Under the pieces are notes generated by a model. It worked only from the letters and a program-made list of their open reading frames with translations, was not told the DNA's origin and did no database searches. A DNA stretch of 64,000 nt from Ascaphus truei (Eukaryota > Chordata > Amphibia > Anura > Ascaphidae). The stretch spans positions 295,816,204 to 295,880,203 of the forward strand of contig CM071567.1 in NCBI GenBank assembly GCA_036426205.1, given 5' to 3'. This document shows positions 1 to 64,000 of this stretch, one piece after another (positions within the stretch are counted from its first letter, which is position 1; the number at the start of each line of letters is the position of its first letter). Position numbers and translations under genes: made by a program.

Positions 1-3
1 AAA

Positions 4-43
<40 letters not shown>

Positions 44-47
44 TATT
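1..47. repeat. poly(A) plus (AT)n simple repeat
   Basis: A run of about 21 A residues passes directly into an (AT)n tract at the edge of the window. It could be the tail of a retroelement lying outside the window or a plain microsatellite; nothing here decides. Confidence 0.9.
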
Positions 48-59
48 AATTAGAGACAA

Positions 60-664
60 GGATATGGAGACAAAAAACAACAAAAATCGTACCTCTTGGC
101 TACAAGACTTCCAAGAAATTCAAAATATGGAAGATCTCACAACGGGTTATCTCAAAACATGCAAAATAATTGTGTCAGAAAACTGGAGGGAAATGCAATT
201 TAAACTTATGCATAGGGCCTAAATTCCCTTTTTTTAGGCAAATAGTAATTATTGAAGCAGATACAACTAAATGCCCAAAATGAGGTTTACCCAAAGCTAA
301 CCTTTATCACTGTCTATGGACCTGTAACAGGATTGAGAAATTCTGGATTGAAGTCTTGGAATATATTAAGGAAGTTACAAAATTCAGCTGGGTAAGCCAC
401 CCACTTCCCATGTTGTTCACCAATATTGAACCATGGTCAATTGCAATTAACCAAAATAGAAGAGCCACTCTCCCAATGGGAATGATCCTGCTAATAGCCA
501 GAAAAGCTATTTTGATTAAGTGGGTAGAGGCACAGCCGCCGAACATAGAGTTGGTAAAATCCCTTATAGTAAGACTGATCACAATAGACAAAATATCAAG
601 CGAACAAGCAGGGGATAACCAATATGACAAGTTCAATTTAAAATGGGGAATGATCACAGATTAA
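60..664 (+). pseudogene. L1-type LINE ORF2, C-terminal fragment
   Basis: This is the C-terminal end of an L1-like retrotransposon ORF2 (endonuclease/reverse transcriptase protein). Early residues read NWREMQFKLMHRA. A zinc-knuckle-like stretch of the CPKCG..H..W.C type follows at about 268-330, with the second Cys codon replaced by a stop, then RIEKFW. The last 102 codons (356-664) are open and contain ILLIARKAILIKWVEAQPP, typical of the ORF2 tail. Stops and a frameshift upstream show that it is dead. The ORF ends at 664 and is followed by L1-like 3' UTR. The family call rests on motif recognition, not a search. Confidence 0.7.
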
Positions 665-1365
665 TTTCCTCGTAAAGAACAAGAAAAATGTAGATGTCAA
701 TTGAGATAGGCAATGGTTCCCAACTCTAGTCCTCATGGACCGCTAACAGTCTCGGTTGTAAGCATACCCCTGCTTGAGCACGGGTGGCTCAGGCAAAATG
801 ACTGGGCCATCTGTGCTAATGAAAGGAAAGCCTTAAAACCTGGACTGTAAGTGGTCCTTGAGGACTGGAGTTGGGAACCACTGAGATAGGGAATAAGGCG
901 TGAGGTAAGAAGGATCTCGGGGGGAGGATAGGATGCGATGGGATAGCTGAATCACAGTCTAAACACAAGAGTGAGATCAGCTTCATTGTAGATAAGATAA
1001 CGACGCTTTTGAGATGAGTTATATGAAAGTAATAAATAACGAAATAAATGGTTAAATAGTTTTATTGTTCAAATGTTTATGATCAGTTTGATCAAGGTAA
1101 AGTTATGATCTGAAAAATGGGTACTGACAATATATATTGCAATGCATAAAAGCAAGATTGCTACTGTAAGTCAAGATGCACTATGCAAAGATATTCTGAT
1201 GTTTATATCAAATTTCCGCAAACTGAGCTGAAACAAAGGAAAACATGATGTCAAAACATATGGATGTATTATTCGTGTGTGTATTGTAATATAATGTTTT
1301 GTAATGAAATATATTTGTAAATATCCAAATAAAAATACTTTATATAAAAATAAAATAAAAAAAAT
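665..1365 (+). mobile_element. L1-like 3' UTR with A-rich tail
   Basis: Non-coding sequence directly downstream of the ORF2 stop. It ends in AATAAA-rich sequence (about 1329-1364) and a short A run, as expected for the 3' end of an L1 insertion. A small hAT element interrupts it at about 711-882. The downstream boundary is judged from the A-rich end only. Confidence 0.5.
703..890. mobile_element. hAT-type MITE nested in the L1 3' UTR
   Basis: A short non-autonomous DNA element of about 172 bp. Its left terminus begins CAATGGTTCCCAACTC. The right terminus is the inverted counterpart, ending GAGTTGGGAACCACT, and subterminal sequence (AGTCCTCAWGGAC) also pairs. The octamer GAGATAGG stands at 703-710 and 883-890, the 8-bp target duplication expected of hAT transposases. 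No coding capacity. The terminus CAGTGGTTCCC is a common hAT end in vertebrates. Confidence 0.8.
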
Positions 1366-2305
1366 GTATCTATTTCAAGAAAAATTACACATGTCTGATT
1401 TTCTTGCAAAAAAAGTTACTTTTTTGCTGCAGGTATTATGGAACTGGAAAAAAATGAGACCGTGTTAGTTTTGTTGTTGTTTTGCTTATTCACTTGGTGT
1501 GGCTACCTTATTAAATATGGCAGGAATATATTGTATTGCAATATATGCAGTATTTGCCATCTTGGTAGAAAGGAGTAACTATGTCTATTAACTCCTTAGT
1601 AGCCACAAAGATCCTGAAGAAACATGCATGTTTTAAAAACTGGCATGGCTAGTAAAGATTTAATAGTTCTGAACCCCTATTGCTAGCCCAACTACAGTAC
1701 CCGCCTCTTACTTTTCCTAATTAAATGCTGATAAATGCAACTTGTACCGCCTCCCATGCAGGAGGCCTTTCCACTGTGGGGAACCTACTATCTTACCAAC
1801 ACACTACCCCTCTCAACACTCTACCCAACACCCATTTCTCCTCAGTCATGAATTAGAGGCCAATTAGCAACAAATGACCAATATAGACATACCATAGAGG
1901 ATTCCAAGTTCTTTCATTAAAAAAACATTTAAAAAAAACATGAGTCCACTTACGTTTACTGTTGTATAGGTTTGCCTGCATCTTTAGAGTCTTGTACCCC
2001 CCAGAACTATTCAATGACAGGTGCGCCGACGAGTATTCTAAAACTTGCCTTAAACTTGCCTTGGAAAATCTGGGGCTATCACCAACAAGATCCAGGTAAA
2101 CATTTCAGTCACAATTCTGCAGAGACTACAGTTGTGCCAGCTTTTATTCTAAAGCAGCTGAAGCCAAGCCGCTCTGACAACCGCGGCCAGATGCGCTCTG
2201 TTTTCCAACCGTTTAGAAAATGACTTTTTCCCCCTATCTGTTTTCGATATGTTTGCGATCGTTTTTTTAGCATTGTCTGCAATACCATCTAGAATCTCAA
2301 GCGAG
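1366..2305. other. AT-rich sequence without recognised gene
   Basis: AT-rich DNA with scattered short ORFs, none longer than 83 codons and none with recognisable motifs. I see no terminal repeats or splice pattern that would define an element. Confidence 0.5.
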
Positions 2306-2352
2306 CTGTTGTCTTCAAAGTCTAATAGCAATTCAACCTACAGCCGTACATT
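2306..2352. repeat. Short relic of the 39-kb repeat family
   Basis: About 45 bp (GCGAGCTGTTGTCTTC... to ...TTCAACCTACAG) match 39,147-39,193 with few changes and are followed in both places by a TACAGTA/TACTGTA-rich stretch. This is a small relic of the repeat that accompanies the forkhead-type transposon copies later in the window. Confidence 0.45.
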
Positions 2353-2569
2353 TCTGTATACTGTTTATACTGTAAACAGTAGTATGTATACAGTAGTATG
2401 AGGCTCCTAAGCCATACACATAAAAAATATGAGGACATATACAGTACTGTACTGTATACAGGATACTAAAGGGAAAAGAAGTACAGTATTACAAAAATAT
2501 AACGTCGCGTCTTCTTACGAATATAAAATATTTTTATCCTATCCCGGATTATCCCGCTCATGCGGATAC

Positions 2570-3440
2570 TGTAAGCGTGTCATCACATTTCTATATGTAT
2601 TATTTATTAATCAATACTTTTGCTGGGCTTGCTCTTTTTTTCATACTGTTTTTATTTTATGCGCATGTGTGTATATCTCATTGGAACCTTGTTGAAACAC
2701 ATAGGTGTGTTACAGTATCACATTTCTGCGCATTAAACATTATGATGACCTGTTGAAAATATTTCTTTGAACTGATAATCCATCATACAGCGCTCTCCCC
2801 CTCGCCGCCGCACACACACAAGGCTAAAGTATTTCTAATTCTTATCTACACCTCTCCCACACCATTCATTTGTAATGGTTGGCATTCTGTCTTTAATCTT
2901 CCCAAGCCTGTCATCACATTTCTTCGCATGCGTGTATGTCTCATTGGAACCTTGTTGATTATTTAGAATTTCATGTCTGAAATTTAAAAAAAAAAAATTG
3001 TTTCTCGACATGTGCCTGCATAACAATTCTTGATATTCTGAGAATCAATCCCTACTGTAGCTTTTTAATTCTACACTAGTCATGTACGTACTTTATGAGG
3101 TGGGTGGCATACTGTGATTTTTATTTGGGGGTGTGGGGTTCAAAACATTATGATACCTGTTGAAAATATTTCTTTGAACTGATAATCCAGCATACAGTGC
3201 TCTCCCCCTCCCCCCGTACACACAAGGCTAAAGTATTTCTTCTTCTTATCGATACCTCTCCCACACCATTCATTTGTAATGGCTGGCTTTGTGGCTCAGT
3301 TTAATAGTTTAATCTTCCCGAGCATGTTCTCACATTTCTGCGCATGCGTGTATGTCTCTTTGGAACCTTGTTGAAACGCATATTTCTACTTCTTATCGAC
3401 ACCTCTCCCAAACCATTAATTTGTATTTATTTGTATTGGT
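2570..3440. repeat. Diverged direct repeat, ~408-bp period
   Basis: The segment 2,738-2,960 (from AACATTATGATGACCTG to GGAACCTTGTTGA) recurs at 3,146-3,374 with substitutions and small indels, an offset of about 408 bp. Partial copies at about 2,575-2,720 and 3,385-3,440 share GGAACCTTGTTGAAAC and CGACACCTCTCCCA. It is a tandemly duplicated non-coding unit; no ORF is conserved between copies. Confidence 0.75.
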
Positions 3441-3617
3441 GAGAATGACTCCTCCATCCACCCCCCAACCCCGAAGCCATTCATTAAAATCTTTGAGGCT
3501 TTGTTTATGGTAATGCATGCGCACGTGTGATAATCCCTTCTCAAATGACTCATCCACGTACATACTGGTACCAAGAGCATTTCAAGTTTATGGGCCAGTG
3601 GTAACTAGCACCTTCAA

Positions 3618-3636
3618 CCCCCCCCCCCCCCCCCCC
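3618..3636. repeat. (C)19 homopolymer
   Basis: Nineteen consecutive C residues. The length is likely unreliable in assembly. Confidence 0.95.
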
Positions 3637-3639
3637 ACC

Positions 3640-4105
3640 ACTTCACACACACAGCCTTACAACGTGAATAGAAATGTTTATCAACACATTCCCGAATTTA
3701 ATATGTTAATCTGGCAATTAAACAGACTCCACCTGGCTGATTTGGACTCAGATAAAGCCTGATGTGAGAAACAAAAGAGGGATTTCTTAGCTCACATTTG
3801 GGATGACATAAGGAGAAAGATAACTGCAGAGATTTTCTTAGCCCACAACTGGGCTGACCTGAGGAAAATAGGATGTCTTGATGCACCCAAAAGGACGGTA
3901 TACTGACAGCAAGACAAGGGGAAAAGACCTCTATACCTGGACCCAGAAAGTGCCATAGCACACAAGAATGCTGACCCATGAGAACAGAGAGGCCTTCCCC
4001 TACAGCTACAACAACAGAAACAGATAAGAGACATTCTTGTTGGATTGTTAACCAGCTTAGCTACCCACCCAGTTAGAGCGGTCTGGAGTAAAGGTTTAGA
4101 TATTC
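3640..4105. other. Unassigned stretch
   Basis: Contains only short overlapping ORFs (80-93 codons) on both strands. A decayed retroelement is possible, but I recognise no domain. Confidence 0.35.
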
Positions 4106-4109
4106 TAGG

Positions 4110-4185
4110 TATTTGTAACCATCATAACTCTATGCCCAGGACATACTTGAAAATGAGAGGTAACTCGTAATGTATTACTTCCTGG
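4110..4185. repeat. Interspersed repeat shared with 33,965 and 48,230
   Basis: The phrase CATAACTCTATGCCCAGGA... followed by GAGAGGTAACTC and AATGTATT recurs at about 33,965-34,028 and in the noisy duplicate at about 48,230-48,290. This resembles the 3' part of an abundant dispersed retroelement. The family is not identified from sequence alone. Confidence 0.6.
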
Positions 4186-4781
4186 CAAAACATTTTATAA
4201 ATAAATACAGCAACACAGGAATAAAGAGGGGATACTCAATACACTTTATAAGGAAAAAGATTATTGGGCTGATGGTGTGAGGGGGCAACAGGCTAGGCTT
4301 TACCTTTACTTGTAAGCCCTGCTGCCTTCTTTTGTCACATACCAGGTATTGCATTGAAATACCTAATTAACCCCTTGATGGCTATGTCTATTATCAAGGC
4401 ATTGGTTTATTGACAACAAAACATTTAGTTGAAGCTGAAGGCTGTAATCATATTATATCAGCCATTCAGAGCTGGTTAAATAACATGCAAATTAGTATTT
4501 TAATACTGTAAATATCATTACAAAGATTTGGCAAAAAAAAAAATCAAATTGGACCTATTTTTTTCTGATTCAATTTGTTGCCGCTTAACTTTTCTCAAAA
4601 GTTGGTGGATATATGATAGCTCATTCAAAAATAATTGAAAGTCTTTGATAAATGTATTAAATAGTTTGATGTTGTGTATAGACCAAGCTACAGTATATGG
4701 AGTAAGTTTGTTTAACAATGTAATGGTTATTGCCATGTCTTGTAAATATATTTGATAATCTTCTCTTACTGTTGAATATTT
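4186..4781. other. AT-rich sequence without recognised gene
   Basis: AT-rich, with a run of nine A at about 4,535. The only minus-strand ORF (4,518-4,736) is low complexity and has no recognisable motif. Confidence 0.4.
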
Positions 4782-4964
4782 TTGTCTAGGGTCATTAATT
4801 GGCTATTAGCAAGAACAACTAATGTCATCATTAGCCAAATCGCTAAAAGTGGAGGACAATGTTTGACAGAAAATATAATGAATTTTAATGGACCTGTTGA
4901 ACAAAGAAAAGAACATTTTTCACATGAAATAAAAAAGTTAATATTTCACTTTAAGGGTGATTGA
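4782..4964 (+). CDS. Possible terminal exon, unknown product
   Basis: About 58 codons read openly to TGA at 4,962-4,964, preceded by a pyrimidine-rich TTTTTGTCTAG that would serve as a splice acceptor at 4,789. The reading has unbiased, coding-like composition (for example AKSGGQCLTENIMNFNGP) in otherwise AT-rich non-coding DNA. Several AATAAA-like signals follow near 5,055-5,075. There is no methionine start, so it would be a last exon rather than a gene by itself. I do not recognise the protein. It may equally be a chance ORF or a transposon exon. Confidence 0.22.
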   Translation: MSRVINWLLARTTNVIISQIAKSGGQCLTENIMNFNGPVEQRKEHFSHEIKKLIFHFKGD

Positions 4965-4999
4965 ACATTTCTAAGGAATTCATTATATTTCTAAATGAT

Positions 5000-5921
5000 T
5001 AAATGGCCTGCTATGTGAAACGGCGGCTTTAAAATACCTATACTTTATTTTGTATAATAAAATAATATTTAACAAATTGAATAACTTATTTTAATAATAC
5101 ATTTTATTAATTACTTTTCTGTTGCATTGTCTTTCAATGAACACTCACCATCTGAATGCCTGGTTATATCTGGGGAACGTTGTTTTTTTTTACTGTAACC
5201 TTGATATAAAATAATGTAACCAAGTTTAATATTTTAATATGTAAACTGTTACATTGTAATGGAGTAAAGATGATCTCAAAGATTTAACCTCTAATGTGCA
5301 GGGGCTGGCAGGCCAGGGGGCAGGAGGGCAATTGCTCCCCGGAGTGGTCCTATTTGCAGAAATGCGGACCGCTCTCTGTTTGCAGTTGTGGACTCGCCGG
5401 CTCTTTTCTTTGTTCCCAAAGCCAACAGCAGGCCGGGCCCAGACTCAGTCTGCAGCAGGTGCTGAGATAGAGCTGGGGGTTGAGCTAAAGTTATGAGGGC
5501 GGGACAGGCAAGAGGAGCTAAAGACTTGTGGCTTTTACCATTATCACCTAGCATACATGAGTGGTGGTGCATGTGCTGGGCCCTCCCTCTTTGAGCTACA
5601 GGAAGGAAGTGCCTACATTATAGTATGAAGTTCAGCCCCTTAGGGGTGGGTCCTTCAGTCTGTGATTGGAGTTCCAAACTATTCCTTCATGGGTTAGGAG
5701 CTCTTAGGTCTCCTCCCGGCTGGGAGAGAGCCATGTGCTCAGTCCCTCATGGGCTGATGCACTAATTCATTCCAGAGTGGCTTCACTATTACCAGCAGGC
5801 CATTACCATCCGGAAGCCATGGATTTACCTTATCAACTAAAGCATTCACTGTAACAACATTGCAGTGGTTGCTATAATAAAGATTATCCTCATTTATACT
5901 TCTGGCTGAACTGCACTGTGT
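5000..5921. other. Non-coding; GC-rich patch at 5,290-5,530
   Basis: AT-rich at first, then a GC-rich block (about 5,290-5,530) rich in GGGG and GCAG. The overlapping ORFs on both strands of this block (66 and 93 codons) mirror each other and show no domain. No element boundaries are recognised. Confidence 0.4.
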
Positions 5922-5998
5922 GGAGTTCAGCCTGCTCAATTAATTTGCAGCTGCTGCTGGCTTCTCCAAGGGAATTAGCTCTCTGTACACTGGAAAGT
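5922..5998. repeat. Left copy of a 77-bp direct repeat
   Basis: Starts GGAGTTCAGCCTGCTCAATT, contains CAGCTGCTGCTGGCTTCTC and ends CTGGAAAGT. The same sequence recurs in the same orientation at 9,486-9,562 with about a dozen differences. The two copies bracket the lamin-like pseudogene. Confidence 0.75.
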
Positions 5999-6015
5999 CC
6001 CATAGCTGCCCTATT

Positions 6016-8470
6016 CTAGCACCTATAGACAGTGATTGTATCACATATCCCCCTCCCAAGCATAACATTGTGTTGTGAAGCGACCTGTGCACTATTCCCG
6101 TGCACCAGCCTTTTTGTCAGAGACATCCATCTCTTCTTTTTCATTTCCTTCCAGTTGAAGACTTTTTCCTTCGGGGCAATTACTAGGCCTTCTGGGCCTG
6201 CAGACTGGTACTTTGCTACCTCTTTCTCTTGTGCTGGTTTGGCCTTCTCTTGTGAAGACAGTAACTCCGTGTCAGCAGTGATGGCTTCGGGACCTTTCTC
6301 CATCTGCGACCGGTAATCCACCACAAGTTCTGTGTTTGATTCCACACCATTTAGCTTCAGTATTTCTGCTTGGGCAGGATTCTCATTAACCCCAAGTGCT
6401 CCCCATGGCGCCTCTCTATTACACTTGGCACACTCATAGGCCTGGGCCTTTCTTTCCTGATTTCTTAACTTACTCCGATGGAGTATCGCTGAACAATCCG
6501 TGAGGTCTTTCTGAGGTTACTATTACCCTTCCGTCCCATTCGCGACTGTCTCTTCACAGCGGCTGCCCTCATGGAAAGGAATCCATCTTGGGTCCCATAG
6601 GCACTGCAGTACAACTGGATTCTTACTGTGCTACTCCATCGCAACTTGGTCTTCCCATTCCATGCCTTGTGGAAAGTAGACTGTAGTACTACGACGGTAT
6701 TGCAGTCAGCTTACAGGAGTGAATCACTTGCTCAGGCGGTTCAAATTTTGTAATCTCGTTTTGCAGTTGGGCGTGTCCCCAGATCTCACTGTACCCTTGT
6801 CTTCACGGGCATTAGTTTCTGTGGGATACAGACGCTTGGGCCAGGCCAATACCTTTTTATATAGTGGAGATACTTGTGCATTACTGTTCCGTATAGCTTC
6901 TTTTTATTTTAGTTCTACCACTTTCTTATCTTTGTACTGCTTCTCTGACCCAAGTGTCTGTTTGATTTCTGTAACCTCTTTCTCCAACTTCATCTGAGAA
7001 ACCTCCTGCTGGGCAGCAGTGGATTACAAAGTAGTGTCCCGCTTAGTCTTCATAGCATCGAGATTATCACCCAGGTCACAGTTTTGTTTCTCAGCCATCT
7101 TGCAGCCAGCACGCTCAGACTCCAGGTCCTTCCTCATCAGGTCTTGAAGCTGTCCTACTGTACTTCTTTTTCCATTCAGTGCAGTTGCTAGTTCAGGTTA
7201 TTTGGCATTGAGTCGCAATTCCACATCTCTCAGCTGATTCAGAGCATGGCTTAACTCTGTTTCCTTTTCTCTATTTCTGCCCTGCAGCTGCAGGTGCTCC
7301 TCCCGGACCTTGTCCAGCTCCAGCTGTGCCCTCTCATTGGCCGTGTGGTCCAGCAGCTTGCAAGTATCGGCCATCTCGGTTTCATAGCGCAATGTCAGGC
7401 AGGCCACCTGACGGACGGATACCTCCTCCCTCTTGGCGAGCTGTATCTTGTGCTCAGCAATCTGCATCTGAAGTTTTTCAGTTTAATCCTTCAAGTCCCC
7501 TCTCAGGGTTTTCACCTCTTCCTGGTGCTTGCTCTGGGTTTTTCATCAGAGCCTCCTTCATATTTTGGAGCTCTGCAGTTTTTGTCGCTAGGATCGCTGC
7601 TGCATCTGTTTCCCATGCCTCTTTCTCCTGGGTGTACTGACTTTTGGGGATGGAGCAGCCTCTCTGCTTCTCCATCCAGTTTCTGGAGCTTTTCCCGCTC
7701 CCTCTCATACAGAGTCATGTGGCATCTAAGCTCCCTCTCTAGCGATGCACTTGTGACACACAAGATGGCCTTCAGCTCCTCAAACTATTCTGCGGGGAGA
7801 CACTGGGTACTCAGCCGTTCCTGTATCACTTGTGCTTGGTTAGCAGCTTGGACACTTGCTTTCTGTAGCACTCGCCTCATCTCCTCTGCATCCATCTGTT
7901 TCACCTTGGCCTCTTGCTTACTCACACGCAGCTCTTACAGCTAGCTCTGCAGTTTGTGTTCTGCTTGTGTGCGCTGATCAAGGGAGACACGTTCTTTATG
8001 CAGCCTTCTGTCTGCACTCTCCAGTACTTCCTGCATTTCAAAATTTTCTTGTGTAAATTCTCTCTTTACCTTACCAAGCTCTGCTTTGAGCGCGCAAGCC
8101 TCTTACTGAGAAACGTTAAACTCTAGGATGAAGTTTTGAACGAATTTCTGGGACATCTCATAGTAAAGTTTCCAGTCAGCACTCATTTTCTCTAATTCGC
8201 TTTGCTTTCTGTTTATGGAGGTAGCCTTTGTCATCCCAAGGCTATTCGTCATTCCTGTGACGATTGCGCCAAGTGCTCTGGGCTGTAGCTCATCTTTGAC
8301 CCACGCCTTCCTGTACACACGGAGTAAAAAAATTCTGGTGCTTCTGCTGAAAATGGAGACTGTCCTTTTTGTGGGGCCCGATAGGACTCCTCCTCCTCAT
8401 CATCATCATCATCGTCATCCTTATCATAATCATACTCGTCATCGTCCTCATCCAGCCTGAAGGGATAATG
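6016..8470 (-). pseudogene. Decayed lamin-like coiled-coil gene
   Basis: Read on the minus strand, this block encodes a long heptad-rich, Glu/Lys/Leu-rich protein broken by stops and frame changes. The best segment (7,198-7,467) resembles the coil-1 rod of nuclear lamins: REEVSVRQV, then ERAQLELDKVREEHLQLQ, then a KETEL..A..QLRDVE..LNAK tail, the arrangement seen after the lamin rod start. It continues at about 7,195-7,020 with another coiled coil. Upstream (8,318-7,480) are further coiled-coil pieces, preceded near 8,380-8,465 by an Asp/Glu-rich tract. The piece at 6,016-6,345 is charged but not clearly lamin. There are no obvious introns, so a retrocopy or captured copy is plausible. Lamin-like is well supported for the central part only. 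The rest may be another coiled-coil protein or a chimera. Confidence 0.55.
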
Positions 8471-9485
8471 TTTGGTGTGGTCCAGCTATTCACACCATAA
8501 AAATTTCCGGTGTAGTTCCTTTTGCGGGAGCATGCCGGGATACCCACTCATGAAAGGATATTGATTTGTGTGGCCAAGCAGATTACACATAAAACACATT
8601 GTATCCGCCATTTTTACTTCCAGGCATGTTCTTCACCTTGACCTCTGGACGCGCTATTTCCTCAATTCTTCATATCTTTCCCTGTGTCCTGTAAGCACAA
8701 CTGGTTATACACAGTGGGACAGACTTTACTTGCAGAATATGTTTCTTTCACTTCAGTTGGGCGGCCATTTTAAATCCCTACATTTATTTTCAATCCCATA
8801 GTTTCTGCTGCTCAGTGCCTTTTGTACTGCCCGAATTCTCAACCAATTGTGATGTATCTGTCACAGCATAGATCTTATGTCAAAGATTAAGGCAGGAAAC
8901 ATAGTATTTCTCTATAAGCGGTTTATTTACAGGGTTAAATTATACAATAACAGGCCCACCGTCCCTTTAAGTCAAAACAAACCACAAAATAAACACCTAC
9001 TCCTCATAGGAGACTAACTATACATGCAGCTTCAGCCGTAACTAACTGGATGGACAGCTAATCTAGTTACCACCCCAAAAAAGGTACTATTATAGCTAAA
9101 CATATACAGTCTCTGCACACAGCAATTTAGTGTTTCTCTTATCTGTTACTCCAAGGATATGGAGCAAGGTCCCTGCTTCAGGTTGGTCTTGCATCCTTCC
9201 TTCCTAGGGGACCTTTGCCCCACAAGAGCTCAGAGAATATTTCCTCTGTAAATCCAATGTTAAGGACAGGACATCCCGGCTTCAGCACGGTCTCATGTCC
9301 TTCCTTCTTCCTGGGATTAACAACCCAGGTAGTCCCAGCAGGCTCCATAACCACTGTCCAGCGAGCCTAGGGGACTGTGCCATCTTCCACAGTTGGGGAG
9401 AACTCTTCTCTGTCCCCCTTCTCTGGGAACAGCAGTCTCTCTGTGTGTTGTCACTTCCTGGCTTTTTAAACTCAGTGAGCAATCA
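8471..9485. other. Non-coding sequence
   Basis: Short ORFs only. Two related CCTTCCTTC-bearing phrases (9,190-9,210 and 9,295-9,310) hint at internal duplication. No domain or element end is recognised. Confidence 0.4.
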
Positions 9486-9562
9486 GGAGTTCAGCCTTCT
9501 CAATTAGTTTTCAGCTGCTGCTGGCTTCTCTAGGGAAATTAACTCCCTGTATGCTGGAAAGT
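9486..9562. repeat. Right copy of the 77-bp direct repeat
   Basis: Counterpart of 5,922-5,998 in direct orientation. It runs straight into an (AT)n microsatellite. Flanking by direct repeats would fit short terminal repeats of an insertion or two independent copies of one dispersed repeat. Confidence 0.75.
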
Positions 9563-9860
9563 GTATATATATATATATATATATATTATTTGTTAATATA
9601 TATATGTATATATATATTTTGCATATATGTTCTGTGTGTGTATGCATATATGTATAGCTTGCACTGTGTGTGTATGTGGTGTGCATGTGTATATATCGTC
9701 TGTTATCATGTGTGTTATGTTTATAATTTGTGTACATATGTTTAAGTATGCAAATCTGGTGTGTTTGTATTGTGCATTTGCCTGTAGACGGAGCTTGCTT
9801 ATTGTATGATTTGTACATGTGTGTAGGGTGCGTGTAGCGTGCATCTATGTTTGGTGTGTG
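9561..9860. repeat. (AT)n/(TG)n-rich simple repeat region
   Basis: Alternating TATATA and TGTGTG tracts with interspersed imperfections. ORFs called here on both strands are periodic artefacts. Confidence 0.85.
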
Positions 9861-10734
9861 GGCTGCCTGGTTCCTGGGCCAGTTAGTTGGGCTTGCCCCC
9901 CTTGGCTAAAACTTGCCAGCCAGCTCCTGCTAATGCGGAATATGAGGACACTATATGAAATGAGAAACTACCTTTCAATAGCAAGAACCACTTGTATGGA
10001 GATCCTTACATTTCCTGGTACAGTAGTAAAGTGTGATTGCACATTGAGCAAAGAGAGTAGTTATGTATAAATGAGCACAACTAAGCACAAATCATTAAGG
10101 ATCAATTCTAAGGAGCATGGTAAAAATTAAAAATTGAAAGGTTTAGAAAAAATTCAATATTTAGTATATTTTTTATTTTGTTACATTTTTCACTAGTAGC
10201 TGAAGTATATTTCTTTTTGTGGCAACTTGTATCAGCAACGGCGATGTTAAAAAAAAACAAGTCAACACTAGAAAGATTTTTTTCCTATTCAATGCTACTT
10301 GAGTAAATACAATGTCAGCAAATTATCTTATGAATCAAAGTATGGCCTGCACCTTTGCTACTTTCTTTTGTACATGTTTTTTTTTCTGTCCAGATGTGAC
10401 ACTCATTGTTTGGTTGAGTAATAAAATCACTATTTGCCTTTTCCCTCGATAAACCATTCACATTTTGTTATCTTTCTCCATGCTTCTATTGTCTGATCAT
10501 GCAAACAAGACAGGTGCCAAATAACGAATGATTTGTTTAAATACTACAGTATCTTGTTCAATAGGTGAGAGTTAGAAACGAGCAGGGAGAATCTGATAAA
10601 CATATCCACATTGTATTGTTTCAAAATGTCTTAACATCAAAAATCTAAGTACCTAACAATGCTGGAAGAAGCAAGATTGTAACATTCTCAGATTGTTGAG
10701 ACAGAATCAGAAGTGGTTGCCAACTTCTTGAGAT
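9861..10734. other. AT-rich sequence without recognised gene
   Basis: No ORF with recognisable motifs and no element boundary. Confidence 0.4.
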
Positions 10735-10832
10735 AAAAATATTGTTACTTATTTTTCCACTAAAATGTATAAACCCCACACATAAAAATAATGTTACTTA
10801 TTTTTCCACTAAAATGTATAAACCCCACACAG
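10735..10832. repeat. Two-copy 49-bp tandem repeat
   Basis: The unit containing GTTACTTATTTTTCCACTAA and ATGTATAAACCCCACACA occurs twice in a row (10,735-10,783 and 10,784-10,832), nearly identical, indicating a recent slippage or duplication. Confidence 0.9.
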
Positions 10833-11304
10833 AAAAAAAGATAGTGGAACAATAAACCCTGGCACCTTTATACAGGGTAAGGTTCTTAACCGTGAGTGGG
10901 TACCACCCTAGCCCTCAGAATACTTTATGTTGCTTACCATGTGCTAACAAGACCTCTTGTCACCCAAATAGGTGGTTTCTATCAACTCCTGTCAGTGTCT
11001 ACAATTGTTGAGAAAGAAACCCTGGCACATACTGTATATATGGTGAAAGGTTCAATCCTTGGATGTGGGCTACCTTAGGAACCACTATTCTTGAAGTACA
11101 ATTCACTGCACATCAATATTGTCATTTGTGGGTATCATCAGGTGTATGAGCTACATATGATGCACTTTATTCACAATGCCATCCCACCCCTGAATAGATT
11201 GGATATGACTTATGACTCAAAAGATATTGGAATTGCTGTTTTTTACACCCAGTCTTGATATACAGTGTGTGTTTAATAACATGGATATTTTGTGAATCTG
11301 TAGC

Positions 11305-11354
11305 CAGAACGCCATGGATTCTGAATGTTTTTTCATCAGATCCATGGCATTCTG
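11305..11354. repeat. Short hairpin (15-bp arms)
   Basis: CAGAACGCCATGGAT at 11,305-11,319 pairs with ATCCATGGCATTCTG at 11,340-11,354 with one mismatch around a 20-nt loop. It may be the centre of a palindromic element; no function is inferred. Confidence 0.7.
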
Positions 11355-12463
11355 ACTATACTAGGTTTGTATTCTTAGCCATTGATAGAGAGGTCATGTG
11401 AGCATAATCATACTGTCTCTTATGACAATACAAACATCCCACTATGTGGGTAATTTTGATGCTCCCATTGGTATCCCAAAGTGCAAATTTGAAACAGGTC
11501 AGATATGAGATGCTCTTGTTATACTACATAGCTGCTTGAACTGAAATGAGTCTGTGTAAACCCATGCTGCACTTAGGGTGCCACTTGTGAATCTTTATTT
11601 GATTATTACCTACTTTCATTGTTTCGTAATTAATTACAAGTTGAATTTCTTAGTGACCACAGAATGGGCTCTTGCTGTTTACACACTTGCATAACAGTGA
11701 ACTCACAGGGACCACACCACTTTTTTTTTGCAATCTAGTAACAATTTGGCTGCTAGAATAATTTCACTTTCTCCCGAACAGTCCATGCTAATTTCCTCCT
11801 TAAATCCCTCTCCTGGCTTCCCATCAATTTCCAAATCTCTTAAAAAGTTACAAAGGGGAAACCTTAATGTGCTGCTACACTGAATCTAAAAAGTTCTAGT
11901 CCTGGGTAAAGTCTAATTGGTGTATGGTGCAATCTTCTTCAAGAAGTGTTCCAGAACCTCTCATAATCCGAATACACTATGAGATAAGAGGGGCAGAAGA
12001 GCACACAAAACAACACAAAAGTGTAGTACCCTTGAAATTTAATATGAGAATACACATATATAAAAACACAATAACAATCATGTGAAAATCAGTGAATATA
12101 TATATCTGTAAAAAAATGACAGAATTATCAGAAAAAGGACAATAAAAAGGAGGGATAAGGCAAAGGTATATGGACCAGCACCTAAAAGTTAAAATGAAAT
12201 TACCAGAGAGGCTCTGTAAATCAGTATGTGAGCTAAGGGTCCCTACTTGTGTGGTAGACTTCAGCCTGCAGAGTTCACTCTCCACAATGTTTCCAGCATC
12301 CCACTCCACGTGGCCCGTTGTTATGGTGATTTCAACGGTGGCGTTGGTGGATGACGTCACTCGGCTGGGGTTCGGGATCGCTCTGCTTTGCAGTTGCTGT
12401 CGATCCAACACAGGTCCAGAGAACCTCCAGTGACAAATTGGAAACCTCATTGAAGCAAGTAAA
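11355..12463. other. Non-coding; GC-richer segment at 12,240-12,430
   Basis: Mostly AT-rich. The segment 12,240-12,430 is richer in GC and holds a CACGTG (12,307-12,312) and a full CRE-type palindrome TGACGTCA (12,352-12,359), immediately upstream of the RTE fragment. It could be promoter-like DNA of a transposon. The 227-codon minus-strand ORF across this region is discounted because the plus strand carries the recognisable LINE motif. Confidence 0.35.
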
Positions 12464-12574
12464 AATATGATCCTTCGTATGAATCTCAGCAAGATCAAAA
12501 TTATGTTTGACAAATGTGTCCAGTCTGTAAAGACTGAAAGAAATGGAATAGAACTAGAAAAAGTTGAAGACAAT
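12464..12574 (+). pseudogene. RTE-type LINE reverse transcriptase, left part
   Basis: The translation contains LRMNLSKIKIMF and NGIELEKVED, the pattern of the reverse transcriptase region just before the YLG motif in RTE/BovB-like and related LINEs (G..IN..KTK.M followed by G..LE.V..Y.YLG). The reading stops abruptly at VED, exactly where a Harbinger-like element begins (12,575). It resumes after that element at 14,054. This fragment therefore belongs to one LINE copy split by a later insertion. Confidence 0.7.
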
Positions 12575-14053
12575 GGGGCTTCTTCACTAAACTTCGATAA
12601 GTCACTTAACGCTGGTAAAGTGCACTTTTCAAGCGATTTTGCATGTGTAACTATTAACAAAGTTTCAACAACATGACAAAATTGCTTAGAAATGGTTTTT
12701 AACGACTGTTATCACTCTTGCTATTACAAAACCAGGTCGAAAAGCTCCAGAAATACCCAAACAATCAATTTTTTTTGCCAGCAACTGCTATTTAAAATGC
12801 TCTGAAATGCAAATCGTGGGTTAAACATTCGCATATTTTTCTCGCTTCTTAAAGTGTGGCGAGATCAGAATCGTGATTTGCATTTGACTGAGTTTATTTA
12901 TTTTTACTATATAGGATTGAATCCGGGGGGTCTCTGGGTTCATTTAATCTCTGGAGACTCCCGGCTTCAGTCCTAGGTAATAAAAATAATATTATTGCCC
13001 AGCTTCATTACCTTAGTGGCTAACCAGTAAGTAATGAAGGGGTTAAATAGCAGTAACTGCTTTGTTGATGTAGAGGGGGTGGGTGAAGCTTGTACTGGAA
13101 CAAGGGTGGGTGGTTATGCCTACCGGGAGGGTTGCGGTAGGAGTAAACCCCTTTGTTACCTTAGCAGTTATGATCATTAAGGTAATGAAGGGGTTAACCC
13201 CTCCCATGAGGCCTAACTACCCACCCCGGGGCAACTACCCTGTTCACCCACCCCCTCTACCACCAACACCACCACACAGGAATGGGTAAAAGTGCTATAA
13301 GCCAAATATGGTAAATAGCGCCTTTTCCCGTTGTAACCGCTACGGTAATGAAGGGGTTAACTCTTTCTGGAACTTTCCCGGGAGACCTATCCACCCACTC
13401 TGGTACAACTTCAAGCTTCACTCAACCCCTCTACCACCAACAAACTGGATAACGCTATTTAACCCCTTCATTACTTTAGTGGTTAGCCACAAAGGTAATG
13501 ATTGTGTGTTTTCATTTTAATAACATATTTGTGAAGCAGGGGGTTTCTGGAACTGAAATGCATTAGTTTTAGGTATGGGGCCCCCTGTTTCCTGAGGTAA
13601 AGGCCACAATAGTGGGTACTGGTATCTCCTGCATGTTTATATCTCCCACATCATGTGACTGAGACATTTAAACTTGCCAGAGATACCAGCACCCACTACG
13701 GAGGCCTGTATGGAAGCAGGGGGGCCTGAAATGAATGCAGTTCAGCTCACCTTGCTTCAATACTATGTTATTAAAATTAAACTGTGGAATTGCCTTTAAG
13801 AGCTGTGCTAGGAGATACAGCTTCTCCCTGTGCAGCTCTTCCAGACTGCTGAAATGAAGAGGAACGTTAAGTTCATTTTGCTCATTAGGCAAATACAAAA
13901 CTGGTGCGGTATGGCATTTTTTTACCAAACGCTAAAAAAAATTGATTTTTCTTACCAAATACTGTTTGTACACAAATTTAATAGCGTTCGATAGGAACAT
14001 GCCAATCCGATTGATGTTGCAATAAATGTATTGAAATTTAGTGAATAGACCCC
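12575..14053. mobile_element. PIF/Harbinger-like non-autonomous element
   Basis: A 1.48-kb element with imperfect inverted termini. The left begins GGGGCTTCTTCACTAAA; the right, reverse complemented, begins GGGGTCTATTCACTAAA. This is the terminus type common in Harbinger-derived MITEs. Flanking triplets are AAT (12,572-12,574) and TAT (14,054-14,056), compatible with a degraded 3-bp target duplication. It sits precisely inside a LINE reading frame, which fixes both ends. Inside, the 16-mer GTAATGAAGGGGTTAA occurs three times in plus orientation (13,031, 13,182, 13,345) and once inverted (13,459). The interior shows no transposase and has a ~75-bp hairpin at about 12,808-12,885. Confidence 0.72.
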
Positions 14054-14110
14054 TATGTATAACTTGACTGAGAAATAACAATGGATAGGGCTAATAGTAG
14101 GTTTGTTGGG
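14054..14110 (+). pseudogene. RTE-type LINE reverse transcriptase, right part
   Basis: In the frame continuing from VED at 12,571, the codons after the Harbinger-like element read Y-V-stop-L-D-stop-EITMDRANSR. This is the expected continuation of the YVYLGQEIT-type motif with two stop mutations. The match on both sides of the insertion supports the LINE call and the insertion boundaries. Similarity fades after about 14,110. Confidence 0.65.
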
Positions 14111-14860
14111 GGTTGGGGTAGGTGCAGAGAATGCAGCAAGGGTTAAAGGCACACAATTGAAGGTGGTAATAAAGGCAATTTGGCGGTGCACATGGAGATG
14201 GGGGAGATCCTGTACTGCCCCCAAAGGAGACAAGGAGCAGGAAGGAAGCAACCAGACACTCAGTCTAACACAGAGAGGGTTACAGGCACACAATTGAAGG
14301 CGGGGTTAGGTGTCCCAGAGAGGGAATTTAGGCTTCCCGGGAGAATTTAGAGGGGTGGTTAACCTCTTGTATGCCATAGTTGTTATATTGCTATGATTTG
14401 CAATGAATAGTAGCGTGCTTAACATCTCTTTAAGTCACTAACATAACTTTCCAGGACATGGATTTTCTTACCTATTGTCTGATTTTGTTTGTTGCGCTTA
14501 TTGTATTATAATTTCCTATATTCTATTGTATCTTTTGTAAAGCGCTGAGTACACGGTTTATGATATATAAACCAAAGTATATATACTGTACATACATACA
14601 GATGTACACTGGGGTGGTTGAGATTCAATGCAGTTGTGAACACAAAATTCTTTGTGTCCTCTTGCCTCATTAACATTCCAGTGGGTGGGGTTGTCATTCC
14701 ACAAAGAACAAATAAATGTTAACCCTTAGCATGCTGGTCCTGTGCAGAGGGAAAAAAATATTTTGGAACCCCTTCAGGCTGTCCGCCTCTGGGGTGGTGG
14801 GAATCTTAATTTGTTTATGCAAGCACTAATCACTTCAGAGAAAATATTATATTATATAAA
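14111..14860. other. Non-coding sequence
   Basis: The phrase GTTAAAGGCACACAATTGAAGG near 14,141 recurs as GTTACAGGCACACAATTGAAGG near 14,279, a two-copy repeat about 140 bp apart. There is no coding signal. Confidence 0.45.
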
Positions 14861-15300
14861 AGGTTCATTGATGGCCTGATCATTATTTGGAAGGGTGACA
14901 CTCAGACATGTTTCTCATTTCTACACTACATTAATGATAACACTTACAACTTAAAATTCACATCTAATTTTGATCGTCACCACATTCACTTTCTTGACCT
15001 CTTACTTTGCGTTGATATTAACAAAAAAAAACAGATGTGCTCCGGAAAACCAACACCAGAAACACATTCTTAAGGGTGGACAGTTGCCACCCAAGGGCAG
15101 TGGTAAGAGGTATAACCAAAGGACAGTTCGTCAGACTGAGGGGGAATTGCACTACTCAGGAGAGTTTCCTTACTCAGTCTGAGGAACTGGGTCAACGGTT
15201 CCTGGAAAGAGGCTTCCATTCCCTGAAGAAATTACCCTGCATAACGAAACGCATTGGAGTTGTTATATGAGGTGTCCTAATAAATATTAGGCTCTCTAAG
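14861..15300 (+). pseudogene. Penelope-like element, RT C-terminal region
   Basis: The translation begins RFIDGLIIIWKG, matching the catalytic (Y/F)xDD motif of Penelope-like reverse transcriptases with the second Asp changed to Gly. It runs through FDRHHIHFLDLLL, the usual 'I.FLD' block. A frameshift at a run of nine A (15,023-15,031) moves the reading to the frame of LRKTNTRNTFLR, then CHPRAVVRGITKGQFVRLR and ESFLTQSEELGQRFLERG, all hallmarks of the region before the endonuclease domain. It then passes to ACGAAACGCATTGG and AATAAA (about 15,255-15,290), typical of amphibian Penelope termini. It is inactive because of the frameshift and lost catalytic residue. It is a truncated copy. Confidence 0.75.
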
Positions 15301-16264
15301 TTCATTTGAGCCCTTATCTGTACTTTCTTGGACTAAGATCCCTTTTCAGATGCTTCTACAAGCTGCAGAATTGCCGTTTTTCCTCCATTGTGCTTTGGAT
15401 GCGAGGATGCTAGGAGTAAATAGTCTCTATATTGTGAATACGGCTGTGAACTGCCATAGCATGTGACGTGTTGTACATCACTCGACAAACCGAACCAATC
15501 GGTGTGAGAGAACTCCCACCCTCCCCCCCTCTGCAACGGAGCGGCACTCAGACGGAGTACCTGTTGATTGAATGTGGAGACGAGTGTTGGAGCCTCTGGC
15601 TGTGTGAGACTTGATGCTAAAAATCCCCCCTTCCTCTGCGGATGTGCAGATGAGCAGTATCTGGATGAACATACCTGATGAGGTGATCTCTGGTGAATAA
15701 TCTCAATTTACCTGAGCTGTTCGGTGGAGGTAAACACCCTTGGTGAACCGGAGCATTTGAAGGAGAGCGACTAGTCTTTAAAGAACTTGTGCAGAAGCTG
15801 TGGGAGCATCTGGTCCATACTGGTTATTATACCTACATGCCTATTTTTATTATCTTTTCTGGACGTGCATACATTACCTTTTATATAAATTTCAATATTT
15901 TATTTACTACACTATGAGGGTCTTGCGCTTTCTTCTTTGTATTTTTGTCTAGCTGGTGTTATCCTGACCACAGTCTCCCTCAGCAGAGCAGCAGACCCTC
16001 CATTCCAAAGAGAAGTTCAATTTAATATTACACATTGCATTTGTGGTGTTTATATATATATTCTATCACTTACACACAAGGTTTAATATAAACTACACAA
16101 TATTTGTTAACCATAGTCTTTATTTTGTGTTTTCCTTATAATTCACTTAGGTGTTTGAAATATTCACTTTAAACACATATATTGATGCGCTTGGACATTT
16201 TTTGTTCTATATTTTATGTGGAGAGCTGGATAAAAAGGCAGGGGGGGGTTTCATGTGTTTACAT
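15301..16264. other. Non-coding sequence between Penelope fragments
   Basis: No recognisable ORF. It may include flanking or pseudo-LTR sequence of the neighbouring Penelope-like elements. Boundaries cannot be set by eye. Confidence 0.35.
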
Positions 16265-16815
16265 GCTTTGCGTGCCCCATACTAAAATGAGCCTTTCGTC
16301 AAAAATGGTAACGTTTTAGTAATGGGGTGGAGATTTCATGCAGTGAATTATACTGTAGGTAGCAATGGTTTTTGCCCTATTAAAGATGAATCTGTGGCCA
16401 GGCTCTACATATGTAGGCAAAACCGGGTCCATACAAACAATCCCCCAATGTTTGTGAATAATAGATTTGATGTCGTTACTACACCTATTAAATTGAGAAA
16501 TAAACATTGCGGGATCCTTATTTGTCGTGTAGCTGCCATAACCTTGTTTCTTCCATTTGTTTTTCTTCGTTGTTGATTTGTTCAAATTAATTGGCGTCAA
16601 AGAGCTTAATTCCCATCATCTTGGTCAGGTAAGAGAGACCACCTATTCGTATACAGTGCTTCTTCAAAGGCGTCTTGCAAATTGTCTTTATTATAGCTTC
16701 TTTCAAGGATCCGTTGACCTGGTTCCTCAGACTGAGTAAGGAAACTCTCCAGTGTAGTGCAATTCCTCCTCCTCCCCCATCCCCTTCCCCCCTTTCGCCC
16801 CCTCACCCCCTTTCC
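16265..16815 (-). pseudogene. Penelope-like element fragment, inverted
   Basis: On the minus strand the order is RRRNCTTLESFLTQSEEP, LERSYNKDNLQDAFEEAL, then FISQFNRCSNDIKSIIHKHW and MDPVLPTYVEPGHRFIF, the run from RT thumb to linker seen in Penelope-like proteins. The first block closely matches the plus-strand copy at 15,120-15,215, so the two are related elements in opposite orientation. Frame breaks near 16,600-16,660 disrupt it. The GIY-YIG endonuclease domain that would follow is not visible. Confidence 0.75.
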
Positions 16816-18486
16816 ATCTGTTCTGAGATCTATCTTTGTCAACAGTTGTGCATGATACATATAAATATCAATTACCTTTCATTATAGTATTATATTTATT
16901 TGCCAAACGGAGCGCCCAGCTGGGTTTCAAAAGGCCTGCCACAATTATATTTTACTTCTTAATAAATTACTATGGTACGAAACGCATAGGAGGTTTACCT
17001 CTATGCATATGTCTTGCCAATAAATCCAATTGTTTGCATTATTTGGACCCTTCTCCCTTTTTCTTTGGCTGTGCGCTACCTCTCATCTTATCTCTGATGA
17101 ATGTTAACCTTGAAATGATGTGCTGCTTTTCTGCATATATTTCACTCTGCATAATAACTCTTTTTTCTTTATTCAAATTGACAGCAGTTTCTGCCAAGTT
17201 TTCCTTTTTGGGTGCTGCAGGCACTCTCGTTTTAGATTAATTCCGGATGGGTACACTGGTCACCATTCTTCCTATACTAGCACCTTTCAAAATATTGAAT
17301 TATTATAGTAGGCAAGTACCCATCATACCCAATATTTATGTATAGATGTATAAATGGTTGTATATATATGAAAGTACATGGGATTTAACGGTCTTATCAA
17401 CCTTTCTAGGGTATTAATATCTAGAGATGTTCCATAGAAATATTGATAATAGTTTAAAGTTATTGTGTATGTTTACTATGAATTTGTTCTCCCAACATTT
17501 TCTACTCATTATCTTCTGTGCTGCTCTAATCACTGGGAATAAGATTTGAGTAACGAAAATGTCGTAAAATTGATTTTTATCAAATGGATTTTTAATATGT
17601 ATAGTTTATATTAATAGCATCAATTCTTCACAAATTGATTGCTTCAAAAAGAATTAGTCAAATATCTCTGTATTTAGAGAAGTTTAATATATGAACTACG
17701 CAATGAAGTAAACTACAAAGGATGTTAAATAGTTTAGAAGTGTACTGTATATGTAAAAATAAGCTTCCAAATTATATATCATATTTTCTTTTATTTTCTT
17801 CCAACATTATTATATTATTATACACATATAGCCCCAGTCAGCCTCTCTTTTCTGTATTTTCTGGCTTTCATTCTTCTAATTTCACCTTGATATGGCAAAG
17901 TAGGGGTTAATTTAGGGCTATAAATTTAGTCGATGTCACCATGAGCTCCATTACATGCAAACTAGGAGTTGTGAAATGCTTAGGGAAAAGCTATACTGCA
18001 CGAGGCTGGGGCTGAGTTCCTGACTTCCCCAAGTGATTTCACTTACCAGATTCACCCCATAACGTGGCACCTGCAGCAACTCGGTAGAGTGCAAGCCAAG
18101 GAGACGTAACATATGGAGGAAGTTAAAGACCAAAAGGGAAAGTAAAAACTGGGAGCTCGTGCAGCCCTCTCATATGTGCCTGTAATATTTGGATATATTG
18201 TAAGTGTCCTTTAGTCATTTTTCCAACTTATGTATTAAAGATACTGCACTATAGAGGTTTTTTTGTTGTGCTCTTCTATTTGTCAGATTTTCCCTTAACT
18301 GTTACACGTGGTTTGGGAAAACCAGTTGAAGAGGAAGTACCCCGTTTAACATCTATCAACACCCTGAGGACTATTCAAGATCTTGTTGTTGGATGGTTTG
18401 TACTAAAACCACAGATTATAGATAGACTACTATTGGATGGTATTATACTAACAACTATTAACTTTTAGCTATATCCTACATTTGAT
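16816..18486. other. AT-rich; Penelope-type terminus near 16,970
   Basis: Around 16,975-17,030 the sequence ACGAAACGCATAGG followed by AATAAA resembles the Penelope-associated terminus at 15,255-15,290. The rest is AT-rich, with only short ORFs and no motif. Confidence 0.4.
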
Positions 18487-18636
18487 GGGGGAGAGGGTTA
18501 GAGAGAAAGAAAGAGAGAGGGCGGTAGAGTGAGAGGGAGAGAGGGAAATAGGGAGAGGAGTAAGGGAGGAAGAGCTAGAGAACGAGAGAGAGAGAGAGAC
18601 AGAACAAGAATGAGAGAGCGAGAGAGAGAGAAGACC
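18487..18636. repeat. (GA)n-rich purine tract
   Basis: About 150 bp consisting almost only of A and G on the plus strand, a GAGA-type low-complexity tract capable of triplex formation in principle. Confidence 0.9.
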
Positions 18637-18954
18637 ACTTGCACTCCCTTGTTGCCATTGCCAGTACAATGTTCCTAGTGCCCAAAAAAGAGTAAACCTA
18701 AGTAAACCTGTAATATATGCTAATTGCTGAATTAGACATAGTAGCAGTAGAGCTAAAAGTATGCTGTGACAGAAGTGCTACTCATCAGCATGTTTAGCAC
18801 ACACTACTTGAGCTGCTTCCCAGAATAACAAAGGTTGTATGGGTTATAATCCTATTGGACTAACACCAGCACCTCACAAGCTGCCTTAGATTTGTGAACT
18901 TAATGTTGTTCTTATGGAAATCCTTTTATTAAGTGTGGGGTTTGAGTTATTTAA

Positions 18955-19030
18955 ATGTACAGCTCAACCCATTATAGCGCGATCCGCTAAAACGCGGATC
19001 CACTTATAACGCGGTGTGAGCGTGGCGTCC
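18955..19030. repeat. Possible DNA-transposon terminus with inverted motif
   Basis: CATTATAGCGCGATCCGC and the following GCGGATCCACTTATAACGCGG form an imperfect inverted pair. TATAACGCGG-type termini occur in pogo/Tigger-like elements. No partner terminus was found, so this is tentative. Confidence 0.3.
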
Positions 19031-19050
19031 GTTTTTTAAGCTTTATTGCT

Positions 19051-19083
19051 AACGGACGGACGGACGGACACACACACACACAC
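19051..19083. repeat. (GGAC)n and (CA)n
   Basis: Four GGAC units followed directly by CACACA. Confidence 0.85.
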
Positions 19084-19117
19084 AATACTCCTCTGCACAA
19101 AACTTCCTATCCCATCC

Positions 19118-19760
<643 letters not shown>

Positions 19761-20077
19761 GCAGGGGTTGGAAGACATACTCCTTTTTTATTTGTTTTTT
19801 TCCTTTGTGAACCACTTATACATGTACAGAGCAGTGTTTTTTTTCTGTGACTGCTGCCAGAGCAATAGGGTTTAGTTAGAGAAACTAAGGGGCAGATCCA
19901 AAGTGCTCTGTTAAATCAGGGAAAATAAAATGACAATACTTAAATAGGTAACAGACATTAGCTTCCCTGAGTTTAATGGAGATCCACAAAGCTAATGATA
20001 AATCTCATCCCACACTTCCTAAAAGGATTTCCATAGTTGTGAGCTGTGAGCGGCTCAAAAGTACTGTATGCCCTGAC

Positions 20078-20512
20078 CAGTGGCTTATTTCCCATTAGGT
20101 CCATTAGGCCCGGGCCTAGGGCGTCAAAATTTGGGGACAGCAAATGTCTGTCCCCATATGCATTTGCTGCACTCTCGGGCCTATCGAGCCTGATGGGAAT
20201 GCACTTACATGTGGTGGCCGCCTTCATGCTGCCGCCCTCCTTCTCCATTCTTATCCCAGCATTAAATGACGCTGTGGACGTAACCAACGGGATATCACAC
20301 AGCTTCTCGTTGCCATGGCAACGTGACATCGCAATGTCAAATGACATAATTATGTTGCATTACCATGGCAATGTGGTACACTGTGCCATCACGTTGGTGA
20401 TGTCTGCGGTGTCATTTGATGCTGTAATTCGAATGGAGAAGGGGGACGGCATCAAGGCGGCGGCCACCACATATAAGTGCCTAAGGGTGACGGATTTCCA
20501 AATCCGGCGCTG
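20078..20512. mobile_element. Fold-back element with ~130-bp arms
   Basis: The core 20,201-20,480 is a long imperfect palindrome. GCACTTACATGTGGTGGCCG at the left pairs with CGGCCACCACATATAAGTGC at the right, and pairing continues inward through TAAATGACGCTG/CAGCATCAAATGAC and GTTGCCATGGCAAC. Outer ends CAGTGGCTTATTT and the inverse of AAATCCGGCGCTG are loosely similar. Flanking octamers GCCCTGAC and ACTGTGAC match at 5 of 8, so a hAT-type duplication is only suggested. It has no coding capacity. Confidence 0.65.
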
Positions 20513-22435
20513 ACTGTGACAGTGGTGCTACCCATCCCACACTCTCACAAACAAGAAGGCACGGACAACGCAAGAGGTAAACTACCTCATTATAAATATT
20601 TCCTCCAAAGGCTTAACTGTTACAGAATGACTGTAATTAACAAAGATTTCAGTTTATATCTACTCATACATGGTCTCTTTTCTACTTTAAAGTTGAGTTT
20701 TTAAAATTACAAGAGTTCTTAAATTGAAAATGCCTTTTTATGATAATAAAACTGAATTAACCTCTTTAGGGCAGACAGAAGATTCTTAAGAAAAAAAAGT
20801 ATTCTTATTCCCCTAATTAATAATAATTCATTAGGCATCTTCTCGAACATGATAACTTGTGACACTAAGAAATTATGGGGTTAAACAACACATAAACAGT
20901 ACAACCTCTACAAGACAAAATTTGACACCATGCACCTTTAAATTTTTTAAAATATATTGTTATTAAAAAGGCTGATAAAGAAGGGGCGATAATTGTAATG
21001 GGCACGACACTACTGTATATACTTAAGAGGCTATGAGCCAAGTGTCCAATCCATAGCACTAGCACCACAGGTAACCTTATATGAACCTTTAAAAAAAACA
21101 AAATAATCCTTTTATTGCAAATTCTGCAATGGATGGTACTATTAATATATACACAAAATAATTCCCCTTACACCAATGATGTACTTCTTGCCAAAGTACA
21201 TAATAATCTTCCAAGACCTCCAGTGTGACTGTTGTATCAGTGATGGCATATCTATCATAACAATTGGCAAGATAATAAGATTAATTTTTACAACCTGTAG
21301 TTCAGAAGCTTCCAACATGTCTCCATGACACCACTGATTAGATTTTAAAAAAATATATAATTGATGAACTAGTTGTGGTTAGATTCTCTGCACAATTGAT
21401 GTACAGCTCCTCATCCACTTCTTTGATGTCCTGGTTAAAAAAGTAAATAAAACATTTTTAAACTAAAACCAGCAGATAGGAATAAACGTTTTCTTACCTC
21501 AAGTTTCCATCCACCTGGCACAATAAAGGGACTTCTAAGACTTTCCAAATTATTACTACATTTAAAAACAAGGGATATAATGTCAATAAACTAATTTGAC
21601 AAAAAATATTGATTAAGGTGATCCCTAGAGAAACACTTCTTAATCAGCTTCAAAAGGCAAAGCTATAGAAAGAATCCCCTTTGACTACCTAAGATACAAA
21701 TTCATATTATATGAAGAAAATGGTTTTGAAATATTGTCCAATACTTAAAAATGTTTTGAAATTTAGGAGCCTGTTTAGGAATCAACTTTTGTATGTCTTT
21801 AAAGGAGGCAGGAAAGTAGGTAATTACCTTATAAGGGCCAATATCTTAAAAGCCTAAGAAAATACGAGATTTCTGTCTACCCTGATTTGTAGTACTTTTC
21901 CATGTGTGAATTACAGTAATTGTAAAGGAATTATTAAGGGGAGTAACATCACACATCCTTCAAAGGGCTTTAAGATTCCCATCAAATGTTTTTCAATCTG
22001 CGACAAACTACAGTGGTTATTTGTTTGTAACAGTTCTCGCATCGAATGGGGTATATAGGACAAACAAAAAGACCCTTTAAATAATTAATGCAGTTGCACA
22101 AATATAGCATTAGAGACGATGACCCGTTTCTCTCCAAAAAAGGCACACAAGTGGGAAAACACTTGTATTTCTTCCCAAATAACTTATCACAATTACAGAG
22201 GCAAGTAATAAAAACAATTAAAAAAACCCTTGAGGTGGAGATAAAGTAAAATTGCTACTTCAAAGAAAGTTATTTTGGATAGATTGGACACTTTCACCCC
22301 TGAAAGGTTAATTGAAGAAAGCTAATTTTGGATAGTTCTTAATTAATACTCCATTTTAGCACTGTTCCATGATGTCTGCCAGTCCTTAGAAACATGTTCG
22401 TTCCTTGGTTTCCCTTATTGAGTATCCTTTTAACT
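20513..22435. other. AT-rich sequence without recognised gene
   Basis: Long AT-rich interval. The largest ORF is 78 codons (20,865-21,101, minus) without motif. I see no element ends. Confidence 0.4.
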
Positions 22436-22796
22436 GTCTAAAACAGGGGAGTGCAAACTTTTCCTGTTGCGCCCCCCTGTCTGCCTCCCCTGGAGCTCAT
22501 GCCCCCCCCCCTCCTCCTCCCTGGCAGATGCGTCAAATGACGCTGCTGGGTCACGTGACATCACGACACATGACCCTGCAGCGTCATTTGATGCTGTGTT
22601 GCCATGGAGACGCACCACAGCTTATGAATCTCGGTAAGTTTTCTTGATCAAGAGGCCTCTCGCGATCCTCCGGCATTTAATTTAAATGTTTGGGGGAAGA
22701 GCGTGGGACCTCTGCAACCACCCGTGACCCCCCCAGACAAATATCCCACCCCCCCTGGAGGGCGCACGCCTCAGTTTGTGCACCCCTGGTCTAAAA
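22436..22796. mobile_element. hAT-type MITE with perfect 8-bp TSD
   Basis: The element (22,444-22,788, 345 bp) starts CAGGGGAGTGCAAACT and ends GTTTGTGCACCCCTG, an inverted pair of the hAT-Charlie terminus type. GTCTAAAA stands on both sides (22,436-22,443 and 22,789-22,796). The interior holds a second palindrome, CGTCAAATGACGCTGC...GCAGCGTCATTTGATG, around CACGTGACATCACG. This palindrome shares TCATTTGATGCTGT with the fold-back element at 20.2-20.5 kb. No ORF of note. Confidence 0.88.
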
Positions 22797-25780
22797 GAAT
22801 GACATTGCACATTAGTGCAAATCAAGCTATGTGACACATTATTATTTTTCAGTTTAAACAAAGAAGCATGTTATTGATTGTTTGTAACACTGTACATTTA
22901 GGTTGATCTCCATTATATTTTATATCATTGATTGCTATTTTGAAGGAGGGCATTGAATATTATTATTCACAAAACCATGTGTTTCATTGTAGTATATCCC
23001 CCTATGGAGAAACGATAGCTGACTGATCATGCTACTGTGAGATTGTTTGATAGAAGCAACATTCTTTCCCACTGTGCCAGACATACCCTAGATATATGTA
23101 TTACACTAGGAGGATTAGTATGTATATATGGCTTGTGATGTGACTTCACCATGGTGGTTCTTTTACTGTTTTACCCTTTTCAAGTGGTGCTCACCCGAAT
23201 CTAGGAAGTATGATTTGTAGACAATGACGTATCATAATGTTAATGAATGAGTACATCACACCTTGCTAATACTGGAGCTTCAATCCGTCAGATAAACTTC
23301 CATGGGATAGGTAAATGAGGGTTTATGTGGTTGTGGAAGTTGAGCACTGAATATATAGAGCCATGTGGTTCATTCTCTATATACCTGAAGAATGACAGTT
23401 CTTTCCTCCCCAAAACATAGGGTACTGTATTTTGCCACGACATACAATATGTTAAATAAAGAAGCAAACATTGCTTTATAATAGGTTTAAAACCCTGGTG
23501 TGGCTGTCTTTTTTCTGGTATCAGGAGGTGATCAAAGCCGTTGGCAATTATGATATACTGTACATGTATGTGTAACGGTGTTTGCCCGGGCCCATCTCAT
23601 ATTGCCCCCCTTATGTGGACACTGACCCCTATTACATGAAGTGTAGTGTGGTGCACCTGCTGGCTTACAGAATCCCTGAGTCTCCTGCGATGAATGGGGG
23701 ATGGCATCAGGACTGGCTAATGAGGTATTGCTGACTTATACTCACTCATGGTATAGCACCTCCATCTCTTCCAGACCCCCAGCGTAGTAGGGAGGAGTCT
23801 CTGAAAGAGAACCTCTATGTGCACCTTCTTCCCAAATAACTCCACCATCAGGACAGAATCGATCTCTTTCTTTGGCATCCTTTATTGTCATCATACATGG
23901 ACAGCCGCCAATCATAGCGACCGGTCTTCTAGCCGCTCATTTCAGGTTGCCAAACCAAAGGAAGTCCCTGACCGTACACTCCCAGGCAACGGCACTGAAA
24001 GCAGGTCTAGCTCTTCCCTTACTCCCTGATGGAGTAAGAGGAATAGTCTTCCATACCACTCCCTTGAGGGAGGGCCACAAACACTGCCAGAGCCCTGACA
24101 GTTTGCTGGACAGAATCACCTCACTCAGGTGGTGAGGCACACTAACTAAATTCAGGAAGTGCTGCATATTAAATAGATTCAGTAGGTACCACCCCTGTGT
24201 CATTGTAAGTGGACACAGAGCCTGATGTCACTTCCTTCTCTAGATATTACACAGCACAGGAGTGTGAGGGCAAAGCCCATATTACTCCTGGCAAACCTGC
24301 CCTTAACAGGGATTATTGCCAGGAGGAGAAAGGCATGTAACACCAAAACTACACAGGGCTACATATGTATTATATACACCTAGTATGCCCTAAAATTGAA
24401 TATCTTTTAAAATAGGATAAATCACAGAATAATTATATCAGTCATCGTGTTACATGGTATCCACTGTACTCCCAGTCATTTTTTCCACTGCCAAGACACT
24501 TAGAATCTCTTACATCTCCCCTTGATTCATAACATTTAAGCTGCCAAAACAGAAAGAGCTCCAAGCTTAATTAAGCAAGATAATATACAATTGCATCAGC
24601 TCTGGTACACTTGCGGCCTCCGCTAAGCTGTCAGAATCTCTGCTAGCAAACCCACATGATCCTGAATGTTACTGTACATGCTTAATCAAAAGGTCATGTT
24701 AAAAATCCTACAAACTTACCTATTTATCCCTTTTTATGATATCACAACATTTCATGTTAACTCTACTAGTTAGTACTTCAAAATGTATATGTGTAGAAGT
24801 ATCTCTTCACAGCAGCATTGAAAACAGTTATAATAGCATTTCCCTATAGCAGTCACATTCTGAAAAATTACATGGATATCTAAATCTCTGACTGATAATG
24901 TATATTTACTAGTGATAAAAAAGTAGTACAGCATGTTTGGCAGTGTTTATCCAATGAGAATAATAATGGAATTTGCATCAGTTTTTACACCAAATTGTGT
25001 TTTGTATGAGAGCTACTTATCAAAGACTTTTGAATTATGAAAGAAAAAATTCAATTAAAAGTAATGGGATTTTTCTCTTTGATGAATGTGGTGCTGTTTT
25101 TTTTTACCAGTATTTCACAGCATGGTGATTTAGATAAATGATCCCCATTGAGACTGTCCAGACAAACCATTTCGAAACCTTTATGCAGGGTATTAAACAT
25201 ATGAGGCCTTTCAGTCTAACTCTATCTGTGTAAATGAAGAAAACAAGACACGGGGGGCATGGAACATTTACAATGAAAATCTAACCTGTTAATATATTAA
25301 GATTCCACACGTTTATACCGAACACTTCCAACTATGACTTTAGACTAATAAGAAAGTTATCATTTAATAAATAAACATTTCATATGTGGCATTCCATCTA
25401 TTTGTGTGCTAGTGTGAGTACAATTCTAATCTTTAAGTAGTTATAAAACGTCCAATAGAATTATTAACATTCCTAATGCTGCATGAACTTTGCAAGATGA
25501 TTGCATGGTCACACTCCAACTACTTTCCCCAGAATCATGACTGCTGGTAAGGTTAAATCCATGGAAGGTTTTAATACTGGTGAGAGGAATGCTAGGACCC
25601 TTTTAGTGCAAGTTAAGGTGTGTGATAAATACCTACCCACATTTATTATGGTTCTTTGGGTGGGTTACTGCTACCACAGCGGTTTAGCATAGTGGTTTAG
25701 TCAGGGCCTCTGACTGCTTTTCCGGGGACCAGGACTAAAATTTCCACTGGGACCCCACCTATCGACGGCCTTGAAAGGCC
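22797..25780. other. Non-coding; possible LTR-like block at 23,570-24,345
   Basis: The block from about 23,571 (TGTAACGGTG) to 24,345 shares TGTGGTGC..CCTG.TGGCT phrases with 26,570-26,610. Such phrases are typical of one dispersed LTR family, but I cannot set ends or target duplications. The rest is AT-rich with no coding signal. Confidence 0.35.
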
Positions 25781-25935
25781 CCCTTCTTTCTGACCTCCTT
25801 TCACTTTCACCCCCTCTATTCCCCCCCCTCTTCTCACACTTCTCCCTGTATTTCTCTCCTCCCCTCTCTTCCTCACTCTCCCCATCTTACACAATTCTTA
25901 CATTGTCTTCTCTCTCTCACTCCCCCTACTCTCTG
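25781..25935. repeat. Pyrimidine-rich tract
   Basis: About 155 bp of CCCCTCT/TCTCTCC-type low-complexity sequence. Short ORFs on both strands are artefacts. Confidence 0.8.
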
Positions 25936-26029
25936 CAATCTGTAAGAGCTACATAGAGAGCGGCATCTCCTTTCACAGTTCTCACAGGTGATCACACTGC
26001 TTTTATTTACATTTTAATACTACTGTGTG

Positions 26030-26092
26030 GGAGCAGGGGGCTTCCAGAGCTGAACCACGTTGATTTCAGTTCCGGGGACCCCCTGCTTCTGG
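26030..26092. repeat. Hairpin repeat, related to 13,540-13,600
   Basis: GAGCAGGGGGCTTCCAGAGCTGAA pairs imperfectly with the following TTCAGTTCCGGGGACCCCCTGCTTC. GCAGGGGG(C/T)TTC...CTGAA also occurs at 13,540-13,562, so this is a dispersed fold-back motif. Sequence quoted in parts because of its length. Confidence 0.55.
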
Positions 26093-27110
26093 AGTTACAT
26101 GCCCCAGTTTGTGACTTGTGGAAAGTGTTTCAGATTCTTTCTGAATACCGTGATAACAGAAATGACAAACAGTTCGGTGAGAACATGCCAAATCGTTCGA
26201 GATTGCAGCAAAGATATCGAAGCTATTAGAAAAGGCCCCAGAGAGTATCAGGAAAACTACAACTCCCATGAGCATCTAAGGATGTTACTTCATAAGACAG
26301 CTATGTAGATACCATTAGTTTGTTCACTTGAATGAGCCATAACGGGCCATATTTACTATGCCATTGCTGGAAGTTGTCCTGTGGAGTACTATAGCAGTGC
26401 TTAGTAAATACTGTCTTATATGCACTATTTATGCACTTTATATTTGTTGCAAAGTAGTATTTGGAATCCTAAATAGTCAGCAGAATATTTTGACTTGGCA
26501 AAACCACTTTACAAGTATGTAGCCCTCTTACCCCCACCCTAAGTGAGATTGGGGTGTGTAGGTGTATCTGACTACTTCTAGTGTGGTGCTATACCTGTTG
26601 GCTCACAGGAGGGCTGAGCTTCCGCCATGGGGAACCTGGGGCATTTATACTAGGGGTACTTACTTACCACGATGCAGTGCCTCCACCTGCGATGGCTCCC
26701 ACCATAGGGGGAAGAGGTTCCTCGCAGGACAATCACAATAATTGATACTCACACAGATATATATATTAACTATGGACTTCACTGAACATGCAAGAAAACA
26801 TATCATAACATCATAACCTGTATCCCTCTCTAGAGGAGACACTTACTGCGTCGCGCAGGATGCTTCCCAACACTAGGTGATCCCACCCAGTGTCCCGAGA
26901 ATCCCCACCCAATGTCCCGCACTCTAGTAGAGAACGTGGGTGACTGCGCAGTCACTAATTAATGTGTTAGGCCTGTTGGTGCACATATATATAGTGAATA
27001 CCTTCCGAGCACTCCGATGCTCGGGTCCGCAACAATCTTCTCAAAGGGTCAGACGTGCGATGCATCCGTCTGATCCTTTCCAGGTAATATTCTCCAGGAC
27101 CCCAACGTGG
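26093..27110. other. Non-coding, retroelement-like
   Basis: Contains TGTAGCCCTCTTACCC at about 26,518 and a TGTGGTGC phrase shared with 23.65 kb, suggesting remains of a dispersed LTR element. No coding domain. Confidence 0.3.
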
Positions 27111-27114
27111 GTCC

Positions 27115-27182
27115 AACCGCTTCACGGGAACAGCAACCGAATCACGGCAACACCAACCGCATCACGGGAACAGCAACCGCCG
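27115..27182. repeat. Short ~20-bp tandem repeat
   Basis: Units of CACGGGAACAGCAACCGCAT type repeat about three and a half times, with small changes (CACGGCAACACCAACCGCAT). Confidence 0.8.
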
Positions 27183-27559
27183 CTATATCCCTATCTCTTT
27201 CTAACTAACCCTAACATGACAGGAACCCTAACCTAGGGCCTGTCCCTGATGAACCGCAACCTGGGGTGGCTTGGGGAAATCTCCTAGGGCCTGCGGAGTA
27301 ATAACCTGCCCCACTCCCCTAACTCATCCCAGTCCTGACACTCACTGAACCCTAACACTAACACTAACACTAGCAGCTACGCACTAGCAGCTACGCACTG
27401 CAAACTTCGTAACGCGTACAGCAACTTGCTGCACACTAGCACTATGCCTTCTTGTCAGGCCTCACAGCCCTGCCAGCCGTGATCCTGACAAGACAGCACA
27501 CACACACGCACTAAGGGCAGCGTCCCTATCTGGACCGTCCCTCAGCACTTACCCACTAA

Positions 27560-28220
27560 CCTGGTGGGGAGTCGGGTCCTTACTTGGGATGTGGGGGACC
27601 TTACTCGATGCAGGAGCTGCACATGGTCTCTGCACCCTTCCTTCCCTCACCGCTCCCCAGCTCCAACTGCCGTTCTCAGCGCGCGAAATGTATCTTATTG
27701 CTCCCTCTGGAGATCCTTGGCCCTCATTGGCCACACTGAGGCACCTGGTGTGCTTGCCCCTAAGCCTCATGGGAGTTGTAGTCCCGTGGAGGCTGCAAAT
27801 ACATTGGGGCCGCGTGCGCGCTTTTCCTGCGCCTGCGCGAATCCCTAATGGCCGTCGCAACCTCTCCTGAACAGTCCCTGTCCTCGCGCGACTCTCTAGG
27901 CTCTGCCCTGCGCATGCGCGACCTCTCTGGAGCTCTCCTGCCGCCTGGCTATTCCTGCGCATGCGTGAGCTGTTGCGCAATGGCGGCGCCCTGTACCCTG
28001 AGCCGCCGGGGCCTCGGCAACGCGATCGCGGCCCTAACAACGGGCCGCTCGCGTCCCCAGCAACCGGCCGCATCAGGGAACAGCGCGCGACTCCCCGCTC
28101 CGGCCCCCACCCTTGGAAGTAGCCGACGGGCCCGGCGCTGGCTCCGACGGCACCCGCGACCGCACTGCTCCAAGGGAGGGGGGTCTCAAGGAGCTGCGGG
28201 AGCTCCAGGCTACAAGTAGA
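27560..28220. promoter_or_regulatory. CpG-rich block with NRF-1-like sites
   Basis: CpG-dense sequence unlike its surroundings. TGCGCATGCGCG at 27,909-27,920 fits the NRF-1 palindrome and TGCGCATGCGTG at 27,956-27,967 nearly does. AATGGCGGCGCC (27,979-27,990) resembles a YY1 core next to a GC box. This could be a CpG-island promoter or the promoter part of a retroelement. Its noisy copy at 41,860-42,340 shows the same layout. The ORFs of 123 and 174 codons are both-strand artefacts of GC content. Confidence 0.45.
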
Positions 28221-28369
28221 AAGCTGTAGTGTTTATATGAGAGTGTTTATACAAGATACCAAAGGATAATTTAAAAAGTAAGCAAAATAACACTCTGTAA
28301 GACTTTGTAAAAGGCACAACACGTCCAAATTAAAATGTATTTGGAGTGAATTATTGTAGAACTTCAAAT

Positions 28370-28560
28370 GTACATCTCTATGGTGATTTGCCCATGTGGG
28401 ACAAACTACATGGAGTGTCAAAAAAGACAATCAAGGAGCATAGTCCACCTTTCCTGACCATTGTTGGGCATGAAGGTTTTTGAAACTTCTCCTATTTCTA
28501 CAGCACACTATCCTAAGCCATTGTTATCTAGAAATGAAATACTCTCGGGATATGATAAAG
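28370..28560 (+). pseudogene. Possible Penelope GIY-YIG endonuclease relic
   Basis: One frame gives MVICPCGTNYMEC followed by basic residues and, further on, a GHE-like phrase. This resembles the CPCG..Y.G...R...H core of Penelope-like GIY-YIG endonucleases. It is short and frame-broken; the noisy copy at 42,509-42,712 reads DCPCE and CGHEWF. Weakly supported. Confidence 0.3.
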
Positions 28561-28890
28561 AAAATTGAAATACGGTACTGTAAATGCACTGCCCAAGTTA
28601 ACTGTTACTTTTAATGCTGGGCTTATATTTGAAAATATGCTTTTTTTTTAGGCTTTGAAGCCTCAACCAGGTAGACTATTGCATGACTGTCCATTATTTT
28701 GGCTATTTCAAGATTTGCAATTTTGGACACTAATAATTTACAGAATTTTTACATTTTCAGTTGGTGACAAAGATTGCGATTCTTACATGCTTTCAAAACT
28801 AAAGCTGTCTCACATTTGAATCTGGTCTGCAACTGTTAGATACGCCTATAACATATATTATCTTTACCTGTGCATACAATGTCTTGTATA

Positions 28891-29702
28891 TGTAGCCATG
28901 CATAATAATGACTGCATACATCTTCTCTGTAGCAGTAAGTCCTGGTACACACAGGCCTGCCCACAGTAGTAATGGAGGTTTTCCCTCACCCCCAAGTGTG
29001 GTGCCCTGTGTAAGGATGGGAGTGGCTGTATGCTCTGAGTCCCTGGATAGTGACCTCAGAGATGCGCCTGCCCCCTGGAGTATAAGGGCACAGCACTGAC
29101 AGTTAGTGTTTGTGTTCGAGGGAGAGTAACCTGACGATACCGTTTATTGAAGAACACTTTTGTGACCCTAGTGAAGTACTAGCGGGAACATAGTGATAAG
29201 TCCAGTGTGTTTCACGCCACGCTGTGTCCAGGGACCTGGCACAGTGGTGATCTCCCTAAGGAAAGGGAATCCCCTTCATGATTGGAGGGCGTACCTGGCA
29301 AAGGGACATCACGCAGAGATTGGCGGCTAGAGCTGGCAGCTGCATGGGCAGTCTGCTACATCCCTGTATTCAATAAAGATGTCCTTGAAAAAAGAACCCC
29401 ACTGTGTGAGTGTGAGATTACTCAACAGTGGATGGCACCAAGAAGAGTTCCTCACCAGGACCCATCTCCCTGCGAAGCACAGATCCTGATGAGGTGGAGG
29501 CGCTGCACAGGATGTAAGTTGGACTCGACCCACTACCTCAGATACCTGTCCTGATTGACATCCCCTAATAACACCAAGCGGGAGACTCAAGAGTCCTGTT
29601 ATACTTGCAGTGCACCACCACACACGCCTTGTAATGGGGACTGGTTGACTACACGGGCCAATATGAGATTGGGTGGGTCAGGCCGGAGGAGCACCCGTTA
29701 CA
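28891..29702 (+). repeat. 5' LTR
   Basis: 812 bp, TG...CA ends. It has a TATA-like GAGTATAAGG at about 29,079 and a poly(A) signal AATAAA at 29,372-29,377, giving a plausible U3-R-U5 order. It differs from the 3' LTR by single-base indels and a few substitutions. Confidence 0.85.
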
Positions 29703-29704
29703 AT

Positions 29705-29722
29705 TGGAGGCGCTGCTGAGAT
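29705..29722 (+). promoter_or_regulatory. Primer-binding site, tRNA-Thr-like
   Basis: TGGAGGCGCTGCTGAGAT starts two bases after the LTR and is complementary to a tRNA 3' end of the form ATCTCAGCAGCGCCTCCA. Vertebrate tRNA-Thr ends in ...GCGGTGCCTCCA-type sequence, the closest fit I know of. The assignment is from memory of tRNA ends, not a search. Confidence 0.5.
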
Positions 29723-32700
29723 ACCTGTCAACAGGACAGGCTTTTGCTAGGCACACAGTAGGAATTAAGGAAAGTGTCTGCTGCCACTTTGGCTTGAGGA
29801 CGGAGCCAGGGGTAGTCAGGGAGGTGCCGGACATGCAGCCGCAAAGACGCCTTGGGATACGTTAGGGGTTATGAGTCTGGAGCCGGGGGCTATTGCTGTT
29901 CTAGTCGCCTTGAGGTAGCGCTAGCGGGGAGACCCTGAAGGGGTAAACGGTAACTGAAGAGCAGGAATTCTGGAAGGTTCCGCACTAGGCTAGCCAAAAG
30001 TAGGTCGACGCCCAAAGTGCTGCATGAAGAGCCAAGTACTCAGTCTCCATTCCAGACCACTTACCAAGGAGCACAGACTGGAGGAACGTGTTACGTAGAC
30101 ACAGGAAGGGTGAGCCTAGCCTGAGGTAGTGCAAACCGAGTCAGATCTATGTTAGGTACACAAGGTGGTGCACAGGCATGTTTATTGTACAGATGTGGTA
30201 GCTGCCCCCGCGAGCGGAGCTCCACGTACAGAGAATCGGTGTTCACCCAAAAAACAGAGAGAACTGTCAAAATGAGGATCTGTACCGAACAGAAGGTCCA
30301 GGATGGCAGGGAAAGAACCACAAGAATGGAGGATCTGCATAGAGCAGAAAGTCCAGGATTGCGGTCGATGAAGAACAGCTACAGAAGAGACTTTTGTGGC
30401 TTGTTATGGAATGGCGTGAAAGCCTGTGGCTGCGCCGTGTTTGTCCTGCCTATGTTCTTGGGAACCCCTGAGAATAGTGAGGACGAAAGTCTTACAGATG
30501 GGAGGAACGAAATGACTTTGTTATACCCCAATTAACAGACAGCCAGACGTTTGCCTTCAGTGAGAGAAAGACAGTGAAAAAAGCAATGCTTACCAAGATG
30601 GCGGTTCCCCGTTCCCCCGGACACCGCGTGGGCATGCTGCAAAAGTCTTGCAACTTTGCAGTCTGCTAGATGTTGGCCAGATTGGCGCCAACGCGAAAAC
30701 TCCACCCGAGGGGAGTTTGGCGCGAAAGGCTGGAGCGCCCTCATGGACTATGACTCACTCCGCACCTGTGCTGGGTCAGCCTACAAGTCTACAGACATCC
30801 CCTATTTTCAACCAGGGGGAGTGGTTTGCGGTCTCACCGATTTCGCAAGGAATGGGGAGAAGGGTGACTATATCAGCCCATGCCTTTAGTTGCGAAGAGC
30901 CATTGATCAGTACCGACCTCTGAGGCAAGTACCTCCGCTGATAAAATGGCTGAAGCTGTTTGCAAAAAGTGGACCAAGGTCCTGTGATTCCACGCACCCT
31001 TATTCGGCTCCAGGAGGCTTCCTGGTGATCCGGGTGTAGGTGTAGAGACTGTGGCGTGTCTGTGCCTCATGCAGACTGCCGGCGAGCGTGGGCAGCGAAC
31101 CCGATTCCCCACTGTGGACTGCAGTACATGTGGCCCCATGACCACATTCGTACCTGTACCATCTACGGGATGACCGGAAATGTACCGGTGGCGATAGAAG
31201 AACAGCCGGGAGCTCTCTGGAACAAGAGTGCCAGTCCCCAGAGTCGGAGCCAACTTGGTGCTTCCGATAGAGAAACTCAGCCATCGAGAGGTGATCACCA
31301 GGAGCCCATCGCCTTCTCCTACTGGGATGCCTCGGCCAAACTGCAAACTGGAATCCTCGGATGAGGATGTGGCAAGCTGGCGGGAAGACAGTCATCAGAC
31401 GGGACTGTCATACCATTGGTACGCCATGGGGGATGAAATTCCTCGGGTGTGGAGACGCGAATCGAATGTCTCCCGTACCGCGACCATCCGATCGCCGGAG
31501 TCCCACTGCCGTGGTGACTAGTGGATCGGACGGAGGCAGATCTACACCTACCCTGCACGGGACAAGACACGTGTCTGTCGCAAGCCCAGAGGTGGAAGAT
31601 CCACGAGCGAGTCCAGAGCCAGACTGGATCGCGTGCAGAATGCGTTGGAGGAGATCCTTGTGGAGGAAGAGATTCGCTTGGGAATCCACCGCAAGATGGC
31701 GTCCGCAGCACGGCTGTGCGGAAGTGGTGCCGGAGACCAGGGGGCCCCGGGTGGGGGATGGTGCCGCCTCTGCGGTCGAGCGGCGGGACCGATCCCCTAT
31801 TATCAAGAAGGAATGGGCGGTTGAACGGAAAGCCCAGGAGTCCCAAGGTTGAAGACAAGAATGGACTTTGTGGCGATGCTAAGGCAGGTACCGCTGGGGA
31901 GCAGGTCGAAACCCTGTCCGTGCCTCCTGGTCGGTCCCGTCCCCAAACCCCGTCCACACCAAGGTTAGTCCTAAGCCCTAGCTAAAGCCTTGTACCGTCC
32001 CTATCCTATTTGGATCTAGTTCCAGTTTAGGGTTGTCCGGGGAGTCACGGGTTCCTTTTGATGATCGGACTGGGAGCCTGGACTGGGTACGTCGGATGAT
32101 GGGTCGGAGGGAGGAGGGAGCATGTCCCGACAAGTGTCGGTTTCGAGTGATTGTCCTAGCGGATGAGTATTACTGTTAGGAATACCTCTCACCGTAGGGA
32201 GTTAATACCAGATCTGAGGTACATCTGGGGTGTCTTTCTGTGGGCCTGATGAGGAGTCACTGGAGGAAAAATGCAGATTCTAGCTCACGAGGAACGGAAG
32301 GAGACTAGGTGGTGGCCCCCTTAACGAGGGTATGCCTCATGTTTGACCCACCCTTATTTTAGAAGGGAGGGGGTGGTTGATAACTGGTGGGCTGCCGGGG
32401 ATTTTGATGATGAATCCTACCTTAGGCTCTAAGGGTTACGATGGGAACCGTATACAGGCAGGCCTAATTATCCTAAGGGGTCCGCAGGGTTAGATGATCC
32501 GGTGGAGACACATGAGCCCCTATCATGGGTGTTACCCGGACGCTGTCGAACCAGTTTAACTAGGGCTTGCAGACGTGAGCGAGCTATCCTTGCCAAGTAC
32601 AGGAAGTCCCATGGGCTTGATTACCCCTATGTCCCTGAACCTCTAATGACAGAGATAGAGGAGAATAGGAGAGATGGCTCAAGACTGATATTCAGTACTA

Positions 32701-33081
32701 TATCATTGAGAGAGGGGGAGCCATAAAAGGGATACAGGCCGAGCAGAGGGTAGCTCAACTGATGCGGGTCTGGAAGATAGGCGCAGTGTATATAAGCACA
32801 AGGTGATGTACTGTAATGAGAGAGGAGTACCACGGGATACAGCGTGACTGTGCATGGATGCCGCGGGGCGAGAGGTGAAGAAGCCAGATCCTCGGCATTA
32901 CTATTGAGTGTCCAATAGAGTGGTCTGTTGTTCTTTTGCGCTCCCTGCTGGTCAGTGAGTGTACTGAGCGTTCATATTATGTTCATGTAATGATGTTTGC
33001 TGTGTTATTTGTGTGTTCTTTTGCAGTGTTTCCTGGCGCAAGGTACACCAAATTTAGGTCCCAGCCGGGACGGTGGGTATC

Positions 33082-33094
33082 ACCAGGGGGAGTA
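33082..33094 (+). promoter_or_regulatory. Polypurine tract
   Basis: ACCAGGGGGAGTA immediately precedes the 3' LTR, where the plus-strand primer of an LTR element is expected. Confidence 0.6.
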
Positions 33095-33910
33095 TGTAGC
33101 CATGCATAATAATGACTGCATACATCTTCCTTGTAGCATAAGTCCTGGTACACACAGGCCTGCCCACAGTAGTAATGGAGGTTTTCCCTCACCCCCCAAG
33201 TGTGGTGCCCTGTGTAAGGATGGGAGGGCTGTATGCTCTGAGTCCCTGGATGTGACCTCAGAGTGCGCCTGCCCCCTGGAGTATAAAGGGACACACACTG
33301 ACAGTTAGTGTTTGTGGTTCGAGGGAGAGAGTAACCTGACGATACCGTTATTGAAGGAACACTTTTGACCCTAGTGCAGTAACTAGCGGGAACATAGTGA
33401 TAAGTCCAGTGTGTTTACGCCACGCTGTGTCCAGGGACCTGGCACAGTGGTGATCTCCCTAGGAGAAAGGGAATCCCACTTCATGATTGGAGGGCGTACC
33501 TGGCAAAGGGACATCACGCAGAGATGTGCGGCTAGAGCTGGCAGCTGCATGGGCAGTCTGCTACATCCCTGTATTCAATAAAGATGTCCTTGAGAAAAAG
33601 AACCCCACTGTGTGAGTGTGAGATTACTCAACAGTGGATGGCACCAAGAAGGAGTTCCTCACCAGGACCATCTCCCTGCGGAAGCACAGATCCTGATGAT
33701 GGAGGCGCTGCACATGATGTAAGTTGGACTCGTACCCACTACCTCAGATACCTGTCCTGATTGACATCCCCTATAACACCAAGCGGGAGACTCAAGAGTC
33801 CTGTTACTTGCAGGTGCACCACCACACAACGCCTTGTAATGGGGGACTGGTTAGACTACACGGGCCAATATGAGATTGGGTGGGTCAGGCCGGAGGGAGC
33901 ACCCGTTACA
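33095..33910 (+). repeat. 3' LTR
   Basis: 816 bp, direct counterpart of 28,891-29,702. TATAAA at 33,282-33,287 and AATAAA at 33,577-33,582. Confidence 0.85.
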
Positions 33911-35290
33911 TATATAATGTATAACCCTGTCCACTTAGTGTAACTTTGTAATTGTAACCATGTATTTGTGATCATAACTCTATGCCCAGGAAATACTTGT
34001 AAACGAGAGGTAACTCTCAATGTATTGCTTGACCAGGGAGGCTGACAGGGATCCCCCTTCCTTCTTTAGCCAGTACCCACATAAACACATACAAATAACG
34101 ACAGACTTTGCTTTGCCCGGAGGTATAAAAGGCCGCGGCTTTGTGTATTAATGCGACCCGGTCCCTCCCCGGGTCCCCCTTCTTCCTCTTACCTTCCATT
34201 TCGGCTGCGCCTGGCAGTGGAGGATGGGGAGAGTGCGGGGAGGGTTGCGGGCAGTTCTGGTGGGTGATGGAGTCGCCGGAGGTTCCCGGTGGAATCTCTG
34301 TGCAGTGTGCTGCCATGTTGAAGATGTGTGCGCATGTGCAGTACCGTTCGCGCATGCGCAGAGTAGTGTCATAGCTGCGGCCAATACCAGAGGTGCTAGA
34401 CAGGAACTACAACCACCAGCATTTGGTGCACCAGGAGCCCATCATTTGGAGCTGGGACAAGGTTAGGGTAGGTGGTATGTGCAGTGTGTCTGTGGCACTT
34501 GCATTAGGCCAGAGACCCCCCTATCAGGCCCCAGTTGGCCCGACTCCCCTCAGATGTGTGGCTGCTGCAGGGACAGGCCCATGAGATAGGGACACTGCCC
34601 CTGTAGCATAAGAGTGAGGGGCACAGCCAGGATGCAATTGCATCCTGGCCTACTGTAGTCTGGGACCAGACCAGCTGCTACCATCAGAGACTCTCTTCAG
34701 TGTGGAACCCTCCAGACGGATAGCACCCAACGCAGAGGTGGACTCGTCGCTGACCACAACCATTACTGGATTAATGGATCCTGTCATCTGCTGTGGCATT
34801 ACCGGGTGTGGGATCACCCGGCAGGTACCTAATTTCATCAAGTGCACCAACTTTACGCACTTTAGTGAGGTAGCGCTGTCTTACATTTGGGTTGACTCTG
34901 TGGGCACCAGCATGGTTGGGTGCCCAGGGGCATCTCCGTACTTTGGGGTTAACCCCACCGGGGTGTGGCCATGGTGTTGGGGTGACACGGTGAAGGGGGT
35001 ATGGCCCTGCAAAGCCTGAGTGGTTTTGTATCATATGCATTATTCTCCTATGTTCAGTAAATCAGTTATATTATACCGGTGTGTATTACTTGTATTGTCC
35101 TTCACGAGTTTATCCAACAGTGTTAGGATCCCACGCAGGTGGAGGCGGTGTCAACCAACGAATCAGCTACACCCCAGGCTCACAGCAGCGGAGGTTTAGG
35201 CCTCCTATGAGCCACAGGTAACACGGCACATACACCGTAGCTGCCATATCTCCCCGGGGGTGGGGGAAAGTGCGCAACATTTAAATAATA
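33911..35290 (+). other. GC-rich retroelement-like block with TATA box
   Basis: Starts with the repeat shared with 4,110 (33,965-34,028). A TATAAAA at 34,124-34,130 is followed by GC-rich sequence with an NRF-1-like GCGCATGCGCA (34,350-34,360). The region resembles promoter plus leader of an LTR or Penelope-type element, ending near 35,105 where GGTGGAGGCGGTGTC appears. No coding domain is recognised. Confidence 0.35.
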
Positions 35291-36640
35291 ATTGAGTAAC
35301 TGCTAGTTCGTGCCAGAATGCTTGCTTAATAGGTTAAGTTAGGGTCAGACGGGCCTTGACCCACTGCCCCCATAAACTGTAGCCATGCCCATGTGAGCTG
35401 GCCGTTGTCGCGTCCAGCAGACCCAGTCCACTCGCCTCCAACCCAGGGCTTTATTAGCTCCGAGCCCCACCTGGCAAAGACAAGCACTTACCCCCCAACT
35501 GCCGCCACTGACGGGCCTATTTAACTCCCTTTAAACTAGGCCCGTACCGCCAGACACACGAAGACCCTCTCCATCCCCTCCTGTAACTCATTGTTAAACA
35601 GAGCCAATATCTGACCAGTGTACGCCATCTGATCAAAAGAAGCGCACCACTGCCAGGTCGTTTCCCGCAGCGTGAATGATTAGGATTTGAAGTGCTCTTC
35701 TATCTCAGGCTAAGGATATTAGCCATGGGAGCAATTGCCCCCACCGCCGCCGGCTTACACCCCACCATAATACCTTTGCCTGCTCTGCGTGCAACCTAAG
35801 ATTTCTCCCAGGGTGTGAGCGCTCGCTTCTCTGCCCAGTGTACAAGTGACTCCCTGATGATCCATACATCGTCGGAACCAAGTCAGTTTGAATGGGACTG
35901 CAGAGACCCCCCGCTGTGTTAATCCGATGGGCCATTAAGAATCTCACAGAAATGTTGAGGCAATGTTGAGTCATGTTGAGGCATTTACTGTGAGACTGCC
36001 CCAGAATTTCCCAGGTAACTGTTCTAATACTGGTGGCTGCATCTGTAGCGCAAAGCCATTGAAAGTCAAGAGTTTATCTTCTGCTTCCCATAGGCACTCA
36101 GAGTGCTGAACCCTGAGTAGCCGTTTGGGCTCGCAACAAGCGGTAAAACGTCCTGGCGAGTATATGGTCAAGGCTTCAAGGACAGCAAGTGGGAATTGCA
36201 CAGGAGACTCACTATTCCCAATGAACATTGGTGCTAGGTAAAAGGAGAGAAACAACATCCAGACGCCTGCTGTGGGTATCAGCTGTGAGAAGACAACGAA
36301 GTGACATCAGACGCTCTTCAGACAATCGATGTGACAAGGATGGAACAATGCCACGTGATGACGTCTGCGACATACGAGGACACACGACAGAGACCCACTA
36401 CACACTACAGGACAACAGCAGATGCAGCAGAGAATGAAACCGAAACACGCCCAGCACCAGATGGGATGATTGGAGGCCAGTGATGACACCAGAGAGGACA
36501 GCAACCAATGCAGAGATGGGATACGCCCACCCCATGGGCTCTAACAGGTGGATTGAACACAGAGGAACCTGATTAAGATGATTAGTAACAAAGCAATTGC
36601 ACATGGGTGTTTGAAGTTTGAGACTATTTAATGTTTGTTT
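35291..36640. other. Unassigned, possibly retroelement interior
   Basis: Moderate GC with several ORFs of 60-95 codons on both strands, none with a motif I can name. The same ORFs are present but broken in the noisy copy. Confidence 0.3.
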
Positions 36641-36730
36641 GGCTGTTCACTTCCATTGCCACTTCACGTGAGAAAGGTCAGCAGGCCGAAACGTTGTGTA
36701 TTCTATTGCACAATAAATGCTTTATGATTA
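36641..36730 (+). repeat. Penelope-associated terminus motif
   Basis: GGCCGAAACGTTGTGTATTC followed closely by CAATAAATGC. This is the same kind of CGAAACG...AATAAA signature as at 15,255 and 16,975, seen at Penelope-like ends in fish and amphibians. Confidence 0.4.
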
Positions 36731-37269
36731 AGAAATCCGTGTGCCCTTGTCCATTCATAGTTTTGGATTCATTGGATACAACAGAGGTCTTCCCTGGGTT
36801 TAAGGAGCACTGGTATATGTATCACTACTTTTCAACTGTTGTTTTTGTGTGCAGCAAACATCTACATATTTTTGCATTGACTGTGTGGAAAAAGGAACAT
36901 ACCTGAGGTTCCCTGGGGGATATTTAAATAAACTTTGTATAGATATAAGCATGAGTGACACAAAAGTTAGGTATGACTTAAATAACGCTATTTTCTGGCG
37001 TTAATTTTTAGGGAGTTTTGTGAATATGGGATGAATATGCTTTAGGCAAAAATACAATAATTTGATATAGTTGAGAATAACAGCCTTTATTCATAACGTT
37101 ATGCATTTGTCAGGATTAAATACTTTTTAACATCACATAATTTGCTTTGATTAAAACTATGTCATGATGGGGATTAATTTACGTTAATGTCACATTAAAT
37201 AGGCTAGCAGAGAATAGAACATCTGGGCTCGGATCTTAAAAACAAAGAATATAATTACAACATTTTACA

Positions 37270-37620
37270 AACATAGGGCCTCATGCAGTAAGCGCCGATA
37301 AGGCTTATATCTGCATTTTCCCGCCAAAATTGGATTTGAGATTCAGTAAGCGCCCGATAAGTGCTCAAAATCTGCATTTTTTCTTCCCGATAAAAATTTA
37401 TCGGCATGCGGCTGCCGATAACCCATTTATCGGCACTTATCGGCACTTTTTGAAACCGGCTGTATTCTAGTAGCCCCGATCAGCTTATCGGTGCTGATCG
37501 GCACTCAAAAATGGAGATTTCATCGGCAATTGGTACCGCCAACTAAAGTTGGCAAGTTGGAAGGGAGAAGGATCGGCAAGGTTGCCGGGACGGCACTTAG
37601 AAAAAATAGCTCATCTCTAC
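37270..37620. mobile_element. DNA-transposon end with GATAA/TTATCGGC repeats
   Basis: Begins GGGCCTCATGCAGTAAGCGC, a Harbinger-style terminus, followed by dense, mutually inverted CCGATAA and TTATCGGC motifs (about ten in 240 bp). A matching inverted terminus was not found on the right. It may be the end of the element whose deleted interior lies at 38.5-40.5 kb, but I cannot connect them. Confidence 0.4.
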
Positions 37621-38511
37621 ATCAATGGAGTCAATGGAGAGGGGACTTATAACATTATAGGAGTGTTTACGTTCTATTGCTCATAATAAAAATGTGCTTG
37701 GCATTACAGTGTCGATGTCAATCACTTCATCGTGTCAACGCTTACGTTTATTATTGGCACAACATTGTACTTTTCAATGTTATGATTATTTGCGTGTCAC
37801 ATTAGTCTTAATGTTATGATGTGTCAAGGGAAACTCCTATAGTAAACTCTTAAAGGAACAGGTCACATAAAATGAAACATGTTACTTAAGTGTGCTTCAA
37901 TTTATTATATGATGTAACAGATTTCACACATCTAACAGATCCAGCGTATAGTACTGTTGGTATACATTAGAGAATGCTTTGAATGTGTAACGCATGATCA
38001 AATGTAAATGTAGCTGTTTGTTTTCATGTTTACATGTACTTTGTGACCTCCCTCTTTTGATGACGTCCGCAATTGGACACTCAATAACATTGTATGTTTA
38101 CATTGTACACGATGCATTAGAATCACTTCATGCTAACTTATACACACATCTATAATAGTTACTCATTTTTACATGATTGAAACATAATCAATAGCAAGTA
38201 TCCTGATGGCATTAAATTATGCATATGCACTTACAATTAGTTCATGTGAACATGTAACAATAACATGCCAAATTAGACATGTTGCAACGTACTTTTTCAA
38301 CGTCAATGTCAAGGTTGTATCCTAATGAGATGACTGAGTGTTGCGTTCAGAAGTGGTACCTGCATTACACATTCCATAAATACTTGCGAATAAATTCTTG
38401 TACAAAGCTTAACGTTACATCATTGTCAAATATCATGATTGCCTAGTGAACACACATAAATAATCATTTTAATTTGTACTGGATACCCGTTTGGAGTTAA
38501 CTACTTGGATA
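37621..38511. other. AT-rich sequence without recognised gene
   Basis: T-rich, ACATT- and GTCAA-rich DNA with no ORF over 60 codons. It resembles the non-coding DNA flanking the HARBI1 gene in texture only. Confidence 0.35.
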
Positions 38512-38765
38512 TGTTAATGTACTGCTGCGACACACTTTATTCGAGCAAATACCCAGTATGTACCTGGCAGATACCTGGAATGCGCCGCTCCTCCCCTCTG
38601 ACAAGCCCCGTTGCATTTGCCTTCCCAGCCTGGGTTCATGCCTGGCTGACGGGCGGCTGATCTGTTAAATGATAATGATTAGGATTTAATAGGCTGAAAT
38701 GCTTCGCGTGTCTACCAGATGGCATAAATTCATGAATTGTAATGCAGTATATATATATGTACTGT

Positions 38766-39116
38766 GCAGTATTGCAGCCAGCGGGAATAAAATGCTTCAA
38801 TCCCTGGCTGGAAAATAACTCAATGCACTCGGGCAGAAAACAGTCACAAACCTCAATACACCCGGGTATACCCGAATTCGTGGGACTAGCCGAGCTCGAA
38901 TAAAGTGTGTCGCCAGTGTAACACCTTGCACTTCATCAAGTCACCTGACATCATCACATAGGTACAGTGGCGACCAACTTTATTCGAAGTTGGCTAGTTC
39001 CGCGAATTTCGGAATATCCCGGTGATGTGCGGTACAGTAACGTTTTCTCCCGGAGTTTATTGCGTTATTTCGCGCCTGTGATTTAAGCATTTTATTCCCG
39101 CTGGCTGCAATACTGC
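38766..39116. mobile_element. 351-bp palindromic element with 32-bp perfect arms
   Basis: 38,766-38,797 (GCAGTATTGCAGCCAGCGGG...) and 39,085-39,116 are exact reverse complements over 32 bp. Pairing continues imperfectly towards the centre: GACTAGCCGAGCTCGAATAA against TTCGAAGTTGGCTAGTT, then GTGTCGCCA against TGGCGACCA. The whole insert could fold into one hairpin. It lies where the forkhead ORF would be expected. Confidence 0.85.
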
Positions 39117-39340
39117 AATGCCGTGTAAAAATGCATGGGGGCGTTTGCGAGCTGTTGTCTCTGAAGTCCAATACCTTCGCGGTTCAACCTACAGTACACA
39201 GTCTGTGCGTGCGCGCGCAGTAACAGTAAAATTGCATATTTAATTTCATTTTAAAGTACAGTACTGTACATGCTCGGACCCTGTTGGGGTGAAGTGAGGG
39301 GGTTCCTAACATCTGGGGGAAAATGAATTTTAATTCTATG

Positions 39341-39446
39341 GTGAGTACTGTCTTGTTGCCGTATTATTTTGGTGGGGCTGGCTGGGTACTTCTTTAAGGG
39401 GCTTACCATTACTGTACATTAAAACGTATCTTTTTTTTTCCCTCAG
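39341..39446 (+). other. Retained intron-like segment (106 bp)
   Basis: ATG^GTGAGTACTG ... TTTCCCTCAG^AAAAG matches, base for base over most of its length, the putative terminal intron of the forkhead gene (60,886-60,992, other strand), although the preceding coding exon is gone here. Confidence 0.6.
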
Positions 39447-40505
39447 AAAAGAAAACGGCTAATGGGGGGATTTCGATGGATAATATTGTACTGTATGCTG
39501 ATGTTTTCCGGCCGTACAGTATACTGTGTAATAAACCCGAATAAATAAAACTATGCATTCATTCTACATGTTCAGTATCGTTTCATTATTTGTCTTGTAC
39601 ATTGTACTGTACAGTGGAATACAGTGCCTAACATCTGGGGGCAAAAATAATTTTATTCCTAGGTGCCCTAGAACAGAAGTTCCCACGCCATTTGCCCGTG
39701 ATCTTGACCGCGGCCCTAAGTAGTTCCCACGCCAATTGCGTGAATATAATGTAAAATAACCCATTCTGTGGGTCTGAGCGGGTTGAAATTTACCTGGTCC
39801 TCATGCGGGAGGACCCTTGCCATAGTGGCAAAATATCAGCCTTGCACGACCCCCGAAACCAGAGGTACAAAAAGACAGTTTAAAAGCACATTACCAAAGT
39901 GGCTTTTTTTCTGCCATGCAAGTCAATGGCAGAAACCTGAAATTTAACATCGCACTAACTTCGTTCTGTTGCCACGAGAGGGTCGCAATTTGCCATGCAA
40001 TCCTGCCGCAACTAGGACTACATGGTCACCGAATCTGAGCCCTCTAGGTCGAACAGAACCGGAGTTGTGGGTTCCAGGTTATTGCTCATTCTGACTTAGC
40101 CGGTTCAAAGCTTTCTCCGCCATTGCGCTCAATGGTAGGACCCTCCTCGCCGGTGTGATCCTTTCTCGCCGCCATTACTGCTCGGACCCTGTTGGGGTCA
40201 AGTGAGGGGGTTCCTAACATCTAGGGGCAAATTGCACGACCAGGCAGTAAAAAAACAGTACAGCAAGCCTGTACATTTGTTACACTGGCAAAGGAGCAAA
40301 TGGAAACAATGTGAGGCAATTCAACATGTTCTTTTACTGGTGGAGTCAGTACAAAAACATTTATTTACAAATACTGTACAATGTTGAAACATTTAAAGTG
40401 CACAGCAATTCTAACCATCAACACACAATAATACATACTGCAGCCTTTATTAGATTCTTCTGCCACAAAACATTTTTGGTGCATGGGGCACAGGGAGTTA
40501 AAGTG

Positions 40506-41058
40506 ACTTGAATTAAGGTACTGTATTTGGGGGTTGTCTTTGGGGGTTTATTCATCAAATTATTATGATGAACTGCCTTTTGAAATGACACTGCTGTTAA
40601 CTATTTCAGCACACATCTCCAGAGTTTTTAATCCCTCCCTAGCCAAGCGTCAATCGGCTGAGTAACCCTAGCCTACCATCCCCCTCTCTCCACTGGGTCG
40701 TTGATCTTCTGCATACTGTATTGCCATTGTGTTCTTAATCCGCCCATAGCCGAGCTAGAAACACTCAGCACGCCTGCGTCTAATCACACCATCCCCCTCC
40801 CCCAACCCTTAGAGGCCTGTTGTTTGAACGGTAATGCTTTGAAAAATTCCCTCTCGAATTTGAAATGTAAATCTGATGTGCACAGCACTGTGAGAATTGA
40901 GAGTACACTGATACAGTATTTCATCAGGGTGTGAAAATATTTGTCAGTCACTATGGTTTACAGTCACATGTTTTTAATACAATACAGTACATTCTTTAAT
41001 ATCTTTAAAATAAAAATTAATAAATCCTGTATACAGTATACTGTAAGTACATATAATG
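40506..41058. other. Unassigned sequence
   Basis: Present also in the noisy duplicate (to 55,160), but without counterpart next to the BEN/forkhead locus. No coding signal. Collinearity with 59.7 kb stops exactly at AAAGTGAC (40,505). Confidence 0.4.
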
Positions 41059-41059
41059 T

Positions 41060-41297
41060 AAAAAAAAACGTTCTGTGGGTCTGAGCGGGTTGAAATTTAC
41101 CTGGTCCTCATGCGGGAGGACCCTTGCCATAGTGGCAAAATATCAGCCTTCCAAGACCCCCGAAACTGGAGATACAAAAAGACAGTTTAAAAGCACTTTA
41201 CCAAAGTGGCTTTTTTTCTGCCATGCAAGTCAATGGCAGAAACCTGAATTTTAACATCACCCTGACTCCGTTCTGTTGCAACGAGAGGGTCGCAATA
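41060..41297. repeat. Partial second copy of the 39,760-39,990 repeat
   Basis: Carries TTCTGTGGGTCTGAGCGGGT through GAGAGGGTCGCAAT, matching 39,755-39,990 with scattered substitutions. It ends abruptly at the start of the 160-bp tandem array. Confidence 0.8.
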
Positions 41298-41298
41298 A

Positions 41299-41858
41299 TA
41301 TACAAAAAATGTATACTGCTGTACTATAAATATAAATAGACAATATATATATATATACTGTTGTACTATAAATATGAATATACAAAATAAATATACTGTT
41401 GTAATATAAATATACAGTACATCCTATACAGTATATACCGTTGTAAGATTAATTGAAATATACAAAAAATGTATACTGCTGTACTATAAATATAAATAGA
41501 CAATATATATATATATACTGTTGTACTATAAATATGAATATACAAAATAAATATACTGTTGTAATATAAATATAAATATACAGTACATCCTATACAGTAT
41601 ATACCGTTGTAAGATTAATTGAAAAATACAAAAAATGTATACTGCTGTACTATAAATATAAATAGACAAAATATATATACTGTTGTACTATAAATATTAA
41701 TATACAAAATAAATATACTGTTGTAATATAAATATACAGTACATCCTATACAGTATATACCGTTGTAAGATTAATTGAAATATACAAAAAATGTATACTG
41801 CTGTACTATAAATATAAATAGACAAACTACTGTATGTTGTAATATAAATCAACAGAAA
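41299..41858. repeat. ~160-bp tandem array, 3.4 units
   Basis: Units begin TATACAAAAAATGTATACTG at 41,299, 41,459, about 41,624 and 41,781, and end CGTTGTAAGATTAATTGAAA. The last unit is truncated into CTACTGTATGTTGTAATAT. The same array, with the same right-hand flank, occurs at 57,150-57,530 inside an intron of the Tc1/mariner-like gene. Confidence 0.9.
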
Positions 41859-41859
41859 T

Positions 41860-44800
41860 CACGGCAGGCACCTGGTGTGTGACCCATAAGACTCATGGGA
41901 GTGTAGTCCGTGGAGGCTGCAAATAAAGCGGGCACGCGGTGAGCGCTTTCCTGAGCCTGCAGCGAATCCCTAATGGCGTCGCAACCTCTCTGAAACAGTC
42001 CCTGTCCCGCGCGGACTCTCTACGGCTATGCCTGCGAGGCGCGACCTCATCGGAGCTCTCTGCCGCCTGGCTATTCCTGCGCATGCAGTGAGCTGTTGCG
42101 GACAATGGCGGGCGCCTGTACCTGAGCCGGGGCCTCGCAAACGCGATCGGCCCAACAAGGGCGACTCCGCGTCCCCAGCAAACCGGCCGGCATCAGGGAA
42201 AGGAGACGCGACTCCCCGCTCCGGCCCCACCCTGGGACACGTAAGCGACGGGCCCTGGCGCTGGCTCCGGCGGGCACCCGGACGCACTGCTCCAAGGGAG
42301 GGGGGGTCTCAGGAGTGCGGAGCTCCAGGCTAAAGAAAAGCTGTAGTTTAGATGAAGTAAAACATCCTCGGTTTATTGAGGTTCTCCACCTATCCAGATA
42401 CCAAAGGCATATTAAAAAGTAAGCAAAATAACAACTCTGTAAGACTTTGTAAAAGGCACACAAACGTCCAAATTAACAGTATTTGGATGGAATTATGTAG
42501 AACTTCAAATGTACATCTCTCATGGTGATTGCCCATGTGAGGGACTCAAAATACATGGAAGTGTAAAAAAGGCATATCAAGGAGCAAGTCCCTTTCCTGA
42601 CCATTGTGGGCATGAATGGTTCCTTGAAACTCTCATATTTCTACAGCACACTATCCTAAGGCCATGTGTTATTAGAAATGAAATACTCTCGGGATATGAT
42701 AAAGAAAATTGAAATATCGGGTTACTGTAAATGCCACACTGCCCAATTAACTGGTACTTTCAATGTGGGCTAATATTGAAAATATGCTTTTTTTTAGGCT
42801 TTGAAGCCATAACACCAGGTAGATATTGCATGATGTAATTATTTGGATATTTAAGATTTGCAATTTTGGACACTCAATTTAATTTACAGAATTTTTACAT
42901 TTTCAGTGGTGACCAAGATTGCGATTCTTACATGCTTTCAAACTAAAGCGGTCTCACATTTGAATCTGGTCTGCAAACTGTATTTTTGAACGCTATAACA
43001 TATATTATCTTACCCTTGAAACAAGTACTTGGTGTAGTTGTGCCATGGCATAATATGACGTGCAGACATCTTCTCATGTAGCAGAGTAAGTCCTGGTAAC
43101 AAACAGGCCTGCCACACAGTCAGTAATGGAGGTTTTGCACTCACCCCCAAAGGGGTGCCTGTGTAGGATTGGGGAGTGGATTATCTCTGAGTCCCTGGAT
43201 AGTGACCTCAGAGATGCGCTGACCCCTGGGAGTATAAAGGGCCACACTGGACAGTTAGTGGTTGTGGTTCGAGGGGAGAGAGTACCCTGACGATGACCGT
43301 TTTAAGGAACATTTTTGTGACCTAGTGCAGTAACTAGCGGGAAAAATAGTGATAAGTCCAGTGTGTTTACGCCGCGTGTACAGGGCGACCTGGCACATGG
43401 TGTGATCTCCCTAGGAGAAAGGTGTATAACCCACACCGTTCATGATTGGATGGCCAGTACCTGGCAAACGGGAACATCAGCACGAGAGTGTGCGGCTAGA
43501 GCTGGAGCCGCATGGTGGCAGTCTGCCCTACTCCCTGTATTCAAAAAAGATGTCTTGAGAAAAAGAACCCCCACTGTGTGAGTGTGAGTTACTACAAAGT
43601 GGATGGCACACAAGAAGGAGTTCTCACCAGGACCATATCCCTGGGAAGCACAGATCCTGATGAGGTGGAGGCGCTGCACATTATGTAAGTTGGACTCGTA
43701 CCCACTACTCAGATTACTGTCTGATTGAATCCCCTAATAACACCAAGCGGGAGGAACTCAGAGTCCTGGTACTGCAGGTGCACCACCACACACGCCTTTA
43801 ATGGTGGGAATGGTTAGTACTACATGGGCCAAATATGAGATTGTGGTGTGTAAGGCCGGAGGGAGCACCCGTTACCAATTGGAGGGCTGGCTGAGATTAC
43901 CTGCAACAGGACAGGCTTTTGCTAGGCACACAGTAGGAATTAAGGAAAAGTGTCTGCTGCCCACTTGTGCTGAGGAAGGAGCCAGGGTGTAGTCAGGGAA
44001 GGTGAGGACATGCATGCCGCAAGACGCTTGGGGATCAGTTAGGGGTTAGGAGTATGGAGCGGGGGCTTATTGGGCGATGTGATTCGTAGAGCAAGGTGAA
44101 CTTGTTCCCTTTACTGCTTACGGGGAGTCTATCCCGAAGGGTACGTATAACGTGGTAAACTGAGAGAAGGAATCTGGAGGGGTCTCGCACTAGCTAGCCA
44201 AAAGTAGGTCGACAGCCCAAAGTGCCGCATGGAAGAGCCAGAGAACTATCTGATATGCCTTCCAGCCACCTGGGTGTGACCAAGGACACAGACATGGAGG
44301 AAAGTGTTACGGAGACCACAGGGAAGGGTGAGCTAGGCCGAGGTAGTGCAACTACGAGTCCGATCATGTTAGGTATAACAAGGTGGTGCGCAACAAGGCA
44401 TGTTTACTGTACAGAGTGGTAGCTGCCCCGCAGAGCGGGCTCCACGTACCGAGGAATCGGTGTTCACCCAAAAGCAAACAGAGAGATTCAAAGAGGGAGA
44501 TCTTACCAGAACAGAAGGTCCAGGAGGCAGGGAAGGAGAACCACAGATGGAGGATCTGACATAGAGCAGAAGGTCCAGGATTGGGTCCGATGAAGAACGG
44601 CTACAGAAGAGACTTTTGTGGGCTTGTATGGGAATGGCGTGAAGAAAGCCGTGGCTGCGCCGTGTTTGTCCTGCACTATGTTCTTGGAAGATACCCCCTG
44701 AGAATATCTGAGCGAAAGTTTACGAGAGGGAGGAACGAAATGGACTTGTTATACCCCAATAACAGACAGCCAGGACGTTGCCGTTCAGTGAGAGAAAAGA

Positions 44801-47800
44801 CAGGAAAGAAAAGACATAGCTTACCACAGATGGGCGGTTCCCGCGTTCCCGGGACACGCGTGGGCATGCGAAAAAGTCTTGCAACTTGCAGTACTGCTAG
44901 ATGTTGGCCAGGATTGGCCCAACGGAAAACACTCCCCCCCGAGTGGGGAGTTTGGACGCGGAAAGCTGGGACCGCGCCCTCATGGACTATGACTCACTCC
45001 GCACCTGTGCTGGGTCAGCATACAAAGTCTACGAGACATCCCCTAGTTTAAACCAGGGGGAGAGTGGTTGGGTCTTCCCCGGATGTCGCAAGAGGAAAAA
45101 TGGGAGGAAGGGGGATATATCAAGCCCATGCCTGTCAGTTGCGAAGAGCCATGATCAGTACCGACTCAGAGCAGCGTACCTCCGCTGATAAAATGGTGAC
45201 TGAAGCTGTGCTAAAGTGGACCAAGGTCCTGTGATTTCACGCACCTTATTTGCTCAGTGTGGGGTGTTCTGGTGAGCGGGTGGATGAGTGTGTTTAGAAT
45301 GAGAGGACTGGGCGTGTCTGTGCTGCAGTGCAGACTCGGGCGGAAGCGTGGGCAGCGAAGCCGATGCCCCCACTGGGACATGCATTACATGTGGCTCATG
45401 GACAACCTTCGTACTGTACATTACGGGATGACCGGAAATGTACAAGTCGTGGCGATAGAAGAGAACAGCCGCAGCTATCGGAACAAGAGTGCCAGTCCGC
45501 AGCGTCGGAGCAAACATTGGTGCTTACGATAGAGAAATCAGCCATCGAGAGGTGATCACGAGGAGCCCATAGCCGGTCTCTCCTAATGGGATGCTCGGCC
45601 AAAAACTGCAAAACTGGAATCCGCGGATGAGGAGTGTGCAGCTGGGGGTAAGGACAGTCTATCAGACGGGGACTGTCATACCATTGGTAAGCCATAGGAG
45701 GGAATTGAAATTCCTGGGTGTGGAGACGCGATCGAATGTTTTCTCCGTACCGCGACCACCGGATCGCCGGAGTCCCAACTGCGTGGTGATAGGGGATCGG
45801 ACGGAAGGCAGATCTACACCTACCTTCTAGACGGGATAAGAACGGTGTCTGTCGCAAGCCCAGGAGGTGAAAGATCCACGGAGCGAGTCCAAGCGACAGA
45901 CTGGATCGCGTGGCAGAATGGCGTGTGGAGGAGATCCTGTGGAGGAAGAGATTCGCTTGGGGGAATCCACCGCAAGATGGCGTCGCACAGTGCGTGGGCG
46001 GAAGTGGTGCCGGAGGACACGGAGGCCCCGGGTGGGGATGTGCCGACTCTGCGGTCGAGCGGCGGGGAAGCGATTCCCCTATACAAGGGAAATGGGCGGT
46101 ATGAACGGGAAAGCCCAGGATCCCAAGGTTTGAAGACAAAGATGAGACTTTGTGCGCGATGCTAAGGCACGGTACCGGGGAGCAGGTCGAAACCCTGGTC
46201 CGTGCCATCTGGTCGGTCCGTCCCCCAAAAAACCCGTCCACACCCAAGGTTAGGTCATAAGGCCCTAGCTAAAGCCCTTGTACCCGTCCCTATCTCTTTG
46301 TGATCTTAGTTCCATTTAGGGTTGTCGGGGTCACGGGTGTCACTTTTGATGATCGGACTGGGAGCCTGGACTGGGTACGTCGGATGTGGGTCGGAGGGAG
46401 GAGGGAGATGTCCCGACAAGTGTGGTGTCGAGTGATTGTCCTAGCGGGATGAGTATTACGTTAGGAATACCTCCACGTAAGGAGTTAAGTACCAGATCTG
46501 AGGGTACATCTGGGGTGTTTCCTGGTGGGCCTGAGAGGAGTCACTGGAGGAAAAAGCAGATTCTAGCTCCGAGGAAGAAGGGAGACTAGGTGGTGGGCCC
46601 CCATTATACGAGGGGTATGCCTCATGGTTTGACCGCACCCGCTTTATTAGCGAGGGAGGGGGTGGTTGATCAATGGTGGGCTGCCGGGGATTTTGATGAG
46701 AATCCTACCTTAGGGCTTAGGTTACGATGGACGACTATACAGGCAGGCCTAATTATTCCTAAGGGGTCCAGGGTTAGAGATCCGGTGGAGACACATGAGC
46801 CCCTATCATGGGTGTACCCGGGACGGCTGGTACGAACCAGTTTAACTAGGGTTGCAGAGCTGAGCGAGCTATCCTGCCAAGTACAGGAAGTCCCATGGGC
46901 TTGATTACCCCTATGTCCTGAACCTTAATGACAGAGATAGAGGAGAATAGGAGAGAGGTGCTCAAGACTGTATTCCGTACTATTCATTGAGGAGAGGGGG
47001 AGCCATAAGGGATACAGCCGGCAGAGGGTAGCTCACATGCGGGTTGGAAGATAGGGCGCAGTGTATATAAGCACAAGGTGAGTACGTAATGAGAGAGGAG
47101 TACCACGGAAGTACAGCGGGACTGTGCATGATGCCGCGGGGCGAGAGTGGTGAAGAAGCCGATCCTCGGCATTACTATTGAGTGTCCAATAGAGTGGTTT
47201 GTTGTTCTTTGCGCTCCCTGCTGGTAAGTGAGTGTACGAGCGTTCATTATTAGTGCATGTAATGATGTTGCGTGTGTTATTTGTGTGTTCTTTTGCAGTG
47301 TTTCTGGCGCAAGGTACACCAAATTTAGGTCCCAGCCGGGACGGTGGGATTCACCAGGGGGAGGATGTAGCCATGCCTAATAATGACGCATACATCTTCT
47401 CTGGTAGCAGTAAGTCCTGGTACCACACAGGCCTGCCCACAGTAGTAATGGAGGTTTCCCTCCACCCCCAAGTGTGGGGCCCTGTGTAAGGATGGGTGAG
47501 TGGCTGTATGCTCGAGCACCCTGGATTGACCTCAGGATGCGCCTGCCCCCTGGAGTATAAAGGCACAGCACTGACAGTTAGTGTTGTGGTTCGAGGGAGA
47601 GAGTAACTGACGATCCGTTATTGAAGGAAAACTTTTGACCTAGTGAGTAACTAGCGGGGGAACATAGTGATAAGTCCAGTGGTTTGACGCCCGCTGTGTC
47701 CAGGGACTGGCCAGTGGTGATCCCCTAGGATGAAAAGGGAATCCCACTCTGATTGGAGGGCGTACCTGGCAAAGGGATCATCACGCAGAGATGTGCGGCT

Positions 47801-50800
47801 AGAGCTGTGCAGCTGCATTGGGGCGTCTGCTAAATCCCTGTATTCAATAAAGATGTCCTGAAAAAAGAACCCCAACTGTGTGAGTGTGAGATTACTCAAC
47901 AGTGGATGGCACCAAGAAGGAGTTCCTCACCCGGACCATCTCCCTGCGGAAGCACAGATCCTGATGAGGTGGAGGCGCTGCACATGATGTAAGTTGGACT
48001 CGTACCCACTACCTCAGATACCTGTCTGATTGGACATCCCCAATAACACCAAGCGGGGATCCAGAGTCCTGTACTTGCAGGTGCACCACCAACACACGCC
48101 TTGTAATGGGGGACGGTGTAGACTACAAGGCCAATGAGAGAGGGTGGGTCAGGGGACCGGAGGGAGCACCGTGTACATATATAATGTATAACCCTGTCCA
48201 CTAGTGTAACTTTGTAATTGTAACCATGTATTTGTGATCAATAACTATGCCCAGGAAATACTTGTAAACGAGAGTAACTCTCAATGTATTGCTTGACCGG
48301 GAGGCTGGACAGGGATCCCCCTTCCTTCTGTAGCCAGTACCCACATAAACACATACCAAATAACGACAGACTTTGCTTTGCCGGAGGTATAAAAGGCCGC
48401 GGCTTGGTGTATTAATGCGACCCCGGTCCTCCCCCGGGTCCCCCTCTTACCTCTTACCTTCCATTTCGCTGGCCTGGCAGTGGAGGATGGGGAGGGTGCG
48501 GGGAGGGTTGCGGGCAGTTCTGGTGGGTGATGGAGTCGCCGGAGGTTCCCGGTGGAATCTCTGTTGCAGTGTGTGCTGCCATGTTGAAGATGTGGGCGCA
48601 TGTGCAGTACCGTTTCGCGATGCGCACGAGTAGTCATAGCTGCGGCCAATACCAGAGGTGCTAGACAGGAACTACAACCACCAGCATGTGGTGCACCAGG
48701 AGCCATATTTGGATCAGGGACAAGGTTAGGGTAGGTGGTATGTGCAGTGTGTCTGTGGCACTTGCATTAGGCCAGAGACCCCCCTATCAGGCCCCAGTTG
48801 GCCGACTCCCTCAGATGTGGGGCTGCTGCAGGGACAGGCCATGAAGATAGGGACACTGCACTGTAGCATAAGAGTGAGGGGCACCAGCAGATGCAATTGC
48901 ATCCTGCCTACTGTAGTCTGGGACCAGACCAGCTGCTACCCTCCGAGACTCTCTTCAGTGTGAAACCCTCTCAGACGGATAGCACCCAAGCAGAGGTGGA
49001 CTCTGCGCTGACCCAACCATTACTGGATTAATGGATTGTCATCTGCTGTGGCATACGGGGTGGGTATCACCCGGAGTACCTAATTTCATCAAGTGCACCA
49101 AGTTTACGCACATTTAGTGAGGTAGCGCTGTTCTTACATTTGGGTTGACTCTGTGGGCACCAGCATGGTGGGTGGCCAGGGGCATCTCCGTACTTGGGGT
49201 TAACCCCAGGGTGTGGCCATGGGGTTGGGGTGGACACGGTGAAAGGGGTATGCCTGCAAGCGCTGAGTGGTTTGGTCATATGCATTATCTCCTATGGTAG
49301 TAAATCAGTTATATTATAACGGTGTGTATTATTGTATGTCCTTCACGAGTTATCCAACAGTGTTTAGGATCCCACGCAGGTGGACGGCAGGTGTCAACCA
49401 ACGAATCAGCTACACCCCAGGCTCACAGCAGCGGGGGTTAGGCCTCCTAGAGCCAGGTAACACGGCCACTCAACCGTAGCTGCCAATCTCCCGGGGGTGG
49501 GGGAAAGTGCGCAAAATTTAAATAATATTGAGTAAATGCAGTTCGTGCCAGAATGCTTGCTGCTTAATAGGTTAAGTTAGGGTCAGACGGGCCCTGACCA
49601 CTGCCCCCATAAACTGTAGCCATGACATGTGAGTGGCCGTTGTCGCGTCCAGCAGACCCAGTCCACTCGCCACCAACCCAGGCTTTATTAGCTCCGAGCC
49701 CCACCTGGCAAAGACAAGCATACCCCCCAACTGCCGCACATGACGGGCCTATTTAACTCCCTTTAAACTAGGCCCGTAACGCCAGACACACGAAGACCCT
49801 CTCCATCCCTCCTGTAACTATTGTTAACAGAGCCAATATCTGACCAGTGTACGCCTCGATCAAAAGAAGCGCACCACTGCCAGGTCGTTTCCCGCACGTG
49901 GAATGATAGGATGTAAGTGCTCTCTATCTCAGGCTAAGGATATAGCCATGGAGGCAATTGCCCCCACCGCGCGGCTTACACCCCACCATAATACCTTTGC
50001 CTGCTCTGCGGGCAACCTAAGAGTTCTCCCAGGGTGTGAGGCGCTCGTTTCTTGCCCAGTGTACAGTGACTCCCTGATGATCCATACATCGTCGGAACCA
50101 AGTCAGTTTTGAATGGGACTGCAGAGACCCACGCTGTGTTAATCGATGGGCCATTAAGAATCTCACAGAAATGTTGAGGCAATGTTGAGTCATGTTGAGG
50201 CATTACTGTGAGACTGCCCCAGAATTTCCAGGTTAACTGTTCTATACTGGTGGCTGCCATTGTAGCGCAAAGCCATTGAACGTCAAGAGGTTATCTTCTG
50301 CTTCCCATAGGCACTCAGAGGTGCGAACCCTGAGTAGCCGTTTTGGGCTCGCAACAAGCGGTTAAAACGTCTGGCGACGTATATGGTCAAGGCTTCAAGG
50401 ACAGCAGTGGGAATTGCACAGGAGACTCACTATTCCCAATGAAAATGTGTGTGCTAGGTAAAAGGAGAGGAAACAACATCCAGACGCCGCTGTGGGTAGC
50501 AGTGTGAGAAGACAACGAGTATACATCAGACGCTCTTCAGACAATCGATGTGACAAGGATGGACAAATGCCACGTGATGACGTCTGCGACATACGAGGAC
50601 ACACGTACAGAGACCCACTACACACTACAGGACAACAGCAGATGCAGCAGAGAATGAAACCGAAACCACGCCAGCACCAGATGGGATTGTGATGGAGCCA
50701 GTGATGACACCAGAGAGGAACAGCAACCAATGCAGAGATGGGTATACGCCCACCCATGGGCTCTAACAGGTGGATTGAACACAGAGAACCTGTTAGATGA

Positions 50801-53800
50801 TAGTAACAAAGCAATTGCACTGGGTGTTGAAGTTTGAGACGATTAAATATTGTTTGGCTGTTCACTTCCATTGCCACTTCAAGGTGAGAAAGGTTCAGCA
50901 GGGAAGAATGTTGTGTATCTCATTGCACAATAACTGCTTTATGATTAAAAACAACTCGTGTTTGTGCCCTTGTCCTCATAGTTTTGGATCATTGGAAGAA
51001 CAGAGGTCTTCCCTGGGGGTTTAAGGAGAACAGGTTATATGTTAATCACTTACTTTTCAACTGTTGTTTTTGTGTTTGCAGCAAACATCTACATATTTGC
51101 AGTGACTGTGTGGGAAAAAGGAACATACCTGAGGTTCCCTGGGGATATTTAAATAACTTGTTAGAGATAAGCCTGAGTTGGACACAAAATTAGTATGACT
51201 TATAACGCTATTTCTGGCTAATTTTAGGGAGTTTGTGAATATGGGATGATATGCTTTAGCAAAAATACAATAATTTGATATAGTTGAGAATAACAGCCTT
51301 TATTCATAACGTTATGCATTTGTCAGGATAAATACTTTTAACATCACATAATTTGCTTTGATTAAAACTATGTCATGATGGGGATTAATTACTTAGAGTA
51401 CACATTAAATAGGCTAGCAGAGAATAGAACATCTGGGGCTCGGATCTAAAAACAAAGAATATAATAAACATTTTACAAACATAGGGCCCTATGCAGTAAG
51501 CGCCGATAAGGCATATCGCATTTTCCCGCCAAAATTGGATTTGAGATTCAGTAAGCGCCCGATAAGTGCTCAAAATCTGCATTTTTCTTCCCGATAAAAA
51601 TTTACGGCATGCGCGGCCCGATAACCCATTTATCGCACTTATCGGCACTTTTTTGAAACCGGCTGTATTCTAGTAGCCCCGATCAGCTTATCGGTGCTGA
51701 TCGGCACTCAAAAATGGAGATTCATCGGCAATTGGTACCGCCAACTAAAGTGGCAAGTTGGAAGGAGAAGGATCGGCAAGGGTTGCCGGGACGGCACTTA
51801 GAAAAAATAGCTATCTCTACAATCAATGGAGTCAATGGAGAGGGGACTTATAACATTATAGGAGTGTTGAGTTTCTATTGCTCATAATAAAAATGTGCTT
51901 GGCATTACGTGTCGATGTCAATCATTCATCGTGTCAACGCTTACGTTTTATTGGCACAACATTGTACTTTTCAATGTTATGTTATTGGTGTCCATTAGTC
52001 TTAATGTATGATGTGTCAAGGGAAACTCCTATAGGAAACTCTTAAAGGAACAGGTCACATAAAATGAAAACATGACTTAAGTGTGCTTCGCAATTTATTA
52101 TATGATGGTAACAAGGATTTCACCACATCTAACAGTATCCCGCGTATAGTACTGTTGGATACATCTAGAGATGCCTCTTGAATGTTAGCATGATCAAATG
52201 TAAAGTAGCTGTTTGTTTCAGTACGTACTTTGTGACCCCCTCTTGTTGATGACGTCCGCAATGGACACTCATACATTGTATGATTACATTGTACACACGA
52301 TGCATTAGAATCACTTCATGCTAACTTATACACAATCTATAATAGTTACTCATTTTTACATTGATGAAACATAATGCAATAGCAAGTATCCTGATGGAAT
52401 TAAAATTTGCATATTACTTATACAATTAGTTCATGTGAACTGTAACAATACATGCCAATTGGGGTACATGTTGCAAGTACTTTTTCAACGTCAATGTCAA
52501 GGTGTATCCTAATGAGATGACTGAGTGTTGCGTCGAAGGGTACCTTGCATTAACACATTCCATTAAATACTTGCGAATAAATTTTGTACAAGCTTAACGG
52601 TACATCATTGGTCAAATATCATGATTGCCTAGTGAAACACACATAAATAACCGTTTAATTTGTTCTGGATACCGCGTGGCGTTAACTACTTGGATATGTT
52701 AATGTACTGCACCGACACAATTTATTCGAGCAAATACCCGGTATGTACCTGGCAGAACCTGGAATGCGCCGCTCCTCCCCTCGGACAAGCCCCGTTGCAT
52801 TTGCCTTCCCAGCCGGGTTCATGCCTGGCTGACGGGCGGCTGATCTGTTAAATGATAATGATTGGATTTAATAGGCTGAAATGCTTCGCGGGTCTACCAG
52901 TGGCATAAATTCATGAATTGTAATGCAGTATATATATATGTACTGTGCAGTATTGCAGCCAGCGGAATAAAATGCTTCCAATCCCTGGCTGGAAAATAAA
53001 TCATGCACTCGGGCAGGAAAACAGGTCAACAAACCTCAATACACCCGGGTATCCCGAATTCGTGGGACTAGCCGAGCTGAATAAAGTGTGTCGCCAGTGT
53101 GTAACACCTTGACTTCATCAAGTCACCTGACATCATCACATAGGTACAGTGGCGACCAACTTTATTCGAAGTTGGCTAGTCCGGAATTTGGAATATCCGG
53201 TGATGTGCGGTACAGAACGTTTCTCCCGGTAGTTTATTGCGTTATGTCGCGCCTGTGATTTAAGATTTTATTCCGTGGCTGCAAACTGCAATGCCGTGTA
53301 AAAATGCATGGGGGCGTTTGCGAGCTGTGTCTCTGAAGTCCAAATACCTTCGCTGTCAACCTACAGTACAGTGATTCAGTCTGTGGCAGTCGCGCGTCGC
53401 AGTACAGTAAAATGCATATTTAATTCATTTTAAAGTACAGTACTGTACATGCTCGGACCCTGTTGGGGTGAAGTGAGGGGTTCCTAAAATCTGGGGAAGA
53501 ATGAAATTTTAATTCTATGGTGAAGTACTGTCTTGTTGCCGTTATTATTTTGGTGGGGGTGGCTGGGTACTTCTTTAGGGGGCTTACCATTACTGTACAT
53601 TAAAACGTATCTTGTTTTTTCCCTCAAGAAAAGAAAACGGTAAGGGGGGGATTTCGATGGATAATATTGTACTGTATGCTGAATGTTTCCGGCCGTACAG
53701 TATACTGGTAATAAACCCGAATAAATAAAACTATGCAGTTCATTCTACATGTTCAGTTCGTTTCATTATTGTCTTGTACATGTACTGTACAGTGGCATAC

Positions 53801-55160
53801 ACGTGCCTAAAATCTGGGGCAAAAATAATTTATTCCTAGGTGCCTTAGAACAAGAAGTTCCCACGCAGTTGCCCGTGATCTTGACCGCGGCCCTAAGTAG
53901 TTCCCACGCCAATTGGTGAATATAATGTAAAATAACCCATTCTGTGGGTCTGAGCGGGTTGAAATTTACCGGTCCTCATCGCGGAGGACCCTTGCCATAG
54001 TGGCAAATATCAGCCTTGCACGACCCCCGAAACCAGAGGTACAAAAAGACAGTTAAAAGCACATACCAAAGTGGCTTTTTTTCTGCAGCAGTCAATGGCA
54101 GAAACCTAAATTTAACATCGCACTTAACTCGTTCTGTTGCCACGAGAGGGTCGCAATTTGCCATGCAATCGCCGCAACTAGGACTACATGGTCACGACGA
54201 TCTGAGCCCTCTAGGTGCGAACAGAACCGGAGTTGTGGGTTCCAGGTTAGCTCATTCTGACTTAGCCGGTTCAAGCTTTCTCCGCCATTGCGCTTCAATG
54301 GTAGGACCCTCCTCGCCGGTGTGATCCTTTTCGCCGCCATTAGCTCGGACCCTGTTGGGGTCAGTGAGGGGGTTCCTAACATCTAGGGGCAAATTGCCAC
54401 GGACCAGGGCAGTAAAAAAAAACAGTACAGCAAGCCTGTACATTTGTTACACTGGCAAAGGAGCAAATGGAAACAATGTGAGGCAATTCAAACATGTCTT
54501 TTATGGTGGAGTCAGTACAAAAACATTTATTTACAAATACGTAAATGTTGAAACATTAAAGTGCACAGCAATTCTAACACATCAACACACAAATACATAC
54601 TGCAGCCTTTATTGATTTTCTGCACAAAACATTTTTGTGCATGGGCACAGGGAGTAAAGTGACTTGCCATTTTATGTCTGTATTTGGGGGTTGTCTTTGG
54701 GGGTTTATTCATCAAATTATTATGATGAACTTGCCTTTTGAAATGACACTGCTGTAACTATTTCAGCCACACACCTCCAGAGTTTTTAATCCCTCCCTAG
54801 CCAAGCGTCAATCGGCTGAGTCACCCTAGCCTACCATCCCCCTCTCTCACTGGTCGTTGATCTTCTGTATTCCACATGTGTTCTTAATCCGCCATAGCCG
54901 AGCTACAAACACTCAGCACGCCTTTGTCTAATCACAACATCCCCCTCCCCAACCATTAGAGGCCTGTGTTTGAACGGTAATGCTTTTCGAAAATCCCTCT
55001 CGAATTTGAAATGTAAACGATGTGCACAGCACTGTAGAATGAGAGTACACTGGACAGTATTTCATCAGGGTTTGTGAAATATTTGTCAGTCACTATGGTT
55101 TACAGTCACATGTTTTTAATACAATACAGTACATTCTTTAAATCTTTAAATAAAAATATA
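41860..55160 (+). repeat. Noisy second copy of 27,739-41,020 (13.3 kb)
   Basis: From AGGCACCTGGTGTG onward the sequence follows 27,739-41,020 in the same order and orientation, including the CpG block, LTR element, NRF-1-like sites, TATA block, palindrome and deleted transposon copy. Differences are overwhelmingly single-base insertions and deletions scattered evenly, with few clean substitutions. That is the error profile of unpolished long reads rather than of evolutionary divergence. All ORFs in it are broken relative to the first copy. Either a real tandem duplication was assembled poorly or a gap was filled with raw sequence of the same locus. Confidence 0.9.
43033..48177 (+). mobile_element. 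LTR element within the noisy copy
   Basis: Counterpart of 28,891-33,910. LTRs at about 43,033-43,876 and 47,366-48,177, with primer-binding-site-like TTGGAGGGCTGGCTGAGATT just after the left one. Indels throughout; boundaries are approximate. Confidence 0.75.
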
Positions 55161-55164
55161 TAAA

Positions 55165-56030
55165 CTCTGGTAAAATATTTTAAATAAAAAAAAATAATTC
55201 ATGGTGCATGTAGGGGTGGGTCAATAATTATGTTCGCAGGAAAGTGAATATAAATTTATTTTATTTTATCAGGAACCAAAAAATACAAATATAAAAATAA
55301 TTCAGGAATAATACATACTGTACAGTAATGCAGTCTTTTTAAGTTATTTGGCAGCTTGAAACTGGATAACCATTGGAAAAACCTTGTAAAACATGGGGGA
55401 AACATGAGTAATGCAATTTATAGAATATTATTTAATACTACAGTATACAGTATACAGTACAGTACTGTAATGTAATGTACTGTATAATATACCGTATATA
55501 CTGTATAGTAAAATTATTTTTTTTAGTCTTATCTTTTCCTCATTCTGTCTGCAGTACAGTAGTCATTGAGAGAGGAGAGGTTTTGTGTTACATCATTGCT
55601 GGCGTTTATATACTGTAAATTTGACTGATACAAGCAGATTTGACTGGACACAACGCCCCCATCCCCCTAGGCCACACCGTTTTTCCTGGACGACAAGAAA
55701 AACAAAAATTAGTGCAGTGTACTGTACGTATTATGGCAGAAATACTGTAGGTCGGCTGGTGCAGCTTTATCGGAAAGAAAAAAAATGGGGGCAGTTAGTA
55801 GGCAGTTACTGTAGTATGTCAAACTAGTGTACTGTGTATACTGTACTGGAACTACTGTATACTCTGACTACTGTTAAATTCTATGTACTGTAACCTGATG
55901 GTGCTGCTCTCTTTGTAAAGAAAAAACTAACTACTGTATACTCTTAATATCTGGGGAAAGAAAAAATTGTGCCATACTTACTGTAACATACTCTGTACTT
56001 ACAATAACACAGCACAGTACTATTTTCCTG
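55165..56030. other. AT-rich, TACTGTA/TACAGTA-dense sequence
   Basis: Many overlapping TACTGTA and TACAGTA heptamers (for example 55,440-55,500 and 55,820-55,900). No supported gene; the 80-codon ORF at 55,585-55,827 shows no motif. Confidence 0.5.
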
Positions 56031-57149
56031 ATGCTTGCCCATTACACGCAATGACAATGGGCAACACACAGTGGCAATATGGTCTATATTTATTGCAGCG
56101 TTCCACGGTGAGTACATCGTCCTAAAATCAGTATGCCTTTCAACAACTCGTACTTTTTGGAGGGTTTCACCACTTTCCGGATATGGTCCTCAGCTGATTG
56201 CCAGACCATTTCGATCGGATGAAGTCTGGCGACCTGTCTTGGAAGAAAAGGAACAATGTTTAAGATCTAAAAACAATGGGGAACAAAATGGGACACGGTC
56301 TACTGCACTTACTCCGCTGGGTCTTCACCCAGTGATGCCGCGCTCAAGGATAGCGCCGTTGATGCAGTTTGCTTGGGATCGTTGTCCTGGTAGAAGCGGT
56401 GACATGGGAAGTCGCGTGTGATGTATTGCACTATCTCGGGCACAATGTTGTCTGGAAGAAAGCATTATTCAGATTCCTATAGCAAGAAAGAAAAGTGCTC
56501 AAAAAACTGCACAATAGTACAGTACAGTGCATTACGGGTAAGGCAACACTAGTCAAGTAAGGGAATAGGTGACATTATATTGATAAATTTTACCTTCAAA
56601 GATGACAATGCATCCGGCCACGCCTAGAGATGGCACCCCACACATGCAGCTTCACAGGGTGTTTTGGCTGTGGCTTCAAAGATAAGCGGCTTTTTTGTGG
56701 AATGCAAAGTTTGAAAATCTCTCCAGCCGACACAAGTAGACTCATCAGTGAAGATGCTGCAATCTGGAAAGTCTCCCCACTGTCGATCCTGCCTGGGCCT
56801 GGGACACTCTTTTGATTTGTTTTGCGTCCTGTATCATGGGGTACGCTCTGTAATGACAAGGAAAAAAATTTTTTAGCGGCACAGTGCAGTACAGTTTGCT
56901 AACAACACTTTACCTCTGTACTGTCCAGTACTAACTCACACCGTCAATTTCCATCCAATGCTGCGTCTCATCTTCTTTATGCTGGTCTCGGATACAGTCA
57001 GATTGTGTTTTCCTGCAGAGTGTTTTAAACCCTTAATGCACTCCTTCATCATTCTCTCACTTATTTTGTCCACCAGAACAGTTGTCTCCCTACAATTGTA
57101 AAGAATTATATTGTTTTATAATATGCAGCAATATAAAATGTATGTATTA

Positions 57150-57535
57150 AATACAAATAGATATACTGGGGTAAATAAATATAAATATAAGTACATTCTA
57201 TACAGTATATACCGTTGTAAGATTAATTGAAATATACAAAAAATGTATACTGTGTACTATAAATATAAATAGACAAAATATATACTGTTGTGCTATAAAT
57301 ATTAATTTGCACAAATAAAAATACTGTTGTAATATAAATATAAATACAGTACATCCGATACAGTATATACCGTTGTAAGATTAATTGAAATATNNNNNNN
57401 NNNNNNNNNNNNNNNNNNNNNNNNNNNNNNNNNNNNNNNNNNNNNNNNNNNNNNATATACAAAAAATGTATACTGCTGTACTATAAATATAAATAGACAA
57501 ACTACTGTATGTTGTAATATAAATCAACAGAAATA
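57150..57535. repeat. 160-bp tandem array (second locus), gapped
   Basis: At least two further units of the array found at 41,299-41,858, ending in the same CTACTGTATGTTGTAATAT flank. It is interrupted by the assembly gap, so copy number is unknown. Confidence 0.88.
57394..57454. other. Assembly gap (61 N)
   Basis: Run of N inside the tandem array. Confidence 1.
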
Positions 57536-57845
57536 ACAACAGTATTACAGTAGATACAGAACTGTACTGTAGATGTACAGTACAGTTTTCTATATTTTTT
57601 TTTGTTAAGTTTTATAAATATACTTACGCGTTTGTTACCCTTGGTGCCTTTTTCCGGTCTCTGTTTTGTCCGTGTGCATGGTAGCTCAAGGTGTTTAATG
57701 GCACAACGAGGCCAGAAGTAGCTAACCAGCATTGGATAGCAGCAATTCGGTGTCCGCTTGTGTACATCTCCTTAATTCGCATGCTGAGCTCCTTTGAAAT
57801 CTTTTTAACAGGCATTGCTGCGAGTAGAAAGAAATACAAACACAA

Positions 57846-58050
57846 GAATGTATATTCGATGTTTAGTCGATGTGTATTCTATGTGCAGTCAATACACAAA
57901 ATGGATGGTGTATTTATACGGTAATGACTCACACGCCCACTTTCAACATCTGTACCTGGCCGCCATGCATAAAAGGTCACACACTTTGCATAGGCCACCA
58001 CTCCATGATCTTTATCTGAACTTGCCCTTGTCCAGATACTGTACTGCATT
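57846..58050. promoter_or_regulatory. Divergent spacer, mariner-like gene / BEN gene
   Basis: About 205 bp separate the ATG of the Tc1/mariner-like gene (minus) from the first plausible ATG of the BEN gene (plus), so both must be served by a shared bidirectional promoter if transcribed. No clear TATA box is seen. Confidence 0.35.
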
Positions 58051-58065
58051 GTGCCACCTGCTTCC

Positions 58066-58660
58066 ATGGAGCATCCCCGGTTCTATGGACGCAAGAACCC
58101 TCTCACCTCTGCCGTGCCTGTCATGCTGAAAAAGCGAAAGGCAGGAGCTGTTTCCACGCCAAGGGCAAAGCGACAGGCTAAGGCCAATAAAGAAAACCTT
58201 CTGCTGACCCCAAAGGTTAAGGGTTTTCTTAGACGTAAGCCTCATTATGGGAAGAAGATATACGGTGATGTACTTTCGACGCAGAACAAATGGCAGCCAA
58301 CCCATTAGACCCGCAGACCACTTCCTCCCATATGCTTCGACGACTCTATGTGTAGCTGTCCCGGAAATCTTCATCCCATCTTCTCCACCCCCATCTTCTC
58401 CGGTTCCATCTGACGATGGGTCACTGTCTCCTTTGCGCTTAGACGACTCTGCTTCTCGCCCGGAAATCCAAAGGTCACCTTCTCCATCCCTCTTTGACGT
58501 GCTGCCGCTTCTCCTCTACCGGGTATCCACAGGTCACCTCCTCCACTCTCCATCGATGCCGCTTCTCTCCATGGAACCCCCATCTCATCCTCCGTTGCAC
58601 ACATCCCCCCTGATGTCCATACGCCATGCACAAGAAGCAGCTCATTGGACCGGATGCTGA
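58066..58660 (+). pseudogene. Upstream part of the BEN gene, frame-broken
   Basis: Starting at ATG 58,066 (MEHPRFYGRKNPLTS) the first frame gives a basic stretch, KRKAGAVSTPRAKRQAKANK, that looks like a nuclear localisation signal. It runs to a stop at 58,306-58,308. A second frame (58,247-58,660) gives a Ser/Pro-rich linker (PSSPPPSSPVPSDDGSLSPL). Near 58,500 the coding-like reading returns to the frame that leads into the BEN ORF. These look like one N-terminal region broken by frameshifts, or exons whose junctions I cannot place. Confidence 0.45.
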
Positions 58661-59442
58661 ATGGGATAAGTGTGGATCTCCCCGGGAATTCTATTGTGCT
58701 GGCAAAGATAGATCTGCTTCTGGAGACCATGTTAAATTTGGAGCAATGGATGCTACAAATGGAGCAACGGATGGATCAACGGATGGAGAAGATAGAGGCT
58801 GACATTGCGGGCATACATTATTTGCTCGATGCTATTGCCCCTGTTTCCCCGACGCCAGAGCATGAGGGTGACATGGATGGGATGAATGGGACCTTCGACC
58901 CCCTTCCATCACCAAGCACCCCCCCTCCACCAGAAGATGTAGTGTACATGTATGCTGTTGAGGAGGACATGACAACCCCGTCAAGACCACGCCAGGAGAC
59001 AACACGGCGACCACGACCGGAGGAAAGCTTCCTCCCAGACATTCTACCATCGCCCGTCGCCACAAGCACACCCGCTCCCAAAAGACCTACACCCGCTCGC
59101 ATCGAAACAGTGCCCGACATCACCCTGTGCGATCTGCCACCGGGGCTCAGGGAGAAGTATAGGGTGATGAGTGCTGGTGCACCCCACAAGTATGCCTTGA
59201 TCATTTTTAAGCACCATGTTCCCTACACGTTGTACTGCAAGTGGGTTTTCAAAGTGAACTATGAAGGAAATCGCGTTAAAAAGGCCCTTCCTGCCAATTT
59301 AAGGAAAAACATTGTGGAAGAAATGCGGCGCTTTTATAAAGTTACAGATCCTGTAATGAAAGGCATTAGAGACTGCATTAATGGCGTTTTGCGCCATGCA
59401 AGGAATCGGCCATGGCTGGACAATGTGGAGGACTGTCAGTGA
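58645..59442 (+). CDS. BEN-domain protein with coiled coil
   Basis: An open frame of 265 codons. Residues 24-60 form a Met/Glu/Gln-rich coiled coil (LEQWMLQMEQRMDQRMEKIE). An acidic and Pro/Thr-rich linker follows (about 65-155), including basic RPRQETTRRPRPEE. The C-terminal ~80 residues fit a BEN domain (a DNA- and protein-binding helical fold of chromatin and viral proteins): PHKYALIIFKHHVPYTLYCKW, then KKALPANLRKNIVEEM and IRDCINGVLRHARNRPWL. The frame is open at its 5' side beyond the ATG, so this start is probably internal. AATAAA at 59,714 and later follow. It lies head to head with a transposase gene and tail to tail with the forkhead gene, suggesting an accessory protein of a transposon. 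The BEN call is by eye, on pattern. Confidence 0.6.
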   Translation: MDRMLNGISVDLPGNSIVLAKIDLLLETMLNLEQWMLQMEQRMDQRMEKIEADIAGIHYLLDAIAPVSPTPEHEGDMDGMNGTFDPLPSPSTPPPPEDVVYMYAVEEDMTTPSRPRQETTRRPRPEESFLPDILPSPVATSTPAPKRPTPARIETVPDITLCDLPPGLREKYRVMSAGAPHKYALIIFKHHVPYTLYCKWVFKVNYEGNRVKKALPANLRKNIVEEMRRFYKVTDPVMKGIRDCINGVLRHARNRPWLDNVEDCQ

Positions 59443-59734
59443 AACCATACTGTTGTGCTTAACTGTATTGTACTGTACATGTTTTGCCCTACAGTACCTG
59501 CTGTACTTAAACAAAGGAGATGTTGTTGTGTGTTTTTTTTCACAGGACATGCACAACTCCAGTCCCTGAGGGCCGCAAACAGGCATGATTTTCAACGTTT
59601 ACCTGAAAACCTGCCCTGTTTGCTGCTCTCTAGGACTGAACTGGTGCAGGTCTGACTGACAGTGTTGCACACCATCCCACTGTACTGTACTGTATACAGT
59701 ACTGGGTTTCTTTAATAAAGGAGATGTTACTTAA
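59443..59734 (+). other. BEN 3' UTR, proximal part
   Basis: Non-coding sequence with TACTGTA-type motifs and an AATAAA at about 59,714, absent from the deleted copy at 38.5-40.5 kb. Confidence 0.4.
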
Positions 59735-60885
59735 AATGTCACTTTAACTCCGTTTGCCCCATGCACCAAAAATGTTTTGTGGCAGAAGAATTTAATAAAG
59801 GCTGCAGAATGTATTATTGTGTGTTGATGGTTAGAATTGCTGTGAACTTTAAATGTTTCAACATTGTACAATATTTGTAAATAAATGTTTTTGTACTGAC
59901 TCCACCAATAAAAGAACATGTTGAATTGCCTCACATTGTTTCCATTTGCTCCTTTGCCAGTGTAACAAATGTACAGGCTTGCTGCACTGTTTTTTTACTG
60001 CCTGGTCGCGCAATTGGCGTAGGAACTACGGCAATTGGCGTGGGAACTAGGTCAATTGGCGTGGGAACTTCTGTTCTAGGGCGCCTAGAAATAAAATTAA
60101 TTTTGCCCCTAGATGTTAGGAACCCCCTCACTTGACCCCAACAGGGTCCGAGCAGTAATGGCGGCGAGAAAGGATCACGCCGGCGAGGAGGGTCCTACCA
60201 TTAAGCATAATGGCGGAGAAAGCTTTGAACCGGCTAAGTCAGAATGAGCAGAAACCTGGAACCCACAACTCCGGTTCTGTTCGACCTAGAGGGCTCAGAT
60301 TCGGTGACCATGTAGTCCTAGTTGCGGCAGGATTGCATGGCAAATTGCGACCCTCTCGTGGCAACAGAACGAAGTTAGTGCGATGTTAAATTTCAGGTTT
60401 CTGCCATTGACTTGCATGGCAGAAAAAAAGCCACTTTGGTAATGTGCTTTTAAACTGTCTTTTTGTACCTCCGGTTTCGGTGGTCTTGGAAGGCTGATAT
60501 TTTGCCACTATGGCAAGGGTCCTCCCGCATGATGACCAGGTAAATTTCAACCCGCTTAGACCCACAGAACGGGTTATTTTACATTATATTCGCGCAATTG
60601 GCGTGGGAACTACTTAGGGTCGCGGTCAAGTTCACGGGCAATTGGCGTGGGAACTTCTGTTCTAGGCACCTAGGAATAAAATTATTTTTGCCCCCAGATG
60701 TTAGGCACTGTATACCACTGTACAGTACACTGTAGTTGACAAATAATGAAACGATACTGAACATGTAGAATAAATGCATAGTTTTATTTATTCGGGTTTA
60801 TTACACAGTATACTGTACGGCCGGAAAACATCAGCATACAGTACAATATTATCCATCGAAATCCCCCCATTAGCCGTATTCTTTT
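59735..60885. repeat. Shared 3' region between BEN and forkhead genes
   Basis: Inverted match to 39,447-40,505. It carries AATAAA signals on the plus strand (about 59,792, 59,880, 59,908) that could serve BEN. It also holds two direct copies (60,033-60,122 and 60,620-60,712) of a block with CAATTGGCGTGGGAACTTCT and GCCCC(C/T)AGATGTTAGG. Three 21-bp tandem CAATTGGCGTRGGAACT units lie at 60,012-60,074. The ~500 bp between the two copies contains GTCCTACCATT and GTTTCTGCCATTGACTTGCA and is conserved at both loci. Confidence 0.7.
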
Positions 60886-60992
60886 CTGAGAAAAAACAAA
60901 AAGAAAAGTTTTAATGTACAGTAATGGTCAGCCCCCTAAAGAAGTACCCAGCCAGCCCCACCAAAATAATACGGCAACAAGACAGTACTCAC
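60886..60992 (-). other. Putative terminal intron of the forkhead gene
   Basis: Begins GTGAGTACTGTC and ends TTTTTTCTCAG on the minus strand, 107 nt. Conserved at the deleted copy (39,341-39,446). Splicing would change the ending only from ...IQW to ...IQ, so it acts after the coding region. Confidence 0.5.
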
Positions 60993-61618
60993 CATTGAAT
61001 TTCCCATTCAGCTTGCGCCAGCGCCGGTCCACTGTCAGTCCAGCTTTCTTCATCATCCACGTCGATAGTTGGCAGCGGGACTAGTCCACCTGTAGTCAGC
61101 AGGTGAGGCTGGAAATCGCTTAGGTACATGCAAGCATCATCAAAACTGCATGCCAAATCCAGCTCAGCCTCGGGCTCAGGGTTGTCACTGACAGTGGGAC
61201 CGTCATTGGAAGCCGGTGCTGGTGCTGGTGCTGGTGCATTGCTTGGCAGCGACTGTCGCTTCTTAGTTGGTTTTAACACGACACTTTGCCTTTTGCCGCC
61301 TCCATGATCATAGATACGGGAAAAATCCGGTGACACATACCAATACCCTCCAACGAATTGGGGCTCAATACGGGGAAAACAGGTGTCACTACATAATCTT
61401 TTCCTTACTGCACGCTTCCACGTATGAGGAGTTGGCGAAAATTTGTAAATGTCATAGTTTTCGATAAAATACTGATAAATTTGAGCAACTGTTGCCATCT
61501 TATCCTCTGTTGCATTAATCGCGGCCCATATCAAATACGCGTAACTTCTGTCAGGTTTTTGGAAAGCAGGCTGCACTTGAACACTCATGGTGGGTCTCTG
61601 CAGAATAGTGTAACACAA
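60989..61618 (-). CDS. Forkhead (winged-helix) domain protein
   Basis: An intact 209-codon ORF. Residues 21-99 align with a forkhead domain: KPDRSYAYLIWAAI (helix 1), ATVAQIYQYFIENY (helix 2), HTWKRAVRKRLCSDTCFPRI (helix 3 and following), GGYWYVSPDF (wing 1). The canonical recognition helix WQNSIRHNLS reads WKRAVRKRLC, so the usual Asn and His base contacts are Arg and Lys. After the domain come a basic KPTKKRQS, an (AP)n linker and an acidic tail (DVDDEESWTD) resembling an activation region. An inner ATG (codon 11, MSVQVQ) is a likely start. GTGAGT at the end of the ORF may be a splice donor (acceptor CTCAG at 60,886), but reading stops within a codon either way. Head to head with HARBI1, it stands where Harbinger elements carry a Myb-like partner. 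Confidence 0.72.
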   Translation of the reverse strand: MCYTILQRPTMSVQVQPAFQKPDRSYAYLIWAAINATEDKMATVAQIYQYFIENYDIYKFSPTPHTWKRAVRKRLCSDTCFPRIEPQFVGGYWYVSPDFSRIYDHGGGKRQSVVLKPTKKRQSLPSNAPAPAPAPASNDGPTVSDNPEPEAELDLACSFDDACMYLSDFQPHLLTTGGLVPLPTIDVDDEESWTDSGPALAQAEWEIQW

Positions 61619-62024
61619 ACTGAAACTGGTCTTTGTCTTTCTTTAATATGAAAAGCCTAAATTGATACATTTTTGCAACCTCTTCCTTCAGTCTCAAGGC
61701 CAAGGCCAAGATACAATAGCACACTGTGGTACGGTATCTTTTTTAAACAAAACACCTGCAAGCCGACACATTACTGATTCGGCGCATTACAATTCATGAA
61801 TTTCTGCCATCTGGCGGAAACGCGAAGCATTGCAGCCTATTAAAATTTGAACCATTATCAATAAACACATCAATCGCGCGTCAGCCGGGCATGACCCTGG
61901 CTGGGAGCCCGGCATGCTCCGGGTGAACAGCGTGGCATTCCAGGAACATGCCAGGTACAAGCCGGTGATTACTTCGAATAAAAGCTGCCGCTGCTGTATT
62001 TAAAGGAGGCCAATTACCTGCGCA
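61619..62024. promoter_or_regulatory. Bidirectional spacer, forkhead / HARBI1
   Basis: The 406-bp gap between two divergent ORFs. TGTATTTAAAGG (61,995-62,006) would serve as a TATA box for HARBI1. The part at 61,740-61,995 is conserved, inverted, at 38,512-38,760 and includes TGAATTTCTGCCATCTGGC and GTACCTGGCA-like palindromic phrases (GGAACATGCCAGGTAC). Conservation in a copy without ORFs fits cis-acting DNA. Confidence 0.5.
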
Positions 62025-63379
62025 TTGACAGCTAAAGACCTGAAAATGATGCGAATGTTTATGAGACGGAGAAAGATTCTATTGGAGGAGAGGCTTGCTG
62101 ATGGAGAGGATGTCACAGGCCAAGGAAGGGACAGAGACAGGGACAGGGACAGGGACAGGGACGCAGAGAGGAGAAGGAGAGGTCGAGGGAGAGGGAGAAG
62201 GAAAGGAGATGAGAGGAGAAGAGAGAGGAGAGAAGTTGTGCCTCGTCCTCGTTTGTACAGGGAGAGAACCATGTTAGATGGGATGAGTGAGGAGGAGATT
62301 ATAAGTCGCTATCGTTTGAGTTCATCAGCAATCTTAGCTCTTTATGAAGAGATACAGGGAGATTTAGATTTTGTAACAGCCAGAGGCCGTGCAGTCCCTG
62401 GGCTTGTTAAAATGCTGTGCTCATTACATTATCTTGCTTCCGCGTCATTCCAGACAACTATGGGCATAGTGGGCGGGGTCTCGCAATCTACATTCTCGCG
62501 GGCCTTTACCCAGTTTCTCTGTGCACTGAAAGACGCGCTAGGAATTATATTCATTTTCCTACAGAGCACACAGAGTGGCTGGAAGTGAGGAATGGCTTTT
62601 ATACCATAGCCGGGATACCATGTGTGATGGGTGCAATATGGGTGCAATAGATTGCACCCATGTTGCTTTGATCCCGCCTAGTCAGAGTGAGCATGCTTAC
62701 CGCAACCATAAGCGCTACCATTCCCTGGATGTACAGGTGGTATGCGATGCCACAATGAAGATTATGCATGTGGTAGCCAAATTCCCTGGTTCCAGTCACG
62801 ATTCCTCTATCATGAGAAACTCATCAGTCTTCCATGCTTTCGAAGAAGGCTATTTTGGACCTGGTTGGCTGGTGGGTGAGTACATATTATGATGTGTTAA
62901 CAAACAACTCTAGTTTTTCTATGAACTGTTGAATGTAATAATGTTAACACAAATTGTATCATATTTGTGCACGATGGATTATAGGTGACTCAGGATATGG
63001 AATTAGGCCGTGGCTGTTGACCCCGGTGGCAAACCCTCAATGTGAAGCAGAGGAGAGGTATAACGTGGCACATATATCTACACGATCCGTCATAGAGAGA
63101 ACATTTGGGCTTCTCAAGACACGATTTAGGTGTTTAGATATAACTGGTGGGGCACTTCAATATAAGCCTGCTAAAGTGTCAGATATTATAATTGCATGTT
63201 GCATTTTGCACAATCTGGCACTCTGCCATAATTTAGAAACCGACATATGTCAGGCCTTGGAGGAGGAGCATCCCGTACATTTACCAGCTGACACTGAGCA
63301 AACAGCCAGTGGTGTGGAGACACGTCGGAATGTCATAAACACCTATTTTTCATGTAAGCAAATACATATATGTTCATAG
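62025..63379 (+). pseudogene. HARBI1-type Harbinger transposase
   Basis: A PIF/Harbinger DDE nuclease gene in two exons (62,025-62,875; 62,985-63,379) with intron GTGAGT...TTATAG. The N-terminus has a hexanucleotide-encoded Asp-Arg run (62,130-62,165) and Arg-rich stretch. Then come the HARBI1 helical region (MSEEEIISRYRLSSSAILAL, MLCSLHYLASASFQ, VSQSTFSRAFTQF) and the nuclease: GAIDCTHV (first Asp, 62,650), GDSGY (second Asp, 62,987, split codon before it) and VIERTFGLLKTRFRCL (Glu, 63,095). All three catalytic residues are present. Two frame breaks make it inactive: one near 62,538 and one from an exact 11-bp tandem duplication (62,627-62,648) directly before the first Asp. Length and order fit the family. 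Confidence 0.85.
62876..62984 (+). other. HARBI1 intron (109 bp)
   Basis: GTGAGTACAT...GGATTATAG. Joining the exons recreates an uninterrupted GWLVGDSGYG across a split Gly codon, strong support for real splicing. Confidence 0.8.
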
Positions 63380-64000
63380 TACTACATAGATGTATTAATT
63401 CATTGTAATGATAAATACATGTGTCCAAATACCATTCACTTAGGAAACAGATGAATATGGTTCTCACACCTTTCTCTTCTCTGCTGTGTGGACAATTGCA
63501 TGTGGCACCGGTATGTCATTCATCAACAGGTTGTATTATACTTCTTACCACTAAAAGGTGTTGTGTGTACATGAGGAAATAATGTGTACTAAATCTATAT
63601 TTTCTGTACATGCTATTTTTGGTTATGCATACACAATAAACCTACTATTTCGATAGCCAATAGCTAGTGCAGTATGGTTACATACAATTTTTCTTTTGGA
63701 GTGTGACATGTGTGTCACAATGATGTGTAGACTATTGTGTATTTAAGATCATATTTGACGTATTATAGATAATGTTTCATATCATATACAAAATTGTCAC
63801 TTCTGTGTGTTGCTTACCTTAATGAACATGTCATGACAATGATTTATATTCATTCATGTTTTCTTTTTCAAGGTATATCACTCCAAGGACTGCTCATGGT
63901 ATGTATTTGAATTCATATCTGTCATAAGATGTGCTAACCTCGATACAGGTATAGTTACAGGAAGTATAAACATAACGTAATGAAAAAGATGTGACAATTG
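63380..64000. other. Downstream non-coding sequence
   Basis: AT-rich with AATAAA at about 63,636. No terminal inverted repeat of the Harbinger element is seen before the window ends, so the element probably continues beyond it. Confidence 0.45.

What the first reader, a model, noticed from the sequence alone, without database searches (positions are those of the whole stretch)
60989..63379. Forkhead-domain protein in the place of the Harbinger Myb-like partner
Seen: an intact forkhead-domain ORF (60,989-61,618, minus) lies head to head, 406 bp away, with a HARBI1-type transposase (62,025-63,379, plus). Known: PIF/Harbinger elements encode a DDE nuclease plus a Myb/SANT-type DNA-binding protein needed for nuclear import and end recognition, often divergently arranged. 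Inference: in this lineage a captured forkhead domain may have taken over that role. The forkhead ORF is still open although the transposase is broken, and its flanks recur at a deleted copy.
Basis: partly seen in the sequence, partly recalled or inferred. Interest (0 to 1): 0.88.

Follow-up and report, generated by a model that had tools for sequence, protein, structure and literature searches.

The report
Frog jumping genes carrying forkhead proteins
In what appears to be the tailed frog genome, two unrelated families of cut-and-paste jumping genes each carry a small gene for a forkhead protein, a kind of DNA-binding gene switch; the neighbouring pair that was flagged is one jumping gene that landed inside the other.

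Summary
Both ORFs are real but belong to two transposons. The forkhead ORF (FH1) lies in an ~8.9-kb Tc1/mariner-type element (TA duplications, DDE_3-like transposase, an unknown 477-aa ORF) that inserted inside a PIF/Harbinger element, 26 bp before the HARBI1-type ORF; 3 of 4 other Harbinger copies show the uninterrupted site. Homology of 20 other FH1 loci stops at the element end, short of HARBI1, in 20 of 20. Among the 150 best FH1 and 150 best HARBI1 places, only the window pair lies within 40 kb. The proposed unit is refuted.

Following the Harbinger past the window gave a surprise: it carries its own, different forkhead ORF (FH2). Of 150 HARBI1 places, 34 have an FH2 within 10 kb, all 34 downstream and convergent (0.16 expected). 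It also keeps a Myb/SANT partner, so forkhead is added, not substituted. FH1 and FH2 share size, domain position and acidic tail, and are each other's best match by a small margin against five FOX domains. A self-encoded regulator is my best guess; function is untested, and the selection tests were inconclusive.

The parts
60989..61588 (-).
   Evidence: PF00250 57 bits; 150 scored places in the own genome, 104 of them without a stop inside (counted by hand twice)
61971..61998 (+). Right terminal inverted repeat of the FH1 element (ends at 61,996) and its TA target copy (61,997-61,998)
   Evidence: Sharp end followed by TA in the window and in 20 of 20 loci
53145..53172 (+). TA target copy and left terminal inverted repeat of the FH1 element (copy B, contiguous with FH1)
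38963..38990 (+). TA target copy and left terminal inverted repeat of the FH1 element in the better copy A of the duplicated stretch
58498..59439 (+). C-terminal two thirds of the element's second gene (intact 477 aa in L009; frame-broken in the window); no Pfam or PDB match
   Evidence: 93 matches in the genome
56096..57845 (-). Transposase region of the FH1 element in several blocks (N-terminal block 57,624-57,845; DDE block about 56,596-56,859), degraded in the window
   Evidence: PF13358 partial matches on the equivalent pieces of L022 and L027
57145..57537 (.). AT-rich tandem array between transposase blocks (61 N at 57,394-57,454)
60010..60072 (+). Three tandem 21-bp repeats with core CAATTGGCGT(A/G)GGAACT in the right arm (two more at 60,594-60,658)
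   Evidence: 5 in the right arm against 0.0 in shuffles
37276..38521 (+). Left part of the PIF/Harbinger element, with its left terminal repeat (copy A)
   Evidence: 96% identical to L032 and L033
51484..52706 (+). Same Harbinger left part in copy B, 88% with many gaps; probably an unpolished false duplicate
38522..38918 (+). Small non-autonomous relative of the FH1 element, inserted at another TA of the same Harbinger
61999..64000 (+). Right part of the same Harbinger element, running out of the window
   Evidence: 95-96% identical to L032-L035
62025..63379 (+). HARBI1-type transposase of the Harbinger (frame break near 62,540; probable small intron 62,890-62,990)
   Evidence: PF13359; 150 scored places

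Best explanation
Shown: the flagged pair is a nested insertion. A Tc1/mariner-type DNA transposon encoding a DDE transposase, a 477-aa protein of unknown type and a 199-aa forkhead protein (FH1) jumped into a TA inside a PIF/Harbinger transposon, just upstream of its transposase gene. Shown: the Harbinger family encodes, besides its DDE transposase and a Myb/SANT protein, a second forkhead protein (FH2, about 212 aa), placed downstream of and convergent with the transposase. Inferred: in both families the forkhead protein (N-terminal DNA-binding domain, acidic tail of about 100 residues) is a transposon-encoded accessory regulator. It binds sites within the element and activates its genes, or helps assemble the ends; it does not replace the Myb partner. 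Inferred, weaker: FH1 and FH2 descend from one transposon-borne forkhead gene that passed between superfamilies, for which nested insertions like this one give a route.
For: Homology of 20 FH1 loci to the window stops at 61,988-62,007 in 20 of 20; the end is followed by TA in 21 of 21 including the window; left ends were found in 6 of 20 loci, each preceded by TA. The empty site ...CACATAGG-TA-TTTAAAGG... is present in L032, L034 and L035, 3 of 4 Harbinger copies fetched. Only 1 pair (the window) of 150 FH1 x 150 HARBI1 places lies within 40 kb, while 19 of 93 places of the 477-aa ORF and 16 of 150 transposase places lie within 10 kb of an FH1 place (0.1 and 0.16 expected). FH2: PF00250 45 bits, E 9e-12; 34 of 150 HARBI1 places within 10 kb, all 34 opposite strand and downstream, 2.1-7.9 kb, 0.16 expected. 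Myb: PF13873 33 bits; co-occurrence. FH1 and FH2 lie between the terminal repeats of complete copies (L022; L034+L040). Open frames: 104 of 150 FH1 and 109 of 150 FH2 places have no stop inside the match. Tails: 17 acidic/6 basic of 99 and 16 acidic/2 basic of 112 residues.
Against: No function was tested. Selection tests on FH1 are inconclusive: within-genome changes look near neutral (singletons 59 N:35 S, shared 11 N:5 S, neutral expectation 1.9-3.4); between two subfamilies dN/dS is 0.39 (NG86) or 0.63 (YN00), and 0.45/0.86 for the domain alone; the ORF is not the most conserved part of the right arm. Intact frames may only reflect youth, and the copies were ranked by ORF similarity. The common origin of FH1 and FH2 rests on small margins (FH2-FH1 58.5 bits against FH2-FOXG1 57.4), and the FOX pieces were trimmed. 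The residues in recognition helix 3 differ from the usual forkhead ones in FH1 (usual contacts recalled), so ordinary forkhead sites cannot be assumed. Both AlphaFold models had low confidence (mean pLDDT 45).
Confidence: 0.6

Rival explanations
1. One reading: FH1 and HARBI1 form one Harbinger element in which forkhead replaces Myb.
For: Adjacent, divergent, both repetitive in the genome.
Against: Element end with TA between the two ORFs; empty site in 3 of 4 Harbinger copies; no second FH1-HARBI1 pair within 40 kb among 150 x 150 places; Myb partner present.
Confidence: 0.01
2. Passenger capture: both transposon families picked up host forkhead sequence (as Pack-type elements do) and it rides along without a role; the frames are open because the amplification is recent.
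For: Near-neutral variation among FH1 copies; low divergence (mean pairwise dS 0.043).
Against: Two families carry a protein of the same layout; both FH2 and FH1 keep open frames in over two thirds of the top 150 places at 87-97% identity; an FH1 subfamily 24% diverged keeps an open frame through the domain, and Ascaphus gene models of that kind exist; dN/dS below 1 between subfamilies, though weakly.
Confidence: 0.3
3. FH2 is not a Harbinger gene but a third, old nested element that was fixed in the Harbinger master copy.
For: Its own ends were not searched for; the right end of the Harbinger is certain only in one copy and a second, weaker end-like match lies 4.8 kb further on.
Against: 34 of 34 linked pairs have the same orientation and mostly 3-4 kb spacing; FH2 and Myb exons keep one order and strand in 18 of 19 linked pairs. 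A fixed insertion that moves with the element would in any case be one of its genes now.
Confidence: 0.08

Closest known systems
Tc1/mariner superfamily DNA transposons
   Same: TA target copies, terminal inverted repeats, transposase blocks matching DDE_3 with the motifs FTDES, QDNDPKHTA and NPIEMVW
   Different: Members are usually 1.3-2.5 kb with one gene (recalled); this one is about 8.9 kb with long inverted arms, a probably multi-exon transposase and two further genes, one of them forkhead
PIF/Harbinger superfamily
   Same: HARBI1-type DDE_Tnp_4 transposase, Myb/SANT-like second protein, terminal repeats; two element proteins are required for transposition in Ping/Pong (PMC2836001, abstract)
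   Different: A third gene, FH2, encoding a forkhead protein. One passage of a teleost Harbinger survey (PMC9179366) speaks of two ORFs and of the single-ORF Spy elements; 'forkhead' does not occur in that text
Harbinger expansion in the newt Pleurodeles waltl (PMC5741667)
   Same: Amphibian Harbinger expansion with Myb-like gene (passages)
   Different: 'forkhead' does not occur in that paper's main text
FOX transcription factors (FOXA, FOXG, FOXC, FOXL2)
   Same: Forkhead domain, 28-38% identical
   Different: Multicopy, transposon-borne, domain starts about residue 10, two extra residues before helix 3, altered helix 3 in FH1 (WKRAVRKRL for WQNSIRHSL)

Membership tests
Tc1/mariner superfamily (FH1 element) | TA target-site duplication | tested here: met
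   TA at right end in 21 of 21, at left end in 6 of 6 found; empty site with one TA
Tc1/mariner superfamily (FH1 element) | Terminal inverted repeats | tested here: met
   CAGTGGCGACCAACTTTATTCGAAGT / CAGCAGCGGCAGCTTTTATTCGAAGT
Tc1/mariner superfamily (FH1 element) | DDE_3 (IS630-Tc1-mariner) transposase | tested here: met
   PF13358 on two consecutive pieces of L022, profile positions 2-59 (18.1 bits) and 116-145 (26.7 bits), each just under the whole-protein cut-off of 28.6
Tc1/mariner superfamily (FH1 element) | DD(34-39)D/E spacing | tested here: inconclusive
   The three motif blocks lie in separate reading-frame pieces in every copy seen; spacing not read off
PIF/Harbinger | DDE_Tnp_4 / HARBI1-type transposase | tested here: met
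   PF13359 61 and 67 bits
PIF/Harbinger | Myb/SANT-like partner | tested here: met
   PF13873 33 bits, cut-off 21.7, between the termini of L034+L040; co-occurrence 14 of 150
PIF/Harbinger | Terminal inverted repeats | tested here: met
   16-bp exact inverted match of the ends in L034+L040, E 7e-4; left end aligned in 5 copies
PIF/Harbinger | 3-bp TWA target duplication | tested here: inconclusive
   Left flanks read TAA, TTA, TAA, TTA and ATA, but no copy had both ends with matching trinucleotides
Forkhead (FOX) domain proteins | PF00250 above the gathering score | tested here: met
   FH1 57 bits, FH2 45 bits, cut-off 27
Forkhead (FOX) domain proteins | Usual recognition helix with N..RH | tested here: not met
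   FH1 WKRAVRKRL, FH2 FKTSVRFTL against WQNSIRHSL; importance of the residues recalled
BEN domain (477-aa ORF; considered by eye) | PF10523 or structural match | tested here: not met
   No relevant Pfam match at E up to 10 in 8 aligned members, no PDB match, model too poor to judge

The most novel reading that the evidence does not exclude
A forkhead gene became a standard working part of DNA transposons. One captured forkhead gene spread between two unrelated superfamilies (Tc1/mariner-type and PIF/Harbinger) in one frog lineage, with nested insertions as the route, and serves each as its own transcription factor, binding repeats in the element (such as the 21-bp repeats or the AT-rich arrays) to switch on transposition genes in chosen cells.
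Probability: 0.3. Interest if true: 0.88.

Novelty: new variant of a known kind. Interest (0 to 1): 0.7.

Why it matters
Transposons of these superfamilies are thought of as one-gene (Tc1/mariner) or two-gene (Harbinger) machines (recalled; for Harbinger also PMC2836001, abstract). A developmental-type transcription factor carried by both would mean that DNA transposons can acquire regulators and perhaps pass them to each other. It would also scatter large numbers of forkhead ORFs (at least 150 scored places each; 18,109 and 4,505 first-look candidates) and their possible binding sites through a vertebrate genome, ready material for domestication.

Full report
Observation. The forkhead ORF at 60,989-61,618 (minus) and the HARBI1-type pieces at 62,025-63,379 (plus) are there, 406 bp apart. 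From the first plausible ATG (61,588) the forkhead protein, FH1, has 199 residues. The window's own genome (G000, 2.82 Gb) holds at least 150 scored FH1 places out of 18,109 first-look candidates; 104 of the 150 have no stop inside the match. It is not a single host gene. One annotated Ascaphus truei relative lies on a contig of exactly the length of G000:C4, so I take the host to be the tailed frog.

Boundary. I fetched 20 of the best FH1 copies with 10 kb each. Against window 54,001-64,000 their homology stops at 61,988-62,007 in 20 of 20. In all 20 and in the window the end reads ...GCTGC(N)n(A/T)GTA followed by flanks that differ by eye. Left ends lay within the fetched DNA in 6 of 20 loci and each is preceded by TA. 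L022 is complete at about 8.84 kb, the window copy at about 8.85 kb (via copy B); shorter copies of about 3.1-5.1 kb (L013, L016, L018, L019, L021) lack transposase and 477-aa ORF matches but keep FH1, which is expected because they were found by FH1.

What the FH1 element is. Blocks of its transposase match Pfam DDE_3 in two consecutive pieces (profile 2-59 and 116-145) and carry FTDES, QDNDPKHTA and NPIEMVW. With TA target copies and inverted termini this makes it a Tc1/mariner-type element. The same blocks are separated in the same places in several copies, so I suspect introns; I did not find an intact transposase. A second gene of 477 aa is intact in L009 and others and matches nothing in Pfam or the PDB. 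Of its 93 places 19 lie within 10 kb of an FH1 place (18 elements, one counted as two halves; 0.1 expected); of 150 transposase places 16 lie within 10 kb of FH1 and 19 within 10 kb of the 477-aa ORF. Lists are capped at the best-scored places, so these are lower bounds. A 21-bp repeat with core CAATTGGCGT(A/G)GGAACT occurs 1-8 times in each of the 20 loci.

Nested in a Harbinger. HARBI1 has its own 150 scored places (4,731 candidates). Only the window pair of the 150 x 150 FH1-HARBI1 places lies within 40 kb; the next pair is 42.8 kb apart. Four other HARBI1 loci match window 61,996 onwards (L033 only from 62,880) and, to the left, window 37,264-38,521, that is, the DNA on the far side of the FH1 element. 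L032, L034 and L035 show the unbroken site ...GTTAATG-TA-ACACC...CACATAGG-TA-TTTAAAGG.... In the window the first TA holds a 397-bp relative of the element (38,522-38,918) and the second TA holds the FH1 element. L033 has another sequence there and is not informative.

Two copies of the left part. 27,739-41,024 and 41,866-55,164 are 88.9% alike. Against independent Harbinger copies the first has 3 gap openings in 1.26 kb and the second 60-64 in 1.28 kb, so the second is probably an unpolished false duplicate in the assembly.

The second forkhead. Reading on to the right (L031, L036, L039 and L033/L034 with extensions) I found a different forkhead ORF, FH2, on the minus strand about 3 kb after HARBI1 (window-extended 66,132-66,697; L036:464-697 gives PF00250 45 bits, E 9e-12). 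The window's own FH2 has a frame break; L041 and L042 have open copies of 237 and 235 codons stop to stop, 212 residues from the ATG in L041. FH2 has 150 scored places (4,505 candidates), 109 without a stop inside. Of 150 HARBI1 places 34 have an FH2 place within 10 kb; all 34 are downstream on the opposite strand, 2.1-7.9 kb away; 0.16 pairs are expected. In L034+L040, FH2 lies between a left terminal repeat and an inverted right match about 7.9 kb apart; a second, weaker right-end-like match lies 4.8 kb further on, so the right end is not certain.

The Myb partner is not missing. L040:7021-7302 matches Myb_DNA-bind_5 (33 bits), between the same ends. Of 150 HARBI1 places 14 have such a Myb exon within 20 kb, all 14 downstream on the opposite strand (0.3 expected), among them the window's own at C1:295,896,304 (window-extended 80,101). 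Of 19 FH2-Myb pairs 18 share strand and order. Six HARBI1 loci have all three genes. So forkhead is an addition.

How it may work. Both proteins start with the forkhead domain at about residue 10 and end in an acidic tail (17 acidic, 6 basic of 99; 16 and 2 of 112). This is the layout of a DNA-binding activator, and the simplest role is a regulator of the element that encodes it, perhaps through the repeats in its arms or arrays. This is inference. FH1's helix 3 (WKRAVRKRL) departs from the usual WQNSIRHSL, so its sites are unknown. Evidence that the ORFs are under selection is weak: near-neutral changes among copies, mean pairwise dN/dS 0.45 by NG86 without correction for transition bias, 0.39-0.86 between subfamilies by method and stretch, and lower variation in the stretch upstream of the ORF (0.7%) than in the ORF (1.2%), against 2.8% in the right end and 3.8% in the 3' flank.

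Common origin. FH1-FH2 score 58.5 bits by BLASTP; FH1's best of five trimmed FOX domains is 53.5, FH2's is 57.4. They share two extra residues before helix 3 and W-x-V-x-P-x-F in the last strand. I think one transposon-borne ancestor is likelier than two captures, but the margin is small and a full FOX tree was not made.

Novelty. Known Harbinger elements need two proteins (PMC2836001, abstract). Two surveys of vertebrate Harbingers do not contain the word forkhead in the text held (PMC9179366, PMC5741667; passages). My searches listed no report of a forkhead gene in a DNA transposon; that is limited to the open-access library. I call it a new variant of known kinds.

Noticed in passing
41866-55164: Probable false duplicate of 27,739-41,024 in the assembly: 88.9% alike, with 60-64 gap openings per 1.28 kb against independent copies where the other copy has 3.
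   Followed up: partly
38522-38918: 397-bp non-autonomous relative of the FH1 element at a neighbouring TA of the same Harbinger.
   Followed up: partly
58498-59439 and L009:1596-3026: Unknown 477-aa protein encoded by the FH1 element, no Pfam or PDB match, 93 matches in the genome; looked BEN-like by eye only.
   Followed up: partly
57145-57537, 41297-41849: AT-rich tandem arrays between transposase blocks of the FH1 element, with RTAAAYA 3-4 times above shuffles.
   Followed up: partly
L010:537-1445 (oriented 8556-9464): A second FH1-type subfamily about 76-78% identical at the DNA level, close to the annotated Ascaphus protein P0001.
   Followed up: partly
L017, L019, L020: Penelope-like reverse transcriptase and GIY-YIG-like ORFs next to or inside FH1 elements (by eye).
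   Followed up: no
28889-29702, 33093-33910: A repeat of about 830 bp present four times in the window counting the duplicate (81-95% alike).
   Followed up: no
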